Notes under the pieces: generated by a model
What the model was told of the DNA's origin: nothing
Seen by the model: only the letters and a program-made list of their open reading frames with translations
Databases searched by the model: none
NCBI RefSeq assembly: GCF_014200755.1
Contig: NZ_JACHCM010000003.1
Location: 124,001 to 188,000 of the forward strand
Origin: Rhodanobacter sp. ANJX3
GTDB lineage: Bacteria > Pseudomonadota > Gammaproteobacteria > Xanthomonadales > Rhodanobacteraceae
Length of the DNA stretch: 64,000 nt
Reading direction: 5' to 3'
Position numbers and translations under genes: made by a program
Shown: positions 1-64,000 of the stretch, piece after piece
Position numbering within the stretch: the stretch's first letter is position 1
Layout of the letters: each line of letters starts with the position of its first letter

Positions 1-92
1 TGGACGAGGAGAATCGCAAGCTCAAGCAGCTCGTTGCGGACCTGAGCCTGGACAAGGCGATGTTGCAGGATGTGCTTCAAAAAAAGCTCTAA
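1..92 (+). CDS. IS3-family transposase OrfA, C-terminal end (partial)
   Basis: Frame starting at base 3 reads DEENRKLKQLVADLSLDK and ends at TAA 90-92. The sequence is the typical leucine-zipper C-terminus of IS3 OrfA proteins, which bind the element ends through an N-terminal helix-turn-helix (outside the window) and multimerise through this zipper. The gene is truncated only by the window edge. It overlaps the -1 frame of orfB, as usual in the family. Confidence 0.85.
   Translation, partial: DEENRKLKQLVADLSLDKAMLQDVLQKKL
80..86 (+). promoter_or_regulatory. Programmed -1 ribosomal frameshift heptamer (A AAA AAG)
   Basis: The OrfA reading frame contains caa-aaa-aag, i.e. the classical A_AAA_AAG slippery heptamer, six bases before the OrfA stop. 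The -1 frame is open from here through orfB without interruption, so slippage would produce the OrfAB transposase. This is the well-known IS3-family expression mechanism; the motif and frame relation are directly visible. Confidence 0.8.
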
Positions 93-169
93 GGCCGGCC
101 CAGCGCAAGGCGCTGGCCGGCAAGCTTCAGCACACTTACGGTGTAAGCATTGGTCGTTCATGTTCGCTC

Positions 170-943
170 ATGCGGCTGTCGTTGACGGGTTGGTACTACC
201 GGCAAACTCTTCCGCTTCTCGACGCCCCGCTGCTCACGCGGATGCGCGAGATTGCTGAGGTTCGCGTTCGCTATGGAGCGCGCCGCATACACATCTTGCT
301 TCGTCGCGAAGGATGGGCTGTGAATCACAAACGGGTACATCGCATATACGTGCAGGCGGGGCTCAACCTGCGTTCCAAGAGACCGCGCCGGCGTAAGGCG
401 GCAGCGACACGTCTTGATCGGCCCGTGCTGACAGGACCGAACCAGTTATGGAGCATGGACTTTGTTTCTGATGCACTGTTCGATGGTCGCCGCTTTCGTG
501 CACTGACGATCGTCGACAACTTCACCCGCGAATGCCTGGCTATCGATGTCGCTTCCAGTCTGCGCGGCGAGAACGCGGTGAGCGCGCTGGAAGGCCTACG
601 GCAATGTCGCGACCAGCCATGCCGTATACAGGTCGACAACGGTCCTGAATTTATCTCGATGGCATTGGACCGCTACGCATACGAGCACAGCATCACGCTC
701 GACTACTCTCGCCCTGGCAAGCCAACGGACAACCCTTTCATCGAATCTTTCAATGGTTCGTTTCGCGACGAATGTTTGAACACGCACTGGTTTCTGACAC
801 TTGCAGATGCCACGGAAAAGATTGAATCTTGGAGGGCTGACTATAATGATTTTCGCCCGCACTCATCTCTAGCAGATATCCCGCCAGCGCAGTTCGCGAA
901 GACCTTTTGCAAGACTCACCAACCGCCGACAACTCTACTTTAA
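170..943 (+). CDS. IS3-family transposase OrfB (DDE integrase core)
   Basis: Catalytic half of the IS transposase, 257 residues from the first ATG at 170. The same frame is open upstream to the slippery site near base 80 (ALRPAQRKALAGKL...), so the functional product is probably the OrfAB fusion made by frameshifting. An HTH_21-like segment (MREIAEVRVRYGARRIHILL) precedes the rve/DDE core. The acidic triad is visible: WSMDFV (first D), VDNGPEF (second D) and IESFNGSFRDECLN (E). No internal stop or frameshift is seen, so the element may still be active. Subgroup assignment to IS407/IS511 is by resemblance only. Confidence 0.92.
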   Translation: MRLSLTGWYYRQTLPLLDAPLLTRMREIAEVRVRYGARRIHILLRREGWAVNHKRVHRIYVQAGLNLRSKRPRRRKAAATRLDRPVLTGPNQLWSMDFVSDALFDGRRFRALTIVDNFTRECLAIDVASSLRGENAVSALEGLRQCRDQPCRIQVDNGPEFISMALDRYAYEHSITLDYSRPGKPTDNPFIESFNGSFRDECLNTHWFLTLADATEKIESWRADYNDFRPHSSLADIPPAQFAKTFCKTHQPPTTLL

Positions 944-1210
944 GGTGCTACGAATTTGGGGATGGGGTCAAGTGACACTGGACTCTAAACCGGCCTGCTA
1001 CTCGAAGCGGGGGGACGTCGCAGACACACTTTGATCAAAACGCGCTTGAAATGACGAAGTTGATCACTTGGACAAAAAGGTTCCGCACCATCCGACCGTC
1101 AAGTTGATAGTCAGATAACGTCTGCAGTCCAAAAGCGAATATTGAACTTCTGAGTCGAGTGGCAATAAAGCAGACCGCCCTGAAAAAATAATTAGTATTC
1201 ACGCATAGAA

Positions 1211-2341
1211 ATGGAATCTCACATGCAGAAAGCTATAAAGCTAATTGAATCTATCGGCACGACGAGCGAAGGACTCTCCCGGACGTTTAAGTTATTGCTT
1301 ACGGTTGGAGCATTGTTGGGCGGTTACTATCTCGCCTGTTATGTCGTCGCCAACAATCTCTCGTTCCCGGTAAACATAGCCTCCTTGGTAACACTGATCA
1401 TGGTTTTCGGTCTGACGGCTGCAATCGTTGTTGCTATCGTCGCTTTCTATGTGCTCATGGGATCGGTTACGACATTGAACTTATTTGGTGAGAGCTTCGC
1501 TGACGTGTTGAACACCAATTGGCAGGGACTGATTGTGCCAAGCGCTGCTAGGCAAATACGTAAGCTCCTAATTATCTTTGTACTACCGCAAGTCGTACTT
1601 TTCTCGCTCCTCGCCGACTTCCAAAACTGGAAGCATTGGAACCCTGCCGGCATGGTGGTGATATTCGCAGCGATGCCTTTAGCGTTCGGCATTTTATCCA
1701 TCCATAGAAGTTCGAGAATGCGAGATGAATCGAACGGAAAGTGGCGCGTTTTTGCGAGATCCTGTGGAATAGGCTTCTATATTTATATTGCAAATTTCGT
1801 CGCTGCGCTATCGGGCTTCTTTTTTCTCTACATATTGAATCTTCGCGGCCTTCTCTCGTCTCCCAATGTCTGGATAGGTGCTTGTCTGTTTGTCATAACC
1901 GTAAATACACTCGCGCTCACCAACCGATTGCGCACCACTCTGACGAATTCGACGCCCCTGATTAAGGGCGCTACCGTCAACATTCCAGATGGTGTTTACC
2001 AATCGACTGGAAAATTTGTCGTGATGTTTTTGCTGGGAATTAGCCTTTTACCTCCCGTCGCCCTCCAAGTCGCTTCCGCGACACTAGTCGTTTTGGGTAT
2101 CGGCGGAGGATCTCGTCAAGTTGTCTACGCTCCCATTGAGGGCAAAGGGGCGTTGCCTCCCCCGCTTATCGCTAGCTGCGACTCGCCACACAAGACATGT
2201 ACGTCTAAGGTGGTCGATTTGCTCTTAGACGCTGGTGACTTCATCTTTGTTCATTTACCCGGTGCGAAAAATCATCAGAATTTTCGGCTCAATGCGGGCG
2301 AGCTGTCCTTAGAACGCGACAGACCTGATCCAAAATTGTAG
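1211..2341 (+). CDS. Unknown polytopic membrane protein
   Basis: 376 residues, not recognised. An ATG at 1223 (MQKAIKLIES) is an alternative start. About seven hydrophobic segments can be seen, roughly residues 26-50, 56-88, 120-138, 148-165, 182-208, 218-236 and 268-298, followed by a soluble tail of about 75 residues that contains two close cysteines (SCDSPHKTC) and ends in a charged, proline-rich stretch. This is compatible with an inner-membrane protein with a C-terminal domain outside the bilayer. Codon choice is clearly lower in GC than in genes beyond 5.6 kb, consistent with horizontal acquisition. No operon partner is evident; the IS lies 270 bases upstream. No function is assigned. 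Confidence 0.7.
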   Translation: MESHMQKAIKLIESIGTTSEGLSRTFKLLLTVGALLGGYYLACYVVANNLSFPVNIASLVTLIMVFGLTAAIVVAIVAFYVLMGSVTTLNLFGESFADVLNTNWQGLIVPSAARQIRKLLIIFVLPQVVLFSLLADFQNWKHWNPAGMVVIFAAMPLAFGILSIHRSSRMRDESNGKWRVFARSCGIGFYIYIANFVAALSGFFFLYILNLRGLLSSPNVWIGACLFVITVNTLALTNRLRTTLTNSTPLIKGATVNIPDGVYQSTGKFVVMFLLGISLLPPVALQVASATLVVLGIGGGSRQVVYAPIEGKGALPPPLIASCDSPHKTCTSKVVDLLLDAGDFIFVHLPGAKNHQNFRLNAGELSLERDRPDPKL

Positions 2342-2610
2342 TCAGTGTCAGCTGGATTGCCCTCCCGACGTTGCCCACCGCTCGTCAGTACCAGCGGGAT
2401 GTTCAGCGCTTGCCGGAATCTATGTTCAACCTGGCCGGAATACGCAACAGCCCGCATGTTGTAGTCGAAGGTTTTCTGCTCATTCGGCATGCCGGACGTT
2501 CCCTCGGTGATGCCTGGATAGACAGCGTTGACGGTGATGCTGTGCTCGATCGAATGCGTACGCAGGCTGATAGGTAAAACGTAACTTGCACTCACGTCCA
2601 AACACTCCAA
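2275..2610 (-). CDS. Possible unknown ORF or gene fragment on minus strand
   Basis: 111 codons from ATG 2610. Between about 2610 and 2341 the reading frame has a strong coding-like third-position bias towards C/G (for example runs such as ATC ACC GTC AAC and ACC TTC GAC TAC AAC), whereas the last 20 codons overlap the 3' end of the plus-strand membrane-protein gene and look like read-through. The peptide (SITVNAVYPGITEGTSGMPN...) has no family I recognise. It may be the remnant of a mobile-element gene, lying between two other island remnants. Chance antisense of a plus-strand 68-codon frame is the alternative. Confidence 0.35.
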   Translation of the reverse strand: MECLDVSASYVLPISLRTHSIEHSITVNAVYPGITEGTSGMPNEQKTFDYNMRAVAYSGQVEHRFRQALNIPLVLTSGGQRREGNPADTDYNFGSGLSRSKDSSPALSRKF

Positions 2611-2700
2611 ACCATAGAGTCGAAGCGTGTACTAGAGCCGGGCAAGGGCACTGCCTTTCTGTAAGTGCCCACGTCAAAGGCAAGAACCGGCGGAGTTAGG

Positions 2701-3042
2701 TCAGCGTCTAAACAAGTGTGAAGCGTGAGCTACTACTGTACGCCCAAACTTCTCAGCCATTAATGGTGGAACAGCATTTCCCACCTGTTTTGCTTTCGAG
2801 GTAAGCGAGCCCGCAAATTTGTAGTTGGTTGGAAATGTCTGAAGGTTGGTCGCTTCACGCAACGTAATCGCTCTGTGCTGCTCAGGATGCCGTATATAGA
2901 TCTCAAGCTCGGAGACTGTAGTGACGACGTGCTGACGAAAATCTCTTTGACACCAACTCAAAGTGAGCAAACGGTTCCAACTTGGCCATAAGTATTCACG
3001 CGGGGCATTTCGATGCGGCCGCTTGCCGTAGAAGTCAGCGCT
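2701..3042 (-). pseudogene. C-terminal remnant of a cytosine-5 DNA methyltransferase
   Basis: The frame is open from codon 3042 down to TGA 2701-2703, about 113 codons, with an in-frame stop immediately upstream and no ATG; a TTG at 2970 is the only start-like codon. The peptide carries the two C-terminal hallmarks of C5-methyltransferases: motif IX, RAITLREATNLQTFP (consensus R.LT.REaArLQ.FP), and motif X, KQVGNAVPPLMAEK. Motifs I-VIII, including the catalytic PC dipeptide and SAM-binding FxGxG, are absent, so this is a dead fragment. No restriction endonuclease is nearby. It marks decay or recombination in the island. Confidence 0.82.
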
Positions 3043-3202
3043 TCACTGAGCTCACTTGCTGATTTACGACAGACCGTTGAATTAAAATGAATGCTAGTTA
3101 ACTCAATATTCCTGCAGCTCACATAGCGACTAATTACTATGCGACTAAAGAAAGCCTATTTATAAGCCGTAAAATAGCAAATCGGTTACGCTTAACCAGG
3201 CC

Positions 3203-3946
3203 TCACGTACCGTAGAACTGAACGCCTTCGTGGCACAGCGCCGGCAGGTCAGCGTCCGGGGCAACGCAGGTCATGTTCAGAGGGAGCTCTAACGGTGGTG
3301 ACAGCGAGCTTACTTCCAATGAAGTAAGTTGCACCATGCGTTCATTGCTCCCTTTTGTCACAACCAGAGCTAGCAAGAGAAACACATCCGTATCATCGAC
3401 AGGACGGTGCACTTCGATGAGATAGCCAGCTCGGACCGCCGGCTCACGTGCGTACAGATCACGCAGCATCAAGATCAAGGCGTCAATCGGCACGGATGGC
3501 AAAGATACGCCAACCTCAACATTTTCTCTCAGCGTTTCGTGTGTAAAGTAGCCAAGAGCATGGCCGGCCAAGAGAGCATCGATCTCTGCTGGATATAGAG
3601 CTACTTGATCGACGTAGGGATTGAGCATCAAGGTTGCGCCTCGACTCAGTTCAAGGAGCCTTCGGCCTGTCATCGACGCTATGGTGAACCTTTTTCCTGC
3701 TGACGTTTCTGCTTGATCGCGGTCGCTAAAGAATGGCAGCACGGTTTGACCATTGTCGGGCCGAATGATCTGCACGAACCGCATGCGATTAAGAGGCATG
3801 GCTTCGATCGGCGTACATACATAAACCGTACTTTCCAAAAGCGCCTTAAAAAACGCCTCTTCAGCGTGTTTCAATATTGCTGGAGACGCCGGAGTCCTCG
3901 CAGCTTTTAACAACGAATCAAGCTCGGGTTCCGTCACGTTCACCAC
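3203..3946 (-). CDS. SseB-domain protein (enhanced serine sensitivity family)
   Basis: 247 residues from a GTG at 3946 (GTG at 3943 is equally possible). The N-terminal half shows the SseB pattern: a V.vP-like strand (VYVCTPIEA), PFFSDRDQAE, TGRRLLEL..GATLMLNPYVDQVALYPAEIDALLAG, all conserved in SseB N-terminal domains. The C-terminal half (about residues 145-245) resembles the SseB_C module. The family is cytoplasmic and poorly understood; E. coli SseB relates to serine sensitivity, and such domains occur in toxin-immunity and secretion contexts. A 117-codon gene lies 36 bases upstream on the same strand, so the two are probably co-transcribed from the divergent operator region. GC is low relative to the chromosome. 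Confidence 0.7.
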   Translation of the reverse strand: MVNVTEPELDSLLKAARTPASPAILKHAEEAFFKALLESTVYVCTPIEAMPLNRMRFVQIIRPDNGQTVLPFFSDRDQAETSAGKRFTIASMTGRRLLELSRGATLMLNPYVDQVALYPAEIDALLAGHALGYFTHETLRENVEVGVSLPSVPIDALILMLRDLYAREPAVRAGYLIEVHRPVDDTDVFLLLALVVTKGSNERMVQLTSLEVSSLSPPLELPLNMTCVAPDADLPALCHEGVQFYGT

Positions 3947-3982
3947 CTATGACATCTGCGATATGCCGGCATTACAGCGCTA

Positions 3983-4336
3983 TCACGAGCCGACAGCCGG
4001 GTAATTGCGTCGCTTCGAGCGCAGTACTTCCGCAAATCGCTGAATGAAATCGGTCATAGCCCCTCGGTATCTCAGCGCTTCGGATGGCAAGGCAATGCCG
4101 AGTACACGAGATATATCAGTTGCAAACTTCAACTGTGCAGCCGTAGGAGGTTTTAAATCCGAATCCAAACACTCTGAAAGGCTTACTGCGAAACATAGAG
4201 CCACGCGCTCTTGCAGCCCTTCCAGTTTACCGGCGTGCATGGCGCGATCGCACTGTAAGGCCCAAGCCTCACGAGTACAGTCATCTAGGGGAATAGAAAT
4301 TCCCCCTTCGTTGTCGAGCACAAGCTGCACGAGCAT
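3983..4336 (-). CDS. Small unknown protein, first gene of the SseB operon
   Basis: 117 residues, cytoplasmic, acidic N-terminal half. The C-terminal part (PTAAQLKFATDISRVLGIAL followed by a segment ending in FIQRF) resembles a short helical module that I associate with C-termini of topoisomerase-III-like and related mobile-element proteins (pattern PT..Q..fA..ia..lgi.lP), but this resemblance is weak and does not give a function. It is transcribed divergently from the XRE regulator gene, with the palindromic operators in the 122-base gap, and is followed by the SseB-domain gene. A role as regulated partner of the XRE protein is an inference from position. Confidence 0.55.
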   Translation of the reverse strand: MLVQLVLDNEGGISIPLDDCTREAWALQCDRAMHAGKLEGLQERVALCFAVSLSECLDSDLKPPTAAQLKFATDISRVLGIALPSEALRYRGAMTDFIQRFAEVLRSKRRNYPAVGS

Positions 4337-4371
4337 GCAAAAGGCCCTCTTTATGCGATCAATACGCGTCG

Positions 4372-4412
4372 CTTGCTTAGGATACTACGAAACTCGTAGT
4401 ATCCTAAGCAAG
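4372..4412. promoter_or_regulatory. Perfect 19-bp inverted repeat, probable XRE operator 1
   Basis: Left arm CTTGCTTAGGATACTACGA (4372-4390), spacer AAC (4391-4393), right arm TCGTAGTATCCTAAGCAAG (4394-4412): a perfect 19-bp inverted repeat. Its core TACGA-N3-TCGTA (4386-4398) recurs at 4420-4432. The location in the divergent gap between the small unknown gene and the XRE gene makes a repressor operator the simplest reading; the long arms could also form a transcript hairpin. Confidence 0.75.
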
Positions 4413-4419
4413 GCAAAGT

Positions 4420-4432
4420 TACGAATCTCGTA
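4420..4432. promoter_or_regulatory. Second TACGA-N3-TCGTA site, probable XRE operator 2
   Basis: TACGA ATC TCGTA repeats the core of the upstream palindrome with a different spacer. The two centres (4392 and 4426) are 34 bp apart, near three helical turns, allowing cooperative binding on one DNA face. It lies 27 bases before the XRE start codon, so occupancy should affect xre transcription. Confidence 0.65.
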
Positions 4433-4458
4433 GGGTACCTATCCAACAAGGTTGTAAC

Positions 4459-4776
4459 ATGCCCCGACGAATCGATATTCGGCTAGTTTTTCAGCGCCGC
4501 CTAGAACAAGCGCGCACCGAATGCCAGCTTTCGCAAAAGCAACTCGGTATACAAGCAGGGCTGGACCCATCCGTGGCAAGCACACGTATCAATCGGTATG
4601 AGCTCGGCGTTCATGAGCCCGACATGGCCACTGTACAGCGGCTAGCTGAAACGCTTTCGGTACCAACCGCCTACCTTTTTGCAGACGACGAGCGATTGGC
4701 GCGCATGATTCTGGCATTTAGCAAACTATCTGTAGCCGACAAAGATCGACTTCTCAAGGCTGCAGGTTCTGAATAA
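4459..4776 (+). CDS. XRE-family helix-turn-helix regulator
   Basis: 105 residues. Residues about 8-70 form an HTH_3/XRE domain: LEQARTECQLSQKQLGIQAG (helices 1-2), the recognition region around SVASTRINRYELGVHEP, then MATVQRLAETLSVPTAYLF. The C-terminal 35 residues (DDERLARMILAFSKLSVADK...) are probably a small dimerisation helix. Its own upstream DNA carries two matching palindromes, so autoregulation and control of the divergent two-gene operon are likely. The spacing to a Shine-Dalgarno element is poor (only CAAGG is seen). Size and layout resemble phage or ICE repressors; no integrase is visible. Confidence 0.85.
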   Translation: MPRRIDIRLVFQRRLEQARTECQLSQKQLGIQAGLDPSVASTRINRYELGVHEPDMATVQRLAETLSVPTAYLFADDERLARMILAFSKLSVADKDRLLKAAGSE

Positions 4777-5398
4777 ACACGGCTTCGCCCCTTCATTCAG
4801 CCCTCCGAAAATCGAAGAAAGGGGTCGGAAATTTACTTGGAAGACGTTGGCGCGGATGTAAGAACCCTGGCTCGCGATATCGAGCAACTACTATGCGGCG
4901 GGACTTGAGAAAGACAATTCTTACTAGCTCGATCGAAAGACTTTACGCATGAACGATGAACTAAAGGACGGCACCCTTTCATCCATTTTGGCTTTCCACT
5001 ACACAGCATCTGCAGCGCTGGAAACGCATCACGAGATGCGCAGATGCTCGTCCGAAGGAACCCATCTTACCCGCGGAAGCGAATGAACATCGCTTATCAC
5101 AATGGCTTGCGATACCCGCCGTAGTCGAAACCAGATTTATACTGACAGCGCCCAGGGCACTACTGCTATCTGCAAAAGTCTCGCTTTGGCAACTCCCCAA
5201 TAATCGGCACGATGGCTATGTCGCGAAGGGCTGGATCGCGAAGCAAATACGTTGGCTGATCGAACTGTAAGTTCGTAGCCAAGTTTTATTTTTAGTTACG
5301 CCACTGCCGCATAGCCATGTCGAATAACAAAGTTCTGTGTGATTTCACGCTCAAATCCTCAGTGCTCGGATGTGACATAACACAAAACATATAGAAAA
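4777..5398. other. Gene-poor right end of the accessory island
   Basis: About 620 low-GC bases without a convincing gene. On the plus strand one frame is open from 4965 to TAA 5268-5270 (101 codons, ...NNRHDGYVAKGWIAKQIRWL...) but has no ATG, GTG or TTG start; it could be a decayed gene end. A 45-codon ATG frame begins at 4949 and a minus-strand 73-codon frame spans 4979-5200; neither looks coding. The stretch ends at the junction with the truncated ComEA-like gene at about 5398. No attachment-site repeat could be identified. Confidence 0.6.
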
Positions 5399-5599
5399 GA
5401 TGCGCCGTTCAAGAGTGCCGACGACCTGAGCCAGGTCAAGGGCATCGGCAAAGCCACGCTAGAGCGCAATCGCGCGTCGATCCTGCTAGCGGACACGGCC
5501 GCCACGGCCGATGCGGCGGCGGTCGCCAAAACCGATGCGCCGGCCAAGAAAGCCAAGCGCACCAGCAAAAAGCCGGCTACCGCCGCGGCTGGGGAGTAA
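5399..5599 (+). pseudogene. ComEA-like helix-hairpin-helix gene, 5' truncated
   Basis: From 5399 the frame reads DAPFKSADDLSQVKGIGKAT... to TAA 5597-5599 (66 codons). This is the second half of a ComEA-type helix-hairpin-helix DNA-binding domain (PFKSADDL..VKGIGK is diagnostic) followed by an Ala/Lys-rich tail. Full-length small ComEA-like proteins start with a signal peptide and an NINTA segment; both are missing. Upstream, the frame runs only eight codons into AT-rich island DNA before a stop (TAA 5378-5380), with no start codon. The sharp change of composition at 5398 marks the recombination junction. In intact form the family binds incoming DNA during competence. Confidence 0.8.
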
Positions 5600-5730
5600 C
5601 GTCAGGTCGCCCTCCCGCTCCGGCAACGGCTCGGGAGGGCGACAAGCAATGGCGATGAGCCGCTCGACATCGGCGCCTATCCGCCTGAGCTACACTCCAG
5701 CGCCTTTCCTGTTCGTGCTGCGGCGTCGCC

Positions 5731-6216
5731 ATGATTCTTCCGCGCTACCACATTGCCGATTCCGCCATTCCAGGCGCCGGCAAGGGTCTGTTTCTCGATG
5801 AAACCGTGGCAGCCGGCCGTATCATCACGGCACCCGACGGTATCGACCGCACCTACCGGCACGCCGATATCCACGCCTCGGCTGAGCTGATGGCGCAGTT
5901 CCACGCCAGCGCCCGCTGGTTCGAGGATCGCTACACGCTGTCGCCGGACTGGCCGGACGAGTGCTATATCAACCACAGTTTCCAGCCCAACGGACTGTGG
6001 CATCTGGGCTTCGTCTTTGCGCTGACCGAGCTGCCGCCGGGCACGGAGATCACGGTCGATTACCGGCACCTGCTGCCGCCCGGTGAAAGCGAGGATTTTG
6101 CAGATTCGGCCACAGGTGAGACAATAACGGGATTTTCCTGGTCCGAGAGCCTCGCCGGCAGTACGCGGGCGCTCGCCGAATTACTGGATTCTTCCCACGC
6201 CGATCGTGATGTCTGA
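5731..6216 (+). CDS. SET-domain protein (putative protein-lysine methyltransferase)
   Basis: 161 residues. SET-fold hallmarks are visible in order: GAGKGLF at residues 15-21 (SAM-binding N-terminal motif), INHSF at 80-84 (the NHS catalytic/SAM motif), EITVDYRHL near 107-115 with the conserved Tyr, and a GFSW-like C-terminal patch near 132. Bacterial stand-alone SET proteins are small cytoplasmic enzymes with mostly unknown targets. Its stop overlaps the next gene (GNAT) by about 8 bases, implying translational coupling of two protein- or small-molecule-modifying enzymes. First complete chromosomal gene after the island junction. Confidence 0.85.
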   Translation: MILPRYHIADSAIPGAGKGLFLDETVAAGRIITAPDGIDRTYRHADIHASAELMAQFHASARWFEDRYTLSPDWPDECYINHSFQPNGLWHLGFVFALTELPPGTEITVDYRHLLPPGESEDFADSATGETITGFSWSESLAGSTRALAELLDSSHADRDV

Positions 6217-6748
6217 TATCCCTACTCTCGAAACGGCGCGACTGCGCCTGACTGCGCTGACGGAACAGCACTTCAATGATTACGCCAAGATGCTCGCCGA
6301 CGCCGAAAGCACCCGCTGGATCGGCGATGGGCAACCGCTGGACCGCACCAACGCCTGGCGCTCGCTGGCGATGCTGCTCGGCCACTGGCAGCTGCGCGAC
6401 TGCGGCATGTGGGCGCTGGAACTGAAAACCACCGGCGAATTCATCGGTCGCGCCGGCCTGATGTATCCCGATGGCTGGCCCGATCTGGAATTGGGGTGGA
6501 TGCTCAAGCCCGGACATCGCCATCACGGCTACGCCACCGAAGCGGGCAATGCCGTGCTCGATTTCGCCTGGCATCACCTGCACGCGCCGCGCGTCATCAG
6601 CCTGGTACGCATCGGCAACGAGGCTTCCGATCGCGTAGCCGAGCGCCTGGGCGGCGAGCATATCGAAGACATGGATTTCTACGGCAGCCACAACCACGTG
6701 TTTGCGTACTACCCGCCGCGCGCCGCGCTGAGCCGAGCCTCGGCCTGA
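6209..6748 (+). CDS. GNAT acetyltransferase, RimJ/RimL type
   Basis: 179 residues from ATG 6209 (a GTG at 6206 is directly adjacent). Starts with the typical LETARLRLTALTEQHF beginning of the RimJ/RimL (Acetyltransf_3) group. Motif A, the acetyl-CoA pyrophosphate loop, is seen in LELGWMLKPGHRHHGYATEA, and motif B in VISLVRIGNEASDRVAERLGG. Expected reaction: acetyl transfer from acetyl-CoA to an amine, possibly a protein N-terminus; the substrate cannot be read from sequence. Overlaps the SET-domain gene start-to-stop. Confidence 0.88.
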   Translation: MSDIPTLETARLRLTALTEQHFNDYAKMLADAESTRWIGDGQPLDRTNAWRSLAMLLGHWQLRDCGMWALELKTTGEFIGRAGLMYPDGWPDLELGWMLKPGHRHHGYATEAGNAVLDFAWHHLHAPRVISLVRIGNEASDRVAERLGGEHIEDMDFYGSHNHVFAYYPPRAALSRASA

Positions 6749-6859
6749 GTTTTACTCGTACGCTGTTTCTCGCTGCAGGCGGTCGGCCACCGCTCGAGCA
6801 GCTGTGGCGCCGGGGTTGGACGCACCGAGCGGGCTAGTTCAAAACCCGCCAAGTTCCCT

Positions 6860-7759
6860 TTAGCTCAACCTAACTCGCCGCAACGACCGCGCCAGGCTGG
6901 CCAGCGCAAGCAGCCGCGCAATGCGCATCCAACCCAGAGCCACCACTATCAGCTGACTGAGCAGCAGCGCCGTGAGAAATCCCGCGGCGCCCGCCGCCGT
7001 GACGTGAATGCGTCCCACGCCGGCGGCTGCTGCAATCACAAAGCCGACGGCGCTCACCAGCAGATAAAACAATACGGTGCGAAAAAATCGGCGCAGCAGC
7101 TGATTGATGCCGCGGCCGAGGGCTCGAGTCGCGGAGCGCAACGTGGTATCCGCAATGAACGCGGCACGAGCGGACTCCACGATGCATTGGGCCAGCACAA
7201 AGGCCGCCAGCAGGGAGCCGTGCGCCATATGCGCCCAGAGATCGGCCTGCGATTGCAGCACGGCCTTATCGGCATGATCGTCGGCCAAATGCGCTCCCAG
7301 CGTCGCCACGCCGACCACGGCCAGATACGGCAGCAGCGACCACAGCATCAGGCGGAACATGCGGCCGTACTCGACCAGTCCACACTGCAGCAGTCCGGCA
7401 AAACCCAAGGTCCGGCCGGCTCGACCGCTGCCGATGATCATGCCGTCGAGAAAGGGCGACATGGCCAACGTGATCGCCAGCCCGAGTATCGCCGTACCGC
7501 CAAGCCAGTCCACGTTCTCACTCAGGGCGAAACCGACATCTCCAAACATCATCGCGTCGACATGCTGCGCCCAGGCGGCGGCGTGAACCGAGTGATCCAG
7601 CAGGCCGGCAAGCACGCGCCAGAACGGCAGCGCCACCACCGTGGCAGGGATCAGCATGATCAGCAGCCACAGCAGAAGCAGCCGCCACTGCAGCGCGGTG
7701 AGCATGGCGGAAATCAGTGCGCCGAATCCCGGCCGGCGAGCCGAGGTGACCGCCATCAC
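6860..7759 (-). CDS. Polytopic inner-membrane protein, partner of the M1 peptidase
   Basis: 299 residues with about six hydrophobic segments (approximately residues 22-45, 86-103, 137-155, 180-197, 222-243, 250-275). It follows the M1 peptidase gene on the same strand with a 4-base start/stop overlap, so the pair is translationally coupled. No catalytic motif is visible and I do not recognise a named family. By position it could anchor or assist the exported peptidase, which is inference. The N-terminus MMAVTSARRPGFGAL lacks a cleavable signal. Confidence 0.75.
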   Translation of the reverse strand: MMAVTSARRPGFGALISAMLTALQWRLLLLWLLIMLIPATVVALPFWRVLAGLLDHSVHAAAWAQHVDAMMFGDVGFALSENVDWLGGTAILGLAITLAMSPFLDGMIIGSGRAGRTLGFAGLLQCGLVEYGRMFRLMLWSLLPYLAVVGVATLGAHLADDHADKAVLQSQADLWAHMAHGSLLAAFVLAQCIVESARAAFIADTTLRSATRALGRGINQLLRRFFRTVLFYLLVSAVGFVIAAAAGVGRIHVTAAGAAGFLTALLLSQLIVVALGWMRIARLLALASLARSLRRVRLS

Positions 7760-10020
7760 AGCGTCACCAGCGCGGCGTAGAACGCTTCGAGCGCTGCCGC
7801 AAAATCAGCCGTCCAGCGGCGCGAAGCGGCGCCGTTGGGCTTGGTCGTCAGGCTGTCGTTGAGTTTATTCGCGTCCAGATACGCCAGCTGCGGCGGATCG
7901 AGTTCGGCCGACACGGCCTTGGCCGTTTTCACGAAATCGAAGCGCGCCCAGCGGCGACCGTCGTCCCAGCGCACGTCCTGATGCGTACCGTCGGCAAACG
8001 TGACGCGAAGTAGCTGCGGCACAGACGCGCCATCGCGAAACACCGTTACCGTGCTGCGCCAGGGAAACGGCCCCTCGTCGTCGAATGTCGGCTTGGGATG
8101 CGCTTTATCCCACGCCTCACGCCGTGTCTTGATCTGCTTGTCCAGCGCATTCTGATCGCTCTCGACCGGCTTGCCGTTGGTCGTGACGACGCCGGCATTG
8201 GGCAGCACCTCGGCCACGTCGATATCGGTGATGCTGTCGTCGATATGCGCCGTGCCATAAACGTACTGATCGAAGATGGCATTGACGTCTTTCGCGTCGC
8301 CGGATCCATCGATCAGCGCCGCGCGCAGATCGGCTGCCGACGGATGGCGAAAGCGCCAGCGCTGGTAATACAGGCGCATGGCGCGCTCCATGACGCTCTT
8401 GCCCAGGCGCTCTTCCAGATCGTGCATCACCGTAGCGGTCCGCGAATACACCGTGCCGTAGCTGTTGCTGGAAAGACGATCCCAGCTGTTCTGGGACAAG
8501 GGATCGGCCGGCTGCTTCAGGTCTGCGGCCGTGCGGTCGAGCATGAAACCGCTCATGGTCGGCGCCACGCCCAGACGCTTCATCAACGGCGTCGCCAGCA
8601 CCACGTCTTCATTGCGCTCGCGCATCATGCGGTCGTCCCAGTATTCGTTCATGCCTTCGTCGAGCATCGGCTCTTCGAATTCGTTGGAGGCGAGCAGACC
8701 GTAGAAATAACCGTGGCCGAATTCGTGGATGTTGACGAAGTCGCTCATGTATTCGTTGAGCGTGCCGGGCACGATTTCCTGATAGCCGTCCGAGGTGAAA
8801 AAAGTCGGATATTCCATGCCGCCCGCTTCGCTGGCGTTGTACGACGGCACCACGGCGGTGATCGTCTCGTACGGATACGCGCCCAGCGTCGTCGAAAAAT
8901 AGCCGAGCGAATCGATCGTCGCTTTCAGCGTCGGGGCCGCGGTGGCCGCGTACTGTGCCGGATAGATCACGCGCACCGCCACCTTGGGACTGCCCGGCCC
9001 TTGCCACGAGCCGTCCAGCGTCTTGTAATCCTTTGCGGCCACCCAGGCGAAATCGTGCACGTCGCCCTGCATGAAGTGATACGTCGTCTTGCCTTGCGCC
9101 TGCGTCGGCTGGCCCTGGAGCTTGCCGACGGCGCCGACGGTGTAGTCGCTCGGCGCTGTCAGATGAACGTCGAAGCTGCCGAAGTCGGCGTAGAACTCGC
9201 TGTTGAAGTGGAATTCGTGCACGTTCCAGCGCGGTGCCGCGGCGCCGCGCTCGCCGGCCAGCTCGAGCACGCCGATCTTCGGAAACCACTGGCCGACCAG
9301 GTTGAAATCGCCCCACCAGCCGGTGCGCTCGACTACGCGAGGCAGCTGGCTGAGAAAATCGATGTCCAGCGTCAGCGTGCCGCCCGCTGGAACCGGCTGG
9401 GCCAGGTCAATGCACGCCACGCTCTGATCGGTCGCCGGGCCGCCGTCCGGCTGCACGTAGTGCCAGGCCAGCGCGGCGGAACCCTGCTTCACCTGCTTGA
9501 GGTCGATCCAGCCCCACTGGCCTTTTTCCAGCGACGCCGCGCCGCGCGACTGGCCGTGCGCCGTCAACACCTTGCGCTCGGTAAACCAGGTGCTGCCGTT
9601 GTTCTTGAAACCGTTGAGATACAGATGAAAGTAGACCCGACTCACCGCGCGATCGCTGCGATTGCGCCAGGTCATGTGCTCGCTGGCGGTCACCGCGTGC
9701 TTCGCCGCGTCCAGATCGGCGTTGATCCGATAGCTCACCACACGGTCCGACAGCGTGGTTTCCTTGCCGGTGCGCTCGCCGCCCCAGGCGTTTGCGGCGC
9801 TGGGCGTGCTGGGTCCCGCGGCATGGGCCGATGCAAACGGAATATCGGCCGATTCAGATTCAGCCTGCTTGAGTGTGGCCGCGTTGGGCGCAGCCGACGC
9901 CGGGTTGGCGACGGACGCCACGGCGGCGATGGATTCAGCATGGGCCTTACTGCCCGGGACGCCTGCGCCGGCAATGACCCACGCGCACACCATCATCGAA
10001 CCCACTGCGGCTGATCGCAT
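7756..10020 (-). CDS. Exported M1-family (aminopeptidase N-like) zinc metallopeptidase
   Basis: 754 residues from ATG 10020, which has a good GGGGAG ribosome-binding site nine bases upstream; an in-frame GTG at 10059 is less likely. A signal peptide covers about residues 1-28 (MRSAAVGSMMVCAWVIAGAG). The gluzincin motif HEFGH begins near residue 432 (first His codon 8725-8727), followed after 18 residues by the third zinc ligand in DEGMNEY, the HExxH-X18-E arrangement of clan MA/M1. The usual GAMEN exopeptidase motif is replaced by EAGGMEYP. Expected to cleave peptides in the periplasm. Coupled to the downstream membrane-protein gene and divergent from the two-component operon. Confidence 0.92.
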   Translation of the reverse strand: MRSAAVGSMMVCAWVIAGAGVPGSKAHAESIAAVASVANPASAAPNAATLKQAESESADIPFASAHAAGPSTPSAANAWGGERTGKETTLSDRVVSYRINADLDAAKHAVTASEHMTWRNRSDRAVSRVYFHLYLNGFKNNGSTWFTERKVLTAHGQSRGAASLEKGQWGWIDLKQVKQGSAALAWHYVQPDGGPATDQSVACIDLAQPVPAGGTLTLDIDFLSQLPRVVERTGWWGDFNLVGQWFPKIGVLELAGERGAAAPRWNVHEFHFNSEFYADFGSFDVHLTAPSDYTVGAVGKLQGQPTQAQGKTTYHFMQGDVHDFAWVAAKDYKTLDGSWQGPGSPKVAVRVIYPAQYAATAAPTLKATIDSLGYFSTTLGAYPYETITAVVPSYNASEAGGMEYPTFFTSDGYQEIVPGTLNEYMSDFVNIHEFGHGYFYGLLASNEFEEPMLDEGMNEYWDDRMMRERNEDVVLATPLMKRLGVAPTMSGFMLDRTAADLKQPADPLSQNSWDRLSSNSYGTVYSRTATVMHDLEERLGKSVMERAMRLYYQRWRFRHPSAADLRAALIDGSGDAKDVNAIFDQYVYGTAHIDDSITDIDVAEVLPNAGVVTTNGKPVESDQNALDKQIKTRREAWDKAHPKPTFDDEGPFPWRSTVTVFRDGASVPQLLRVTFADGTHQDVRWDDGRRWARFDFVKTAKAVSAELDPPQLAYLDANKLNDSLTTKPNGAASRRWTADFAAALEAFYAALVTL

Positions 10021-10299
10021 CGCTTTCGTGCTCCCCTTGACCCCTGACGCAGTGTGCACACAACACGATGCTGTCGCATAGACCAGAGGTCATGCTGAAG
10101 AAAGGCTCATAACCGTGCCGATCACCGACCGATGCTGCCGCGCGCTGAAACCGCCGCGTATACGTCTTGTCTGATGGGGGATAAAATGGGAATTCGATCT
10201 CTCCTATTCATGGAAAGTCGGGACGATAAGGCGACCAGGCGCCGAGTGTCTCACTGCAGCCAGCCGCATCTCCCGTCCGGCCAACCACAAGGGTTCATC

Positions 10300-10989
10300 A
10301 TGCGCATTCTGCTTGCCGAGGACGATCCATCCATCGCCGAAGGCATCTGCAGTTCGCTGCGCCAAGGCGGCCATGCGGTGGACCACGTCGCCAGTGGCAG
10401 CCTGGCCGACACCGCGCTGCGCGATCACGAGTACGACCTGCTGGTGCTGGATCTCGGCCTGCCCCAGCTCGATGGCACCGAGGTGCTGAAGCGCCTGCGC
10501 AGCCGCGGTGCCGGCATGCCGGTGCTGGTAGTCACGGCGCGTGACGGTTTGCCCGAACGCATCCGCGTGCTCGACCTGGGCGCCGACGATTACCTGGTGA
10601 AACCGTTCGCGTTGTCCGAGTTCGAGGCACGCGTGCGTGCGCTGCTGCGCCGGGCCAGCAGCCGCGGCGTACCCGAACTGCAGCTCGGACGACTGCGTCT
10701 GGACCTGCCCGGCCACCGCGCCTGGATCGACGAAACCGCGCTCGAACTCACCGCGCGCGAGTTCGGCTTGCTCGAAGCGCTGGCGCTGCGACCCGATCGC
10801 GTGACCAGCCGTGCGCAGCTGATCGAAGCACTGTGCGACTGGGATCAGGAGCTGACCGACAACGGCCTCGATATCGCCATCCACCGCCTGCGCCGCAAGC
10901 TGCACGGCAGCGGCACGGGCGTTCGTACCATCCGTGGGCTGGGTTACCTGCTGGAAGAAGCCGAAGCAGCCGACGGCGACCTCGAATGA
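10300..10989 (+). CDS. OmpR/PhoB-family response regulator (QseB/PmrA-like)
   Basis: 229 residues starting at ATG 10300; an upstream in-frame extension to 10132 is not needed because receiver domains begin exactly at MRILLAEDD. Receiver: acidic pair D8/D9, phospho-acceptor D51 (LVLDLGLP), conserved Thr in VTARDG and Lys in YLVKPF. The C-terminal Trans_reg_C winged helix contains LTAREFGLLEAL and the VRTIRGLGYLLEEA end. The stop overlaps the kinase start (ATGA), so both are made together. Probable targets are the adjacent exporter operon or the divergent peptidase, judged from position. Confidence 0.93.
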   Translation: MRILLAEDDPSIAEGICSSLRQGGHAVDHVASGSLADTALRDHEYDLLVLDLGLPQLDGTEVLKRLRSRGAGMPVLVVTARDGLPERIRVLDLGADDYLVKPFALSEFEARVRALLRRASSRGVPELQLGRLRLDLPGHRAWIDETALELTAREFGLLEALALRPDRVTSRAQLIEALCDWDQELTDNGLDIAIHRLRRKLHGSGTGVRTIRGLGYLLEEAEAADGDLE

Positions 10990-12395
10990 GTGCACCGCGC
11001 GTCGTGCGCCTGCGCCCGAGCCTCCGGCGCCGGCTACTGATATTTCTGCTGATTCCGATGGCGGCGCTGCTGCTGCTCGATGCCCTGCTGACATACGGCG
11101 TGGCGCTGTCCTATGCCAATCGCGTGCACGATCACGACCTCAGCGACGACGCGTTGACGTTGGCGACCATGCTCAGCAACGATGCGCTGGGCGGCGAGCT
11201 GACTCCGCAGGCGAAATTTTTGCTCGAATACGATCCGGACAGCCGCGGCTATTTCAACGTGCGCAGCGAAAAGCGCGGCGTACTCGCCGGCAGCGGACGG
11301 CTGCAGGCACCGGCGCTGACCCTGGCATTCAATGCCAAACCCGTGCTTTACAACACCCGCCTGGACAATCACGAACTGCGCGCAGCCACCATCCAGCGAG
11401 TGTCGCTGAAAGATCCCAGCGACACGCTGACCATCACCGTGGCCGAGACCTTCCGCGACCGCCATCAGCAGGCGCGCGAAATTTTGCTGTTGGCAACCGT
11501 CATGCAGACGCTGCTGATACTCAGCGTGCTGTCGCTGGTCTGGTTCGGCGTCAACCACGGTCTGCGCGTGCTCAATCCCCTGACCGAGCGACTGGCACGG
11601 CGTTCGCACGAACTGACGCCGATCGGCGGCGCCGACGTGCCGCAGGAAATCCTGCCGCTCACGCGCACCATCGATGCACTGTTCGCGCGCTTGCGCAGCA
11701 TGCTCGCGCTGCACGATCGCTTCATCGCGGATGCCGCGCACCAGCTGCGTACGCCGCTGGCCGGACTCAGCCTGCACGTCGACCGCGCGCTGGCCGATTC
11801 ACGCCCCGAGACGATGGCCGACGCGCTGTCGCACATCCATCGGCTGACCCAGCGCGCCGCGCGCACCTCGTCGCAGCTGCTGGCGCTGACCCGCGCGCAG
11901 GCATCGCCAGTGGATACGATGGACAACGCCCTGCTCGACCTGACCCGGCTGATTCCCGAAGCGGTGGCGCTGCGCGTGCACGAAGCGCTCGGCGCCGGCA
12001 TCGACCTGGGTTACCAGGCGCCCGCACGACAGCAACAGCTTTACATCGATGGCGATGTCGCCAGCCTGCAGGATCTGCTGGACAATCTGATCGACAACGC
12101 CATCCGCTACGCCGGGCGCGGCAGTACGGTCACCGTCAGCCTGCGAGGGCAGCCCGACGGCGGCTCCCGCCTCAGCGTAGAGGACGATGGCCCCGGCGTA
12201 CCGCCGGAGTTGCTGCCGCGCCTGAGCGAGCGCTTCTTCCGCGCACCGGGCAGCAGCGAGGAAGGCAGCGGTCTGGGGCTGGCCATCGTTCAGCGTATTG
12301 CGGAACGGCATCACGCCGAAGTGGTCTACCGGCTGGGCGACAAGCGCGGCCTGATCGTCGACGTACGGTTTCCGCCGGCTGCTAAGCGGGATTAA
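10986..12395 (+). CDS. Sensor histidine kinase, QseC-like
   Basis: 469 residues from ATG 10986, four bases inside the regulator gene. Two membrane helices (about residues 17-38 and 165-187) bracket a periplasmic 2CSK_N-type sensor domain of about 125 residues. A HAMP-like linker (NHGLRVLNPLTERL) leads to the HisKA domain with phospho-acceptor H252 in DAAHQLRTPLAGL. The catalytic domain has N box DNLIDNAIRYA, G1 box VEDDGPGVP and G2 box GSGLGLAIV. All functional motifs are intact. The cognate regulator is the gene immediately upstream. Confidence 0.93.
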   Translation: MSAPRVVRLRPSLRRRLLIFLLIPMAALLLLDALLTYGVALSYANRVHDHDLSDDALTLATMLSNDALGGELTPQAKFLLEYDPDSRGYFNVRSEKRGVLAGSGRLQAPALTLAFNAKPVLYNTRLDNHELRAATIQRVSLKDPSDTLTITVAETFRDRHQQAREILLLATVMQTLLILSVLSLVWFGVNHGLRVLNPLTERLARRSHELTPIGGADVPQEILPLTRTIDALFARLRSMLALHDRFIADAAHQLRTPLAGLSLHVDRALADSRPETMADALSHIHRLTQRAARTSSQLLALTRAQASPVDTMDNALLDLTRLIPEAVALRVHEALGAGIDLGYQAPARQQQLYIDGDVASLQDLLDNLIDNAIRYAGRGSTVTVSLRGQPDGGSRLSVEDDGPGVPPELLPRLSERFFRAPGSSEEGSGLGLAIVQRIAERHHAEVVYRLGDKRGLIVDVRFPPAAKRD

Positions 12396-12605
12396 AGCAA
12401 ACCGTAATAGTTTGAACGACGTTCACGGCGCGCATGCAGCTGCACGCGATCTGACCGCTACGCCCGCTTGAGGTATCGCGCGAGTCGTCCAGCCCTCACA
12501 ATATGTCGATACCATCGCGGCGACTTCGGCCATGACTATCCCGGATATCTCAATGCACCAACGTCGGGCTCGTGCCGTCAGCTCACGTATCGAAAACCGC
12601 CGCGC

Positions 12606-14060
12606 ATGCTGAATCGCGCAACCCTCGTTCGTCTGCTCTGCAGCGCCATGGTCGGCGCGGTGGCAGGCTGTGCCTCGCCCGTGCCCAAGCTGGCCGCGCC
12701 GCTGCCCGCGCAGTGGCAACATGCGCTGGCGGCCGATCCGGCCAAACCCAGCGATCTGCAGGGCTGGTGGCATGCGTTCAACGATCCGCAGCTCGACGCT
12801 CTGGTCGATCGCGCGTTGGCCAACAATCTCGACGTCGCCCAGGCGGTCGAGCGCATGCTCGCCACCCGCGCCATTCATACCCGCGCGAACTACAAATACC
12901 TGCCCACCCTGAGCGGGCGCACCGACGACGCGATCGACCCAAACGCCCATGCTTCCTACTTCGTCGCCGGGTTCGACGCCAACTGGGAATTCGGGTTATT
13001 CGGTCGGCGCGAAGGCACCCGGCGCGAGGTGCAGGGCGCGATGGACGCCAGCGTGGCCGATCTGCGCAGCGCCCAGGTGTCGCTGGTGGCCGAGGTGGTG
13101 CGCGACTGGATCGCGCTGCGCACCGCCCAGCAGCAGGAACAGCTGCTTACGCAGATCAGCCAGGCGCACCAGCAGCATTGGGACCTTCTGAAGATACGCG
13201 AGCGACTGCAGCTGGTCGCGCCGAGCGAAGTGGATCAGGCGCAGGCGCTGGCGGCGCAGGCCGACGCGGCGCTGGCCGCTCCGCGGCAGGCGATCAACGA
13301 GAGCGCGCAGCAGCTGGCCGTACTGGTCGGACAGAATCACCCCGATTCCGCGTGGCTGACGCCCGGCAGACAGCCGGATATCGGTTCGTTCGAGCTGAGC
13401 GCTGCGCCGGTCGATCTGCTTCGCACGCGTCCGGAGATTGCCCGAGCCGAAGCCGACGTGCTGCGCAGCGCCGGCGAACTCGCGCTGACGCACGCCGACG
13501 AGTATCCGCAGGTAAGCCTCGGCGCGTCGCTGGTCTGGGCCGTGAATATCGCCGACGACGACAACCATACGAAAACCCCGGGCGGCATTTTTTCGCTCGG
13601 TCCCATTCTGAATATCCCGCTGTTCGACTGGGGCGTTCGCGTTGCTGCAACGCACGCCAAGAACCACCAGCTGCAGGCCAGCGTGCAGGCGTATCGGCAA
13701 TCGGTGCTGCAAGGCATCGCCGAGGTGGAAACCGCACTCGGCTCATTGCAACAGCAGCAGCAGCGCGAGGTCCAGAGCGCGATTGCGTGGCAGTCCCTGC
13801 AGCGCGTCGATCGCGCCGTGCAAAGCCGCGTCCGGCTGAAGCTGACCAGCCCGCTGGACCGCATCCAAAGCCAGATCGCCGTGGATCAGGCCAATGCCGA
13901 ACTCATCGACGCCCGCGCGCAGCACAGCCTGGCCTACGTCGCCTTGTTCAAGGCGCTGGGCGGCGCCCCGCTGCCAACCGCGGCGCAGCTGGGATCGGCC
14001 GCGCCGAAAACCACGAGCTCGGCCGGCGCTGCGACCACTGATAAAGAGACGCTACGCTGA
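12606..14060 (+). CDS. TolC/NodT-like outer-membrane efflux lipoprotein
   Basis: 484 residues from ATG 12606. Lipoprotein signal with cleavage before C22 (GAVAGC), followed by two OEP repeats: a DPQLDALVDRALANNLDVAQA-type start and a second near RTRPEIARAEADVLRSAGELAL, as in OprM/NodT proteins. Long Q/A-rich coiled-coil helices match the periplasmic tunnel. The stop overlaps the ATG of the FtsX-like permease by one base, placing the outer-membrane channel in the same operon as its inner-membrane ABC partner, an arrangement that argues for a dedicated tripartite exporter. Confidence 0.9.
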   Translation: MLNRATLVRLLCSAMVGAVAGCASPVPKLAAPLPAQWQHALAADPAKPSDLQGWWHAFNDPQLDALVDRALANNLDVAQAVERMLATRAIHTRANYKYLPTLSGRTDDAIDPNAHASYFVAGFDANWEFGLFGRREGTRREVQGAMDASVADLRSAQVSLVAEVVRDWIALRTAQQQEQLLTQISQAHQQHWDLLKIRERLQLVAPSEVDQAQALAAQADAALAAPRQAINESAQQLAVLVGQNHPDSAWLTPGRQPDIGSFELSAAPVDLLRTRPEIARAEADVLRSAGELALTHADEYPQVSLGASLVWAVNIADDDNHTKTPGGIFSLGPILNIPLFDWGVRVAATHAKNHQLQASVQAYRQSVLQGIAEVETALGSLQQQQQREVQSAIAWQSLQRVDRAVQSRVRLKLTSPLDRIQSQIAVDQANAELIDARAQHSLAYVALFKALGGAPLPTAAQLGSAAPKTTSSAGAATTDKETLR

Positions 14061-15190
14061 TGGTCGCGCTGGCGCGCAAAACGCTGATCTACGAATGGCG
14101 CCGCTTTTTGCCCGCCATGCTGGCCGTGGGCTTCGCCGGGCTGCTGCAGCTGCTGCAGCTGGCGCTGGTGCTGGGCATCTTCGGCAGCACCAGCCTGTAC
14201 ATCACCGGCTCATCCGCCGATGTATGGATCGGCTACCCCGGTACGCAAAGCGTGGGCCAGGGCCGCTCCATCGATGGCGACGTGGAGTCGCGCATCCTGA
14301 TGGACCCGGCCGTCAAGCGTGTCGAGCCCTATATCTGGGTCGACGGCGACTGGCGCGGCACCAAGGAAACCGGCGGCGTGTCGGTGTTCGTCTCCGGCAT
14401 CGATACCAGCGCCGAAGGCCTGATGTTTTCCAGGGCGCTGCCGCTCGATCTGCGCGAGCGATTGAACGAGCCCGACTCGGTCGTGGTGGACCGCTCCGAT
14501 CTCGATCAGCTCGGCGTCGATATCGGTGGAACCGCTACCATCAACGGCCGCCAAGTGCGCGTGGTCGGCATCGGCAGCGGGCTGCGCGCGCTCGGCGGCG
14601 TCAATGTGCTGTGCTCTCTGGAGACCGCGCGCCATCTCGATAGCGACGCCGAAGACATCGGCCCGACCTATCTCGTCGCCAAACTGTACGACCCGACGCA
14701 AGCGAAAGCCGTCGCCATGCGGCTGCGCGGAGACAGTGCGTTCGGCCCCTACACCACGTGGAGCGCCGACCATTTCGCTCATATTTCCGTGCGCTACTGG
14801 ATGTTCGATACCGGCGCCGGTGCCGGCGTGCTGTTTCTGGCCGGCATCGTGTTTCTGGTCGGCGCGGTGATCACCAGCCAGACGCTGATCGCCGCGGTCA
14901 ATGGCTCGGTACGTGAATATGCGACGCTGAATGCGCTGGGTGTTGGCGTGGGCGCTCTGCGACGGGTGGTGCTCGAACAGGCCTTTTGGGTCGGTGCGCT
15001 GGGTTTGCTTGGAGCGAGTGTGCTGGGCGTCGCGCTGCTGCTGCTCGCGCGCGGCCAGAATGTGCCGGTGGTATTGAACCTGCCGGCGGCGCTGGGCTGC
15101 ATTGTGCTGGTGATGGGGCTGGCCGCGGTGTCCGGTCTGGCCGCCATGCGCAGCCTGCGCGCGGCCGATCCTGCGACGCTGTTGAGATAA
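14060..15190 (+). CDS. ABC transporter permease, FtsX/MacB-DevC type
   Basis: 376 residues. One N-terminal helix (about 17-42), a large periplasmic MacB_PCD-like domain (about 45-245), then three C-terminal helices (about 253-276, 305-328, 336-360) of the FtsX domain, ending RSLRAADPATLLR, the typical FtsX C-terminus. This is the DevC/MacB topology of type VII ABC systems, which couple cytoplasmic ATP hydrolysis to motion in the periplasm and push substrates through an adaptor and TolC-like channel. The ATPase is a separate gene starting four bases downstream of the stop. Confidence 0.9.
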   Translation: MVALARKTLIYEWRRFLPAMLAVGFAGLLQLLQLALVLGIFGSTSLYITGSSADVWIGYPGTQSVGQGRSIDGDVESRILMDPAVKRVEPYIWVDGDWRGTKETGGVSVFVSGIDTSAEGLMFSRALPLDLRERLNEPDSVVVDRSDLDQLGVDIGGTATINGRQVRVVGIGSGLRALGGVNVLCSLETARHLDSDAEDIGPTYLVAKLYDPTQAKAVAMRLRGDSAFGPYTTWSADHFAHISVRYWMFDTGAGAGVLFLAGIVFLVGAVITSQTLIAAVNGSVREYATLNALGVGVGALRRVVLEQAFWVGALGLLGASVLGVALLLLARGQNVPVVLNLPAALGCIVLVMGLAAVSGLAAMRSLRAADPATLLR

Positions 15191-15194
15191 GGCG

Positions 15195-15959
15195 ATGAAT
15201 CCCGCGATCCAAGCTCCCGCTGCCGCGCCCCATAAACTACCGACGGTTGCACTGCAGGCCGAGAACGTCAGCAAGGCGTTCGTTTCCGGCAAGCAGCGCA
15301 CGCAGGTGCTCGACGGCCTGTCGCTGCATATCAATGCCGCCGAACTCACGCTGATTTCCGGGCCGTCCGGCTGCGGCAAGAGCACCCTGCTGGCGGTGCT
15401 CAGCGGCCTGCAAAAACTCGACGGCGGCCGCGTGCTGGCCCTTGGCAGCGAGCTGGGTCAGCTCGATATGCGCGCGCTGGAGCACTTTCGCCTGCAGCAC
15501 ACCGGCTTCGTGTTTCAGGGCTTCAATCTGTTCCCGGCGCTGAACGCGTTCGAGCAGGTCGAGCTGCCGCTCAATCACATGGGCATGTCGCGCGACGAAG
15601 CCCGGCAGCGCGCGCGCGCGTCGCTGGAAGAAGTCGGCCTCTCGCACCGGATGAAGCTACGCCCCTCCGAACTGTCCGGCGGCGAAAAGCAGCGCGTGGC
15701 CATCGCGCGTGCGCTGGCGAAAGAGCCCGAGCTGCTGTTCGCCGATGAGCCGACCAGCGCGCTGGATGCCGCCAACGGGCAGATGATCATCGACATACTG
15801 CATCGCATCGCCCGCACGCACGGCACCACCGTGCTGTGCGTCAGCCACGATCCCCGTCTCGTCGTCCACGCCGATCGCGTGCTGGCGATGGAAGATGGCC
15901 GCATTCTCAGCGATCAGCGCAACCAAGCGCCGGTCAGCGCCAGCAAGGGAACCCCCTGA
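15195..15959 (+). CDS. ABC transporter ATPase, LolD/DevA/MacB-NBD type
   Basis: 254 residues. Walker A GPSGCGKST near residue 56, Q-loop VFQGFNLFPALN, signature LSGGEKQR, Walker B LLFADEPTSALD, H-loop in CVSHDPR. The LNAFEQVELPL segment following the Q-loop is characteristic of the LolD/MacB subfamily that pairs with FtsX-type permeases. It partners the permease encoded just upstream and overlaps the adaptor gene downstream (TGATG). Confidence 0.94.
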   Translation: MNPAIQAPAAAPHKLPTVALQAENVSKAFVSGKQRTQVLDGLSLHINAAELTLISGPSGCGKSTLLAVLSGLQKLDGGRVLALGSELGQLDMRALEHFRLQHTGFVFQGFNLFPALNAFEQVELPLNHMGMSRDEARQRARASLEEVGLSHRMKLRPSELSGGEKQRVAIARALAKEPELLFADEPTSALDAANGQMIIDILHRIARTHGTTVLCVSHDPRLVVHADRVLAMEDGRILSDQRNQAPVSASKGTP

Positions 15960-16969
15960 TGAAACCGCTCGCTCTCCACTCGCCGTCGTTCGTACGCGTT
16001 GCGACGCCGGCGCGTTCGGCCCGATTCGCACAACTCGCCCGAGCGGGCGGTCTGGCGATATGTGCGTCGGTGCTGCTCGGTGGCTGCTCGAAATCCGCCG
16101 ACGCGCCAGCGCCGACGGCAGCCGCACCCACCTCGGCGTATGCCGCCGTGGCACGCGGCAAGGTGGATATCGAAGGCGGCCTGCTGAGCTTGTCGATGCC
16201 GCGCGAAGGCACGCTGGCCAAGGTCGCCGTGCACGAAGGCGATCAGGTCAGGCAAGGCCAGCTGCTGGCTTCGCTCGATACCGAGCCTTCCCTGCTGGCG
16301 ATCGACGCGGCCCAAGCCCAGCTCGAACAGGCGCAGGCGCAACTGAAGCTGCTGGCCGTCAAACAGGCGGCGGCCAAACAGCGCGCGCAACGTTTGACCG
16401 CTGCCGTTGCGGCGGGCGCCGGGGACGGTCAGAGCGCCGACGACGCGCGCGAAGCGGCAGCGCAGATCGACGCCGAGCAGGAAACCGACCGCGCCTCGGT
16501 GAGCATGGCCAACCAGAAGCTGGCCGAAGCGCGCTACGAACTGAAACAACACAGCCTTGTCGCGCCGTTCGATGCCGACGTCATCGAAGTATCCGCGCAG
16601 CCGGGCGCCACCGTCTCGCCGTCCTCCGGCCCGCTATTTACGCTGCTGCCGCAAAAGCCGCGCATCGTACGCGCGGAACTCAACGAAAGCTTTGTCGGCG
16701 TGATCCAGCCCGGCATGCGTGCCGAGGTTTCCGCCAACAACGATCCGTCCGACAATCACTGGAGCGCGCACGTGCTGCGTATCGGCGGCGTGTATGGACC
16801 GGCCACGCTGGAAAACGATCCGCAGGTACGCGCCAATTCGCGCACCGTGGAATGCGTGCTTGCATTCGACCAGCCGGACTCGGAGCAGACCCGGAATCTG
16901 CGCATCGGCCAGCGCGTGCTCGTGCGATTTGCGTCAGCCAACCCCAAGCAACCCGCGGCGAAAGACTGA
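15959..16969 (+). CDS. Periplasmic adaptor lipoprotein (HlyD/MFP family)
   Basis: 336 residues from ATG 15959, overlapping the ATPase stop by one base. Lipobox with cleavage before C43 (LLGGC). A biotinyl-lipoyl-like half motif (GTLAKVAVHEGDQVRQGQLLASLD), a long alpha-hairpin rich in A/Q/K between about 105 and 195, then the second lipoyl half (LVAPFDADVIEVSAQPGATV) and a beta-barrel domain. This is the membrane-fusion protein that would bridge the FtsX-like permease to the OprM-like channel. With its three upstream genes it completes a four-gene exporter controlled, by position, by the two-component system. Confidence 0.91.
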   Translation: MKPLALHSPSFVRVATPARSARFAQLARAGGLAICASVLLGGCSKSADAPAPTAAAPTSAYAAVARGKVDIEGGLLSLSMPREGTLAKVAVHEGDQVRQGQLLASLDTEPSLLAIDAAQAQLEQAQAQLKLLAVKQAAAKQRAQRLTAAVAAGAGDGQSADDAREAAAQIDAEQETDRASVSMANQKLAEARYELKQHSLVAPFDADVIEVSAQPGATVSPSSGPLFTLLPQKPRIVRAELNESFVGVIQPGMRAEVSANNDPSDNHWSAHVLRIGGVYGPATLENDPQVRANSRTVECVLAFDQPDSEQTRNLRIGQRVLVRFASANPKQPAAKD

Positions 16970-17049
16970 GGAAACTGCCGCTTGCCACACTGTACGATCA
17001 CGAATCACGGCACTGAACCGCCGCAGTTCATCAGGTACGGGGCCATCGC

Positions 17050-17886
17050 GTGATCCAGCAAACCGATTTTTTCTTCGAAGGTGGGCGCAGCGGCGTACTG
17101 CTGATCCATGGGCTGACCGGCACGCCGATGGAAATGAAGCTGCTGGGCAAGGGCCTCAACCGCGCCGGCTTCACCGTGCACGGCATGCAGCTGGCCGGCC
17201 ACTGCGGCAACGTCGACGACCTGCTCGCGACAGGCTGGCACGATTGGTACGCCAGCGTGGAGAAAGCCGCCGACGAGCTGCGCAGCAAGGTCGATCACCT
17301 CTTCGTCGGTGGCCTCTCGATGGGCGCTCTGCTGGCACTGAAACTGGCCGCCGAACGGCCCGAACAGGTCTGCGGCGTAGGCGTCTATGGCGCTACGTTC
17401 CGCTACGACGGCTGGAGCATTCCGGCGGTGGCGCGCCTGTCCTTTCTGCTGCCGCTGTTCAAGAAACTCGGCATCGGCCGCAACCGCAGCTTTATGGAAG
17501 CGCCGCCCTACGGTATCCGCGACGAGCGCCTGCGCGCGCAGGTCAGCACCGCCATGCTCGGCGGCGACAGCGCCGCGGCCGGCCTGCCCGGCAACCCCTG
17601 GTATTCGCTGGCCGAGATGTACGAACTCGCCGCGGACGTACGCCAGCGCCTCTCGCAGGTCACCGCCCCCTGCCTGGTCGCACATGCCAGCGAAGACGAC
17701 GTGGCCAGCGTGAAAAACGCCGAGCTGGTGATGCGCGAGGTCAGCGCGCCGGTCGAGCTGCTGCTGCTCAAGGACAGCTACCACATGATCACTATCGACA
17801 AAGAGCGCCGCACGCTGATCGAGCGCTCGGCCGCCTTCTTCGAAGCCATCGCTGCCGGCGAAACCGCGCCCTGCGTCGCTGCCTGA
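17050..17886 (+). CDS. Alpha/beta hydrolase (monoacylglycerol-lipase/carboxylesterase-like)
   Basis: 278 residues from a GTG at 17050. Oxyanion-loop motif LIHGLTGTP (residues 18-26), nucleophile elbow GLSMG with S90, acid in HASEDDVAS and catalytic His in DSYHMITID: a complete Ser-Asp-His triad. The family resembles Est30-type carboxylesterases and monoacylglycerol lipases that hydrolyse medium-chain acyl esters or thioesters. It is the first gene of a plus-strand run with two SMR-type transporter genes and a DegT-like enzyme, and could act as an acyl-chain releasing or editing thioesterase in that pathway (inference). Confidence 0.88.
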   Translation: MIQQTDFFFEGGRSGVLLIHGLTGTPMEMKLLGKGLNRAGFTVHGMQLAGHCGNVDDLLATGWHDWYASVEKAADELRSKVDHLFVGGLSMGALLALKLAAERPEQVCGVGVYGATFRYDGWSIPAVARLSFLLPLFKKLGIGRNRSFMEAPPYGIRDERLRAQVSTAMLGGDSAAAGLPGNPWYSLAEMYELAADVRQRLSQVTAPCLVAHASEDDVASVKNAELVMREVSAPVELLLLKDSYHMITIDKERRTLIERSAAFFEAIAAGETAPCVAA

Positions 17887-17899
17887 TCCTTTCGCCCGC

Positions 17900-18274
17900 A
17901 TGCCTGCCACGCCCATTACCCCGCTGATCGCCACGCTGTGGCTACTCAACGTCATCATCGACACCGTCGGCCAGCTGGCTTTCAAGGCCGCCGCCGGCGA
18001 TCAGGCAGCCGGCGACGGGTTGGCGCGCTGGATCTACATGGCCCGGCGGCCGTGGATCTGGATCGGCATCGGCAGCTACGTGATCGAGTTTCTGATCTGG
18101 ATCGCCTTTCTGTCGCTGCTGCCGCTGTCCGAAGCGATCCTGCTCGGCTCGATCAATATCGTCGCGATCATGGTCGCCGGCCACTTTCTGTTCGGCGAAA
18201 AGCTCACGCGCTTGCGCCTGAGCGGCATTTTGCTGGTGACGCTGGGCGTCGCCATCGTCGGAGCGGTGGGATGA
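17900..18274 (+). CDS. Four-helix SMR/EamA-half transporter, subunit 1
   Basis: 124 residues with four hydrophobic helices (approximately 8-28, 48-66, 71-89, 97-122), the size of an EmrE/ArnE-type half transporter rather than a ten-helix DMT protein. It begins 13 bases after the hydrolase stop and its own stop overlaps the start of a second protein of the same kind (ATGA), so the two are probably made in equal amounts and form a heterodimer, as ArnE/ArnF do when flipping an undecaprenyl-linked sugar. The substrate here is unknown; an amphipathic product of the neighbouring enzymes is a reasonable guess. Confidence 0.8.
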   Translation: MPATPITPLIATLWLLNVIIDTVGQLAFKAAAGDQAAGDGLARWIYMARRPWIWIGIGSYVIEFLIWIAFLSLLPLSEAILLGSINIVAIMVAGHFLFGEKLTRLRLSGILLVTLGVAIVGAVG

Positions 18275-18690
18275 GGCGCGGCACGTTTTATCTGCTCGGT
18301 TTTCTGCTGCTGATGCTGTTCGACAGCATCGGCGCGATCAGCTTCAAGTACGCGGGCGATCATGCGCTGCCGGTCGAGGCCAGCATCGCCTGGCTGCTGC
18401 GCATCTTCACTCACCCGTGGGTGTACGGCGCCGTGATCGGCTACATCGGCGCGTTTTTCACCTGGATGACCCTGCTCAAGCACGCGCCCATCGGCCCGGC
18501 ATTCGCCGCCTCGCACCTGGAAGTGGTGTCGGTGATGCTGCTGTCGGTGTGGCTGTTCGACGAACACCTCACGCTGGGACGCGTGCTGGGTGCGCTGGCG
18601 ATCCTTGCCGGCATCGTCTGCCTTGGCTTCGCTGAAAGCAATGAACATGTCCCCGAGCCCGAAGAAGTCGACTCGGCCACGCGACGCTGA
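18271..18690 (+). CDS. Four-helix SMR/EamA-half transporter, subunit 2
   Basis: 139 residues from ATG 18271, overlapping the first subunit by four bases. Four helices (approximately 6-26, 47-67, 75-92, 100-120) followed by a short acidic C-terminal tail (EPEEVDSATRR). Shares topology and the helix-4 pattern (LGALAILAGIVCLG) with subunit 1, but has diverged, as in heterodimeric SMR pairs. The DegT-like gene starts 22 bases downstream, so the transporter pair sits in the middle of the biosynthetic operon. Confidence 0.8.
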   Translation: MRRGTFYLLGFLLLMLFDSIGAISFKYAGDHALPVEASIAWLLRIFTHPWVYGAVIGYIGAFFTWMTLLKHAPIGPAFAASHLEVVSVMLLSVWLFDEHLTLGRVLGALAILAGIVCLGFAESNEHVPEPEEVDSATRR

Positions 18691-18712
18691 CGTCCCGCGC
18701 TACCCTGCACGC

Positions 18713-19924
18713 ATGCTGCCGACTCGCCCCCAGGAATTGCCGCCCACCGCCGGGCTACCGTTGACGCTGGCCGATCTGCGACCGGGACGCGCAACGCTCG
18801 CCGCCGATATAGCCGTCCAGATCGGCGTGCCGGCGCTGCAGGTGGAATGTTCCGGCACGGCCTGCCTGCTGCTGACGCTGATCGCACTGCGCGAGCTGCA
18901 GCCGCAGCGGCGGCGGGTGGTGGTGCCGGCGTTCACCTGCCCGCTCGTCGCCATCGCGGTGCATCAGGCCGGGCTGGAACTGCAGCTGTGCGACGTACGC
19001 GCCAGCCATTTCGATCTGGATCCGACCGCGCTGCGCGCCGTGTGCGACGAACAGACGCTGGCGATCGTGCCCACGCATCTGGGCGGCCGTATCGCCGATG
19101 TCGACGATGCCGTCGCCGTCGCGCGCCACGTCGGCGCCTATGTGATCGAGGATGCCGCGCAGACGCTCGGCGGCCGAGTCGATGGCACGAGCATCGGTCT
19201 CACCGGCGACGTCGGTTTCTTCAGTCTCGCCGCCGGCAAGGGCTTGTCGATCTATGAGGGCGGCCTGCTGCTGACGCGCGATCCATCGCTGCGCGAGCAG
19301 CTCAAACAGACGTCCAAACGCGTCGTGCCCCGTCGTCTCGGCTGGGAGCTGCGCCGCACCGTCGAGCTGCTGGGTTATGCCGCGCTGTATCGTCCCAGCG
19401 GCCTGCGCATGGCTTACGGCGAGCCGCTGCGCCGCGCGCTGCGACGTGGCGATCCCGTGGGTGCAGTCGGCGATGATTTCCCGCTGACGGTTCCGCTGCA
19501 CAAGGTCGGCCGCTGGCGCCAAGCCATCGGTGCGCACGCGGCCGGGAGGCTGCCGGCATTTATCGATCAGCTCACGGCACAGGCCAAACGACGCCTGCCG
19601 CGGCTGCGCCAGATCGGCGGTATCGACGTGCTCGATGATGCGCCTGGCGATAGTGGCACCTGGCCGTTCCTGCTGCTGCTGCTGCCGGACCAGACCCGAC
19701 GCGACGCGGCGATGTTCCAGCTGTGGCAGGCCGGGCTTGGCGTCAGCCGCCTGTATATCGACGCCCTGCCGGATTACGCCTATCTCGCCGATATTGTGCC
19801 GCGCCAGGATGTGCCGAATGCGCGAGACTTTGCCGCACGCAGCTTAAGCATCAGCAACAGCCTGTGGGTGACCGACGACGACTTCGAAACGATCTGCCGC
19901 ACGCTGGAAGGCATCGTCGGCTGA
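18713..19924 (+). CDS. DegT/DnrJ/EryC1/StrS-like PLP-dependent enzyme
   Basis: 403 residues from ATG 18713; the in-frame extension to 18590 overlaps the transporter gene and is unlikely. Fold-type I aminotransferase signatures: CSGTACLLLTLIAL (PLP phosphate region), PAFTCPLVAIAVHQAG, IEDAAQTLGG (Asp contacting the pyridine N) and the probable PLP lysine in SLAAGKGLSIYEGG. The C-terminal part is shorter and more divergent than sugar aminotransferases. Members transfer an amino group onto keto-sugars or other ketones, or catalyse related PLP chemistry. Its operon position with export subunits and, across a convergent gap, an arginase-like and an acyltransferase gene suggests it builds an amine into a small molecule. 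Confidence 0.83.
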   Translation: MLPTRPQELPPTAGLPLTLADLRPGRATLAADIAVQIGVPALQVECSGTACLLLTLIALRELQPQRRRVVVPAFTCPLVAIAVHQAGLELQLCDVRASHFDLDPTALRAVCDEQTLAIVPTHLGGRIADVDDAVAVARHVGAYVIEDAAQTLGGRVDGTSIGLTGDVGFFSLAAGKGLSIYEGGLLLTRDPSLREQLKQTSKRVVPRRLGWELRRTVELLGYAALYRPSGLRMAYGEPLRRALRRGDPVGAVGDDFPLTVPLHKVGRWRQAIGAHAAGRLPAFIDQLTAQAKRRLPRLRQIGGIDVLDDAPGDSGTWPFLLLLLPDQTRRDAAMFQLWQAGLGVSRLYIDALPDYAYLADIVPRQDVPNARDFAARSLSISNSLWVTDDDFETICRTLEGIVG

Positions 19925-19933
19925 GCATGATTC

Positions 19934-20815
19934 TCAGTTCGAATGCGCACCGATCCCGTCGAGCAAACGCAGGTTCAACGCATGCTGCTGCGCCTGCCAT
20001 TCGGCGAGCATGGCCGGATCGATTTCCGGCTGATCGTCCATCGCGGAAAGGCGGCGTTTCCACCAGGTTTCGTAGCGATAGTGCGATACCTCGCCGTTGA
20101 TGTCGCTGCCGACCAGGCCGTTGCGCAAGCTATCGATGATAGCCAGCGCGTGATCGACCTGCAGCTTGCCCTGGTCCCAGTTGGTATGCGCCACGTTGGG
20201 CGCGAAGGCGTCCTTGTCGATCGACAGATAGCTGGGCAGCGTCTGCGTGCGCTGTGATTCGACGAAGGCGTCGACCATCGCTTCGGGCGTATCGAAGCCG
20301 CGGAACGCATCGGCGATACCCAGCCTGCGCGCCCAGCCGGTGTCCACGCCGATGTTCCAATAGGTGAGTTTGCCCTTCTTCAGCGGCGTGAGGTAATTCT
20401 CCCACGCGTGCCCGGCGCCGATGTCCGCCGAGGTGATGCCGAGCACATGCACATGGCTCACGGATGGCAGCATCGCCACGCGGCGCACCCACGAACCGCA
20501 GTGCACGCCGAACGGAAAGCGCATGTTGTCCGGATGGTTGTCCAGCACCACGACCTGCATGGGCCGCTCCGTCTGCAGTCGTTCGATCAGCGGCCAGCTC
20601 AGGTGATGGAAATCGCCGCTGCCCATGAACACCGTGCCGTACTGCTGCGGCAGCAGCTCGTCGAGCATGCTGCGAAAACGCCGCATGGTGGCCAGCGAAC
20701 AGCCGAAGCGAATCGACTCCTGCCAGTGCTCCAGCGGCAGCACCAGCCGCAGCGGCAGCGGCCCGACCGAACGGTCGATATCGAGCACCACGGGACGTTG
20801 GTCAAGACTGTGCAT
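19934..20815 (-). CDS. Arginase/ureohydrolase-fold metalloprotein (UPF0489-like)
   Basis: 293 residues. Three metal-ligand motifs of the ureohydrolase/histone-deacetylase fold can be recognised: GSGDFHH (residues 65-71), the DxHxD-like DNHPDN (92-97), and SIDKD (197-201, matching the DxD of arginases). Length is normal for the fold. It could hydrolyse a guanidino, amidino or acyl-amide bond; true arginases also carry further conserved residues that I do not see, so arginine is not a safe substrate. The gene overlaps its upstream neighbour (FemAB/GNAT type) by 14 bases and converges on the DegT-like gene with only 9 bases between stops. Confidence 0.75.
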   Translation of the reverse strand: MHSLDQRPVVLDIDRSVGPLPLRLVLPLEHWQESIRFGCSLATMRRFRSMLDELLPQQYGTVFMGSGDFHHLSWPLIERLQTERPMQVVVLDNHPDNMRFPFGVHCGSWVRRVAMLPSVSHVHVLGITSADIGAGHAWENYLTPLKKGKLTYWNIGVDTGWARRLGIADAFRGFDTPEAMVDAFVESQRTQTLPSYLSIDKDAFAPNVAHTNWDQGKLQVDHALAIIDSLRNGLVGSDINGEVSHYRYETWWKRRLSAMDDQPEIDPAMLAEWQAQQHALNLRLLDGIGAHSN

Positions 20816-21878
20816 CGGCGGCCTCCGCGGTAGCCTGCCATTGACGATCGCTTTCGAAATGGCTGCCGAGCCGGCGCAGCAGCGCGCGCAGTAGCGGATT
20901 GCGCGCGTACACCGCGTGGCGCGTGAATGTCATGCGCGCACCGAGAAAGGATTTCACCTGAGGGTCGGTCCAACCGGCCACGTAATGGGTGAGACCGCGT
21001 TGCCGCGCGTAGTCGAGATTGTGCATCCAGCTCACGAAATACAGGTTGTGCTCGCGCGCCTGCGGATAGGCAAAGCCGATGTACTTGTCGATCAACTTGC
21101 CGCCCTCTTCGTAGCAGAGGTTCCAGCCGATCATCCGACCCGCGTGGCGATAGACGAACACTACACCGTCGCTGCGTGCATCGCGCAACAGGGCACGAAA
21201 AAAATCCTCGCTGAGGCGATCGAAATGGATCTCACTTTGCGCGTAGACATTGTCGAACAGGGTGTAGAACTCGCGCAGCGTGGTCTCGTCGTCGAAGCGC
21301 GCATCGCCCGTGCGTACGATCTCGATATCCAGGTCGGCGCGCGAGCGCAGCTTGCGGCGGATGTTTTTGCGGCGCCCGGACGACAAACGCGACAGGTACT
21401 CGTCCCCGCTGGCGAAATCGATCGGCACCCAGGCGAGCGCCTGGCCTTCCAGCAACACGTAGCCTTCCGCTTCGCAGGCGCTGGCGAAGGCGCTGGCCTG
21501 GGCGTTGTCCGCCTCGCTGAGCAGCGGCGAATCCTGCGCGATGTCCTTCACGATAAGCAGCTTGCAATCGCGCGCGTAAGCAGCCTTGAGACCCCGCGCC
21601 AGCGCGATCGGCGACACCGTGCGCGGCAGCGGCGCGTATTCCGACACGGTGGTACCGGCAAAACGGGTGCGCCAGCGCAGTGCCCTGCCCCACCAGCGAT
21701 AGAGCGGCAAAGCGGCCACGCGCCTGCGCAGTTCCTCGTCCGCCGTGGTCAGCAGATCGAACGGCGCCACGAAGCACGGCATGCCCTGCGGCGAGGTCTC
21801 CACGACAAACCCGATCGGCGGGTGGTTCATGAAGTGCTTCAGCAGCGCGTCGGGTTCGAGTTGGGCGATGAAAGACAT
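20802..21878 (-). CDS. FemAB/GNAT-type acyl- or aminoacyltransferase
   Basis: 358 residues from ATG 21878 (a TTG at 21884 is the only further start). The C-terminal domain (about 165-340) has the GNAT/FemAB-like (Acetyltransf_6) layout: LSSGRRKNIRRKLRSR, then FYTLFDNVYAQSEIHF, VFVYRHAGRMIGWNLCYE and KYIGFAYPQAREHNLYF. Proteins of this type transfer acyl groups from CoA/ACP or aminoacyl groups from tRNA to amines. The N-terminal 160 residues form a second, degenerate domain, as in double-GNAT proteins. It is divergent from acp and the ketosynthase gene across an 82-base gap, making an acyl-ACP a plausible donor (inference). Confidence 0.78.
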   Translation of the reverse strand: MSFIAQLEPDALLKHFMNHPPIGFVVETSPQGMPCFVAPFDLLTTADEELRRRVAALPLYRWWGRALRWRTRFAGTTVSEYAPLPRTVSPIALARGLKAAYARDCKLLIVKDIAQDSPLLSEADNAQASAFASACEAEGYVLLEGQALAWVPIDFASGDEYLSRLSSGRRKNIRRKLRSRADLDIEIVRTGDARFDDETTLREFYTLFDNVYAQSEIHFDRLSEDFFRALLRDARSDGVVFVYRHAGRMIGWNLCYEEGGKLIDKYIGFAYPQAREHNLYFVSWMHNLDYARQRGLTHYVAGWTDPQVKSFLGARMTFTRHAVYARNPLLRALLRRLGSHFESDRQWQATAEAADAQS

Positions 21879-21960
21879 ATGCAAGCGATAATGCCTAAAC
21901 TAAAGAGACCAAAATGTTGAATCAGCATTGTTGCCGTTTGCCACCAGGAAGCCACGCGCC

Positions 21961-22230
21961 ATGAACGAGTCGATCCAGCAGCAGGTGTTCGAGATCATTG
22001 CCAAGCAGGCCAAGATCGACGTGGCCGTCATCACGCCCGAATCGACCCTGAAGGATCTGGGTATCGAATCGCTGGATGCCATCGAGCTGATCTTCGATAT
22101 CGAAGAGCACTTCGACATCACCTTCCCCGACCAGCAGGGCGCCAACTTCGACAAGGACACGGCGCAGAGCCTGGTCGATGCTGTACAGACCGCGCTCGAC
22201 AGCAAAGCGGCCGGCGAAGGAAGCAAGTAA
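21961..22230 (+). CDS. Free-standing acyl carrier protein
   Basis: 89 residues from ATG 21961, preceded by an AGGAAG ribosome-binding site. The phosphopantetheine site is S37 in DLGIESLDAIEL; the flanking helix II is acidic (FDIEEHFDI), matching type II ACPs. It is not the housekeeping acpP, whose normal neighbours (fabD, fabG, fabF) are absent and whose motif is DSLDTVEL. The stop TAA overlaps the ketosynthase ATG (TAATG), so carrier and condensing enzyme are co-translated; dedicated acyl-chain building for a secondary product is the natural reading. Confidence 0.92.
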   Translation: MNESIQQQVFEIIAKQAKIDVAVITPESTLKDLGIESLDAIELIFDIEEHFDITFPDQQGANFDKDTAQSLVDAVQTALDSKAAGEGSK

Positions 22231-23462
22231 TGCCCAATGTGTCCACGCGTCGTGTCGTGATTACCGGCATGGGCGCCATCAGCGCGCTGGGCGTCGGCGC
22301 CGAGGCCTTGTGGCAAGGCTTGCGCGAAGGCCGCAGCGGCATCGCCCCGCTGCGCCATCAGGACGCGGCACGCGTACGCGTCAAGGTGGCCGCACAGGTG
22401 CCCGAAAGTTTCGATCCGGCGGTCGGTATCGACGAGCGCACCCTGACACAACTCGATCGCACCTCGGAATTCGCGCTGCACGCGGCCGACGAGGCCATCC
22501 AGCAATCCGGCCTGGATTTCAGCAACAGGGAAGTCGGGGCGCGTACCGCGGTAGTCGTCGGCACCGGCGTCGGCGGCGAAACCACCCAGGACGAACAGAG
22601 CCGGCGCCTCTACGCCGAAAATGCCACCCGCGTTCACCCGTTGAGCATCGTGCGCGTGATGACCAACGCGTCGGCCAGCCAGATCAGCATCAAATATGGC
22701 CTGCGCGGACCGACCTTTGCCGTGGCCAGCGCCTGCGCGTCGGCCAACCACGCGATCATCCAGGCGGCGCAGATGATTCGCTACGGCATGGCCGATACCG
22801 CCATCACCGGCGGCACGGAAGCATGCATCAGCTACGTCGTGCTGCGCGGATGGGAGGCCATGCGCGTACTGGCCGACGACACCTGCCGCCCCTTCAGCAT
22901 CAACCGACGCGGCCTGGTGATCGGCGAGGGCGCAGGCATCTTCGTGCTCGAATCGCTGGAGCACGCGCAGGCGCGCGGCGCGACGATTCTCGCCGAGCTG
23001 GCGGGCGGCGGCATGACGGCCGACGCCACCGACATCGTGATGCCCAGCGCCGACGGCGCTGCCGCCGCGATGGCACAGGCGCTCAACGAAGCCGGCCTGG
23101 CACCCGACGATATCGACTACATCAACGCCCACGGCACCGGCACTCAGGCCAACGACGCGACCGAGACCAGAGCCATTCGCCTCACCTTCGGCGCGCACGC
23201 CGACCGCCTCGCGGTATCGTCCACCAAGTCGATGCACGGCCATGCGCTCGGTGCCTCGGGCGCGCTGGAACTGGTCGCCGTGGTCAACGCGCTGCGCTAT
23301 GGCATCGTGCCGCCGACCGCCAATTTCGACCAGGCCGATCCGGCCTGCGACCTGGATATCGTGCCCAACGTGGCCCGTGAGATGCCGGTGTGGGCCGCGC
23401 TGAGCAACTCCTTCGCGTTCGGCGGACTCAACGCGGTGCTGGCGATCAAACGCGCGCCCTGA
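22230..23462 (+). CDS. FabF-like beta-ketoacyl-ACP synthase
   Basis: 410 residues. Complete Cys-His-His triad: C169 in ASACASANH, H301 in NAHGTGTQAND and H338 in KSMHGHALGASG. The thiolase fold is normal length and no chain-length-factor substitution is seen, so it should be catalytically active in decarboxylative Claisen condensation with malonyl-ACP. The usual KSMTGH is KSMHGH here. It is coupled to its own acp and lies next to the FemAB/GNAT-type and arginase-like genes. No ketoreductase or dehydratase is encoded nearby, so either one condensation is done or the housekeeping FAS enzymes supply the rest. Confidence 0.93.
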   Translation: MPNVSTRRVVITGMGAISALGVGAEALWQGLREGRSGIAPLRHQDAARVRVKVAAQVPESFDPAVGIDERTLTQLDRTSEFALHAADEAIQQSGLDFSNREVGARTAVVVGTGVGGETTQDEQSRRLYAENATRVHPLSIVRVMTNASASQISIKYGLRGPTFAVASACASANHAIIQAAQMIRYGMADTAITGGTEACISYVVLRGWEAMRVLADDTCRPFSINRRGLVIGEGAGIFVLESLEHAQARGATILAELAGGGMTADATDIVMPSADGAAAAMAQALNEAGLAPDDIDYINAHGTGTQANDATETRAIRLTFGAHADRLAVSSTKSMHGHALGASGALELVAVVNALRYGIVPPTANFDQADPACDLDIVPNVAREMPVWAALSNSFAFGGLNAVLAIKRAP

Positions 23463-23485
23463 AGCGATTTTCCGATCCGACAAAC

Positions 23486-23519
23486 AAAAGAACCCGGCGA
23501 GCGATCGCCGGGTTCTTTT
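23486..23519. terminator. Bidirectional intrinsic terminator between convergent genes
   Basis: Perfect 15-bp stem AAAAGAACCCGGCGA (23486-23500), loop GCGA, TCGCCGGGTTCTTTT (23505-23519), with A-tract and T-tract on either side so that it works on both strands. It separates the ketosynthase gene (plus) from the class III aminotransferase gene (minus). Confidence 0.92.
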
Positions 23520-23545
23520 TGCGTGGAAACCACGCGCCTCGGACA

Positions 23546-24949
23546 TCAGCCCTTCTTGGCTTTCGTCAGCAGCTGATCCAGCAAGGAAATCGCCAGATCG
23601 ATCTCTTCGTGGGTAATGTTGAGCGACGGCGCGAACGTGATCACGTTCTTGTACCAGCCGCCCACGTCCAGCACGAGGCCGATCTTCTTGCCGTTGTGCT
23701 CCAGATCGCCGGCCAGGCCGATATCGACCATCTTGTCGAGCAGCGCCTTGTTCGGCGTGAAGCCGTCGTCCGTGCAGATTTCCGCACGCAGGGCGAGACC
23801 CAGGCCGTCGACGTCGCCGATTTCCTTGTGACGCTTCTGCAGGTCGCGCAGGCCGTCGAGGAAATGCTTGCCCTTGGCCGGCACGGTGGTTTCGTAGTCC
23901 AGCTCGTAGCCCATCTTGATCACTTCCAGACCCAGCGAGGTACCCAGCGGGTTGGAGTTGAAGGTCGAGTGGGTCGAGCCCGGCGGAAACACGGTCGGGT
24001 TGATCAGCTCTTCGCGCGCCCACAGACCCGACAGCGGATTGAGGCCGTTGGTCAGCGCCTTGCCGAACACCACGATATCCGGCGTCACGCCGAAGTTCTC
24101 GATCGACCACAGCTTGCCGGTACGCCAGAAACCCATCTGGATTTCATCGGACACCATCAGGATGCCGTACTTGTCGAGCACTTTTTTCAAGCCCTGGAAG
24201 AAGCCCGGCGGCGGGATCACGTAACCGCCGGTGCCCTGGATCGGCTCGACGTAGAACGCGGCGTATTCGCACTGGTTCGTCTTCGGATCCCACACGCCGT
24301 TGTATTCGGTCTCGAACAGGCGCTCGAACTGGCGCACGCAGCTGTCGGAATACTCTTCCGGCGTCATGCCCTTCGGACGACGGAACGGATACGGAAACGG
24401 CAGGAACATCGCGCGCTCGCCGAAATGGCCGAAGCGACGGCGGTAGCGGTAGCTCGAGGTGATCGACGAAGCGCCCAGCGTACGGCCGTGGTAGCCGCCT
24501 TCGAACGCGAACATCAGGCTCTTGCCGTTGCAGGCGTTGCGCACGATCTTCAGCGAATCCTCGATCGCCTGCGCGCCGCCCACATTGAAATGCACGCGAC
24601 CGTCCAGGCCGAATTTTTTCTTGGCGTCGATCGCGATGGTCTTGGCCAGCTCGATGCGGGTCTGATGCAGGTACTGGCTGGCCACCTGCGGCAGCAGGTC
24701 GATCTGGTTCTTCAGCACATCGTTGAGGCGCTTGTTGGCGTAGCCGAAGTTGACCGCCGAGTACCACATCTGCAGGTCGAGGAACGGCGTGCCCTCGGTA
24801 TCGAACATGTAGCTGCCTTCGCAGCCGCGGAAGATCTTGGGCGGATCAACATAGTGCACGGTATCGCCGAACGAGCTGTACTTGGCCTCGTCGGCCAGCA
24901 GCTGCGCGTCGTCGATCACGACCTGGGCGTTCTTGTCGAAAGCGTTCAT
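23546..24949 (-). CDS. Class III PLP-dependent aminotransferase
   Basis: 467 residues. Class III signatures: GCEGSYMFDTEGTPFLDLQMWYSA (N-terminal substrate region), FEGGYHGRTLGA, the D(E) pair in GILMVSDEIQMGF contacting PLP, and the Schiff-base lysine in VVFGKALTNGLNPL. Such enzymes move amino groups between omega-amino donors (4-aminobutyrate, ornithine, beta-alanine) and 2-oxoglutarate or pyruvate. The amino donor here cannot be read. The HAD-IB phosphatase gene lies 84 bases upstream on the same strand and is probably co-transcribed. A phosphatase plus aminotransferase is a familiar end of serine-like amino-acid pathways, which may feed the adjacent acyl/amine cluster (inference). Confidence 0.88.
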   Translation of the reverse strand: MNAFDKNAQVVIDDAQLLADEAKYSSFGDTVHYVDPPKIFRGCEGSYMFDTEGTPFLDLQMWYSAVNFGYANKRLNDVLKNQIDLLPQVASQYLHQTRIELAKTIAIDAKKKFGLDGRVHFNVGGAQAIEDSLKIVRNACNGKSLMFAFEGGYHGRTLGASSITSSYRYRRRFGHFGERAMFLPFPYPFRRPKGMTPEEYSDSCVRQFERLFETEYNGVWDPKTNQCEYAAFYVEPIQGTGGYVIPPPGFFQGLKKVLDKYGILMVSDEIQMGFWRTGKLWSIENFGVTPDIVVFGKALTNGLNPLSGLWAREELINPTVFPPGSTHSTFNSNPLGTSLGLEVIKMGYELDYETTVPAKGKHFLDGLRDLQKRHKEIGDVDGLGLALRAEICTDDGFTPNKALLDKMVDIGLAGDLEHNGKKIGLVLDVGGWYKNVITFAPSLNITHEEIDLAISLLDQLLTKAKKG

Positions 24950-25033
24950 GGGCGGGGAGTCCGTGATAATTCAAGGGAAATATTTAGAAGGTGTATCGAT
25001 GCCGAAGTTCAGCCGAATCCTGCGCTGGCTGGA

Positions 25034-25744
25034 TCAGTAAGGCACGCTGAGCGCGGGCTGCGGCGCGTGATCTTCCAGCAGGCTGCCGTCGAGCAGGCGC
25101 GGCAGCAGATCCAGCGCATCCTCGAAACCGGTGATCGGCGCGTACGGGATGCCCGCGGCGCGGCAATGCTCGATCAGGCGATGTTTGGCGAACACGAAAT
25201 CCACCCGATCCGCCGCGCAGAAATCCGACGCGCCGTCACCGATCAGCAAGGTCTTGGTGCCCGGACCTGACGCGCGGGCCTGGGCCACACAGGCGCACTT
25301 GCAGGTGCCGCTGCGGCAGCCGTCCGCCTGAAACGGCGAGGTCAGCTGCCACTGCTTCGGCGGCGGCGCCGGCGCCAGATGATTGGCGGCCAGCGGCAGA
25401 TCGTCCAGGCCATAGCGGCCGAGAATCTTGTGAATGGCGTAATCCAGGCCGTCGCTGACCACGCGGATCGGCACGTTGAGCGCGCGCGCCTTGGCCACAA
25501 AGCCCGGAAACGCATGGTCGATCCACAGGCCGGCCAGGTGCGTGTCCAGCTCGTCGCGGGTCATCTTCAGCAGATCGACCTGGCCGGACATGCACTCGCG
25601 CGAACCGATGCGACCGGCGCGCCAGTCCTGCTCAAGCACTTCCCAGCCCGGCTTGCCGAAACGGTCCAGCAGGGAGTCGATGACGTCCTCGACGGAAATC
25701 GTGCCGTCAAAGTCGCATAGGATGGTCCAGTTGGACAAGGGCAT
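25034..25744 (-). CDS. HAD-IB family phosphatase, MtnX/SerB-like
   Basis: 236 residues from ATG 25744 (MPLSNWTILCDFDG); an ATG at 25768 would add eight residues. HAD motif I CDFDGTIS, motif II Ser in VVSDGLD, motif IV GDGASDFCAA, with the helical cap inserted between I and II. A cysteine-rich insert, GCRSGTCKCAC, precedes motif III; it is seen in MtnX-like proteins and may bind metal. Expected to dephosphorylate a small phosphomonoester such as a phosphoserine-like or ketose phosphate compound. First gene of the minus-strand pair with the aminotransferase. Confidence 0.83.
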   Translation of the reverse strand: MPLSNWTILCDFDGTISVEDVIDSLLDRFGKPGWEVLEQDWRAGRIGSRECMSGQVDLLKMTRDELDTHLAGLWIDHAFPGFVAKARALNVPIRVVSDGLDYAIHKILGRYGLDDLPLAANHLAPAPPPKQWQLTSPFQADGCRSGTCKCACVAQARASGPGTKTLLIGDGASDFCAADRVDFVFAKHRLIEHCRAAGIPYAPITGFEDALDLLPRLLDGSLLEDHAPQPALSVPY

Positions 25745-25824
25745 CGGCTGTTCACTGTTGTAAATCATGTGTGAAGGATAGAAACCCTCCCTTTCGGCCT
25801 CCTTTCTCAAAAACTTAACGAACA

Positions 25825-26763
25825 GTGTCTAGGCTGCCTGGCGGCATGCATCTGCGTTCACGGTCAAATCGCCTATGCTTGGCTATCCCTTGCCCTGTAT
25901 GCATTCCCGACGTGTCTCTATTCGCTTTGCCCGAACCGCTCCTGCAACATTCATCCTTTCGTCGCATTCAGCTTTCCGCGTGGTTCCTGTCCAGTTGCTT
26001 GCTGGCAGGGCCGACCTGGTCGTTCGCCGGCGCTGCCGATACGGGCGATGTCACGCCGGACCCGAACGCCGTCACCCTGGCCCTGGGCGCCGGGGTGGAG
26101 CGCCTGCCGAGCTTTCCCGGCGCGAAATCGCATCGGAATGAGCCGATTCCCTACGTCGATTTCGAGTGGCCGGACCACGTCAGCCTGTCCACGCTCGACG
26201 GCCTGCAGGTCGATTTGATCGGCGGCAGCGTGCTGCACGGCGGTGTATTCGGCGATTATCAGTGGGGTCGCGATACCGATGATCTGAGCCCGCGGCTGCG
26301 CGAAAAGCTCAACCCGCTGTCGCCGCGCCTGACCGCCGGCGGCTATCTGGAGTGGCAGCTGACCAAGCAGATCGACGTCGGCACCAACCTCACTCATGAC
26401 ATCAACGGCGCGGGCGCCTATCTCAACGTCTATGCCGAGTGGGATCTGCCGAAGGTGTGGCTGATCGAGCATTCGCTGCAGGTTCGCTGGCAGGCAATGA
26501 ATGGCCCGGCGATGAGCCGCTTTTTCGGCATCACGCCAACCCAGTCCAGTCTGCTGAACGTGCCGAGCTGGCGTCCCGATACAGGAAGTCAGCTGGCCGA
26601 TCTGGAGTACGACGTCTTCGTGCCCACCAGCCAGCACACCGGCATAGCGCTGGCTCTGACCTACGGTCGCCTGCTCGGCAACGCCGCCGACAGTCCCCTG
26701 GTGACGCGGTTCGGCTCAGCGACGCAGATTTCCGAATCGCTGGCGTTCGTCTATCACTGGTAA
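25825..26763 (+). CDS. MipA/OmpV-family outer-membrane protein
   Basis: Up to 312 residues; the true start is uncertain because the signal peptide (about RRIQLSAWFLSSCLLAGPTWSFA) begins some 45 residues in, and a GTG at 25912 or another internal codon may be used. After cleavage, alternating beta-strand patterns (VTLALGAGVERLPSFPGA, PIPYVDFEWPDHVSL, LTAGGYLEWQLTKQIDVG) and a C-terminal FVYHW aromatic end indicate a small beta-barrel. MipA proteins interact with MltA/PBP1B; OmpV-like members respond to osmolarity. Divergent from the HAD phosphatase gene. Confidence 0.78.
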   Translation: MSRLPGGMHLRSRSNRLCLAIPCPVCIPDVSLFALPEPLLQHSSFRRIQLSAWFLSSCLLAGPTWSFAGAADTGDVTPDPNAVTLALGAGVERLPSFPGAKSHRNEPIPYVDFEWPDHVSLSTLDGLQVDLIGGSVLHGGVFGDYQWGRDTDDLSPRLREKLNPLSPRLTAGGYLEWQLTKQIDVGTNLTHDINGAGAYLNVYAEWDLPKVWLIEHSLQVRWQAMNGPAMSRFFGITPTQSSLLNVPSWRPDTGSQLADLEYDVFVPTSQHTGIALALTYGRLLGNAADSPLVTRFGSATQISESLAFVYHW

Positions 26764-26820
26764 TCGCCGGCTCGACCTCATCTGAAGCCGAAACGGCGCC
26801 GTGCGGAACCCGGCAACCGA

Positions 26821-27066
26821 TCAAGCCATGATCTTCGGCACGAACTTGCGGTAGATCCGTTCCATCAAAAACCAGGTCAACGCGCCGAACACGGCACCGC
26901 CGACAGACCACAACAGCGCGGATATCGCGATAAACCGCGCACTCAGATCATCGCGTTGGACGATAAATGTCATCAAGACAAACATGGTCAGGCCATAGGA
27001 CAGCACGCCTCTGAGCAGCACGAAACGTGTCATGCCGCCGGCCCTGGCTTTCTCCCAGCGGCGCAT
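26821..27066 (-). CDS. Small two-helix membrane protein
   Basis: 81 residues from ATG 27066, which has GAGGA eight bases upstream; ATG codons at 27081 and 27033 are alternatives. Two hydrophobic helices (about residues 17-34 and 44-66) separated by a polar loop (QRDDLSARF), ending with a basic tail (ERIYRKFVPKIMA). No family recognised. It lies convergent to the MipA-like gene and 88 bases beyond the start-side of the GDSL lipoprotein gene on the same strand. Confidence 0.6.
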   Translation of the reverse strand: MRRWEKARAGGMTRFVLLRGVLSYGLTMFVLMTFIVQRDDLSARFIAISALLWSVGGAVFGALTWFLMERIYRKFVPKIMA

Positions 27067-27154
27067 TCCCTTTGTCCTCATCCTTGCGACACCCCAATGC
27101 CGATGCTCGACGCATAGTGCTGCCGGCTCGGCTGCATCCAGTGGCGAAACCGTC

Positions 27155-27967
27155 TCACTGCGCCGATCCCTTCGCCATAGCCAGGGCGATAGCTACCCGG
27201 CCCATGGAATAGACGTAAGACTGCTGGATATCTTTGGAAAAAATGGCGCGACTCGTCGGCAACGGCGCAGAGAATTTCGAGTGCGGCGTAAACATCGGAG
27301 CATCGACCGAAAAGGAGGCGGCCGCAGGAAGGCTACCGAACAGCTGGCGGTACAGCAGCATGGACTCGAGCAGGATCAGATCGTGTCCGGGATGCAAACC
27401 GTCGGAATAGAACCAATTAGCGCTCGGCGCAAACGCGGTCGCGGCACGCACTCGCTCGGACAGCGGGACATAGGCCATGCAAAGCCGCTTTGCCGCGACA
27501 GCCTCGGTTTCAACCAGCACCTTCGATATCGGCGGGGCCGTTTGGTAGGTACCCATCAGGATCGGCGTGGCGCCCCGCTGGCGTGCAAGCTGCGTCAGCG
27601 AGCGCAACGCCATCTCGGCAGCCGGGCAGTAATCGGGCTTGGATGACGAACAGATAGCGTCGCCGCCCCGCTCCTGAAGTACGACGTAGTCATAGCGTTT
27701 TTCCTGCAGCGCGCGCGCCACCGAACCGTCCGCCACACGCTGAGCCAGGGGCGCGCCGCCTTCGACAATCATGTCGCTTTGCACGCGATGGCCGTTGGCT
27801 GAGGCAAGCCCATCCAGCACCGCAGGAAGGTTGCCCACATACGTCAGGCTGTTGCCGACAAATAAAACGTGCACCGGCGATTGGGCATGGGGCAAAGATG
27901 CACAGCCACTGCAAAACGGGGCGAGCATCATGAGGCCCAGAAGCAGTCGGCATTGGAGCTGGGGCAT
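27155..27967 (-). CDS. SGNH/GDSL-like hydrolase lipoprotein
   Basis: 270 residues from ATG 27967 (MPQLQCRLLLGLMML); the longer frame to 28015 adds an implausible N-terminus. Lipobox with Cys in FCSGC. SGNH block I is VLFVGNSLTYVGN (nucleophile Ser), block V DGLHPG supplies Asp/His; the block III N is probably in GTYQTAPP. Likely an esterase or acyl-hydrolase anchored in the periplasm or outer membrane. No operon partner; the amidase gene follows 123 bases upstream in transcriptional order on the same strand. Confidence 0.8.
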   Translation of the reverse strand: MPQLQCRLLLGLMMLAPFCSGCASLPHAQSPVHVLFVGNSLTYVGNLPAVLDGLASANGHRVQSDMIVEGGAPLAQRVADGSVARALQEKRYDYVVLQERGGDAICSSSKPDYCPAAEMALRSLTQLARQRGATPILMGTYQTAPPISKVLVETEAVAAKRLCMAYVPLSERVRAATAFAPSANWFYSDGLHPGHDLILLESMLLYRQLFGSLPAAASFSVDAPMFTPHSKFSAPLPTSRAIFSKDIQQSYVYSMGRVAIALAMAKGSAQ

Positions 27968-28089
27968 CGGATCAAATTTCCGCGAGGACAAAGACACCGA
28001 ACAGCATAAGATCACGGCGCGTCTAATAGCTTGTTCACGATCCCAGGCCGCGACGCTGCCGGTACAGCGATCGTCCCGGCAGCATCATC

Positions 28090-29889
28090 TCAAAACCCCG
28101 GCGGCCGCTCGCCCACCACGTCCATCGCCTGCTCCAGCGCCAGGCCGACCTGAGCGATGGTGCCTTCCTCGAATAGACGTCCAATCAGGGTCACGCCATA
28201 GGGCACGCGACGCGGTGGCGAAAAAGTGGGGAGCGGATGCTGGGGATCAGGCGCCCAATCGCTGCGCGCCTGAGAAACCTCGACGAAACCGGTGCGCAGG
28301 GTCAGCGACGGATGGCCGGTGTTGTTGCTGATCACCAGCATCTCGTCGCGCAGAGACGGCACCAGCAGCAGGTCCACGCTCGCCATCACGCGAGCCATCT
28401 CGAGAGCGACCTTGCGACGCAGCCGATCGGCCTGGACGAAATCCACCGCCGACAGAAAGCGCGATTCGCGAAACAGGTTGGGCCATGCGTCCGGCACCTG
28501 CATGCTGAGCTCGTCGGCCTTGCCGCTGAGCGTCAGCTCTTCGAAGGCAGCGGCCGACTCGGCAAACAGAATGAGATTGAGCGAATCGTACGGCCAGTCC
28601 GGCAAGCTGACCTCGGTGGGCACCATGCCGAGCTTGCGCATCGCTTCGAGCGAGGCGCGGTCGACCTCGGTGGCCGGATCCTCCTTCATCCATCCGGGAA
28701 AGTAGCCGACCTTGAGGCCTTTGACCGAAGCGCCCGCATCGTAGGCCAGATGGCTGGGCACGCTGGCCACGTCGATGCCGTCCGGCCCGCTGATGGAGTG
28801 CAGCACCAGCATGGTGTCCTCGACAGAGCGCGTCATCGCGCCGAGTTTGTCCAGGCTCCAGCACAGCGTCATCGCGCCGGTGCGCGGTACACGGCCGTAG
28901 GTCGGGCGCAGTCCGGTGACGCCGCAGCGCATCGACGGGCTGACGATGCTGCCACCGGTTTCGCTGCCGATGGAAAATCCGACCAGTCCGGCCGCCGTGG
29001 CAGCACCGGGTCCGGCGCTGGAACCCGACGATCCTTCCTGCAGCAGCCACGGGTTCATGGTCTGGCCGCCGAACCAGATGTCGTTGAGCGCCAGCGCGCC
29101 CATGCTGAGCTTGGCCAGCAATACGGCGCCGGCATCGTAGAGACGCTTGACCACGGTGGCATCGCCGGTCGGCACCCGATCGCGGAACGGTTCGGCGCCA
29201 TAGGTCGTGCGAATGCCCGCGGTGTCGAGCAGATCTTTCACGCCAAACGGAATGCCGTGCAGCGGCCCGCGGTACTTGCCTGCGGCAATCTCACGATCGG
29301 CCTGTGCAGCCTGGGCCAGCGCCTGCGTCTCCAACAGGGCGATGATGCAGCGCAACTGAGGATCGAAGCGCTTGATCCGTGCAAGATAAATCGTCGTGAG
29401 CCGGGTCGAACTGAGCTGGCGCGTGCGCACCCAGTACGACAGGTGCGTCACCGGCGCAAAGGCGATGTCCGCGTCGTTCGCCGGCAATGGGCCGGGGCTG
29501 CGCTGAGTCGGCGAGAAACGATCTGTCGCGGGGCCGGAGGTATGACCGGGCAGCATCGGATTCCACACCGTGGCCGGCGGCAGGGTGTCCTGCAACGCCA
29601 CTTTGCGCGGCCCCGTGCGCCGTTCGAGCATGCTCGCCATCGACGTGCGCCAGTTCGCCGCCGCCATCGCGCGCTGCACCGGCGTCAACGTCACCTGCTC
29701 CAGCTTCTCGGCCTCGGCGAATGTCGCCGCCGTAACCTCGGGGCCGACCGCCGGCGCGGTATTGAAAGCACCCGGCGCACCCGGTGGCGGCTTCGCCTCG
29801 TCGGCACCCTTCGCCTCGATGCGCGATGCCACGGCCAGCCCGAGCAGGCCTAGCGGCGCCTGGGCAAGAAAATCGCGACGCGTCTTCAT
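28090..29889 (-). CDS. Tat-exported amidase (amidase-signature family)
   Basis: 599 residues from ATG 29889 (MKTRRDFLAQAPLGL), a twin-arginine signal ending about residue 23. The amidase signature spans EGSSGSSAGPGAATAAG...GSETGGSI; the Ser-cisSer-Lys triad is Lys in PFGVKDLLDTAG, cis-Ser in SSGSSAG and nucleophile Ser in ETGGSI. An N-terminal extension of about 120 residues precedes the core. Hydrolyses an amide outside the cytoplasm; substrate unknown. Tat export of an amidase-signature enzyme is uncommon but is known for some xanthomonad secreted amidases. Confidence 0.88.
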   Translation of the reverse strand: MKTRRDFLAQAPLGLLGLAVASRIEAKGADEAKPPPGAPGAFNTAPAVGPEVTAATFAEAEKLEQVTLTPVQRAMAAANWRTSMASMLERRTGPRKVALQDTLPPATVWNPMLPGHTSGPATDRFSPTQRSPGPLPANDADIAFAPVTHLSYWVRTRQLSSTRLTTIYLARIKRFDPQLRCIIALLETQALAQAAQADREIAAGKYRGPLHGIPFGVKDLLDTAGIRTTYGAEPFRDRVPTGDATVVKRLYDAGAVLLAKLSMGALALNDIWFGGQTMNPWLLQEGSSGSSAGPGAATAAGLVGFSIGSETGGSIVSPSMRCGVTGLRPTYGRVPRTGAMTLCWSLDKLGAMTRSVEDTMLVLHSISGPDGIDVASVPSHLAYDAGASVKGLKVGYFPGWMKEDPATEVDRASLEAMRKLGMVPTEVSLPDWPYDSLNLILFAESAAAFEELTLSGKADELSMQVPDAWPNLFRESRFLSAVDFVQADRLRRKVALEMARVMASVDLLLVPSLRDEMLVISNNTGHPSLTLRTGFVEVSQARSDWAPDPQHPLPTFSPPRRVPYGVTLIGRLFEEGTIAQVGLALEQAMDVVGERPPGF

Positions 29890-30344
29890 GATGTCCCCTT
29901 CAATGAGATTGGTACGCGCGCTCAGGCGCAAAACGACTCCATCTCCCGAGTATTACTTGCCGCGCCACGTGAAGGCGAGGTGCGAGGTTAAAATAATCAG
30001 GGACTGCGACCTATGCTCCGATGCAGCCCGAACATATTTCCCTTATGTCAAAATCCGCTACCACTGACCAGCCAACGCTTTCCTGCGCTCGGCAATAACG
30101 CCTGCACCAATAATCGACGCACTCCGCACTTTATTTTGCAAATTTAAGATATTCACTTGAATGATGAAGGTCTCCTGCCAGCAAAAAGCATCGCATCCAC
30201 AATGATCGGGGGTCACCCAAAACCCTCGCAAAACTCAGCCTAACGAAAGAGGCGATTGAGCGGAGTCTTCATTAACAAACTATACTACGGCCGAGGGGCT
30301 TTAAAAATTTTGACGACGCATTAGACGCTTCCGAGGGAACCACT
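29890..30344. other. Gene-free AT-richer region with a candidate promoter
   Basis: About 455 bases between the amidase gene and a small membrane-protein gene, clearly richer in A/T than the neighbouring genes. No convincing frame. A TATACT -10-like hexamer at 30281-30286 lies 19 bases after TTGAGC (30256-30261) and about 58 bases before the TTG start at 30345; the 19-base spacing is long for sigma-70, so this promoter is tentative. Confidence 0.4.
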
Positions 30345-30650
30345 TTGAACGCAATTGCAAATACATTTCGCGGTTTCCTGAACATTACAGCATCGGGTGT
30401 ACTGCTGTTAATAGCGGTGGTGTCGTTCAATTCAATGACTAACGCCGCTCACAGCAACTCAAATTTTGAATCAGACGATATCGCGGGAATGGCTGTTTTT
30501 TTTGCACTTGCCTGCTTGAGCGGATATCTGGCAAAAAAATTCTCGATGCATCGTCCGAGGCACTCTTCGTCTACAGCATGCTCGATCTTGAACGCAATCG
30601 CCTGCCTGCTATTCGCAGGATCGCTGGTGTATTTTGTCACTCATCGCTAA
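30345..30650 (+). CDS. Small membrane protein, low GC
   Basis: 101 residues from a TTG start with a GAGGGA ribosome-binding site seven bases upstream. Three hydrophobic helices (about 14-30, 47-61, 80-97) and a Ser/Asn-rich loop (NSMTNAAHSNSNFESDD). Codon use is visibly more AT-rich than in flanking genes, as are both intergenic spacers, suggesting a small acquired or fast-evolving gene. No family recognised. Confidence 0.6.
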   Translation: MNAIANTFRGFLNITASGVLLLIAVVSFNSMTNAAHSNSNFESDDIAGMAVFFALACLSGYLAKKFSMHRPRHSSSTACSILNAIACLLFAGSLVYFVTHR

Positions 30651-30956
30651 GTGACAAGCCGTGCCGTGCCGGGGCTGGCGTCAGCGAGACTTGAAGCGTT
30701 CAGGCAAGTTGACTAATAGAGCTCACTTTATCGTGGCGTATCGAGCCACGAAGACGATATCGCTAGCGGCAACTGTTCTACGAATAATGGTCTGTTAAGC
30801 GACTTGATGAGACAAACCAAACAAGAAACTTCAGCCGACCTCTCATCAATGCAGCAATACCGAAATCCATCTTTTCACTATTCTCGCCCAAATCCGTAAT
30901 GGAGGCGGAATCACGAGACTATCGATTTCACGGACAGCCAGAGGAGTGCCGGCAAC
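30651..30956. other. AT-richer intergenic region with one short hairpin
   Basis: About 306 bases with no convincing gene. A 7-bp inverted repeat TCGTGGC (30731-30737), spacer GTATCGA, GCCACGA (30745-30751) may be a weak hairpin or protein site. Nothing else was found. Confidence 0.45.
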
Positions 30957-31271
30957 TCACCGATCATCCCGCGTCCAAACTGCCCCACCCTCTTCCTGTA
31001 CCGGAAAACTCGCGATCGGCTCATATGCCGGCGGCTTGGTGACGTTGCCGCTGCGCAGATCGAAGCGGGCGCCGTGCCGCGGGCATTCGACTTCGAAGCC
31101 GTGGACGTCGCCGCCGGCGAGTTCGCCGCCGTCGTGCGAGCAGATGTCTTCGATGGCGTAGAGGGCGCCGTCGATGTTGTAGACGGCGATGGCGGTGTCG
31201 CCGTCCCATACGACCTTGAACTCGCCGGGCAGGATCTCGCTGCGGGTACCGACCTTGATCCAGCCGTTCAT
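30957..31271 (-). CDS. Rieske-type [2Fe-2S] ferredoxin (non-haem iron oxygenase ferredoxin subunit)
   Basis: 104 residues from ATG 31271. Rieske cluster ligands are in CSHDGG (C-x-H) and CPRHGARF (C-x2-H), spaced as in stand-alone Rieske ferredoxins such as NirD/BphF-type proteins. Cytoplasmic, one-electron carrier. In many xanthomonads a protein of this kind is linked to the SUF operon; here suf lies 10 kb away, so that link is only a suggestion. The start overlaps the stop of the upstream GNAT gene by four bases (ATGA). Confidence 0.92.
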   Translation of the reverse strand: MNGWIKVGTRSEILPGEFKVVWDGDTAIAVYNIDGALYAIEDICSHDGGELAGGDVHGFEVECPRHGARFDLRSGNVTKPPAYEPIASFPVQEEGGAVWTRDDR

Positions 31272-31816
31272 GCGGGCTGCTTCGCGAAGGTTTTCACCAG
31301 CACTTCGAAGCGTAGGTCGGGGCGACGCGGAATGCCGAAACGCTCGTCGCCATACGGGAACGGCTCGTACTCCGCGGTGCGCAGATAGCCGCGGCGTTCG
31401 TACCAGGCGATGAGTTCGTTGCGCTGCTCGATCACGGTCATGCGCATGGCACGGCACTGCCAGCGTTCGCGCGCCAGTCGCTCGGCTTCGGCCAGCACCG
31501 CCTTGCCCAGACCGCCGCCCTGTTGGGCGGGATCGACGGCGAACATGCCGAAGTAACCGAACTTGCCCTGGCGTTCGACATGGCAGCTGGCGATCAGCCG
31601 ACCGTCGCGCTCGGCCAGCAGCACGCAGCTGTGCGGACGCTTGATGACGGCGCCGACGTCTTCGTTGTTGGTGCGCCGGCCGTCGAGCAGGTGCGATTCG
31701 GTGGTCCAGCCGCGCAGGCCGGACTCGCCGCGGTAGGCGGACTCGACCAGGGCGACGATGGCAGGAATATCGGCCGCTTCGGCGGTACGGAAAGAAAGGT
31801 CGACAGAGGTATTCAT
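31268..31816 (-). CDS. GNAT family N-acetyltransferase
   Basis: 182 residues from ATG 31816 (MNTSVDLSFRTAEAADIPAI); the ORF extension to 31921 lacks conserved sequence. Motif A is FGMFAVDPAQQGGGLGKAVLAEAERLA with the GGGLGK pyrophosphate loop; motif B is IEQRNELIAWYERRGY. Transfers an acetyl group to an unknown amine. Overlaps the Rieske gene by four bases, so the two are co-translated. Confidence 0.86.
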   Translation of the reverse strand: MNTSVDLSFRTAEAADIPAIVALVESAYRGESGLRGWTTESHLLDGRRTNNEDVGAVIKRPHSCVLLAERDGRLIASCHVERQGKFGYFGMFAVDPAQQGGGLGKAVLAEAERLARERWQCRAMRMTVIEQRNELIAWYERRGYLRTAEYEPFPYGDERFGIPRRPDLRFEVLVKTFAKQPA

Positions 31817-32011
31817 CCGCCGATGATAGTGCGGCCGCGGGCTCTTCTTCCATGTAATGCCATATGTCCCGTCAGGCACGTGGCGAGCCGCCCAAAAGCC
31901 GTGGACCATGACCTTCGACACTGTCTACCCCCGGCCCCGGTTGACTACGGTCGAGGATTAACTGCCCGGGCTCGGGCGATCGAAACGCGCCACGGCGCAG
32001 AGGGAAACTCC

Positions 32012-34045
32012 ATGACGTACCGATTCGTGAAACCGTTGGCCTTTGCCGTGGGCGTGGCCCTTTCCATCAATGCGGTGGCCGCAACCCCCGTTTTTGACGT
32101 GAAAGAACTCGACCCCAGCATCAAGCCCTGCGCCGACTTCAACGGCTTCGTCAACGCGAAATGGGTGGCAAGCCACCCGATCCCTGCCGATCGCACGCGC
32201 TGGGGTTCGTTCGACGCGCTGCGCGAGGACAGCCTCAACGTGCAGCACAAGATCGTCGACGCGGCCGCCGCCAACGCGGCAAAGGCCGCACCCGGCTCGA
32301 TTCAGCAGAAGATCGGCTACCTCTATGCATCCGGCATGGACGAAGCCAAGGTCGACCGCGCCGGTTTCGCCCCGATCAAACCGCAGCTGGCACAGATCGA
32401 CGGGCTGAAGAATGCGGGCGATATCGCCGGCTATATCCGCGACAGCTACACCCGCGGCGAACCGGTGCTGTTCCGCTTCGGCGGCAACGGCGACTTCAAG
32501 GATTCCAGCCAGGAGATCGCCTACGTCGGCCAGGGCGGCCTCGGCCTGCCCACGGTCGATTACTACAGCAAGCCGGAATTCGAAAAGATCCGCAGCGCGT
32601 ACGTCGCGCATATCGCCAAGCTGCTGACGCTCGCCGGCGTCAGCGCTACCGACGCACAGCAGCAGGCCACGAATGTGCTGGCGTTCGAAACACGCCTTGC
32701 CGCCGCTTCGCTGCCGCCGGTGCAGATGCGCAAGCCGGAGAACCGCTACCACTACGTCAGCATCGCCGATGCCGACAAGCTCACGCCGAGCTTCGACTGG
32801 GCGACGTTCTTCAAATCGCAGAATGCCGACGTCAGCGCGGGCTTCTCTTTCTCGCAACCGGCCTTCTTTAGCGAAGTGCAGAAGATGTTCGCCGACGTGC
32901 CGGCTGCGCAGTGGCAGGCGTACTTTCGCTACCACCTGATCTCCAACGCGGCGCCGTATCTGTCCGCACCGTTTCAGCAGGAGGATTTCGCGTTCGAAAA
33001 CCAGACGCTCAACGGCCAGAAGGAAATGGAGCCGCGCTGGAAACGCGTGCTCGCCGCCACCAACGACGGCATGGGCATGGCGCTGGGCCAGCTCTACGTC
33101 GCCGACAACTTTTCGCCGGCAGCCAAACAGCGCGCTGAAGAACTCGTTGCCAATCTGCGTGCGGCGTACAAGACGCGCATCGAGAATCTGGCCTGGATGA
33201 GCGACGCGACCAAGCAGAAGGCGCTGGAAAAGTGGGCCACCTTTGTGCCGAAGATCGGCTACCCGGACAAATGGCGCGACTGGTCCGGCCTCACCCTGGT
33301 GCCGGACAACTACTACGCCAACGTGCAGGCCGCCCAGAAATTTAACTACGACTACCGGATCGCCAAGATCGGCAAGCCGGTCGACCGCAGCGAATGGGGC
33401 ATGACGCCGCAAACGGTGAACGCTTATTACAACGCGCAGCAAAACGAGATCGTGTTTCCTGCGGCGATCCTGCAGCCGCCGTTCTTCGACGCCAAGGCGG
33501 ACGATGCGATCAACTACGGCGGCATCGGCGCCGTGATCGGTCACGAAATGGGCCACGGCTACGACGACCAGGGCAGCAAGTTCGACGCCAAGGGCAACAA
33601 CGTCAACTGGTGGAGCGACGCCGACCGCAAGGCGTTCGAGGCACGCACCGACAAACTGGCCGCGCAGTTCGACGCGTACGAGCCGCTGCCGGGCAAGCAC
33701 GTCAACGGCCATCTGACCATGGGCGAGAACATCGGCGACCTGGGCGGCTTGAACGCTGCCTACACCGCTTTGCAGATGGCGCTGTCGAAGAACCCCGCCG
33801 AAGCCAAGCGCAAAATAGACGGCTATACCGAGGACCAGCGCTTCTTCCTCAACTGGGCCCGCGTATGGCGCGGCAATATCCGTCCGCAAGCGCAGATCAC
33901 CCTTCTCAATACCGATCCGCATGCACCGGCGCAGTTCCGTGCGATCGGTGCGCCGTCGAACATGCCGGAGTTTGCGCAGGCGTTCAAATGCAAGGCTGGC
34001 GATGCGATGGTCCGTTCGCCCGAGACCCAGGTAAAGATCTGGTAA
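32012..34045 (+). CDS. Exported M13-family (neprilysin-like, PepO/Zmp1) metallopeptidase
   Basis: 677 residues from ATG 32012. Signal peptide MTYRFVKPLAFAVGVALSI to about residue 24. Peptidase_M13_N covers about 35-410, the catalytic M13 domain 470-677: zinc motif HEMGH with first His at residue 511 (codon 33542-33544), third ligand Glu in GENIGDLGG, and NAYYNAQQNEIVFPAAILQPP just upstream as in neprilysins. C-terminus CKAGDAMV ends with the family's Cys and W (KIW). Cleaves oligopeptides outside the cytoplasm. A strong terminator follows. Confidence 0.94.
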   Translation: MTYRFVKPLAFAVGVALSINAVAATPVFDVKELDPSIKPCADFNGFVNAKWVASHPIPADRTRWGSFDALREDSLNVQHKIVDAAAANAAKAAPGSIQQKIGYLYASGMDEAKVDRAGFAPIKPQLAQIDGLKNAGDIAGYIRDSYTRGEPVLFRFGGNGDFKDSSQEIAYVGQGGLGLPTVDYYSKPEFEKIRSAYVAHIAKLLTLAGVSATDAQQQATNVLAFETRLAAASLPPVQMRKPENRYHYVSIADADKLTPSFDWATFFKSQNADVSAGFSFSQPAFFSEVQKMFADVPAAQWQAYFRYHLISNAAPYLSAPFQQEDFAFENQTLNGQKEMEPRWKRVLAATNDGMGMALGQLYVADNFSPAAKQRAEELVANLRAAYKTRIENLAWMSDATKQKALEKWATFVPKIGYPDKWRDWSGLTLVPDNYYANVQAAQKFNYDYRIAKIGKPVDRSEWGMTPQTVNAYYNAQQNEIVFPAAILQPPFFDAKADDAINYGGIGAVIGHEMGHGYDDQGSKFDAKGNNVNWWSDADRKAFEARTDKLAAQFDAYEPLPGKHVNGHLTMGENIGDLGGLNAAYTALQMALSKNPAEAKRKIDGYTEDQRFFLNWARVWRGNIRPQAQITLLNTDPHAPAQFRAIGAPSNMPEFAQAFKCKAGDAMVRSPETQVKIW

Positions 34046-34080
34046 TCCTACGAAGCGAGCGCTTTTCGCTCAGAAACCGA

Positions 34081-34110
34081 AAACCGCGGCCTTCGGGCTG
34101 CGGTTTTTTT
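34081..34110 (+). terminator. Intrinsic terminator after the M13 peptidase gene
   Basis: Stem AAACCGCGGCC (34081-34091) with UUCG tetraloop (34092-34095) and GGCTGCGGTTT (34096-34106), one internal mismatch, followed by a run of T. It lies 36 bases after the stop codon of the peptidase gene. Confidence 0.88.
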
Positions 34111-34150
34111 GTACAGGGAGGACAATGCCCGGCAAGCCTCTGGAGACATC

Positions 34151-35134
34151 ATGCAAAACGCAGCAAACTCGATCGTGAGCATTCGCGGACTGGGCAAGGT
34201 CTACGCCTCCGGCCACGTGGCTCTGAAGCATATCGACCTGGAGATACGCCGCGGCGAGATTCTCGCCCTGCTCGGCCCCAACGGCGCGGGCAAGACCACG
34301 CTGATCAGCATCATCTGCGGCATCGTCCAACCGACCAGCGGCACGGTGCTGGCAAACGGCTATGACATCGTGCGCGACTACCGCGCCGCGCGTGCGCAGA
34401 TCGGCCTGGTGCCGCAGGAGCTGTCCACCGATGCGTTCGAATCGGTATGGTCCACGGTCACCTTCAGCCGCGGCCTTTTCGGCAAAGCGCCCAATCCGGC
34501 GCATATCGAAAAGGTGCTGCGCGACCTGTCACTGTGGGAGAAGAAGGACAGCAAGATCATGTCGCTCTCCGGTGGCATGAAGCGTCGCGTGCTGATCGCC
34601 AAGGCGCTGTCGCATGAGCCGCAGATCCTGTTTCTCGACGAACCCACCGCCGGCGTCGACGTGGAGCTGCGCCACGACATGTGGGAAATGGTACGCGCGC
34701 TGCGCGAAAGCGGCGTCACCATCATCCTCACCACACACTACATCGAGGAAGCCGAGGAAATGGCCGACCGCATCGGCGTGATCAACAAGGGCGAACTGGT
34801 GCTGATCGAGGACAAGGACGTGCTGATGCGCAAGCTCGGCAAGAAGCAGCTCACGCTGCAGCTGCAGAGTCCGCTGGAGCGCATACCCGACGCGCTGGCC
34901 GGCCTGCCGCTGGAGCTGAGCGAGAACGGCGGCGCGCTGGTCTACACCTTCGACGCGCAAGGCGAGCAGACCGGCATCGCGCCGCTGCTGCGCAGGCTCG
35001 GCGAGCTGGGCATCGACTTCAAGGATCTGCACTCCAGCGAGAGTTCGCTGGAAGAGATTTTCGTCAGCCTGGTGCATACCGCCAAGCCGTTGGAAAAAAG
35101 CGGGCGAAACGGCCAGCCGGAGGCACGCGCATGA
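34151..35134 (+). CDS. ABC-2 type exporter ATPase
   Basis: 327 residues from ATG 34151 (ribosome-binding site TGGAGA); a TTG extension to 34109 is inside the terminator and unlikely. Walker [11 protein letters not shown]-loop LVPQEL, signature LSGGMKRR, Walker [14 protein letters not shown]-loop LTTHY. The C-terminal 80 residues after the nucleotide-binding domain ([13 protein letters not shown]..., [14 protein letters not shown]) are the usual DrrA/CcmA-type regulatory extension. Overlaps the permease gene by four bases. Substrate unknown; such pairs export drugs, polysaccharides or lipids. Confidence 0.93.
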
Positions 35135-35892
35135 ATATTCACGCCATACGCGCGATCTACCGCTTCGAAATGGCGCGCACGTTTCGCACACTGATGCAGA
35201 GCATCGCCTCGCCGGTGATCTCCACCTCGCTGTACTTCGTGGTGTTCGGCACCGCTATCGGCTCACGCATGGGACATATCGGCGGTGTGAGCTACGGCGC
35301 CTTCATCATCCCCGGCCTGGTCATGCTGTCGCTGCTGAATGAAAGTATCTCCAACGCCTCGTTCGGCATCTACCTGCCGAAGTGGTCGGGCACGATTTAC
35401 GAGCTGCTGTCCGCACCGGTGTCGTATATCGAAGTGGTGCTCGGCTATGTGGGTGCGGCGACGACCAAGTCGGTGCTGCTCGGCATTCTGATCTTGGCGA
35501 CCGCGCGGCTGTTCGTGCCGTACGAGATCGCACATCCGATCTGGATGGTCGGCTTTCTCGTGCTGACCGCGATCACCTTCAGCCTGTTCGGTTTTATCAT
35601 CGGTCTGTGGGCGGACGATTTTCAGAAGCTGCAGGTGATCCCGCTGATGGTCGTGACGCCGCTGACTTTTCTCGGCGGCGCGTTCTACTCGATCAGCATG
35701 CTGCCACCGCTATGGCAGAACATCACCCTGTTCAATCCGGTGGTGTATCTGATCAGCGGCTTCCGCTGGAGTTTTTACGGCGTGGCCGATGTCAATGTCG
35801 CGCTAAGCCTGGGCGCGACACTGGGCTTCATGGCGTTGTGTCTGTTGGTAATCGGCTGGATTTTTCGTACGGGATACAAGCTCAGAAGCTGA
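35131..35892 (+). CDS. ABC-2 type exporter permease
   Basis: 253 residues from ATG 35131. Six membrane helices of the ABC2_membrane type, with the family motif region [29 protein letters not shown] before helix 6. It is the partner of the upstream ATPase (ATGA overlap). The simple two-gene DrrAB-like layout points to export through one homodimeric permease with the ATPase dimer. Confidence 0.92.
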
Positions 35893-35942
35893 GTTTGACG
35901 CGAAGAACGGTAGGTATTTCCCCTGCCCGCTGTTTGTTGAAA

Positions 35943-35977
35943 GCAAAGGGCCGAAGGTTCGCACCTTCGGCCTTTGC
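35943..35977 (+). terminator. Hairpin downstream of the ABC-2 exporter operon
   Basis: GCAAAGGGCCGAAGGT (35943-35958), loop TCGC, ACCTTCGGCCTTTGC (35963-35977): 15 paired bases with one bulged G. No long T-tail, so a terminator with weak U-tract or a shared 3' end hairpin for the convergent CsbD-like gene. Confidence 0.7.
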
Positions 35978-36038
35978 GAATATCCGTCCTCGCTTTACCG
36001 GCTCGCCTCATGGACGACTGGCAAAAAGCGACGATGGA

Positions 36039-36293
36039 TCAGTCGCGGCGCGCGAACAGCATGCCAAGCACAAAGGCCACACCGGCGGCGATCAGCACGG
36101 TGCCGACCGGCTTGTCGGCGGCCAGCTCGCGCACATCGTCCAGCACTTCGCCAGCCTTGGCCTGGGCGGTGCCGGCAACCTGACGGACCTTGCCCTTGAG
36201 CTGATGCTCGGCGTCCCCGGTCAGCGCACCGGCGGCATCCTCGATCTTGCCGGCGACGTTGCGGATGGTGCCTTCGACTTCGTTCTTGTCCAT
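36039..36293 (-). CDS. CsbD-like protein with C-terminal membrane anchor
   Basis: 84 residues. N-terminal 45 residues carry the CsbD stress-protein pattern (MDKNEVEGTIRNVAGKIEDA..., GDAEHQLKGKVRQVAG). The C-terminus adds a hydrophobic helix (KPVGTVLIAAGVAFVLGMLFARRD) of the ElaB/YqjD/DUF883 type, normally ribosome-binding tail-anchored proteins. The combination suggests a membrane-tethered general stress protein. It lies next to a second, soluble CsbD gene on the same strand. Confidence 0.8.
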   Translation of the reverse strand: MDKNEVEGTIRNVAGKIEDAAGALTGDAEHQLKGKVRQVAGTAQAKAGEVLDDVRELAADKPVGTVLIAAGVAFVLGMLFARRD

Positions 36294-36342
36294 TGCGGTA
36301 TTCCTGCGTGGTAGGGGGGAATGTTGTAGGAAAATCTGAAAC

Positions 36343-36380
36343 GGAGCACGCGCTGCAAAGCTTTCCGCTTAGCGTGCTCC
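36343..36380. terminator. Inverted repeat between the two CsbD-like genes
   Basis: GGAGCACGC (36343-36351) and GCGTGCTCC (36372-36380) enclose a 20-base loop that contains the small palindrome AAAGCTTT. It sits directly after the stop of the upstream CsbD gene (minus strand) and probably ends or attenuates that transcript, allowing different expression of the two genes. Confidence 0.55.
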
Positions 36381-36395
36381 AGTTGCTTGTGATGT

Positions 36396-36578
36396 CTATT
36401 TCTTCAGCGCGTCGCGGACCTTGTCGGCGGCCTCGTCAGCTTTGACCTGCGCCTTGCCAACCTGCTTTTCCGCAGCGCCTTCGAGCTGAGTCTTCTTGTC
36501 ACCGGTCAATTTGCCGATGGCTTCCTTGACCGAGCCCTTGACCTGCTTGGCGGTGCCGTCGATACGATTCTTGTCCAT
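36396..36578 (-). CDS. CsbD family stress-response protein
   Basis: 60 residues from ATG 36578, with a GAGGAGA ribosome-binding site. Short, charged, alpha-helical CsbD sequence: MDKNRIDGTAKQVKGSVKEA, then GDKKTQLEGAAEKQVGKAQVK. CsbD proteins accumulate under general stress (sigma-B in Bacillus, osmotic/stationary stress in proteobacteria) without a known biochemical role. The region upstream (36684-36703) repeats a sequence found upstream of the nearby PAS-LuxR gene, suggesting control by that regulator. Confidence 0.88.
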   Translation of the reverse strand: MDKNRIDGTAKQVKGSVKEAIGKLTGDKKTQLEGAAEKQVGKAQVKADEAADKVRDALKK

Positions 36579-36683
36579 CGCTATCTCCTCATCATCATGG
36601 TCAGTCGATGCCCGACGCACATGGGGTTTGTCGGGCCGGTGAGCAGAATGCGTGATCGCATGTGAAGGAAGAAGCACCAATTG

Positions 36684-36703
36684 AACCAGTTCGATTAGTG
36701 CAT
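36684..36703. promoter_or_regulatory. Candidate LuxR-type operator near the CsbD promoter
   Basis: ACCAGTTCGATTAGTGCATT matches, at 17 of 20 positions, the reverse complement of the site at 38427-38451 (ACCAGCGCGACTAGTGCATT) near the start of the PAS-LuxR gene. It lies about 105-125 bases upstream of the CsbD start codon and just beyond the end of the regulator gene. Confidence 0.5.
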
Positions 36704-36746
36704 TTGCGTGGACAGACAGCGGCGATTAAGTCCTGGGCAGAGGCAC

Positions 36747-38267
36747 TCAGCGCGCACGGCGCGGCTTTTTTCGCACCGTGGGGCGATCGGGGGAATGGCC
36801 GAACACGCCACGTTCGCGTGCCCACACGATGGCCTCGCTGCGGCTGTGTACATCGAGCTTGGAATACAGCGCCGCCACGTGGTTGCGCACGGTGTTCGGT
36901 GCGAGGCCCAGACGCGCGGCGATCTCCTTGTCGGCCAGGCCTTCGCACATCAGCCCAAGCGTATCGCGCTCGCGCGCGGTGAGGTCGGCCAGCTCGGCGC
37001 TGGTCAGTTCGCTGGGCGCGTTGGCACGACGCACGTTGGCCATTTTCTCGATCAGCGTCTGGCTGAACCACGAAGCATCCTTCATCACCGCCTCGATCGC
37101 GCTGACCAGCTCCATTTCGCTGCGCTTGCGCTCGGTGATGTCCAGCAGCACCAGCAGGTAGCACGTGGTGCCGTGGATGCTGACGGTCTCGGCAGAGAGC
37201 AGGCAATCCAGCAGCTCGCCGGTTTTCTTGCGGATCGCGTACTCCGTGTTTTGCAGGCTGCCCACGGTTTCCAGCAGCTTGCCCAGCTGGGTATTGGCAT
37301 GGCGATCGTCGAGCAGGCCGATTTCCGCGATGGATTTGCCCAGCACTTCTTCCGGCGCAAAGCCGGTGGTGCCGACGAACGCCTCGTTGACCTCGACCAC
37401 GTGGAAGCGATCCGAACTGCATACCATGGTCGCCACCGGCGACATGCGGAACGCCTTGGCGAAGCGCTCCTCGCTCTGACGCAGCGCATCTTCGGCCTTG
37501 CGCCGCGGCTCCAGATCCATGAAGGAAAACAGCATGCACGCCTCGTCGCCAACTTCGATCGGCTGACCGGCGACCACGACAAACTTGGTACCACCCTCGG
37601 GCAGCTTCAGCTCGGCCTGCATCTGCGGAATGGTGGCGCCTTCGCCGAGCCGCTCGATCGCCAGCTCCTTGTTTTCGGCACGCTCCAGCACGTCGAGCTC
37701 GTACACCGAATGACCGATCACCTGCTCGCGCGTGTAGCCCGTCATTTCCATGAAGCCCTGGTTGACCTTGATGTAGCGCAGATCGCTGAGGCGACAGATC
37801 ACTGCCGGCGCGGGATTCGCGTTGAAGGTCTTCTCGAAGCGTTGCTCCGCGCTGGCCCAGTCGGTGGCGTCGGCAATGATCAGCACCAGGCAGTCCGGCG
37901 CACCGTCCGCGTCTGTCAGCACCATGCTGCGCACGCGGTGCACCCAGCGCTTTTCTTCATCGCCGGTTGCCACCACCTCGACCACCACGTCGGTAAACGA
38001 CTCGCCCGCGATGACCCGGTCGATCGGGTAATTGCCGGCAGCGAGGCGATGGTTGTTGCGGTAGCGCAGCTGAAAGCGTTCGCGGTACTCGGTCACCGTG
38101 GCGCCGAGCTCGGCGACTTCGCTAATGCCGTGCATGTCCAGCGCGGCCTGGTTGGCCCACATGATCGTCTGGTCCGGCTCGATCAGGATCACGCCGTCGC
38201 TCAGTCCGGTGATGATTTGCTGAAGCTGGCGGCGGTCGGTTTGGGTGCGCAGAACGTGATCGGTCAT
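36747..38267 (-). CDS. Multi-PAS sensor with LuxR-type DNA-binding domain
   Basis: 506 residues from ATG 38267 (MTDHVLRTQTDRRQLQ); an in-frame ATG at 38315 is possible. Three PAS domains in series are visible: about 15-120 (GLSDGVILIEPDQTIMWANQ), 135-250 (NPAPAVICRLSDLRYIKVNQG) and 265-385 (SPVATMVCSSDRFHVVEVNE, with PAC segments). Residues about 430-495 form a GerE/LuxR helix-turn-helix (LTARERDTLGLMCEGLADKEIAARLGLAPNTVRNHVAALYSKLDVHSRSEA shortened here). No kinase or receiver domain, so it is a one-component cytoplasmic sensor-regulator. Neighbouring stress genes (CsbD, membrane protein) are probable targets. Confidence 0.88.
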   Translation of the reverse strand: MTDHVLRTQTDRRQLQQIITGLSDGVILIEPDQTIMWANQAALDMHGISEVAELGATVTEYRERFQLRYRNNHRLAAGNYPIDRVIAGESFTDVVVEVVATGDEEKRWVHRVRSMVLTDADGAPDCLVLIIADATDWASAEQRFEKTFNANPAPAVICRLSDLRYIKVNQGFMEMTGYTREQVIGHSVYELDVLERAENKELAIERLGEGATIPQMQAELKLPEGGTKFVVVAGQPIEVGDEACMLFSFMDLEPRRKAEDALRQSEERFAKAFRMSPVATMVCSSDRFHVVEVNEAFVGTTGFAPEEVLGKSIAEIGLLDDRHANTQLGKLLETVGSLQNTEYAIRKKTGELLDCLLSAETVSIHGTTCYLLVLLDITERKRSEMELVSAIEAVMKDASWFSQTLIEKMANVRRANAPSELTSAELADLTARERDTLGLMCEGLADKEIAARLGLAPNTVRNHVAALYSKLDVHSRSEAIVWARERGVFGHSPDRPTVRKKPRRAR

Positions 38268-38623
38268 GGAAGTAACTCGTGGATGGCCGCCGCCGCACGG
38301 CGGAAAGGGATACATGTTTTTGGCGCTGCCCCAGCCTGCGCTCGAACGTGGGCTGGGGCAGCGCCGGTTGGTGCATCAGTGCAGGTGCACCAAGAATATA
38401 GCCCACCGCCGTCAGGGCTTGAGACGAATGCACTAGTCGCGCTGGTGCATTTGCAAGGCGACGCCCCTCGTTCGCCGGCGCAGAATTCGCCCCGACTCAT
38501 CACACAGAAGCTGCATTTGGACACCTAGACTGCCGCCCGCCTCGCTGGCTCGACGCGGATGGCGGCGACAGATCTAACCGCTTTCATCGACTCACACCAT
38601 TCATCATCACCTGAGGAACACGC
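38268..38623. promoter_or_regulatory. Divergent regulatory region with a long inverted repeat and operator-like sites
   Basis: The 356-base gap between the PAS-LuxR gene and the plus-strand membrane-protein gene contains a perfect 15-bp inverted repeat GGCGCTGCCCCAGCC (38322-38336) / GGCTGGGGCAGCGCC (38351-38365) with a 14-base loop, then TTGGTGCA (38368-38375) / TGCACCAA (38386-38393), and then AATGCACTAG-TCGCG-CTGGTGCATT (38427-38451; 10-bp arms, one mismatch). The last two share the TGCAC/GTGCA core and are probably regulator sites; the GC-rich repeat could fold in the leader of the regulator mRNA. Confidence 0.65.
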
Positions 38624-39616
38624 ATGACCACCTACGTAAACCCCGAGCAACAGCCACGTATTTCATGGGGCGCGATTTTTGCCGGCTGCTTTATTTCGCT
38701 GATCGCCTACCTGGTGCTGAGCGTGCTGGGCACGGCCATCGGTGCCAGCACCATCGACCCGCTGGGCGATGCCAATCCGCTGAGCGGCTTCGGCAAGGGC
38801 ACCGGCATCTGGCTGGGCGTTACTACCCTGATCGCGATCCTTGTGGGCGCCTTCGTCGCCGGCCGCTCCGCACCGGGCCAGGGCGGCCTGCACGGCGTGC
38901 TGAGCTGGTCGCTGACCACGTTGATCACGACGTATCTGGTGGCCTCGTTGGCTTCCGGCATTGCCGGTGCCGCTACCGGCGCGGTCGGCAAGGGCCTGTC
39001 GCTGGCGGGTGACGGCGTCGCCGCTGCGGCGCCGCACATCGCCTCCGGCGTCAAGGACGAGCTGCAGAAAAATGGCATCAACTTCGACTTCACCGATCTG
39101 CAGACTCAGCTGGACACCTTGCTGCGCCAGACCGGCAAGCCGGAACTGGACCCGTCCAACCTGAAGGCCACCGCGCAGCAGGCTGCCAATGACGGCAAGG
39201 ACACGGCCCAGCAGACGGCCACCACGCCGCAGCAGACCGATCAGCAGCTCAGCGACTGGTTTGCCCGCGTGAAGCAGGAAGGCCAGCCGGCGCTGAATGC
39301 CGCCGACAAGGATGCGCTGGTCAACATCGTGGCCGCCCGCACCGGCAAGTCGCACGACGAGGCGCAGCAGATCGTCGACAACTATGCGCAGACCTATCAG
39401 CAGGCGATGGCGAAATTCCAGCAGCTGAAGCAGGAAGCCGAGCAGAAGGCGCGTGAAGCGGCCGACGCTACCGCACGTGGCGTGTCGAAGGCGGCCTGGG
39501 GTGCGCTGGTGCTGCTGGTCCTCGGTGGCTTGATCGCCTTCTTCGCCGGCCTGTTTGGCTTTGCCCGTCGCCCGGTGACCGCGGTGGTGGTGAAGCGTCC
39601 TTACGAAGTCGACTGA
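38624..39616 (+). CDS. Glycine/alanine-rich membrane protein of unknown function
   Basis: 330 residues. An N-terminal membrane block with three helices (about 15-37, 62-81, 92-118), a soluble central region of about 150 residues rich in Gln/Ala with coiled-coil character (QQTATTPQQTDQQLSDWF, KFQQLKQEAEQKAREAADAT) and a C-terminal helix (about 288-314) followed by a basic end. Glycine-zipper-like motifs in the membrane part (GIAGAATGAVGKGLSLAG). No named family recognised. The operator-like palindrome 170-200 bases upstream suggests co-regulation with the PAS-LuxR/CsbD stress group. Confidence 0.75.
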   Translation: MTTYVNPEQQPRISWGAIFAGCFISLIAYLVLSVLGTAIGASTIDPLGDANPLSGFGKGTGIWLGVTTLIAILVGAFVAGRSAPGQGGLHGVLSWSLTTLITTYLVASLASGIAGAATGAVGKGLSLAGDGVAAAAPHIASGVKDELQKNGINFDFTDLQTQLDTLLRQTGKPELDPSNLKATAQQAANDGKDTAQQTATTPQQTDQQLSDWFARVKQEGQPALNAADKDALVNIVAARTGKSHDEAQQIVDNYAQTYQQAMAKFQQLKQEAEQKAREAADATARGVSKAAWGALVLLVLGGLIAFFAGLFGFARRPVTAVVVKRPYEVD

Positions 39617-39691
39617 GGCTTCAGGACAACGATGGCACTGACGCCTCGGCGCAGCGCTTCGCACATAGCCTTGAAGATATCGCCTTAAAGC

Positions 39692-39721
39692 ATCGCCCCG
39701 ACGCTCACACGTCGGGGCGAT
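39692..39721. terminator. Intrinsic terminator hairpin between convergent genes
   Basis: Perfect 12-bp stem ATCGCCCCGACG (39692-39703), loop CTCACA, CGTCGGGGCGAT (39710-39721), followed on the plus strand by TTTCTT. It sits between the convergent membrane-protein and acyltransferase genes. Confidence 0.88.
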
Positions 39722-39751
39722 TTCTTATCTGCCTACAGCAGCGAATCGCAC

Positions 39752-40642
39752 CTAGCGCATGCGCATGCCGCCGATCTGCGCATCCTTGTCGGCCCACAAG
39801 GTATTGACCCAGGCCTGGAAACTGTCGCGGAACGCGGGATCGGCTTCGTAGTCGCCCCGCAAAGCGGCGGTGATTGGGAGCTCGCGCACGTGTACGCGAA
39901 TCTCGCTGACCCGGCCGGCGATCAGATCCATCATCGTGTATGGGCCATCGGGATAGACGATGGTGACGTCGAGCATCGCATCCAGCGCATCGCCCATCGC
40001 ATCGAGCACGAACGCCACGCCGCCGGCCTTGGGCCGCAGCAAATACCGATAGGCGGATTTCTGCTTGTCGTGCTTGGCCGGGGTAAAGCGCGTGCCCTCG
40101 ACGAAGTTCATCACCGACACCGGCATGTGCCGGAATTTTTCGCAGGCGCGGCGCGTCGCCTCCATGTCCTTGCCCTGCAGCTCCGGATGCGCGGCAAGCG
40201 TTTCCTTCGAGTAGCGCTTCATGAAAGGGAAATCCAGCGCCCACCAAGCCGGCCCCAGCAGCGGCACCCAGATCAGCTGGCTCTTCAGGAAAAAACGCAG
40301 GAACGGGATGCGCCGATTGAAGATCTTCTGCAGCACCGGAATATCGACCCAGCTCTGGTGGTTGCACAGCACCAGATAATTGCCGTCGTAACGCAGCTCG
40401 TTCAGGCCATCGACCTGCCAGCGCGTGCGGGTGAACCAGTCGAACATGCCGCTATTGACCGCGATCCAACTCTCCGCGATCAGCACCAGGCCGCGCGACA
40501 ACGCCAGCCGGATGCCGCGAATCGGCAGGATCACCTTGAACAGCGTCAGCAGGAACAGCGGCGTCACGTGCACCACGATGTTCAGTGCAAGGAGCAGCAT
40601 CACCAGCGGTACGCGAATGAAACCAGGAAGCTTTGCGAGCAT
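39752..40642 (-). CDS. PlsC-like lysophospholipid acyltransferase (YihG type)
   Basis: 296 residues. N-terminal hydrophobic segment (about 9-35), then the acyltransferase motifs: block I NHQSWVD (His-x4-Asp), block II-like RRIPFLRFFLKSQL, block III FVEGTRFTPAKHD and block IV-like VYPDGP. The longer form and EGTRFT variant fit the YihG subgroup, which transfers acyl chains from acyl-ACP/CoA to lysophosphatidic acid, favouring unusual chains. Lies 83 bases downstream of sufS on the same strand; may be read through from the suf operon. Confidence 0.88.
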   Translation of the reverse strand: MLAKLPGFIRVPLVMLLLALNIVVHVTPLFLLTLFKVILPIRGIRLALSRGLVLIAESWIAVNSGMFDWFTRTRWQVDGLNELRYDGNYLVLCNHQSWVDIPVLQKIFNRRIPFLRFFLKSQLIWVPLLGPAWWALDFPFMKRYSKETLAAHPELQGKDMEATRRACEKFRHMPVSVMNFVEGTRFTPAKHDKQKSAYRYLLRPKAGGVAFVLDAMGDALDAMLDVTIVYPDGPYTMMDLIAGRVSEIRVHVRELPITAALRGDYEADPAFRDSFQAWVNTLWADKDAQIGGMRMR

Positions 40643-40725
40643 GAAAGACCAATCGCGGGGGAGGACAAGTTGCTGCAGAGTAGCGCCCCGGCGCGACGCC
40701 GGGAAACCTTTGTGCGGCCGAGCCT

Positions 40726-41973
40726 CTACATCAGCAGCTTGCGCACCTTGATCAAGGCCGCAATAAAGGTGTCGATTTCCTCGCGCGTGTTATAGAACGC
40801 AAACGACACGCGCACTGTGGCCGGTACGTCGAAAAACTGCATCAGCGGATGCGCGCAGTGATGGCCGGAGCGCACGGCCACGCCTTGCAGATCGAGCAAA
40901 GTGGCCAGATCGGTGGCTTGCGCCCCTTCGATCAAAAACGAGATCACCGCCTCTTTTTCGCTTGCCTCGCCGAACAGGCGCAGGCCGGGAATCTCGCGCA
41001 GCCGCTCGGTGGCGTAGCGCAGCAGATCCTGCTCCTGCGCATGGATGGCGTCGAAGCCGACGCTCTCGTAGTAATCGATAGCCGCGCCCAGGCCGATAAA
41101 GCCGGCGATATTGGGCGTGCCAGCCTCGAACTTGTGCGGCGGCGGTGCGAAGCTGGTGCCGCTGAAGCTGACTTCGCGGATCATCTCGCCGCCGCCGAAG
41201 AACGGCGGCATGGCTTCGAGATGTTCACGCTTCGCCCACAGCGCGCCCGTGCCGGTCGGCCCCAGCATCTTGTGGCCGGTGAGCGCGTAGAAATCGCAGC
41301 CCAGCGCCTGCACGTCGACCGGCCTATGCGGGACCGCCTGCGAACCATCGACCAGCAGCGGGATGCCGCGCTTTTTGCACTCGCGCGCGATCTCGCGCAC
41401 CGGATTGACCGTACCCAGCACGTTCGACACGTGCGCCACGCAGGCGAGCTTTACCTCGGGCGACAGCATGGCGACAAACTGTTCCACGATCAGCTCACCG
41501 CGCTGATTGATCGGCGCCGCCTTGACCGTCGCACCCGTGCGCGCCGCCATCAGCTGCCACGGCACGATGTTGGCGTGGTGTTCCATCACCGTGGTGAGAA
41601 TCGCGTCGCCCGCTTTCAACTGCGGCAGCACATAGCTGTAAGCGACCAGATTGATCGACTGCGTCGTACCCGAAGTGAGGATCAGCTCGTTGCGCGACGT
41701 GGCGTTGATGAAGCGCGCCAGCTTGTCGCGTGCTCCCTCATACGCTGCCGTCGATTCCTCACCCAGCTGATGCACGGCGCGCGCCACGTTGGCGTTGGTT
41801 TCGCGGTAGTGCCGGTTCATCGCCTCGATCACCGCCTGCGGCTTCTGGCTGGTGTTGGCGTTGTCGAAGTACACCAGCGGCTTGCCATCGTGGACAGTAC
41901 GCGAGAGCACGGGGAAATCCGCACGAATGTGCTGGATATCGAACACGGGCTGGGTTTTGGGCTGTGCGTTCAT
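40726..41973 (-). CDS. sufS: SufS cysteine desulfurase
   Basis: 415 residues, group II cysteine desulfurase. PLP lysine in ALTGHKMLGPTG; active-site cysteine in VAVRSGHHCAHPLM; the DNANTSQKP start and EHHANIVPW are typical of SufS/CsdA. Removes sulfur from cysteine, forming a persulfide passed to the SufBCD scaffold. No sufE or sufU is encoded in the window; the sulfur-transfer partner must be elsewhere. Last suf gene of the operon, 19 bases after sufD. Confidence 0.95.
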   Translation of the reverse strand: MNAQPKTQPVFDIQHIRADFPVLSRTVHDGKPLVYFDNANTSQKPQAVIEAMNRHYRETNANVARAVHQLGEESTAAYEGARDKLARFINATSRNELILTSGTTQSINLVAYSYVLPQLKAGDAILTTVMEHHANIVPWQLMAARTGATVKAAPINQRGELIVEQFVAMLSPEVKLACVAHVSNVLGTVNPVREIARECKKRGIPLLVDGSQAVPHRPVDVQALGCDFYALTGHKMLGPTGTGALWAKREHLEAMPPFFGGGEMIREVSFSGTSFAPPPHKFEAGTPNIAGFIGLGAAIDYYESVGFDAIHAQEQDLLRYATERLREIPGLRLFGEASEKEAVISFLIEGAQATDLATLLDLQGVAVRSGHHCAHPLMQFFDVPATVRVSFAFYNTREEIDTFIAALIKVRKLLM

Positions 41974-41992
41974 GGGCAGGATGTCGCTTCCT

Positions 41993-43315
41993 TCAATGCT
42001 GTGGCAGCTGCGCGATCAGCAGCTCCGCCAGATGTTCACGCAGCGCGTCGTTCGGCAGATCGTCGAGCACGGCGCGACAGAATGCGGTGGTGAGCAGCGC
42101 GCGCGCCTCGTGCAGCGGAATGCCGCGCGAGCGCAGATAGAACAGCGCACGTTCGTCGAGCTGGCCGACCGTTGCGCCATGTGCCGCCTTCACCTCGTCG
42201 GCGTAAATTTCCAGTTCGGGCTTGGTGTCGATTTCGGCGTTCGGCGACAGCAGCAAATTCTTGTTGCTGAGGCTGGCATCGCTGCCATCCGCGCCGGGCG
42301 CCACCACCATTGCGCCGCGAAACACGCCGCGCGCACGATCGCTGGCCACGCCGCGCCAGTTCGAGCTCGATCGCGTGTTCAACGCCTGATGGCGGATAGC
42401 GAGCTGCGTATCGATATGCTGACGCCCGTGTGGCATGAACACGCCACGCGTATCGAGCTGCGCGCCGTCACCGATCAGCTCGGCCTGCAGATCGTGACGC
42501 ACCAGCGCGCCACCGAGCTCCAGCACATGCAAAGTCGCACAAGCTTTCGTATGCAGACGAAGGCGGCTCTGGCGAATCAAGGTGTCAGTGGAACTAGCAT
42601 TCTGCAGCAGCAAGTGATGCAGCAACGCGCCTTCGCGCAGTTCGATATCGCTCACTAGCGTCGCCAGATGCGACGACTCACCGCTGCCGATGTGCTGCTC
42701 CACCAAACTCAGCTCGGCGCCCTCAGCCAGTTCGATGATGTGGCGCACGTGCCAAGCTACGGAGGCGTCCGCAGCGGCGCCGACGAACACCAGCTGCACC
42801 GGCGCGCCGATCTTCTGATGTGCCGCCACGCGCAGCACCACGCCATCGGCCGCGCTGGCCGCATTGATATGCGTGAACGCATCGCTGGCGCCACGCGCGT
42901 GCCCCATCGAAGCGGAACGCGACAGCGCGAAGCGCAGCGGTTCGGCGTCGCCCTTCAAGGCGTGCGACAGCGGCTGCAGGGTGAGACCGGGCGGCAGCGT
43001 ATCGATCGCCGAAAGATCAGCGCGAAACGCACCGTTGACGAACACCAGCCGCGGACCCTCGACGCCCGGCAAGACCAGCGTCGATGCGTCGACCGTACGC
43101 GTCTGTGCGTCGGCATCGCCGGACACAAAACGGCGCTGCGACAGCGCGCGCAGGGCGGTGTACTTCCACGCTTCGACGCGCGTATCGGGCAAGCCGCCAG
43201 CAACAAACGCTTCACGGTTTTCATGCCGCATCGCGTCCAGCCAGCCGATGCCGCTGGGCGGCAGCGGCGCATCCAGTAGCGCGGTCACCAGCGGCAGCGG
43301 CGCCGGCTGGTTCAT
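41993..43315 (-). CDS. sufD: SufD scaffold subunit
   Basis: 440 residues. The C-terminal SufBD beta-helix core is seen (GVFMPHGRQHIDTQLAIRHQ, then RGVFRGAMVVAPGAD and the KPELEIYADEVKAAHGATVGQ-type segment with the conserved His), followed by helices with LRSRGIPLHEARALLTTAF. SufD pairs with SufB and the SufC ATPase to build Fe-S clusters. Its start overlaps the sufC stop by four bases. Confidence 0.94.
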   Translation of the reverse strand: MNQPAPLPLVTALLDAPLPPSGIGWLDAMRHENREAFVAGGLPDTRVEAWKYTALRALSQRRFVSGDADAQTRTVDASTLVLPGVEGPRLVFVNGAFRADLSAIDTLPPGLTLQPLSHALKGDAEPLRFALSRSASMGHARGASDAFTHINAASAADGVVLRVAAHQKIGAPVQLVFVGAAADASVAWHVRHIIELAEGAELSLVEQHIGSGESSHLATLVSDIELREGALLHHLLLQNASSTDTLIRQSRLRLHTKACATLHVLELGGALVRHDLQAELIGDGAQLDTRGVFMPHGRQHIDTQLAIRHQALNTRSSSNWRGVASDRARGVFRGAMVVAPGADGSDASLSNKNLLLSPNAEIDTKPELEIYADEVKAAHGATVGQLDERALFYLRSRGIPLHEARALLTTAFCRAVLDDLPNDALREHLAELLIAQLPQH

Positions 43316-44082
43316 ACCGACGCTCCCGCCGGGTGGCGCTCGGCGACACCGGCGTAGCCCTGCGCTTCGAGCTTCAGCGCCAGCGACTTGTCGCCGCTTT
43401 CGACGATGCGGCCATCGGCCAGCACGTGTACGAAGTCCGGCACCACGTAATCGAGCAGACGCTGATAGTGGGTGATCATCAGGAACGCGCGCTCGGGCGA
43501 ACGCAGCGTGTTCACGCCCTGCGCCACCTGCTTCAAGGCGTCGATATCGAGACCCGAATCGGTTTCGTCGAGAATCGCCAGCTGCGGTTCGAGTACGGCC
43601 ATCTGGAAGATCTCGTTGCGCTTTTTTTCACCGCCGGAAAAACCTTCGTTGACCGCGCGATGCAGCAGCTCGTCGGAGATCTGCATCACCTTCAGCTTCT
43701 CTCGCACCAGCTTGAGAAACTGCATGGAGTCAAGTTCCTTTTCGCCGCGTACCTTGCGCTGCGCGTTGAACGCCGCGCGCAGAAAGTAGGTGTTGTTGAC
43801 GCCGGGAATTTCCACCGGGTACTGAAACGCCAGAAACACGCCGGCCGCGGCGCGCGCTTCCGGGTCAAGCGCCAGCAGATCGATGCCGTTGTAGATCACC
43901 GAACCGGCGGTGACTTCGTAACCCTCGCGACCGGACAACACGTTGCCCAGGGTGGATTTGCCCGCACCGTTCGGTCCCATGATGGCGTGCACTTCGCCCG
44001 CGTTCACGGTGAGGCTGAGCCCCTTGAGAATTTCCTTGCCCTCGACGCGGGCGTGCAGGTTTTCGATTTTCAGCATACTCAT
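43312..44082 (-). CDS. sufC: SufC ATPase
   Basis: 256 residues from ATG 44082 (a second ATG two codons later is possible). Walker A GPNGAGKST, signature FSGGEKKRNE, Walker B LAILDETDSGLD, and the SufC-specific LAFQYPVEIPGV and EKDL-like loops. Provides ATP-driven motion of the SufB2C2D complex. Its ATG shares a base with the stop of the preceding lipoprotein gene (TAATG), so sufC translation appears coupled to a non-SUF gene. Confidence 0.95.
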   Translation of the reverse strand: MSMLKIENLHARVEGKEILKGLSLTVNAGEVHAIMGPNGAGKSTLGNVLSGREGYEVTAGSVIYNGIDLLALDPEARAAAGVFLAFQYPVEIPGVNNTYFLRAAFNAQRKVRGEKELDSMQFLKLVREKLKVMQISDELLHRAVNEGFSGGEKKRNEIFQMAVLEPQLAILDETDSGLDIDALKQVAQGVNTLRSPERAFLMITHYQRLLDYVVPDFVHVLADGRIVESGDKSLALKLEAQGYAGVAERHPAGASV

Positions 44083-44585
44083 TACTTTGATCCCACGACG
44101 GCCATGGAACACACGCCATGGCCTTGCAATTGTTGGTAACCACCGATGCCACTTCTCACCGCCGATGACTTCAAGTCACAGATGGCGATGATGGGCTCGT
44201 CCAGCACAAATCCGTTTTCGGAAGGATCCGACAGCCAGCCCGCGCGCTGCGGCTCATCGTTGACGGAAAAGCTCAATCCCCACGGCACGGGCCGATCACC
44301 GACATGGGATATCCATACAAATCGGCGAATCGGCCCGATCTGAAAATGTCCGCGGGCATCAGCGACAACCTCCAGGGTCTTCGCCTTGGCGACAGCGTGG
44401 CCGGACGCGTCGAGCCGGTCGATCAGTTGGATATGCGCATGGGGCACCGGCCCACCGGAGTTCTCGATGCTGCCGATGATCTCGGGCGCGCTCAGCTCGT
44501 GATGCGGCCACGGCACGCAGGCGCTCAGCGACAGCGGCGCGGCACACAGCAGGCTGAGTTGGATAAGGCTCCATTTCGCACTCAT
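44082..44585 (-). CDS. Carboxypeptidase-regulatory-like lipoprotein A within the suf operon
   Basis: 167 residues. Lipobox with Cys in LSLSAC (about residue 23), then a beta-sandwich like that of carboxypeptidase regulatory domains (IIGSIENSGGPVPHAHIQLI... VADARGHFQIGPI). It is a paralogue of the next gene: both share GPI[RK]..., VPWGL and an aspartate-containing GW[LV]SD end segment. Probably exposed on the inner face of the outer membrane. Why it is embedded between sufB and sufC is unknown. Overlaps lipoprotein B by four bases and sufC by one. Confidence 0.8.
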   Translation of the reverse strand: MSAKWSLIQLSLLCAAPLSLSACVPWPHHELSAPEIIGSIENSGGPVPHAHIQLIDRLDASGHAVAKAKTLEVVADARGHFQIGPIRRFVWISHVGDRPVPWGLSFSVNDEPQRAGWLSDPSENGFVLDEPIIAICDLKSSAVRSGIGGYQQLQGHGVCSMAVVGSK

Positions 44586-45100
44586 TTCTTCGACGCTACC
44601 GCAACTTTCAGCTTGCAGGGACCCATGCCGACGACGGCGATATCGCCCTCGATCACGCTGGACTTGCTGTCAGCCGCCAGATCGCACTGTGCGGTGACGA
44701 CCATGTTGGGCACCTCGCCCAACATGTCCGGATCGGATACCCAGCCGACGTTCCAGGTCTGGCCGTCTTGCGACATGCGCAGCCCCCACGGCACGGTGTG
44801 CTGATCCACCTTGAACAGCGGGTTGTCGATCCTGCGCGCCTGCTGCTTGATCGGCCCCAGCGTGAAATGACCCTGCGCATCGGTGACCGCTTCCTGCGTA
44901 TGGGCTCCGGGCTGCGGCTCGCCCGATGCGTTCAACACGTCGACCAGCTGCATGTGCATACCTTGCACCGGTTGGCCCGCACGCGTCACGGTGCCGCTGA
45001 TCTGCGGCGCAGTGAGATATCGGTGCTTGATCGGCACACTGCAGCCGACGACGCCGGCAGCGGCCAGTACACAGAGCAAAATCCTTGAAGACGACGTCAT
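44582..45100 (-). CDS. Carboxypeptidase-regulatory-like lipoprotein B within the suf operon
   Basis: 172 residues from ATG 45100 (MTSSSRILLCVLAAAG); upstream extension overlaps the GNAT gene and lacks a signal. Lipobox VVGC near residue 20. Regulatory-like beta domain QISGTVTRAGQPVQGMHMQL, VTDAQGHFTLGPIKQQ, then VPWGLRMSQDG and GWVSDPD shared with lipoprotein A. Likely arisen by tandem duplication with it. No catalytic residues visible. Confidence 0.8.
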   Translation of the reverse strand: MTSSSRILLCVLAAAGVVGCSVPIKHRYLTAPQISGTVTRAGQPVQGMHMQLVDVLNASGEPQPGAHTQEAVTDAQGHFTLGPIKQQARRIDNPLFKVDQHTVPWGLRMSQDGQTWNVGWVSDPDMLGEVPNMVVTAQCDLAADSKSSVIEGDIAVVGMGPCKLKVAVASKK

Positions 45101-45143
45101 GCCGCGATCCTTCTGAAGAGGAAATGCACGATGGTTTTGAAAC

Positions 45144-45673
45144 TCATGGAGATGCCTCGACACGGGCATAACTCGTTGCCAACACATCGATCGCCTTGCG
45201 GCTCATCAGGCAGGCGAACCACTCGCGCAGCACGTCGGCGCCCAGCGATTCGTAGAACGCGATGGACGGCGTATTCCAGTCCAGCACCGACCACTGCAGC
45301 CGCGGCAGGTTTTCATCGACGCAGCGCTGCGCCAGATGCGCAATCAGTCTCTTGCCGATGCCGTTGCCGCGAAACGCGGGCCGCACGAACAGATCTTCCA
45401 GATAGATGCCGGCGCGGCCGAGAAAGGCCGAATAATTGTAAAACCAGAAAGCCATACCGGCGACTTCACCATTCCACATGGCGATATCGCAGTGCGCACG
45501 CGGCGCGGGGCCGAACAGGTCACGCGCGAGATCGGCTTGTGTCGCGTCGACCTCGTGGAGCAGCTTTTCGTAATCGGCCAGCTCGCGGATCAGCGCCAGA
45601 ATCTCGCCCACATCCTGCACGTTTGCCGGTCGCAGCTGCAGCAACGATTCCGTTTTATCCGCCACGACGCTCA

Positions 45674-45674
<1 letters not shown>
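45144..45674 (-). CDS. GNAT acetyltransferase (diamine/thialysine-acetyltransferase-like) within the suf operon
   Basis: 176 residues from ATG 45674, overlapping the sufB stop by one base (TGATG). Begins LLQLRPANVQDVGEILALIRELADYEKL, the start typical of the SAT1/SAT2 spermidine or thialysine acetyltransferase group, with motif A YLEDLFVRPAFRGNGIGKRLIAHLA and motif B LQWSVLDWNTPSIAFYESLGA. It may acetylate a small amine. Tight coupling to sufB is directly visible; its role with Fe-S assembly is not known. Confidence 0.88.
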
Positions 45675-47145
<1,471 letters not shown>

Positions 47146-47149
<4 letters not shown>

Positions 47150-47670
47150 TCGGTAGTGACGCCGCCGGAGTTTGACCGGACAGCCGCGGTATCGGCGACC
47201 GTTGCGGCAATCCGCCGGGGTGCTGTTTTTTTGGGCGACGGCGGGTTGCTCAGATCGACAACCGGCAGGCGCGTTTTGAGCATGTCGGCCAGGCTAACCG
47301 CGCGCAGCGCGCTGTCCAGCACGCTGTTGACCTGCTGCCAGCTGCCGCGCACGCCGCACTGCGATTCGCGATCGCAATGGCCTTCGGCCAGACTGCACTC
47401 GGTCATGCCGATCGGGCCTTCCAGTGCCTCCACGATCTCGGCCAGCGAAATATCCGCGGCCGACCGCGCCAGCCGATAACCGCCGTTGACGCCACGAAAC
47501 GACTCGACCAGCGAGGCGTGCCCGAGCGCTTTCAGCAGCTTGCTCACCGTCGGCAGCTCCAGCCGGGTTTCGTCGGCGATCTGCCCCGTGGTGAGCACAT
47601 CATGCGGATGCGCTGCGATGCAGGTCATCACGACGGTGGCGTAATCGGTGAGTCGGCTGACGCGTAACAT
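47146..47670 (-). CDS. sufR: SufR/IscR-like Rrf2-family Fe-S regulator
   Basis: 174 residues from ATG 47670 ([18 protein letters not shown]). Rrf2 winged-helix region with [18 protein letters not shown]-type recognition helix, then the cluster ligand loop with C92, C99 and C105 ([19 protein letters not shown]). IscR uses C92/C98/C104 and H107 for a [2Fe-2S] cluster, so this protein probably senses Fe-S status. The gene leads the suf operon and a matching inverted repeat covers its promoter, implying autorepression. Confidence 0.92.
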
Positions 47671-47696
47671 CGGAGCGCTCTGGCCTGAGTAACTGT

Positions 47697-47721
47697 AATC
47701 GGGACTAAAATGGTACTGATT
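47697..47721. promoter_or_regulatory. Rrf2/IscR-type inverted repeat over the suf promoter -10 region
   Basis: AATCGGGAC (47697-47705) - TAAAATG - GTACTGATT (47713-47721): arms agree at 7 of 9 positions. The core GACTAAAATGGTAC resembles known type-1 IscR/Rrf2 boxes. It overlaps the -10 hexamer of the suf promoter, so binding would block initiation. Confidence 0.6.
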
Positions 47722-47738
47722 CGACCCACTGGCGTCAA
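47710..47738 (-). promoter_or_regulatory. Sigma-70 promoter of the sufR-sufBCDS operon
   Basis: On the minus strand TTGACG (47738-47733), 17-base spacer, TACCAT (47715-47710). Good -35 match and optimal spacing; the start point falls about 35 bases before the sufR ATG. Confidence 0.7.
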
Positions 47739-47797
47739 TCCAAGCCGGCGCCCGGCCCTTTTCAAACGCACCAATGACAGGCAATGACCGACTGCAT

Positions 47798-47814
47798 TGC
47801 ACGATTTTAGTGCA
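47798..47814 (+). promoter_or_regulatory. NtrC-type binding site upstream of the P-II gene
   Basis: TGCAC-GATTTTA-GTGCA is a perfect match to the arms of the NtrC consensus TGCACC-N5-GGTGCA (5-bp arms, 7-base centre). It lies about 70 bases upstream of a sigma-54-like promoter, the usual enhancer distance. Confidence 0.65.
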
Positions 47815-47868
47815 GCCCATCCTTGAGGCATTGCCCCCATCCTCGCCATGCAGCGACACAGCAGCTGA

Positions 47869-48261
<393 letters not shown>

Positions 48262-48301
48262 AAATCCGCGAGAACGGCAACGGCTCTAGCCGCCTTGCCG
48301 A

Positions 48302-48802
48302 CTACGGCCTCACTGCGGTGACCTCGATCTCGACCAGCGCCGCCGGAACCACCAGCGCGGCCACCTGCACCGCCGAACGCGACGGCAGGTTCGGCTGCGC
48401 CTTGGTACCGAAGAACTGCGTATAGCCGTCCATAAAGCCGGCGAAGTCGAGCTTGTCGCCTTTATTCTTGTCGGCTACCAGGAACACCTGCATCTTCACC
48501 ACGTCGCCCATGCTCAGATGCATGCTTTCCAGCTGCTTCTTGATATGGGCCAAGGCCGAGATCGTCTGCGTCTTGGTATCACCCATCGACGCGGGCGCAC
48601 CGTTCGAAGCGCTGGCATCCTTCGGCATCTGCCCCATCTGGCCGCTGAGATAGACCATGGTCTTGCCGGCCGGCACTTCGACCGCTGCCGAGATGGGGAA
48701 CGTGCTGTCGGGCAGCTTGTAACGGATCACGTCGGAGGCGCTGGCGACGATCGGCAGCGTGCACAGCAGCAGGGGCAGAACGGTGCGGGAAAAGCGATGC
48801 AT
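48302..48802 (-). CDS. Exported RidA (YjgF/UK114) family imine deaminase
   Basis: 166 residues with a signal peptide (about 1-22, MHRFSRTVLPLLLCTLPIVASA). RidA fold: VYLSGQMGQMPKD..., QTISALAHIKKQLESMHLSMGDVVKMQVFL and the catalytic Arg in LPSRSAVQVAAL with VEIEVTAV at the C-terminus. RidA proteins hydrolyse reactive enamine/imine intermediates to ketones and ammonia. Most are cytoplasmic; export here fits the upstream exported amine oxidase, whose product is an imine. Last gene of the oxidase-cytochrome-RidA operon. Confidence 0.9.
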   Translation of the reverse strand: MHRFSRTVLPLLLCTLPIVASASDVIRYKLPDSTFPISAAVEVPAGKTMVYLSGQMGQMPKDASASNGAPASMGDTKTQTISALAHIKKQLESMHLSMGDVVKMQVFLVADKNKGDKLDFAGFMDGYTQFFGTKAQPNLPSRSAVQVAALVVPAALVEIEVTAVRP

Positions 48803-48845
48803 GGGATGTCCTTGTAAGTGAATGCCGCTGATGAAATCGAAAGAT

Positions 48846-49298
48846 CTACGGATGCAGCGCCTTGACCTCGGCCGCCGTGATGGTGTCCTTGTAGTCGTTG
48901 CCGAAGTGCGTGCGGATGTAGTTGATCACGCTGGCGATCTGCTCGTCGGTCAGCCAGACCGGATCGATAAACGACTCCCGCTCGCTGTCGCCTGGATCTT
49001 TGGGCGCGAACGCGGGCATGTTGCGGCGGCCGTGCAAGATGGTCAGCGCCATGTACGACGCGGATGACATCGTGGGATTGTGCGCAAATGCCGGATAGTG
49101 CCCCGCACCGATCGCCCCCTGCCCGTTCGGCATGTGGCAGCCCTGGCAGAGATGCGCGTAGATCTGTGCGCCGCTGTCGGTCTTCAGCGAGGCGTCGTTG
49201 CGAATACCTGCGCTGTCGGCGAAGGCCTGCGTGCTGGTCAGCAAAAGCAGGGCAGCGAATGCGATGAATTTTGCCGTTATGGCGTCGATGTTTTTCAT
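48846..49298 (-). CDS. Periplasmic class I cytochrome c
   Basis: 150 residues from ATG 49298, which overlaps the amine-oxidase stop by four bases. Signal peptide about 1-27 (AAFAD-type cleavage; TSTQAFADS). Haem-binding CQGCH at residues 51-55, distal Met probably in RRNMPAF. The ending IRTHFGNDYKDTITAAEVKAL is typical of small electron-accepting cytochromes in dehydrogenase operons. Presumed electron acceptor of the flavoprotein. Confidence 0.9.
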   Translation of the reverse strand: MKNIDAITAKFIAFAALLLLTSTQAFADSAGIRNDASLKTDSGAQIYAHLCQGCHMPNGQGAIGAGHYPAFAHNPTMSSASYMALTILHGRRNMPAFAPKDPGDSERESFIDPVWLTDEQIASVINYIRTHFGNDYKDTITAAEVKALHP

Positions 49299-50902
49299 GC
49301 CGTCGCTCCCGCCGCGGCGCGTCGATGCAGCCGACCGATCGCGTCCAGCGCCGAGGTGACCGCGCCCTCCTGCCACGCCGGCAGGCACGACGCGTGCTCA
49401 CCGGCCAGCACGATGCGCCCATCGAACTGGCACAGGTTGTCGTAATGGTCGGCGCGCGCCTGCTCCGACCACTGGGCGAAACAACCGAGGGTAAAGGGCG
49501 AGCGATGCCAGGCCACCGCCATGCCGTTGTCAAACTCTTTCGGATACTGCGGGTGAATCTTGCTGCCCTGTTCAAGCGCGCGTTGGATGCGTTCGGCCGG
49601 CGACATCGCGGTGAACTCCATCGCATCCAGGCCCCAGATATACGCACCCAGCAACACGCCCTTGCCACCACTGAAATAGCCCGTGCTCGGGTAGCTGATA
49701 TTGGTGATCGCCTGGTCGGTATAAGTGATGCCGCCGTAGATCTGATCGTCCTCTTCCCAGAAGCGCCGCTTGAACTGCAGGCCGACCTTCACCGCCGCCG
49801 CGTACGGCACGGCGGCAATGGCTTCGGCCATCGCCTGCCCTACGTTCATCGGAATCTGACCGAGGATCGACAGCGGCAGCGTGCACACGCACCAGTCGGC
49901 GCTCGCCGTGTGCTTGACGCCCGGTGCCGTGGTGTCTTCATACATCGCGGTGACGCCGCGCTCGTCCTGCTGGATCGCCGTGACCTTGGCGTTGTAGCGG
50001 ATCAGCGGCCCCAGCTCGCGCGCGAAGGCCTGACCGATCACCCCCATGCCGCCGACCGGTTGGAACAGCGTGGTCTGCATCTCGTAGTTGTCGCCCACCG
50101 GCAAGCCTTGCCAAAGCCGTGAATCGAGGACGTCCTTCAGCGCAAACGGTTCGGAAGCAATCGGGTGACCGCTCAAACCGCCGCCAGGATCTTTTTCGTA
50201 GCCGCGCCGGTTGCTGCTCAGCTCGCCTTTGGCATAAGCGTAGTTCTTGTCGAGCGCGCCCCAGCTGCGCAGGGAGTGCAGCAGTTTTTCCTGATCCTCC
50301 TTGCTGACCAGCGCATCGAGCTGATTCGCCTGCGTGGTCTTGGCCAGCAGCTCGGCGACGTGGCCCTGATAGTCGGCTTTGACCGCACGAAAGCGCTGCG
50401 GCTTGCCGTCGAATCCTTTCGTGCTGTGCAGATAGGCGTTGTAGTTGACCTGCACAAACGCTTCCAGCGGCACGCCGAGCTGCTTGCAGTAGTGCAGGAT
50501 GCCGTGATGATGGTAGGGCAATCGCCAGGGGCCGGGGTTGATATACAGACCCTTGTCGAAACCGCAGTGCTGGGTCGCGCCGCCGAGCTCGGTGTAGGTA
50601 TCGCCGCCGCGCAGCGTCCAGTTGCGGCCACCGGCGCGCGCGTTGTATTCGAGCACCTGCACCTTGTAGCCGGCTTCGCGCAATTCGTACGCGGCAACCA
50701 AGCCGGCGATGCCGGCGCCAAGCACCAGCACCGAAGAACCCTTCGGCGCTTGACCGAGTTTGATCGGCGCCTTGTACGGCGATTGCGCCGCAAAACCCAG
50801 TCCACTCATCGCCTGATACATCGTTGCGCTGCCGGCGGTCATGCCGATCATGCGCAGCAGCTGGCGCCGGGTCATCGAGAAACCACGATCGCTTTCGCCC
50901 AT
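49295..50902 (-). CDS. Tat-exported FAD-dependent amine oxidase
   Basis: 535 residues. Twin-arginine signal (SMTRRQLLRMIGMTAG, about 1-35). Rossmann FAD motif VLVLGAGIAGLVAAYELREAG followed by EYNARAGGRNWTLRGGD, the GR motif of the amino-oxidase (MAO/LAAO) family, and the C-terminal FAD motif GRIVLAGEHASCLPAWQEGAV. Oxidises an amine or L-amino acid to an imine in the periplasm. With a co-translated cytochrome c and an exported RidA it forms a self-contained dehydrogenase pathway that need not make hydrogen peroxide (inference). Substrate unknown. Confidence 0.92.
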   Translation of the reverse strand: MGESDRGFSMTRRQLLRMIGMTAGSATMYQAMSGLGFAAQSPYKAPIKLGQAPKGSSVLVLGAGIAGLVAAYELREAGYKVQVLEYNARAGGRNWTLRGGDTYTELGGATQHCGFDKGLYINPGPWRLPYHHHGILHYCKQLGVPLEAFVQVNYNAYLHSTKGFDGKPQRFRAVKADYQGHVAELLAKTTQANQLDALVSKEDQEKLLHSLRSWGALDKNYAYAKGELSSNRRGYEKDPGGGLSGHPIASEPFALKDVLDSRLWQGLPVGDNYEMQTTLFQPVGGMGVIGQAFARELGPLIRYNAKVTAIQQDERGVTAMYEDTTAPGVKHTASADWCVCTLPLSILGQIPMNVGQAMAEAIAAVPYAAAVKVGLQFKRRFWEEDDQIYGGITYTDQAITNISYPSTGYFSGGKGVLLGAYIWGLDAMEFTAMSPAERIQRALEQGSKIHPQYPKEFDNGMAVAWHRSPFTLGCFAQWSEQARADHYDNLCQFDGRIVLAGEHASCLPAWQEGAVTSALDAIGRLHRRAAAGATA

Positions 50903-51114
50903 TCAACTCCCCTCGTTGATTGCCCCGGAGGCCGTGCCTGCATGGCCTCATGTCGTCGAATGCGCGCTGCGCGCTCCCCTCGCTTCGTGCTCCAAACCGA
51001 TCGCTATGTCGTTATAACTACCACAGGCTGCTGCGCCGCACCAATGCGAGCGTCATCGCCATGCCGCTCACGCTGGTCGGCACAAACCATTAAGCTGACG
51101 TGCCGTCCGCCAGT

Positions 51115-52194
51115 ATGAGTTTCATGGAACCGCACGATCGCGCCGCCGCCCGCCTGGCCTGGACCCGGGCCACCTTGCACGATGATTCGCTGACGCTCGA
51201 ATCCGCCTCGGCCGACGCCAGCTTCCGCAGCTACTGGCGCACGCATCACCAGGGCCGCAGCTGGATCGTGATGGACTCGCCGCCCGCGCTTGAAGATCCG
51301 CGCCCATGGCTGGCGCTCGGCGCGAAACTCGCTGCCGCCGGCGTGCACGTACCGGCGGTTCACGCGCACGATTTGCAGCAGGGTTTTCTGCTGATCGAGG
51401 ACCTGGGCCATCGGTTGTATCTATCCGAATTGCGCGACGACAACGCGGACGCGCTGTATGGCGCCGCCATGGATGCACTGCAGCGCATGCAGGAGCGCGT
51501 CGACACCGCCGACTTGCCGCGCTTCGATCGTGCGCTCGTGCTGCAGGGCCTGGAGATCATGCCCGTCTGGTTTCTCGAACGGCATCTCGGAAGCGCGCCC
51601 GACGCCGCCGAACGGACAACGCTGGACGCCGCGTTCGAGCTTATCGCACGCAATCACGAAGAGCAGCCGCACGGTTTCGTGCACCGGGATTTTCACAGCC
51701 GCAATCTGCTGGTGATCGAATCCGACGACGCGCCAGAAAATATCGGCGACCGACTCGATCATCCTGGGATTATTGCGTCTGAGCTCCTAAGCCCTGGGAT
51801 TATCGACTTCCAGGGCGCCCTCCACGGCCCGCTGACCTACGACCTCGCCTCGCTGCTGCGCGACGCCTATATCGTGTGGCCACACGCGCGCGTCGATGCC
51901 TGGGTCGAGTCCTACCGTCAGCGCCTAGTGGCCGCTGGACGCATCGACAGCAGCGTGGATCGGGCACGCTTTCTGCGCTGGTTCGACCTGACCGGGCTGC
52001 AGCGCCATCTGCGCGTGCTCGGCCAGTTCTATCGGCTGTGGTATCGCGACGGCAAAGCGGGCTACCTGGCCGACGTGCCGCGCGTCTACGACTACGTGAT
52101 CGGCGTGGCGAATCGTTATCCCGAACTCGCCGACCTCGCGGCGTTGCTGCAGCGACGTGTCGGCCAGCGCGACCTGCGCACGGCGAACGACTGA
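51115..52194 (+). CDS. amgK: AmgK-like anomeric MurNAc/GlcNAc kinase
   Basis: 359 residues from ATG 51115 (ATG 51124 is the alternative). APH-fold phosphotransferase: ATP loop ASFRSYWRTH, catalytic HRDFHSRNLLVI, and metal-binding IDFQGALHGPLTYDLASLLRDAY, the latter characteristic of AmgK. Phosphorylates recycled MurNAc at C1 ahead of MurU. A 30-base period repeat (CCTGGGATTAT at 51763 and 51793) expands the loop between the catalytic and metal motifs by about 20 residues compared with the usual short linker. Overlaps murU by one base (TGATG). Confidence 0.9.
   Translation: MSFMEPHDRAAARLAWTRATLHDDSLTLESASADASFRSYWRTHHQGRSWIVMDSPPALEDPRPWLALGAKLAAAGVHVPAVHAHDLQQGFLLIEDLGHRLYLSELRDDNADALYGAAMDALQRMQERVDTADLPRFDRALVLQGLEIMPVWFLERHLGSAPDAAERTTLDAAFELIARNHEEQPHGFVHRDFHSRNLLVIESDDAPENIGDRLDHPGIIASELLSPGIIDFQGALHGPLTYDLASLLRDAYIVWPHARVDAWVESYRQRLVAAGRIDSSVDRARFLRWFDLTGLQRHLRVLGQFYRLWYRDGKAGYLADVPRVYDYVIGVANRYPELADLAALLQRRVGQRDLRTAND
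51763..51803 (+). repeat. 11-bp direct repeat, 30-base period, inside amgK
   Basis: CCTGGGATTAT at 51763-51773 and again at 51793-51803, exactly 30 bases apart, encodes PGII twice (PGIIASELLSPGIIDF). The segment between is richer in A/T than the rest of the gene and inserts an extra loop in frame. It looks like a small insertion or duplication event that kept the reading frame. Confidence 0.8.
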
Positions 52195-52862
52195 TGAGAC
52201 ATGCGCTGATCTTTGCCGCCGGCCTCGGCGAACGCATGCGTCCACTCACCGACCGCACGCCGAAGCCGCTGTTGCCGGTCGGCGGCAAACCGCTGATCGA
52301 GTGGCATCTGGAAAAGCTCGCCGCTGCTGGCGTGCACTACGTGGTGATCAACACCTCGCATCTGGCCGATCAATTTCCCGACGCGCTGGGCGACGGTTCG
52401 CGCTGGGGCTTGCGCATCCGCTACGCCTACGAAGGGCCAACGCCGCTGGAAACCGGCGGCGGCATGCTCAACGCGTTGCCCTTGCTGGGAAGCGAACCGT
52501 TTATCGCGATCAGTGCGGACATCTGGAGCGCGTACGACTACGCCACGCTGCCGGTCGAGCCGGCAGGCCACGCGCATCTGGTGATGGTACCCAACCCATC
52601 CTGGTATCCGCGGGGCGATTTCGTGTTGCAGCAGAACAAGCTGCACGCCGATGGCGACGGTGAACGCCTGACTTTCGGCAACATCGGTGTCTACCGCCCG
52701 GCACTGGTTCGCGGCCATGCCCAAGGACGCTTCAAGCTTCTACCGCTCTACCAGCAGGCCATGCGCGAGCAGCAGCTCGCCGGCGAACGCTACGACGGTG
52801 ACTGGTGGAATGTCGGCAATCCGCAGCAGCTCGCCGAACTGGATGCCCATTTGCGCGGCTGA
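52194..52862 (+). CDS. murU: MurU-like N-acetylmuramate-1-phosphate uridylyltransferase
   Basis: 222 residues. Nucleotidyltransferase signature AAGLGERMRPLTDRTPKPLLPVGGKPL, substrate loop YEGPTPLETGGGMLNALPLL and C-terminal DGDWWNVGNPQQLAELD. Converts MurNAc-1-P plus UTP to UDP-MurNAc, allowing peptidoglycan recycling that bypasses MurA and so gives intrinsic fosfomycin tolerance. Directly coupled to amgK, as in Pseudomonas and relatives. Confidence 0.92.
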   Translation: MRHALIFAAGLGERMRPLTDRTPKPLLPVGGKPLIEWHLEKLAAAGVHYVVINTSHLADQFPDALGDGSRWGLRIRYAYEGPTPLETGGGMLNALPLLGSEPFIAISADIWSAYDYATLPVEPAGHAHLVMVPNPSWYPRGDFVLQQNKLHADGDGERLTFGNIGVYRPALVRGHAQGRFKLLPLYQQAMREQQLAGERYDGDWWNVGNPQQLAELDAHLRG

Positions 52863-52932
52863 CCCGGCACCGGCCTCCACCGCGACCACGTTCCGACACA
52901 CGTCGACGGAGGTCGCGCGCATCAGTATCCCG

Positions 52933-54045
52933 CTAACGGGACGACTTCGGTCCTATCGCTTGGACAATCGGTGAAATCGTCGGCAGCGACGGCAACGATG
53001 CACCCGGCGCTACGGCGTCAGCTGGTGGGTGGGTCAGAGGAATAATCACCGACACCGGCTCGATCGCCGGAGTCCGGTTCCCCATACGCTGCGGCGGCGC
53101 GGCGTTTGGCGCGGCCGGGGCGGCAGTGGGCGCGGCATTCAGTCCCGCCGTCTCCGGCGAGGAGGCCGCGTCGGATGCCTCCTTGTTCATCACGATCAGG
53201 CTGATGCGGCGATTGAACGGCGCATCCGGATGCTGCTGGTCGAATGGCACGGAGTCGGCCAGTCCCACGACGCGCGCGACCTTGTCCACCGCCATGCCGC
53301 CGGATAACAGGGCGCGGCGCGCCGCATTGGCGCGATCGGCTGAGAGCTCCCAGTTGCCGTACTCACCGTCCCGGCTGTACGGCGTATTGTCGGTATGGCC
53401 CGAAATGCTGATCTTGTTCGGCACCTTGTTCACGAAGCCGGCCAGCTCGCGCAGAATCATCTCGCTGTAGGGCTTCATGTGATCGCTGGCGGTATCGAAC
53501 ATCGGCCGGTTCAATTTATCGACGATCTGGATGCGCAATCCTTCCGACGTGATATCGAGCAACAGCTGGTCCTTGAACGGCGCCAGTGCCTGGCTTTTCT
53601 GGATAGCCGCGTTCATCTGCGCCATCAGCTCTTCCAGCCGCGCCATGTCCTGAGCCCTGACGCGCTTCGAAATCTCCTGCGGCGATTTGTCGTTGCTGCT
53701 GGCCGCCGGTGCCGGTCCACTGTGCCGATCCTTGCCATGACCGTGCGACATATCCATCCCGCCGCCAAGCTTGATCGGGCTGTCGCTGGCGCCACCAGGG
53801 CCGGCCCGCCCGGGTGGCGCGATGGTCGCAGTTCCCGGTGTCATGCTCGGGTTCTTGAAATACTCGGAGATGGCCGCTTTCTGTTCGCGCGTACCCTGTC
53901 CCAGGATCCACATCACCAAAAAGAAAGCCATCATCGCGGTCATGAAATCCGCATAGGCCACCTTCCATTCACCGCCATGGTGCACGCCGTGCACGCGTTT
54001 GATTTTGCGCACGATGATGGAGGGCTGGCTATCGTGCTCGCTCAT
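52933..54045 (-). CDS. motB: Flagellar stator protein MotB
   Basis: 370 residues. Single N-terminal helix with the proton-carrying Asp D33 in VAYADFMTAMMAFFLVMWILG, a plug/linker region, and a C-terminal OmpA-like peptidoglycan-binding domain (ISISGHTDNTPYSRDGEYG, NWELSADRANAARRALL, VGLADSVPF). A Pro/Ala-rich tail of about 70 residues follows, longer than in E. coli MotB. Start overlaps motA by four bases. Confidence 0.93.
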   Translation of the reverse strand: MSEHDSQPSIIVRKIKRVHGVHHGGEWKVAYADFMTAMMAFFLVMWILGQGTREQKAAISEYFKNPSMTPGTATIAPPGRAGPGGASDSPIKLGGGMDMSHGHGKDRHSGPAPAASSNDKSPQEISKRVRAQDMARLEELMAQMNAAIQKSQALAPFKDQLLLDITSEGLRIQIVDKLNRPMFDTASDHMKPYSEMILRELAGFVNKVPNKISISGHTDNTPYSRDGEYGNWELSADRANAARRALLSGGMAVDKVARVVGLADSVPFDQQHPDAPFNRRISLIVMNKEASDAASSPETAGLNAAPTAAPAAPNAAPPQRMGNRTPAIEPVSVIIPLTHPPADAVAPGASLPSLPTISPIVQAIGPKSSR

Positions 54046-54911
54046 GCGCGTGTGCCCGCCCGGTCGCCCTTGAGGTGCTCATCGAAATCCTGAAAAGTCG
54101 GACGGCTCTGCGACGACAGCGCCTTGCGCGCAAACTCCACCGATACCTTGGGGTTGTAGGCACGCAGGTTGGCGATCAGTGCGACCTTGACGCACTCGAA
54201 CGCCTTGCCGTCCTCGTTCGTGCGGTTCTCCATGGCCGAGGCCAGCGGCCCGACGAAACCATAGCAAAGCAGAATGCCGACGAAGGTGCCCACCAGTGCG
54301 CCGGCGATGTGCTCGCCAATGGCCGAGGTGTCGCCATTGAGCGACGACATGGTGGTGACGATGCCGAGTACGGCAGCGACGATGCCGAAACCCGGCAACG
54401 CGTCGCCCAATCGATTGATGGCCTTCGACGGCGCCAGTGCATCGTGATGATGGGTTTCCAGCTCGTAGTCCAGCAGCGGCTCGAGCTCCTGCGCATTCAT
54501 GCTGCCGCTGACCATCAGGCGCAGGCAATCGGTGATGAAGTCGATCAGATGATGTTCCCGGATCAATCGCGGGTAGGCGGAAAATATCGGACTCGCATGC
54601 GGATCTTCGATATGTTCTTCAAGGCTGAGCAGGCCGCCTTTACGCATCGCGTTGAAAATATCGTAGAGCAGCGACAGCAGGTCTATGTAGTCCTCGCGCT
54701 TGTAGCGCGGCCCCTTGAAGAGACCCAGCAACTCGGAGCCTGCCGTCTTGACGATCTTCAATGGGTTCGCGATCAGAAAAGCGCCCAATGCCCCGCCGCA
54801 GATGATCAGCATCTCGTACGGCTGCCATAAGGCGAGCAAGTGACCGTGGGAAGCCAGATAGCCGCCAATGACACAACCCAAGACGACCAGCGTCCCGACA
54901 ATAACCAGCAT
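54042..54911 (-). CDS. motA: Flagellar stator protein MotA
   Basis: 289 residues, four helices (about 1-21, 30-52, 168-190, 200-222) with the large cytoplasmic loop between helices 2 and 3. The torque-generating region contains RLIREHHLIDFITDCLRLMVSG and the conserved Pro in LGDALPGFGIVAAVLGIV. Partner of MotB. A sigma-28 promoter 48 bases upstream matches flagellar late-gene control. Confidence 0.93.
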   Translation of the reverse strand: MLVIVGTLVVLGCVIGGYLASHGHLLALWQPYEMLIICGGALGAFLIANPLKIVKTAGSELLGLFKGPRYKREDYIDLLSLLYDIFNAMRKGGLLSLEEHIEDPHASPIFSAYPRLIREHHLIDFITDCLRLMVSGSMNAQELEPLLDYELETHHHDALAPSKAINRLGDALPGFGIVAAVLGIVTTMSSLNGDTSAIGEHIAGALVGTFVGILLCYGFVGPLASAMENRTNEDGKAFECVKVALIANLRAYNPKVSVEFARKALSSQSRPTFQDFDEHLKGDRAGTRA

Positions 54912-54959
54912 GATGCACTGCCCCGAAAACGGAAAAGTCCGTTTTTTCTTACCAAGGAC

Positions 54960-54986
54960 TTATCGGCTAGCGCGACCACAAGTTGA
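54960..54986 (-). promoter_or_regulatory. Sigma-28 (FliA) promoter of motAB
   Basis: On the minus strand TCAACTTG (54986-54979), 11-base spacer, GCCGATAA (54967-54960). The -10 matches the FliA consensus GCCGATAA exactly with the correct 11-base spacing; the -35 agrees at 5 of 8 positions with TAAAGTTT. Confidence 0.75.
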
Positions 54987-55043
54987 GGAGAATGCTGCGT
55001 TTGCAGCAACCACTTTCCAGGCCGCGATCCGGGCGCTGAAACG

Positions 55044-55073
55044 ACGAAGGCCCGGCTTGCGCCGGGCCTTCGT
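55044..55073 (-). terminator. Hairpin terminator after secF
   Basis: ACGAAGGCCCGGC (55044-55056), loop TTGC, GCCGGGCCTTCGT (55061-55073): a perfect 13-bp stem 24 bases past the secF stop on the minus strand. The U-tract is weak. Confidence 0.75.
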
Positions 55074-55096
55074 GATGTCCCGCAACGCGTTGCCTA

Positions 55097-56059
55097 TCAG
55101 GGCCGACGCGCCAGCTCCGGGTTCTCGCGGGTCACCGGCATCAGATCCTTTTTCGACACGCCCAGCCACAGCAGGATCGGGCTGGCCACGAAGATCGACG
55201 ACAGCGTACCGACCAGAATGCCGATCAGCATGGTCACGGCAAAACCGTGCACCGCGGTGCCGCCGAAAAAGAACAGCGCGGCCATGGTGATGCTGGTAAA
55301 CAGCGAGGTGATGATGGTTCGCGACAACGTATTGTTGATCGAGCGGTTGAGAATTTCTTCCGGTTCGGCCTTGCGCGCCAGGCGGAACAGCTCGCGGATA
55401 CGATCGAACACCACTACCTTGTCGTTGATCGAATAACCGATCACCGCCAGCACGGAGGCCAGCACGGTCATGTCGAACTCGCGCTGCACCAGGGCCAGGA
55501 TGCCCAACGTCACCAGCACGTCGTGAAACTCGGTCACGATGGCAGCGAAGGCGAAGCGGCGCTCGAAGCGAATGCCCAGGTAGAAGCCGATGCCCAGCAC
55601 CACGAAAAGCGCCGCCCACAGGCCATCGCTGCGCAGCTCCGCACCGACTTCGGCACTGACGAAGTCCTTGCTCTTCACCTTCGCATCCGAACGCGCCGCC
55701 TGCAGCATCTTGATAACGTCGGCGGATATGCGATCGAGGTTGACCTTGCCATCGGCCTGGACCGAGGCCGGATCGTCCTTGGGTTGCATGCGGATCGACA
55801 CTTCGCGCGTACCGCCCAGGCTCTGCACGATCGGATTCTCGACGCCGCCCTTGGCCAGCGCAGCGCGCACGTCGTTGATCTGCACCGGCTGATCGTAGTC
55901 CACGACCAGCGACACGCCGCCGTTGAAATCCAGGCCGTAGTTGAGGCCCTTGGTCGCGATCAGCACTATCGAGGCAATCATCAGAAACGCGGCAATCGCG
56001 ATGCTGAACTTGCGCATGCCGAGGAAGTTGACGTTGCTGTTGTGATTGAAAATTTCCAT
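55097..56059 (-). CDS. secF: SecF protein-export subunit
   Basis: 320 residues with six helices. Conserved SecF pieces: LNYGLDFNGGVSLVVDYDQP (D1), FVVLGIGFYLGIRFERRFAFAAIV, TVLASVLAVIGYSINDKVVVFDRIRE (D6) and FFGGTAVHGFAVTMLIGILVGTLSSIF. Works with SecD to pull translocated proteins using the proton motive force. Downstream of secD in the standard order. Confidence 0.95.
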   Translation of the reverse strand: MEIFNHNSNVNFLGMRKFSIAIAAFLMIASIVLIATKGLNYGLDFNGGVSLVVDYDQPVQINDVRAALAKGGVENPIVQSLGGTREVSIRMQPKDDPASVQADGKVNLDRISADVIKMLQAARSDAKVKSKDFVSAEVGAELRSDGLWAALFVVLGIGFYLGIRFERRFAFAAIVTEFHDVLVTLGILALVQREFDMTVLASVLAVIGYSINDKVVVFDRIRELFRLARKAEPEEILNRSINNTLSRTIITSLFTSITMAALFFFGGTAVHGFAVTMLIGILVGTLSSIFVASPILLWLGVSKKDLMPVTRENPELARRP

Positions 56060-56068
56060 TGCGATTCC

Positions 56069-57952
56069 TCAGACCGACAGCGTCTTGAGCTTGCGGTGGC
56101 CGTGGATCAGCGCAGTAAACGCGTGGGTCAACGTTACCGAGGTGAACAGCGAGGTCAGGATGCCGATCATCAACGTCACGCCGAAGCCCCTGATCGCGCC
56201 GGTACCCATGGTGGTCAGCGCCAGCGCGGCGATCAGATGGGTGACGTTGGCATCGAGAATCGTGGCCCAGGCTTTTTCATAACCTGCGCGGATCGACGCG
56301 TGCGGACTCGAACCGTTACGCAGCTCCTCGCGGATGCGTTCGCAGATCAGCACGTTCGCATCGATGGCCATGCCCAGCGTCAGCACGATACCGGCGATGC
56401 CGGGCATGGTCAGCGTGACGCCGATCAGCGACATCACCGCCACCAGGATTACCAGGTTGAAGAACAGCGCAATATCGGCCACCAGGCCGAACAGCTTGTA
56501 GTAAATCGCGGCGGCCAGCAGCACCAGGCCCAGGCCCAGCATCACCGCCATAAAGCCCTTGTTGATATTGTCCGCGCCCAGGCTGGCACCGATCACACCC
56601 TCTTCGACGATATCGACCGGCGCGGCAAGCGCACCGCCCTTGAGCAGCAGCGCAAGATCGGAAGCATCTTTCAAGCTGGCCAAACCGTTGGTCTCGAACT
56701 GCCGGCTGAAAGGGCTGGAGATGGTCGCGTCGTTGATCACCGACTCGGTGTCTTTGGACGTGCGCACTTCCTTGCCGTCGACGATCTTGGTTTCGGTGAC
56801 GCGCTCGACGTAGACCACCGCCATCGGCTTGCCGACGTTGGCGTTGGTGAAGTCGCCCATCTTCTTGGCGCCCGCGGCGTTCAACGTCACGCTGACGTTC
56901 GGCGTGCCGTTGCGCGTATCGGTGCCCGACGCCGCATCGACCAGCTGGCTGCCGGTGACGATCACGCGTTTGCTGACCAGGACCGGGGTGCGGGTGTCAC
57001 GCATGTAATAGAGGTTGGCGTCTGGTGGAATGCTGCCCGTGCGCATCGCTTCCTGCGCCTGCGGGTCGCCGGGAAAGCCGATGCCCGCGCGGTATTCCAG
57101 CGTGGCGGTGGCGCCGATCAGCTTCTTGGCTTCGGTCGCATCTTGCACGCCGGCCAGTTCCACCACGATGCGGCTGTCGCCCTGCTGCTGGATCAGAGGC
57201 TCGGACACGCCGAGCGCATTGATGCGGTTGCGCAGCGTGCTGAGGTTCTGCTGGATCGCGCTGCGCGAGAGGTCGCGCAGCTTGTCTGGCTTGATCACCG
57301 CGTTGAGCAGAAAGCGATCGCCCGTACTGCTGCCGTTGGACACGATGATGTCGGTGAATTCGTTGGCGATCGCGTCGGACGCCTTGCTGCGATCGTCGGC
57401 CGAACGCAGAATCACGGCGATGCCCTGACCGGCGACCGGGTTGCGTGCCACCGACTCGTAGCGAATGTTCTTCTGCTGCAGCAGCGCGCGGATATCGTCG
57501 GCATAGCTGGTTTCCTGCTTGTCGACGATGCCGCTCTGATCCACCTGCATCAGAAAGTGCACGCCGCCCTGCAGATCCAGGCCCAGCGGCATCGAGCGCG
57601 CGCCGATCGCGCGCAGCCAGCCCGGCACGGTCGACTGCAGCTTGAATGCGGTGGAGTAACCGTCGCCCAGGGCCGTCTTGATCGCATCGGCGGCGCTTTT
57701 CTGCGTATCGCCATTGCCGAAGGTGGCGATCAGGTTGTCGCCCTGCACACTCACGCTGGTGGCAGCGATGTGCTGCGCCGCGAGCGCCGCGGTCACCTTC
57801 TGCTGAATCGACTGATCGATCGGCGCGCTGCCGCGGTTGGCGCTGACCTGCACGGCGGCCACCGGGAAAAAGGCGTTCGGCAAGGCGTAGAGGACGCCGA
57901 ACAACATCACTATCGCGACCAGCGCGTATTTCCAGCGGGGAAAATCACTCAT
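56069..57952 (-). CDS. secD: SecD protein-export subunit
   Basis: 627 residues from ATG 57952 (MSDFPRWKYALVAIV); an ATG at 57961 would add three residues. Large periplasmic P1 domain (LGLDLQGGVHFLMQVD at its start), then six helices with EEGVIGASLGADNINKGF and IDANVLICERIREELRNG. Length is usual for xanthomonad SecD. Forms the SecDF motor with SecF. Confidence 0.95.
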   Translation of the reverse strand: MSDFPRWKYALVAIVMLFGVLYALPNAFFPVAAVQVSANRGSAPIDQSIQQKVTAALAAQHIAATSVSVQGDNLIATFGNGDTQKSAADAIKTALGDGYSTAFKLQSTVPGWLRAIGARSMPLGLDLQGGVHFLMQVDQSGIVDKQETSYADDIRALLQQKNIRYESVARNPVAGQGIAVILRSADDRSKASDAIANEFTDIIVSNGSSTGDRFLLNAVIKPDKLRDLSRSAIQQNLSTLRNRINALGVSEPLIQQQGDSRIVVELAGVQDATEAKKLIGATATLEYRAGIGFPGDPQAQEAMRTGSIPPDANLYYMRDTRTPVLVSKRVIVTGSQLVDAASGTDTRNGTPNVSVTLNAAGAKKMGDFTNANVGKPMAVVYVERVTETKIVDGKEVRTSKDTESVINDATISSPFSRQFETNGLASLKDASDLALLLKGGALAAPVDIVEEGVIGASLGADNINKGFMAVMLGLGLVLLAAAIYYKLFGLVADIALFFNLVILVAVMSLIGVTLTMPGIAGIVLTLGMAIDANVLICERIREELRNGSSPHASIRAGYEKAWATILDANVTHLIAALALTTMGTGAIRGFGVTLMIGILTSLFTSVTLTHAFTALIHGHRKLKTLSV

Positions 57953-58079
57953 GCCTTGCATCCATCAGATAGCGTCCATCGAAGCCGCAGCAACCAGCCG
58001 GCGGTGTTAGCGAACATCGGAAAACATCCCGTGAAAAGCAGCCCCCAAAGCGGCCGGACCGAAGCCCGGCATCCGTCGA

Positions 58080-58418
58080 TCAGACGGACTTCAGCGAACC
58101 CTTGGGCAGCACCTGCGACACCGAACCCTTCTGCACCTTGACCACCACATTGGTGGCGATTTCGACGCTGATAAAAGTTTCACCGACCTCGTCGATACGG
58201 CCGGCAATGCCGCCATTGGTCACCACTTCGTCGCCCTTGGCCAGCGCCGACAGCATGGTGCGCAGCTCTTTCTGACGCTTCATCTGCGGGCGGATCATCA
58301 GAAAATAGAACACGCCAAACAGCACGATGATCGGCAGAAAGGTCAGGATCGGATTGCCTGCGGCAGGCGCGACAGCGGGCGCAGCCTGGGCAAGCACGAA
58401 CGGGATCGAAAACGTCAT
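58080..58418 (-). CDS. yajC: YajC preprotein translocase accessory subunit
   Basis: 112 residues. One membrane helix (LTFLPIIVLFGVFYFLMIRPQMKR) followed by the YajC soluble domain with GDEVVTNGGIAGRIDEVGETFISVEIA. Associates with SecDF. Occupies the expected place between tgt and secD; 128 bases separate it from secD. Confidence 0.95.
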   Translation of the reverse strand: MTFSIPFVLAQAAPAVAPAAGNPILTFLPIIVLFGVFYFLMIRPQMKRQKELRTMLSALAKGDEVVTNGGIAGRIDEVGETFISVEIATNVVVKVQKGSVSQVLPKGSLKSV

Positions 58419-58497
58419 TGGGTCTGTCTCGCAAGTGGTGGCGCAGCCCGAGAAGTCAGCTGCCGCCGGTCAAAGATCAACGATTATGCCATGCACC

Positions 58498-58519
58498 CCC
58501 CAGCCGTGCACGGCTGGGG
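58498..58519. repeat. 22-bp perfect palindrome between tgt and yajC
   Basis: CCCCAGCCGTGCACGGCTGGGG, a perfect palindrome without loop, in the 233-base gap after tgt on the minus strand. It could act as a transcript-stabilising or attenuating hairpin between tgt and yajC, or a protein-binding site. No T-run follows. Confidence 0.7.
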
Positions 58520-58651
58520 CGCCTCGGTACCGGGCACGGACCGGGTAACGGCGGAACCTTCCAGCCCAGCGGGCGCTCGCCGGACGGAGCCTTTCCCTGC
58601 GACTCGTACCAACCGCAAAAGTTCGCCAGGCATGAGCGCCCAGCGGTTCGT

Positions 58652-60452
<1,801 letters not shown>

Positions 60453-60588
60453 GGTGTTTCCTGCTCATTCGGTTCGAAGATCAGAGCCGCGCGCTCTGAT
60501 GAAGGACTGTCGCGCCATTGTGCATACGGCACGTCGACAGCGCGTTGGCGAGCGCCGATAGTGACGCCAATTCTTCCGGGAGCACCCC

Positions 60589-60870
60589 ATGAAAAAACTG
60601 ACAGCTATGTGCATGGCGTTCACCGCAGCGCTGTTTTGGTTCGGCACCTCGCTGGCCGACCCACCCGACAACGGCTGGCTCAGCGCGGCGGAAGTCACGC
60701 AAAAGCTCGACGCGCAGGGTTTCAAGCATGTGCAGGCCCTTCAGGCCGTGCACGGCCACTGGGAGGGCGAGGCGTTCCAGAACGGCCAGTTGGTCAAGTT
60801 CCACGCCGACGCCAAAACTGGTCAGGTGACGTTTGAAAAAGCCAAGGACAACGCCAGAGGCAACAACTGA
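60589..60870 (+). CDS. Small exported PepSY-like protein
   Basis: 93 residues with a signal peptide (MKKLTAMCMAFTAALFWFG, to about residue 23). The rest reads like one PepSY domain: LSAAEVTQKLDAQGFKHVQ, HWEGEAFQNGQLVKFHADAKTGQV. Such proteins bind or inhibit periplasmic peptidases or act in signalling. Ribosome-binding site GGGAG seven bases upstream. It is on the plus strand, opposite to queA and tgt. Confidence 0.8.
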   Translation: MKKLTAMCMAFTAALFWFGTSLADPPDNGWLSAAEVTQKLDAQGFKHVQALQAVHGHWEGEAFQNGQLVKFHADAKTGQVTFEKAKDNARGNN

Positions 60871-60879
60871 CGCGTCGAC

Positions 60880-61911
60880 TTACCTGCCCTTCGGCAGAAT
60901 CAGCATCGCGTCGCCGTAGGAGAAAAAGCGATAACGCTGCGCCACCGCATGGCGGTAGGACTCCAGGATGAACTCGCGTCCTGCCAGCGCTGATACCAGC
61001 ATCAGCAGGGTCGACTGCGGCAGATGGAAATTGGTCACCAGCGCATCGACGCTGGTGATGCGGTAGCCGGGGAAGATGAAGATCTGGGTTTCGCCCGCAA
61101 ATGGCTGAAGTTCGCCATCGCGGGTCGCACTCTCCAGCGCGCGCACCACCGTGGTGCCCACGGCCACGACGCGACCGCCCGCGGCGCGCGTGCGGCGGAT
61201 CTTTTCCACCAGCGCCGCGCCGACGTTGAGCCACTCGCGATGCATCACATGATCGCGCACGTCGTCAGCGCGCATCGGCTGAAACGTGCCGGCGCCCACG
61301 TGCAGGGTTACGTAGCCAAAGTCGACGCCCTTGTCGCGCAGCGTCGCCAGCATCGCCTCGTCGAAATGCAGGCCGGCGGTGGGCGCCGCCACTGCACCGG
61401 GCTCGCGCGCGTACACCGTCTGATAGCGCTCCATGTCGCTGGCGTCAGCATGCCGCTCGATGTATGGCGGCAGCGGCATCTCGCCCAGCTTCAGCAGCAG
61501 CTTTTCCAGCGGCTCGGGCGATTCGAAGCGCAGCCTAAAGAACGCATCGTCCCGCCCCAGCACGGTGGCAAAGCTGCCGTCGGCCAGCTCGATCCGTGCG
61601 CCCTCTTTCGGCTTTTTGCTGACGCCTAGCTGCACCGTGGCCTCGTGCGCGCCGGTGACGCGCTCGATCAAAATCTCCACCGCGCCGCCCGTGCCTTTGC
61701 GCCCGTATAGACGCGCCGGCAGCACGCGGGTGTCGTTGAACACCAGCAGATCGCCCGGCTGTAAAAAGTCGGGCAGCTCGCGAAACAGGCGATCCTCGCG
61801 CGTGCCGTTCTGCGCATCGAGCAGCAGCAAGCGGCTGGCCGAGCGCTCGGCCAGCGGCGCTTGCGCGATCAGCTCGGGCGGTAACTCAAAATCGAAATCG
61901 GACTTCTTCAC
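60880..61911 (-). CDS. queA: S-adenosylmethionine:tRNA ribosyltransferase-isomerase (queuosine synthesis)
   Basis: 343 residues. QueA motifs: [45 protein letters not shown] and [18 protein letters not shown]; the C-terminus ends [10 protein letters not shown]. Transfers the ribosyl part of SAM to preQ1-tRNA, the step after Tgt. Here separated from tgt by two unrelated genes, one on the opposite strand. Confidence 0.95.
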
Positions 61912-62029
61912 GGTATGGACATTCTCGGGGCCGCTGCCGCTGGCAAAAAGGCGACGCTACGTCGATGACGAAGCGTTTGCAGCGCGCCATTATCGCGCAG
62001 CCGAAGCCTCTCGTCTTTTGCCCGCCCGC

Positions 62030-64000
62030 TCAGGCCGTCGCGCGACGGCGGCGACGGCGCAACCACCAGCCGACCAAGCCGCCCAGCACTAACACGGAGG
62101 CGACAATTTCGACCGGCAGCCAATGCCGAATGAAGTGCCTGGCCTTGACGAAGCGTTGATGCCGCAACAGCTGCCGCGCGCGGTCGAAATCCGGCGCTTC
62201 GCAGTCGGCGCCGAAATTGTCGTTCCACTTCACGTAGGCGCCCTGCTTGATGTAACGCTGGTAATAGGTTTCCACGCGACGCTGCGCTTCCGACGGTCCG
62301 GTCGGCTTGGTGTCGCTATATCCCTGATAGTGGTCGTCGTAATCGGGCGGACCTTCGCGCATCCAGCTGGCCGCTTTGCACAGCACGGCCGCGAAAGCTT
62401 GCGAGCGCGGCGGCAGCAGGTCGGCCGCGGCAACCGCCTCGTCGGCGGCGATATAGCGATAATGAAAACGCCAGTTGAGCTTGGCCGCGCTGTCGGCAAA
62501 GCGCTGGCGTTCGCCGTCGGTGACAAAGGCCTGTTTCAGGTCGGCGGCCGAGTGTCCGCTGCCACCCTGAAGGCCACCGCCGTTGTCTGCGTAATCGGGG
62601 CCCTGCTCGAAGCCGAGCAGCTCCATGCCGTTTTCGCGGGCGATCACGGCGGCAGCATAGCGCGCCTGCGCCTTGCCGATATCGGTCCAGGCGGTGTCGG
62701 CATGATGAAGGTCGCTGGCATACTCGCTCGCCTTGGCGCGCAAATCGACGGTGCCGAAACGCGGGTCGCCGCTGGCCGGAAAATATGCCTGCGCCTCGTC
62801 GTAACGCTTCGCCCGCATCAGCCGGCGCGCCAGCAGCCAGCGCAGGTTGTCGGCCAACGTGCCCGAGCCGTATTGGTGATCCTTGTCCTTGCTCGGGGCG
62901 GGCACGGGCGTCTCGGCAGCATGCGCGTCGACAAAAGCCTTCAGTTCGTCGATGGTGAGCACGCGCTCGGCGACATAAAACGTGTCGTTGCCGTAGCCGA
63001 TGCCGCCATCCTCGTCGGTATACGTATTACCGTCGCCGCCGGCGCGACTGGCCGCAGCATAGAGATGATCCATCGCCTCGACGTATTCACCGCGCGCTAG
63101 CGCCAGCACGCCCTGCTCCCCGCCTATCTGCAGCACGTTACTCGGCTCGATGGCTGCCTTCGGATCGTTCGCGGTGGGAAAGGCTTTGGCGGCCTGCGCA
63201 TAGGCAGCCGCGGCGGCGGCAAGATCGCCCTTGTGCAAAGCGAGTTTGGCGTCGACCCAGCTGGCCAACGGGCCCGGCGCCTTGGCCGCCAACGTTGCCG
63301 CCAGGTCATAGCGCCCACTGCCATAGGCCAGCGCAGCCAGACGGTCGGCGCCAGCGACATGATCGAGACCCTGCTTTTCGATGGCCTGCACCAACGCCGG
63401 CAATACCGGATTGGGCTTGGCCGAGGCGCTCGTTGTCGCGTCGCTATCCGCGCCGTCGCCTACGCGGGCGAGCGCATAGGCCACCAGCAGGCGCTGCGAA
63501 AGCGGGCCGTCCACGAGCGCGGCAGCGCGGTCATCGTCGCGCAGCACGTTATTGGCGAGGGTGGCCAGCGACTGCACGGCGCTGTCCGAACCGTGCCCGG
63601 CCTGCGCCGCGTAAAGCGCGATCGCGTGCTTGAGGTCGGCCACGGCGATGCCTGTGCCGCAGTCGTTATCGTCGACGTAGAGACTGGCCCAGCTGCACTG
63701 CTGTTTGCCGTTATACAGATACAGCCGCGCCTCCTCGCCGAAGCTGGAGACGGCCAGGCCTTGCGTATCCGTAGCGCCGGCAACGGCGCGAGTGCGCGCC
63801 AGCTGAAACGCCTTGGCGGCGGCATCGCGCTCGCGCTTGAACGCCGCCGCGTCGTTGACCGCGGCATTGGCGCGCTGCGCATGGATACGGCCCAGCGAAT
63901 AAGCCGCCCACACCGAGCGCAGCGTCGCCTGATCTGGCGGCAGCGCCAGCACTTTCTCGAAGCTGGCGATGGCCAGATCCATTTTTGCCTGATCGGGTTT
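62030..64000 (-). CDS. Large TPR-like protein with C-terminal membrane anchor (partial, runs off right edge)
   Basis: At least 656 residues; the frame remains open to base 64000 upstream of the first visible Met (63982), so the N-terminus lies outside. Alanine-rich helical repeats (LATLANNVLRD, DRLAALAYGSGRYDLAATLA, AAAAYAQAAKAFP) suggest tetratricopeptide-like structure. The C-terminus has a membrane helix (IVASVLVLGGLVGWWL) and a run of arginines, the reverse of a signal peptide and typical of a tail-anchored or periplasmic-facing protein. No enzymatic motif. Function unknown. Confidence 0.8.
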   Translation of the reverse strand, partial: KPDQAKMDLAIASFEKVLALPPDQATLRSVWAAYSLGRIHAQRANAAVNDAAAFKRERDAAAKAFQLARTRAVAGATDTQGLAVSSFGEEARLYLYNGKQQCSWASLYVDDNDCGTGIAVADLKHAIALYAAQAGHGSDSAVQSLATLANNVLRDDDRAAALVDGPLSQRLLVAYALARVGDGADSDATTSASAKPNPVLPALVQAIEKQGLDHVAGADRLAALAYGSGRYDLAATLAAKAPGPLASWVDAKLALHKGDLAAAAAAYAQAAKAFPTANDPKAAIEPSNVLQIGGEQGVLALARGEYVEAMDHLYAAASRAGGDGNTYTDEDGGIGYGNDTFYVAERVLTIDELKAFVDAHAAETPVPAPSKDKDHQYGSGTLADNLRWLLARRLMRAKRYDEAQAYFPASGDPRFGTVDLRAKASEYASDLHHADTAWTDIGKAQARYAAAVIARENGMELLGFEQGPDYADNGGGLQGGSGHSAADLKQAFVTDGERQRFADSAAKLNWRFHYRYIAADEAVAAADLLPPRSQAFAAVLCKAASWMREGPPDYDDHYQGYSDTKPTGPSEAQRRVETYYQRYIKQGAYVKWNDNFGADCEAPDFDRARQLLRHQRFVKARHFIRHWLPVEIVASVLVLGGLVGWWLRRRRRRATA

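What the first reader, a model, noticed from the sequence alone, without database searches (positions are those of the whole stretch)
17050..25744. Unassigned acyl/amino biosynthetic cluster with its own heterodimeric exporter
Within 8.7 kb lie an alpha/beta hydrolase, two coupled four-helix SMR subunits, a DegT-type PLP enzyme, an arginase-fold protein, a FemAB/GNAT-type acyltransferase, a free-standing ACP, one FabF-like ketosynthase, a class III aminotransferase and an HAD-IB phosphatase. The enzymes suggest: the phosphatase and aminotransferase make an amino precursor, the ketosynthase/ACP supply an acyl chain, the FemAB-like enzyme joins acyl and amine, and the SMR pair flips or exports the amphipathic product. 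I know no described pathway with this set (not aryl-polyene, ornithine lipid, sphingolipid or homoserine-lactone synthesis). This is my main candidate for an undescribed system.
Basis: partly seen in the sequence, partly recalled or inferred. Interest (0 to 1): 0.72.

Follow-up and report, generated by a model that had tools for sequence, protein, structure and literature searches.

The report
Undescribed conserved envelope amine-lipid gene cluster
A soil bacterium carries a regulated set of about 16 genes that seems to build and export an unknown fatty, amine-bearing envelope molecule; much of the same set recurs together in distantly related bacteria and on plasmids, so it is probably a real pathway, though its product is unknown and I found no description of it.

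Summary
All ten proposed genes are intact frames, and catalytic residues are conserved. The set is not a chance neighbourhood. It recurs, with reshuffled order, in Rhodanobacter, Dyella, Frateuria, Luteibacter and Xanthomonas and on rhizobial, Bartonella and Roseomonas plasmids. Among 72,556 plasmid records the ureohydrolase, the FemAB-like transferase and the HAD phosphatase each hit 47, and the three sets are identical (thresholds differ).

The unit is larger than reported: a PmrA/QseB-like two-component system and a MacB/DevBCA-like exporter with NodT-type channel lie upstream (10300-17016). HAD, class III aminotransferase and alpha/beta hydrolase are the most widely shared genes, usually with the SMR pair. 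FemAB with ureohydrolase (and DegT in many lineages) forms a second, co-varying module. ACP/ketosynthase, desaturase and CFA synthase look accessory but point to an acyl chain.

Best reading: a regulated envelope pathway making, flipping and exporting an amine-bearing acylated product. Product and substrates are inferred, not shown. My ten searches of an open-licence paper library found no description.

The parts
10300..10989 (+). OmpR-type response regulator (PmrA/QseB/TctD-like)
   Evidence: PF00072, PF00486; best NCBIfam PmrA 211.6 bits, under its cut-off of 330; conserved neighbour
10986..12395 (+). Sensor histidine kinase with 2CSK_N sensor domain (QseC/PmrB-like)
   Evidence: PF08521, PF00512, PF02518; conserved neighbour
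12468..14060 (+). NodT-type outer-membrane channel
   Evidence: TIGR01845 210.9 bits, over cut-off 210.05; PF02321
14060..15190 (+). ABC exporter permease, MacB/DevC-like
   Evidence: PF12704, PF02687; devC 79.1 bits, under cut-off 290.35
15195..15959 (+). ABC exporter ATPase, DevA/LolD/MacB-like
   Evidence: PF00005; heterocyst_DevA 220.7 bits, under cut-off 295.8
15895..17016 (+). Probable periplasmic adaptor (start uncertain); its positional counterpart in X. sacchari L181 is annotated HlyD family adaptor
   Evidence: no Pfam match; position and X. sacchari annotation
17050..17886 (+). Alpha/beta hydrolase, monoacylglycerol-lipase/Est30-like; S90-D-H triad, Cys at 90 in six rhizobial relatives
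   Evidence: PF12146; PDB thermostable monoacylglycerol lipase 8.6e-34; residues
17900..18274 (+). SMR/EamA-type subunit 1
   Evidence: PF00892 just below, ArnF/ArnE models far below cut-off; D/E at position 21 in 90 of 90 rows
18271..18690 (+). SMR/EamA-type subunit 2
   Evidence: PF00892 above cut-off; EmrE in PDB 2e-4; homologous to subunit 1, hhalign 99.8%
18713..19924 (+). DegT-type PLP aminotransferase, catalytic Lys176 kept
   Evidence: PF01041; K176 in 92 of 92 rows
19934..20815 (-). Ureohydrolase (arginase/agmatinase fold), all six metal ligands kept
20802..21878 (-). FemAB-like tandem-GNAT transferase
21961..22230 (+). Acyl carrier protein, attachment Ser37 kept
   Evidence: PF00550; S37 in 96 of 96 rows
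22230..23462 (+). FabF-like ketosynthase with intact Cys-His-His
   Evidence: PF00109/PF02801; C169 H301 H338 in 90 of 90 rows; two other genomic KS matches, 43% and 33% identical
23546..24949 (-). Class III PLP aminotransferase, the best conserved gene of the set
   Evidence: PF00202; 69% identical to the Agrobacterium plasmid copy; K297 in 103 of 103 rows
25034..25744 (-). HAD-IB (MtnX-like) phosphatase
   Evidence: TIGR01489 above cut-off; D11 D13 D170 in 104 of 104 rows
25825..26763 (+). MipA/OmpV-family outer-membrane protein; frequent neighbour, membership less certain
   Evidence: PF06629 4.1e-24; 30 of 80 named loci; MipA/OmpV annotated beside six of eight rhizobial loci read (not 82, 115)

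Best explanation
This is one regulated pathway that makes an amine-bearing, acylated (lipid-like) molecule and moves it across the envelope. SHOWN: the gene set, its conservation as a unit in Gamma- and Alphaproteobacteria, the folds of FemAB and ureohydrolase models, and conserved catalytic residues. INFERRED: the class III aminotransferase and HAD phosphatase act in series (a SerC/SerB-like logic) on a phosphorylated carbonyl compound to give an amino-alcohol head group. Dedicated ACP/ketosynthase, or in some rhizobia a desaturase and CFA synthase acting on chains, shape the acyl part. The alpha/beta hydrolase (Ser, or Cys in rhizobia) transfers or trims an acyl group. The paired SMR-like subunits flip the cationic amphiphile. 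The NodT/ABC/adaptor exporter may carry it to the outer membrane. FemAB plus ureohydrolase (with DegT in many lineages) is a second module that adds an amide-linked group and removes an amidino group as urea. A PmrAB/QseBC-like two-component system probably turns it on under envelope stress. Likelihood: one functional unit about 0.95; product lipid-like and envelope-directed about 0.55; the detailed order of steps about 0.2.
For: Plasmids: ureohydrolase (E<=1e-5), FemAB (1e-5) and HAD (1e-15) each hit 47 of 72,556 records, and the three accession sets are identical; the aminotransferase (1e-100) hits 34, all inside the 47; the hydrolase (1e-25) hits 70, and all 47 are among the 60 listed. Genomes of the phylum: ureohydrolase in 16 of 398, aminotransferase in 25, both in 16, hypergeometric p 1.5e-22, relatedness not corrected; of the nine genomes with aminotransferase only, eight have HAD and hydrolase matches beside it. 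Family: FemAB (E<=1e-100) and DegT (1e-40) both in 89 of 147, FemAB only in 1, DegT only in 4. Shuffled but linked loci in Rhodanobacter, Dyella, Frateuria, Luteibacter, Xanthomonas, Agrobacterium, Rhizobium, Phyllobacterium and Roseomonas; in Bartonella the set is split over two loci of one plasmid. Lipid context: desaturase in five and CFA synthase in four of eight rhizobial loci read, EptA and DgkA beside one; desaturase beside KS in L161. Exporter and two-component system linked in both classes. Folds. Residues.
Against: No substrate or product is known; the lipid nature rests on neighbours and on ACP/KS, which are missing from the eight rhizobial loci read. The AT-HAD pair with exporter and regulator stands apart from the FemAB module in the Dyella-like g14 and g19 loci read and in g18, so two pathways sharing a regulon are possible. 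SMR matches are lacking beside HAD-AT-hydrolase in L234, L235, L237, L239 and L240, and L241 shows the aminotransferase alone. Genome G136 of the window's own genus had no FemAB, AT, DegT, hydrolase or ureohydrolase match, so the pathway is dispensable. Roseomonas uses a different class III aminotransferase (26% identical over 203 residues), Aureimonas one like it. The exporter is missing from many loci (its ATPase at 40% identity or more in 51 of 103 loci of at least 17 kb) and might be an efflux pump unrelated to the product. Six SMR2 rows (Asn) break the acidic position.
Confidence: 0.5

Rival explanations
1. MprF-like rival: the FemAB-like enzyme transfers an amino acid (for instance arginine) from aminoacyl-tRNA onto a lipid or amino-alcohol acceptor, the ureohydrolase turns arginyl into ornithyl, and the product makes the envelope more cationic.
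Confidence: 0.2
2. Secreted small-molecule rival: the product is a diffusible amphiphilic natural product or signal, exported by the SMR pair and the tripartite pump, and not a membrane lipid.
For: A dedicated ACP/KS pair and a tripartite ABC exporter would suit a secreted metabolite; carriage on predicted conjugative plasmids (17 of 47 records); a distant Nostoc locus (FemAB 24%, aminotransferase 29% identical) with DevBCA exporter, NOS-type oxygenase and desaturase.
Against: Wide conservation in the family (90 of 147 genomes with a FemAB orthologue), few tailoring genes, and EptA/DgkA, CFA synthase, desaturase and MipA/OmpV neighbours point to the envelope.
Confidence: 0.2
3. LPS-sugar rival: DegT and the ArnEF-like SMR pair make and flip an amino sugar that modifies lipid A or O-chain, and the other genes are an accessory acylation system.
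For: DegT is nearest sugar-type aminotransferases; the SMR subunits match ArnE/ArnF models weakly; PmrA-like regulator; EptA neighbour in one Agrobacterium record.
Against: DegT is not annotated in the eight rhizobial loci read and not found in g18, while the SMR pair stays; ArnB, ArnE and ArnF models are far below cut-off; the annotated operons read show no glycosyltransferase or nucleotide-sugar gene inside them (Bartonella HY406 has rhamnose genes nearby).
Confidence: 0.08
4. Coincidental adjacency of unrelated housekeeping genes.
For: Gene order varies and the modules separate in some genera.
Against: Identical 47-record sets among 72,556 plasmids; 16 of 16 ureohydrolase genomes of the phylum sample have the aminotransferase; linkage in more than one bacterial class.
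Confidence: 0.02

Closest known systems
MprF / LpiA lysyl- or alanyl-phosphatidylglycerol synthases (with AcvB/AtvA-type hydrolases; the pairing is recalled)
   Different: No PF09924 match, no membrane flippase domain on the enzyme (separate SMR pair instead), extra aminotransferase, phosphatase and ureohydrolase; a strong PF09924 match lies elsewhere in the genome
Arn (4-amino-4-deoxy-L-arabinose) lipid A modification, ArnB/ArnE/ArnF
   Same: DegT aminotransferase and a two-gene SMR-type pair; PmrA-like regulator
   Different: NCBIfam ArnB/E/F scores far below cut-off (DegT 66.7 of 631; SMR1 22.2 of 92 for ArnE and 26.2 of 99 for ArnF; SMR2 28.8 of 99 for ArnF); acyl carrier, ketosynthase, ureohydrolase and class III aminotransferase added
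Ornithine-lipid synthesis (OlsBA/OlsF)
   Same: Would also link an acyl chain to an amine
   Different: The FemAB-like protein matches PF04339 and not PF13444; three PF13444 matches, one strong, lie elsewhere in the genome
DevBCA/MacAB-TolC type tripartite exporters
   Same: MacB/FtsX permease, DevA-like ATPase, probable adaptor and NodT channel in a row
   Different: Scores below the DevA/DevC cut-offs; cargo unknown; linked to a lipid/amine gene set
Serinol-type AT plus phosphatase logic (RtxA and SerC/SerB; recalled, no call)
   Same: Aminotransferase and HAD phosphatase encoded side by side
   Different: Substrate untested; the resemblance is one of logic, not of sequence

Membership tests
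MprF (aminoacyl-phosphatidylglycerol synthase) | LPG_synthase_C domain (PF09924) | tested here: not met
   Only PF04339 matched at E<=1e-3; a PF09924 protein lies elsewhere in the genome
MprF (aminoacyl-phosphatidylglycerol synthase) | Membrane flippase domain fused to the transferase | tested here: not met
   358 aa, no hydrophobic segment above threshold
MprF (aminoacyl-phosphatidylglycerol synthase) | Tandem-GNAT transferase fold | tested here: met
FemABX aminoacyl-tRNA transferases | FemAB Pfam family and aminoacyl-tRNA use | tested here: inconclusive
Ureohydrolase (arginase/agmatinase) superfamily | Fold and six binuclear-metal ligands | tested here: met
Ureohydrolase (arginase/agmatinase) superfamily | Hydrolysis of a guanidino/amidino group | not testable with these tools
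   No assay; His105 is Asn in 2 of 140 rows, and Glu242 is Asp in 26 of 140
Ornithine-lipid synthase OlsB/OlsF | Acetyltransf_5 (PF13444) N-acyltransferase | tested here: not met
   Not matched by the FemAB-like protein; present elsewhere in the genome
Arn system | ArnB, ArnE, ArnF at curated cut-offs | tested here: not met
   66.7, 22.2 and at most 28.8 bits against 631, 92 and 99
Arn system | ArnA, ArnC, ArnD, ArnT present | not tested
   No genome-wide search for these genes
Heterodimeric SMR transporter | Two overlapping, homologous small subunits | tested here: met
   4-bp overlap (sequence); hhalign probability 99.8; dimerisation itself not tested
Heterodimeric SMR transporter | Four transmembrane helices in each subunit | tested here: inconclusive
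   Four peaks in SMR2, three above threshold in SMR1
Exosortase/PEP-CTERM FemAB | NCBIfam match to a system-associated FemAB model | tested here: not met
   No NCBIfam family at E<=1e-3 for the FemAB-like protein
Class III aminotransferase | PF00202 above cut-off with PLP lysine | tested here: met
   238.3 bits against 30.5; K297 in 103 of 103 rows

The most novel reading that the evidence does not exclude
A previously undescribed, widespread class of amine-bearing envelope lipid, made without MprF, Ols or Arn enzymes. An aminotransferase/phosphatase pair makes an amino-alcohol head, a dedicated or modified acyl chain is attached, a FemAB-like transferase plus a ureohydrolase add and trim an arginine-derived cationic group, a paired SMR-type flippase and a tripartite pump place it in the outer membrane, and a PmrAB-like regulator controls it. 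It spreads between Alphaproteobacteria on plasmids.
Probability: 0.25. Interest if true: 0.85.

Novelty: new variant of a known kind. Interest (0 to 1): 0.68.

Why it matters
If right, many Lysobacterales (including Xanthomonas and, without ACP/KS nearby, a genus that I guess to be Stenotrophomonas) and a number of rhizobial plasmids encode an envelope molecule that current annotation does not predict. It might help explain unassigned aminolipids in polar-lipid profiles (recalled, not checked) and how these bacteria meet cationic peptides. It also ties a ureohydrolase and a FemAB-like transferase of unknown function to a defined, testable pathway, and gives a genome signature (HAD + class III AT + hydrolase, usually with an SMR pair, plus FemAB + ureohydrolase) by which to find it.

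Tried and rejected
Chance adjacency: rejected. Lysobacterales-only: my first class-wide search found 3 of 369 genomes and I read it so at first; this was a sampling effect, corrected. PmrA box (YTTAAK-N5-YTTAAK, consensus recalled): one two-mismatch hit at 12392 in the 6-30 kb part of the window, 4 in the whole window, so no evidence. Sigma-70 promoters: none found (shuffles 1.9); terminators at chance level (12 found, shuffles 10.4). Anti-phage defence: seven cluster proteins gave no PADLOC match. AT and HAD as strictly part of the FemAB pathway: weakened, since g18 keeps them without FemAB. KS/ACP as essential: rejected, since the eight rhizobial loci read lack them. Phylogenetic congruence: not tested. 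Literature: ten searches gave nothing on this set; I saw search listings and abstract beginnings only and opened no paper; one search was too broad (27,833 papers) to be a test; the library is open-licence PMC only. Motif roles (SMR acidic residue, ureohydrolase ligands, hydrolase triad, PLP lysines, SerC/SerB logic, EmrE comparison) are recalled. G handles bear no genus names; 'Rhodanobacter' for the window is inferred from named neighbours, and 'Stenotrophomonas' for g28 is a guess from genome size. Loci are cut at about 10 kb on each side, so absence of exporter or regulator from a locus is weak evidence. E-value limits for the plasmid and genome counts were my choice; with the Agrobacterium FemAB as query the plasmid count is 48, one Nostoc record more. 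The accession sets and genome sets were typed from the listings.

Full report
What is there. Pfam and NCBIfam support every assignment: alpha/beta hydrolase, two SMR/EamA-type subunits (the first one bit under the Pfam cut-off), DegT aminotransferase, arginase-fold protein, FemAB_like transferase, ACP, FabF-like ketosynthase, class III aminotransferase and a MtnX-like HAD-IB phosphatase. Tight spacing suggests translational coupling: SMR1/SMR2 overlap by 4 bp, FemAB/arginase by 14 bp, ACP/KS by 1 bp (sequence). The strand pattern is hydrolase-SMR1-SMR2-DegT (+), arginase with FemAB upstream of it (-), ACP-KS (+), and AT with HAD upstream of it (-).

The unit is larger. Directly upstream lie a response regulator (10300-10989), a histidine kinase with a 2CSK_N sensor domain (10986-12395), a NodT-type channel, a MacB/DevC-like permease, a DevA/LolD-like ATPase and a probable adaptor. 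In 103 loci of at least 17 kb, counting matches of 40% identity or more, the kinase is found in 44, the regulator in 37, the ATPase in 51, the permease in 50, NodT in 47 and the adaptor in 19, against 82-84 for hydrolase, SMR1, SMR2, DegT, ACP and KS, 71 for HAD and 67 for AT. These loci were fetched round FemAB or the arginase and are cut at about 10 kb. A MipA/OmpV gene (25825-26763, PF06629) is a frequent neighbour.

Conservation in the family and order. FemAB orthologues (E<=1e-100) occur in 90 of 147 genomes of the family; weaker FemAB-type hits raise the count to 126. The arginase-like protein is in 74 of 299 genomes of the order. Gene order differs: KS/ACP is inverted in Frateuria and some Luteibacter loci, the hydrolase stands beside FemAB in Dokdonella, and in genus g28 AT-HAD lies beside FemAB-arginase, followed by DegT-SMR-SMR-hydrolase, with no KS/ACP match in those four 20-kb loci. 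Other Luteibacter loci hold only arginase, FemAB, AT, HAD and MipA within reach (L116, L124, L125).

Beyond the order. A class-wide sample gave 3 of 369, but a phylum-wide search with a deeper alignment found the arginase-like protein in 16 of 398 genomes, including two further families of the class and another class. The aminotransferase (E<=1e-150) is in 25 of the same 398, and all 16 arginase genomes are among them. Of the nine others, eight have HAD and hydrolase matches beside AT; four of these eight also have KS, one (L233) has SMR pair, exporter and regulator, one (L236) a partial FemAB match on a 4-kb contig and one (L238) a weak FemAB match; L241 shows AT alone. SMR matches are missing in L234, L235, L237, L239 and L240, some of them short contigs. 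So HAD, AT and hydrolase are the most widely shared genes.

Plasmids gave the sharpest test. Searches with arginase (E<=1e-5), FemAB (1e-5) and HAD (1e-15) each returned 47 of 72,556 records, and the accession lists are identical. The aminotransferase (1e-100) gave 34, all within the 47; the other 13 are 11 Roseomonas, one Azospirillum and one Aureimonas, and in the Roseomonas and Aureimonas loci read a different class III aminotransferase is present. The hydrolase (1e-25) gave 70 records; 60 were listed, and all 47 are among them. Several records look like near-duplicates, so the 47 are not independent.

What the relatives show. Rhizobium acidisoli, R. ruizarguesonis, Phyllobacterium zundukense and Agrobacterium fabrum 2788 carry one operon: two-component system, HAD, AT, arginase, EamA, fatty acid desaturase, hydrolase, FemAB, EamA, CFA synthase, with MipA/OmpV beside it, and in the A. 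fabrum record EptA and DgkA next. Rhizobium sp. BG4 lacks the CFA synthase, A. larrymoorei both desaturase and CFA synthase. In A. salinitolerans and A. tumefaciens H13-3 both are lacking too, and the operon is followed by TolC, permease, ATPase and adaptor. Bartonella plasmids split the set into HAD-hydrolase-SMR-SMR-DegT with a two-component system, and AT-FemAB-arginase elsewhere on the plasmid; both halves were read for HY406, and for HY328 the second half rests on search positions. Genus g18 of the window's family is a natural reduction: AT-HAD with exporter (four of four loci read) and regulator (three of the four), and hydrolase-SMR-SMR-ACP-KS at another place (five of five loci read); all 11 g18 genomes have AT and hydrolase, none has a FemAB orthologue at E<=1e-100 or DegT at 1e-40, and the six listed have no ureohydrolase match.

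Are the proteins active? In alignments of distinct sequences from the fetched loci the key residues hold: AT Lys297 103 of 103, DegT Lys176 92 of 92, KS Cys-His-His 90 of 90, ACP Ser 96 of 96, arginase metal ligands 140 of 140, HAD Asp11/Asp13/Asp170 104 of 104. The hydrolase nucleophile is Ser in 116 and Cys in 6 of 122; the six are Agrobacterium, Rhizobium and Phyllobacterium. Both SMR subunits carry an acidic residue eight positions before an invariant Lys (SMR1 90 of 90; SMR2 97 of 103, Asn in six), a spacing that by recall equals that of EmrE Glu14-Lys22.

Mechanism. The most economical reading takes HAD, AT and hydrolase, with the SMR pair, as the core. An aminotransferase beside a phosphatase suggests an amino-alcohol from a phosphorylated carbonyl precursor; an acyl function is implied by ACP/KS, desaturase, CFA synthase and a lipase-like hydrolase; and the SMR pair and exporter imply movement of a cationic amphiphile. 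FemAB and arginase (with DegT in many lineages) form a second module. Each of these steps is inference. The regulator type, MipA/OmpV, EptA and DgkA suggest an envelope-stress role; this too is inference.

Known systems. The FemAB-like protein is not an MprF (no PF09924; a strong PF09924 match lies elsewhere in the genome), not OlsB (PF13444 matches lie elsewhere) and not the exosortase type. The DegT/SMR genes are not Arn members by curated cut-offs. No paper describing this set was found in ten searches of the open library, which lacks most subscription journals and holds no bioRxiv preprints.

Verdict. A real, conserved, regulated gene set that most likely forms one pathway; product unknown.

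Noticed in passing
window 1-6000: GC is about 0.52-0.55 against 0.58-0.67 in the rest of the window: a compositionally different stretch left of the cluster.
   Followed up: no
window 6860-10059 (- strand): An M1-peptidase-like protein (PF01433) and an unassigned 299-aa protein sit beside the response regulator and are matched near it in some other loci (e.g. L048, L193, L195).
   Followed up: partly
window 25034-25744: The HAD phosphatase carries cysteines kept in all 104 aligned rows (C51, C143, C148, C150, C176, C194), suggesting a bound metal or disulphides.
   Followed up: partly
L177, L179, L202, L203, L206, L207 (hydrolase gene): Six rhizobial copies of the alpha/beta hydrolase have Cys in place of the Ser nucleophile, which hints at acyl transfer and not lipolysis.
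   Followed up: partly
L205 (Nostoc sp. C052 plasmid pC052_E): A distant locus couples a FemAB-like protein (24%) and a class III aminotransferase (29%) with a nitric-oxide-synthase-type oxygenase, desaturase, glycosyltransferase, formyltransferase and DevBCA exporter.
   Followed up: no
L052 and L178: MBOAT O-acyltransferases lie near the FemAB/arginase genes in a g17 genome and in a Bartonella plasmid, the latter with an AlgX-like SGNH protein, a possible O-acylation step.
   Followed up: no
window 23486-23520: A perfect 10-bp G+C-rich inverted repeat followed by a T run between the converging KS and AT genes looks like a shared terminator by eye, though the consensus scan did not list it.
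   Followed up: no
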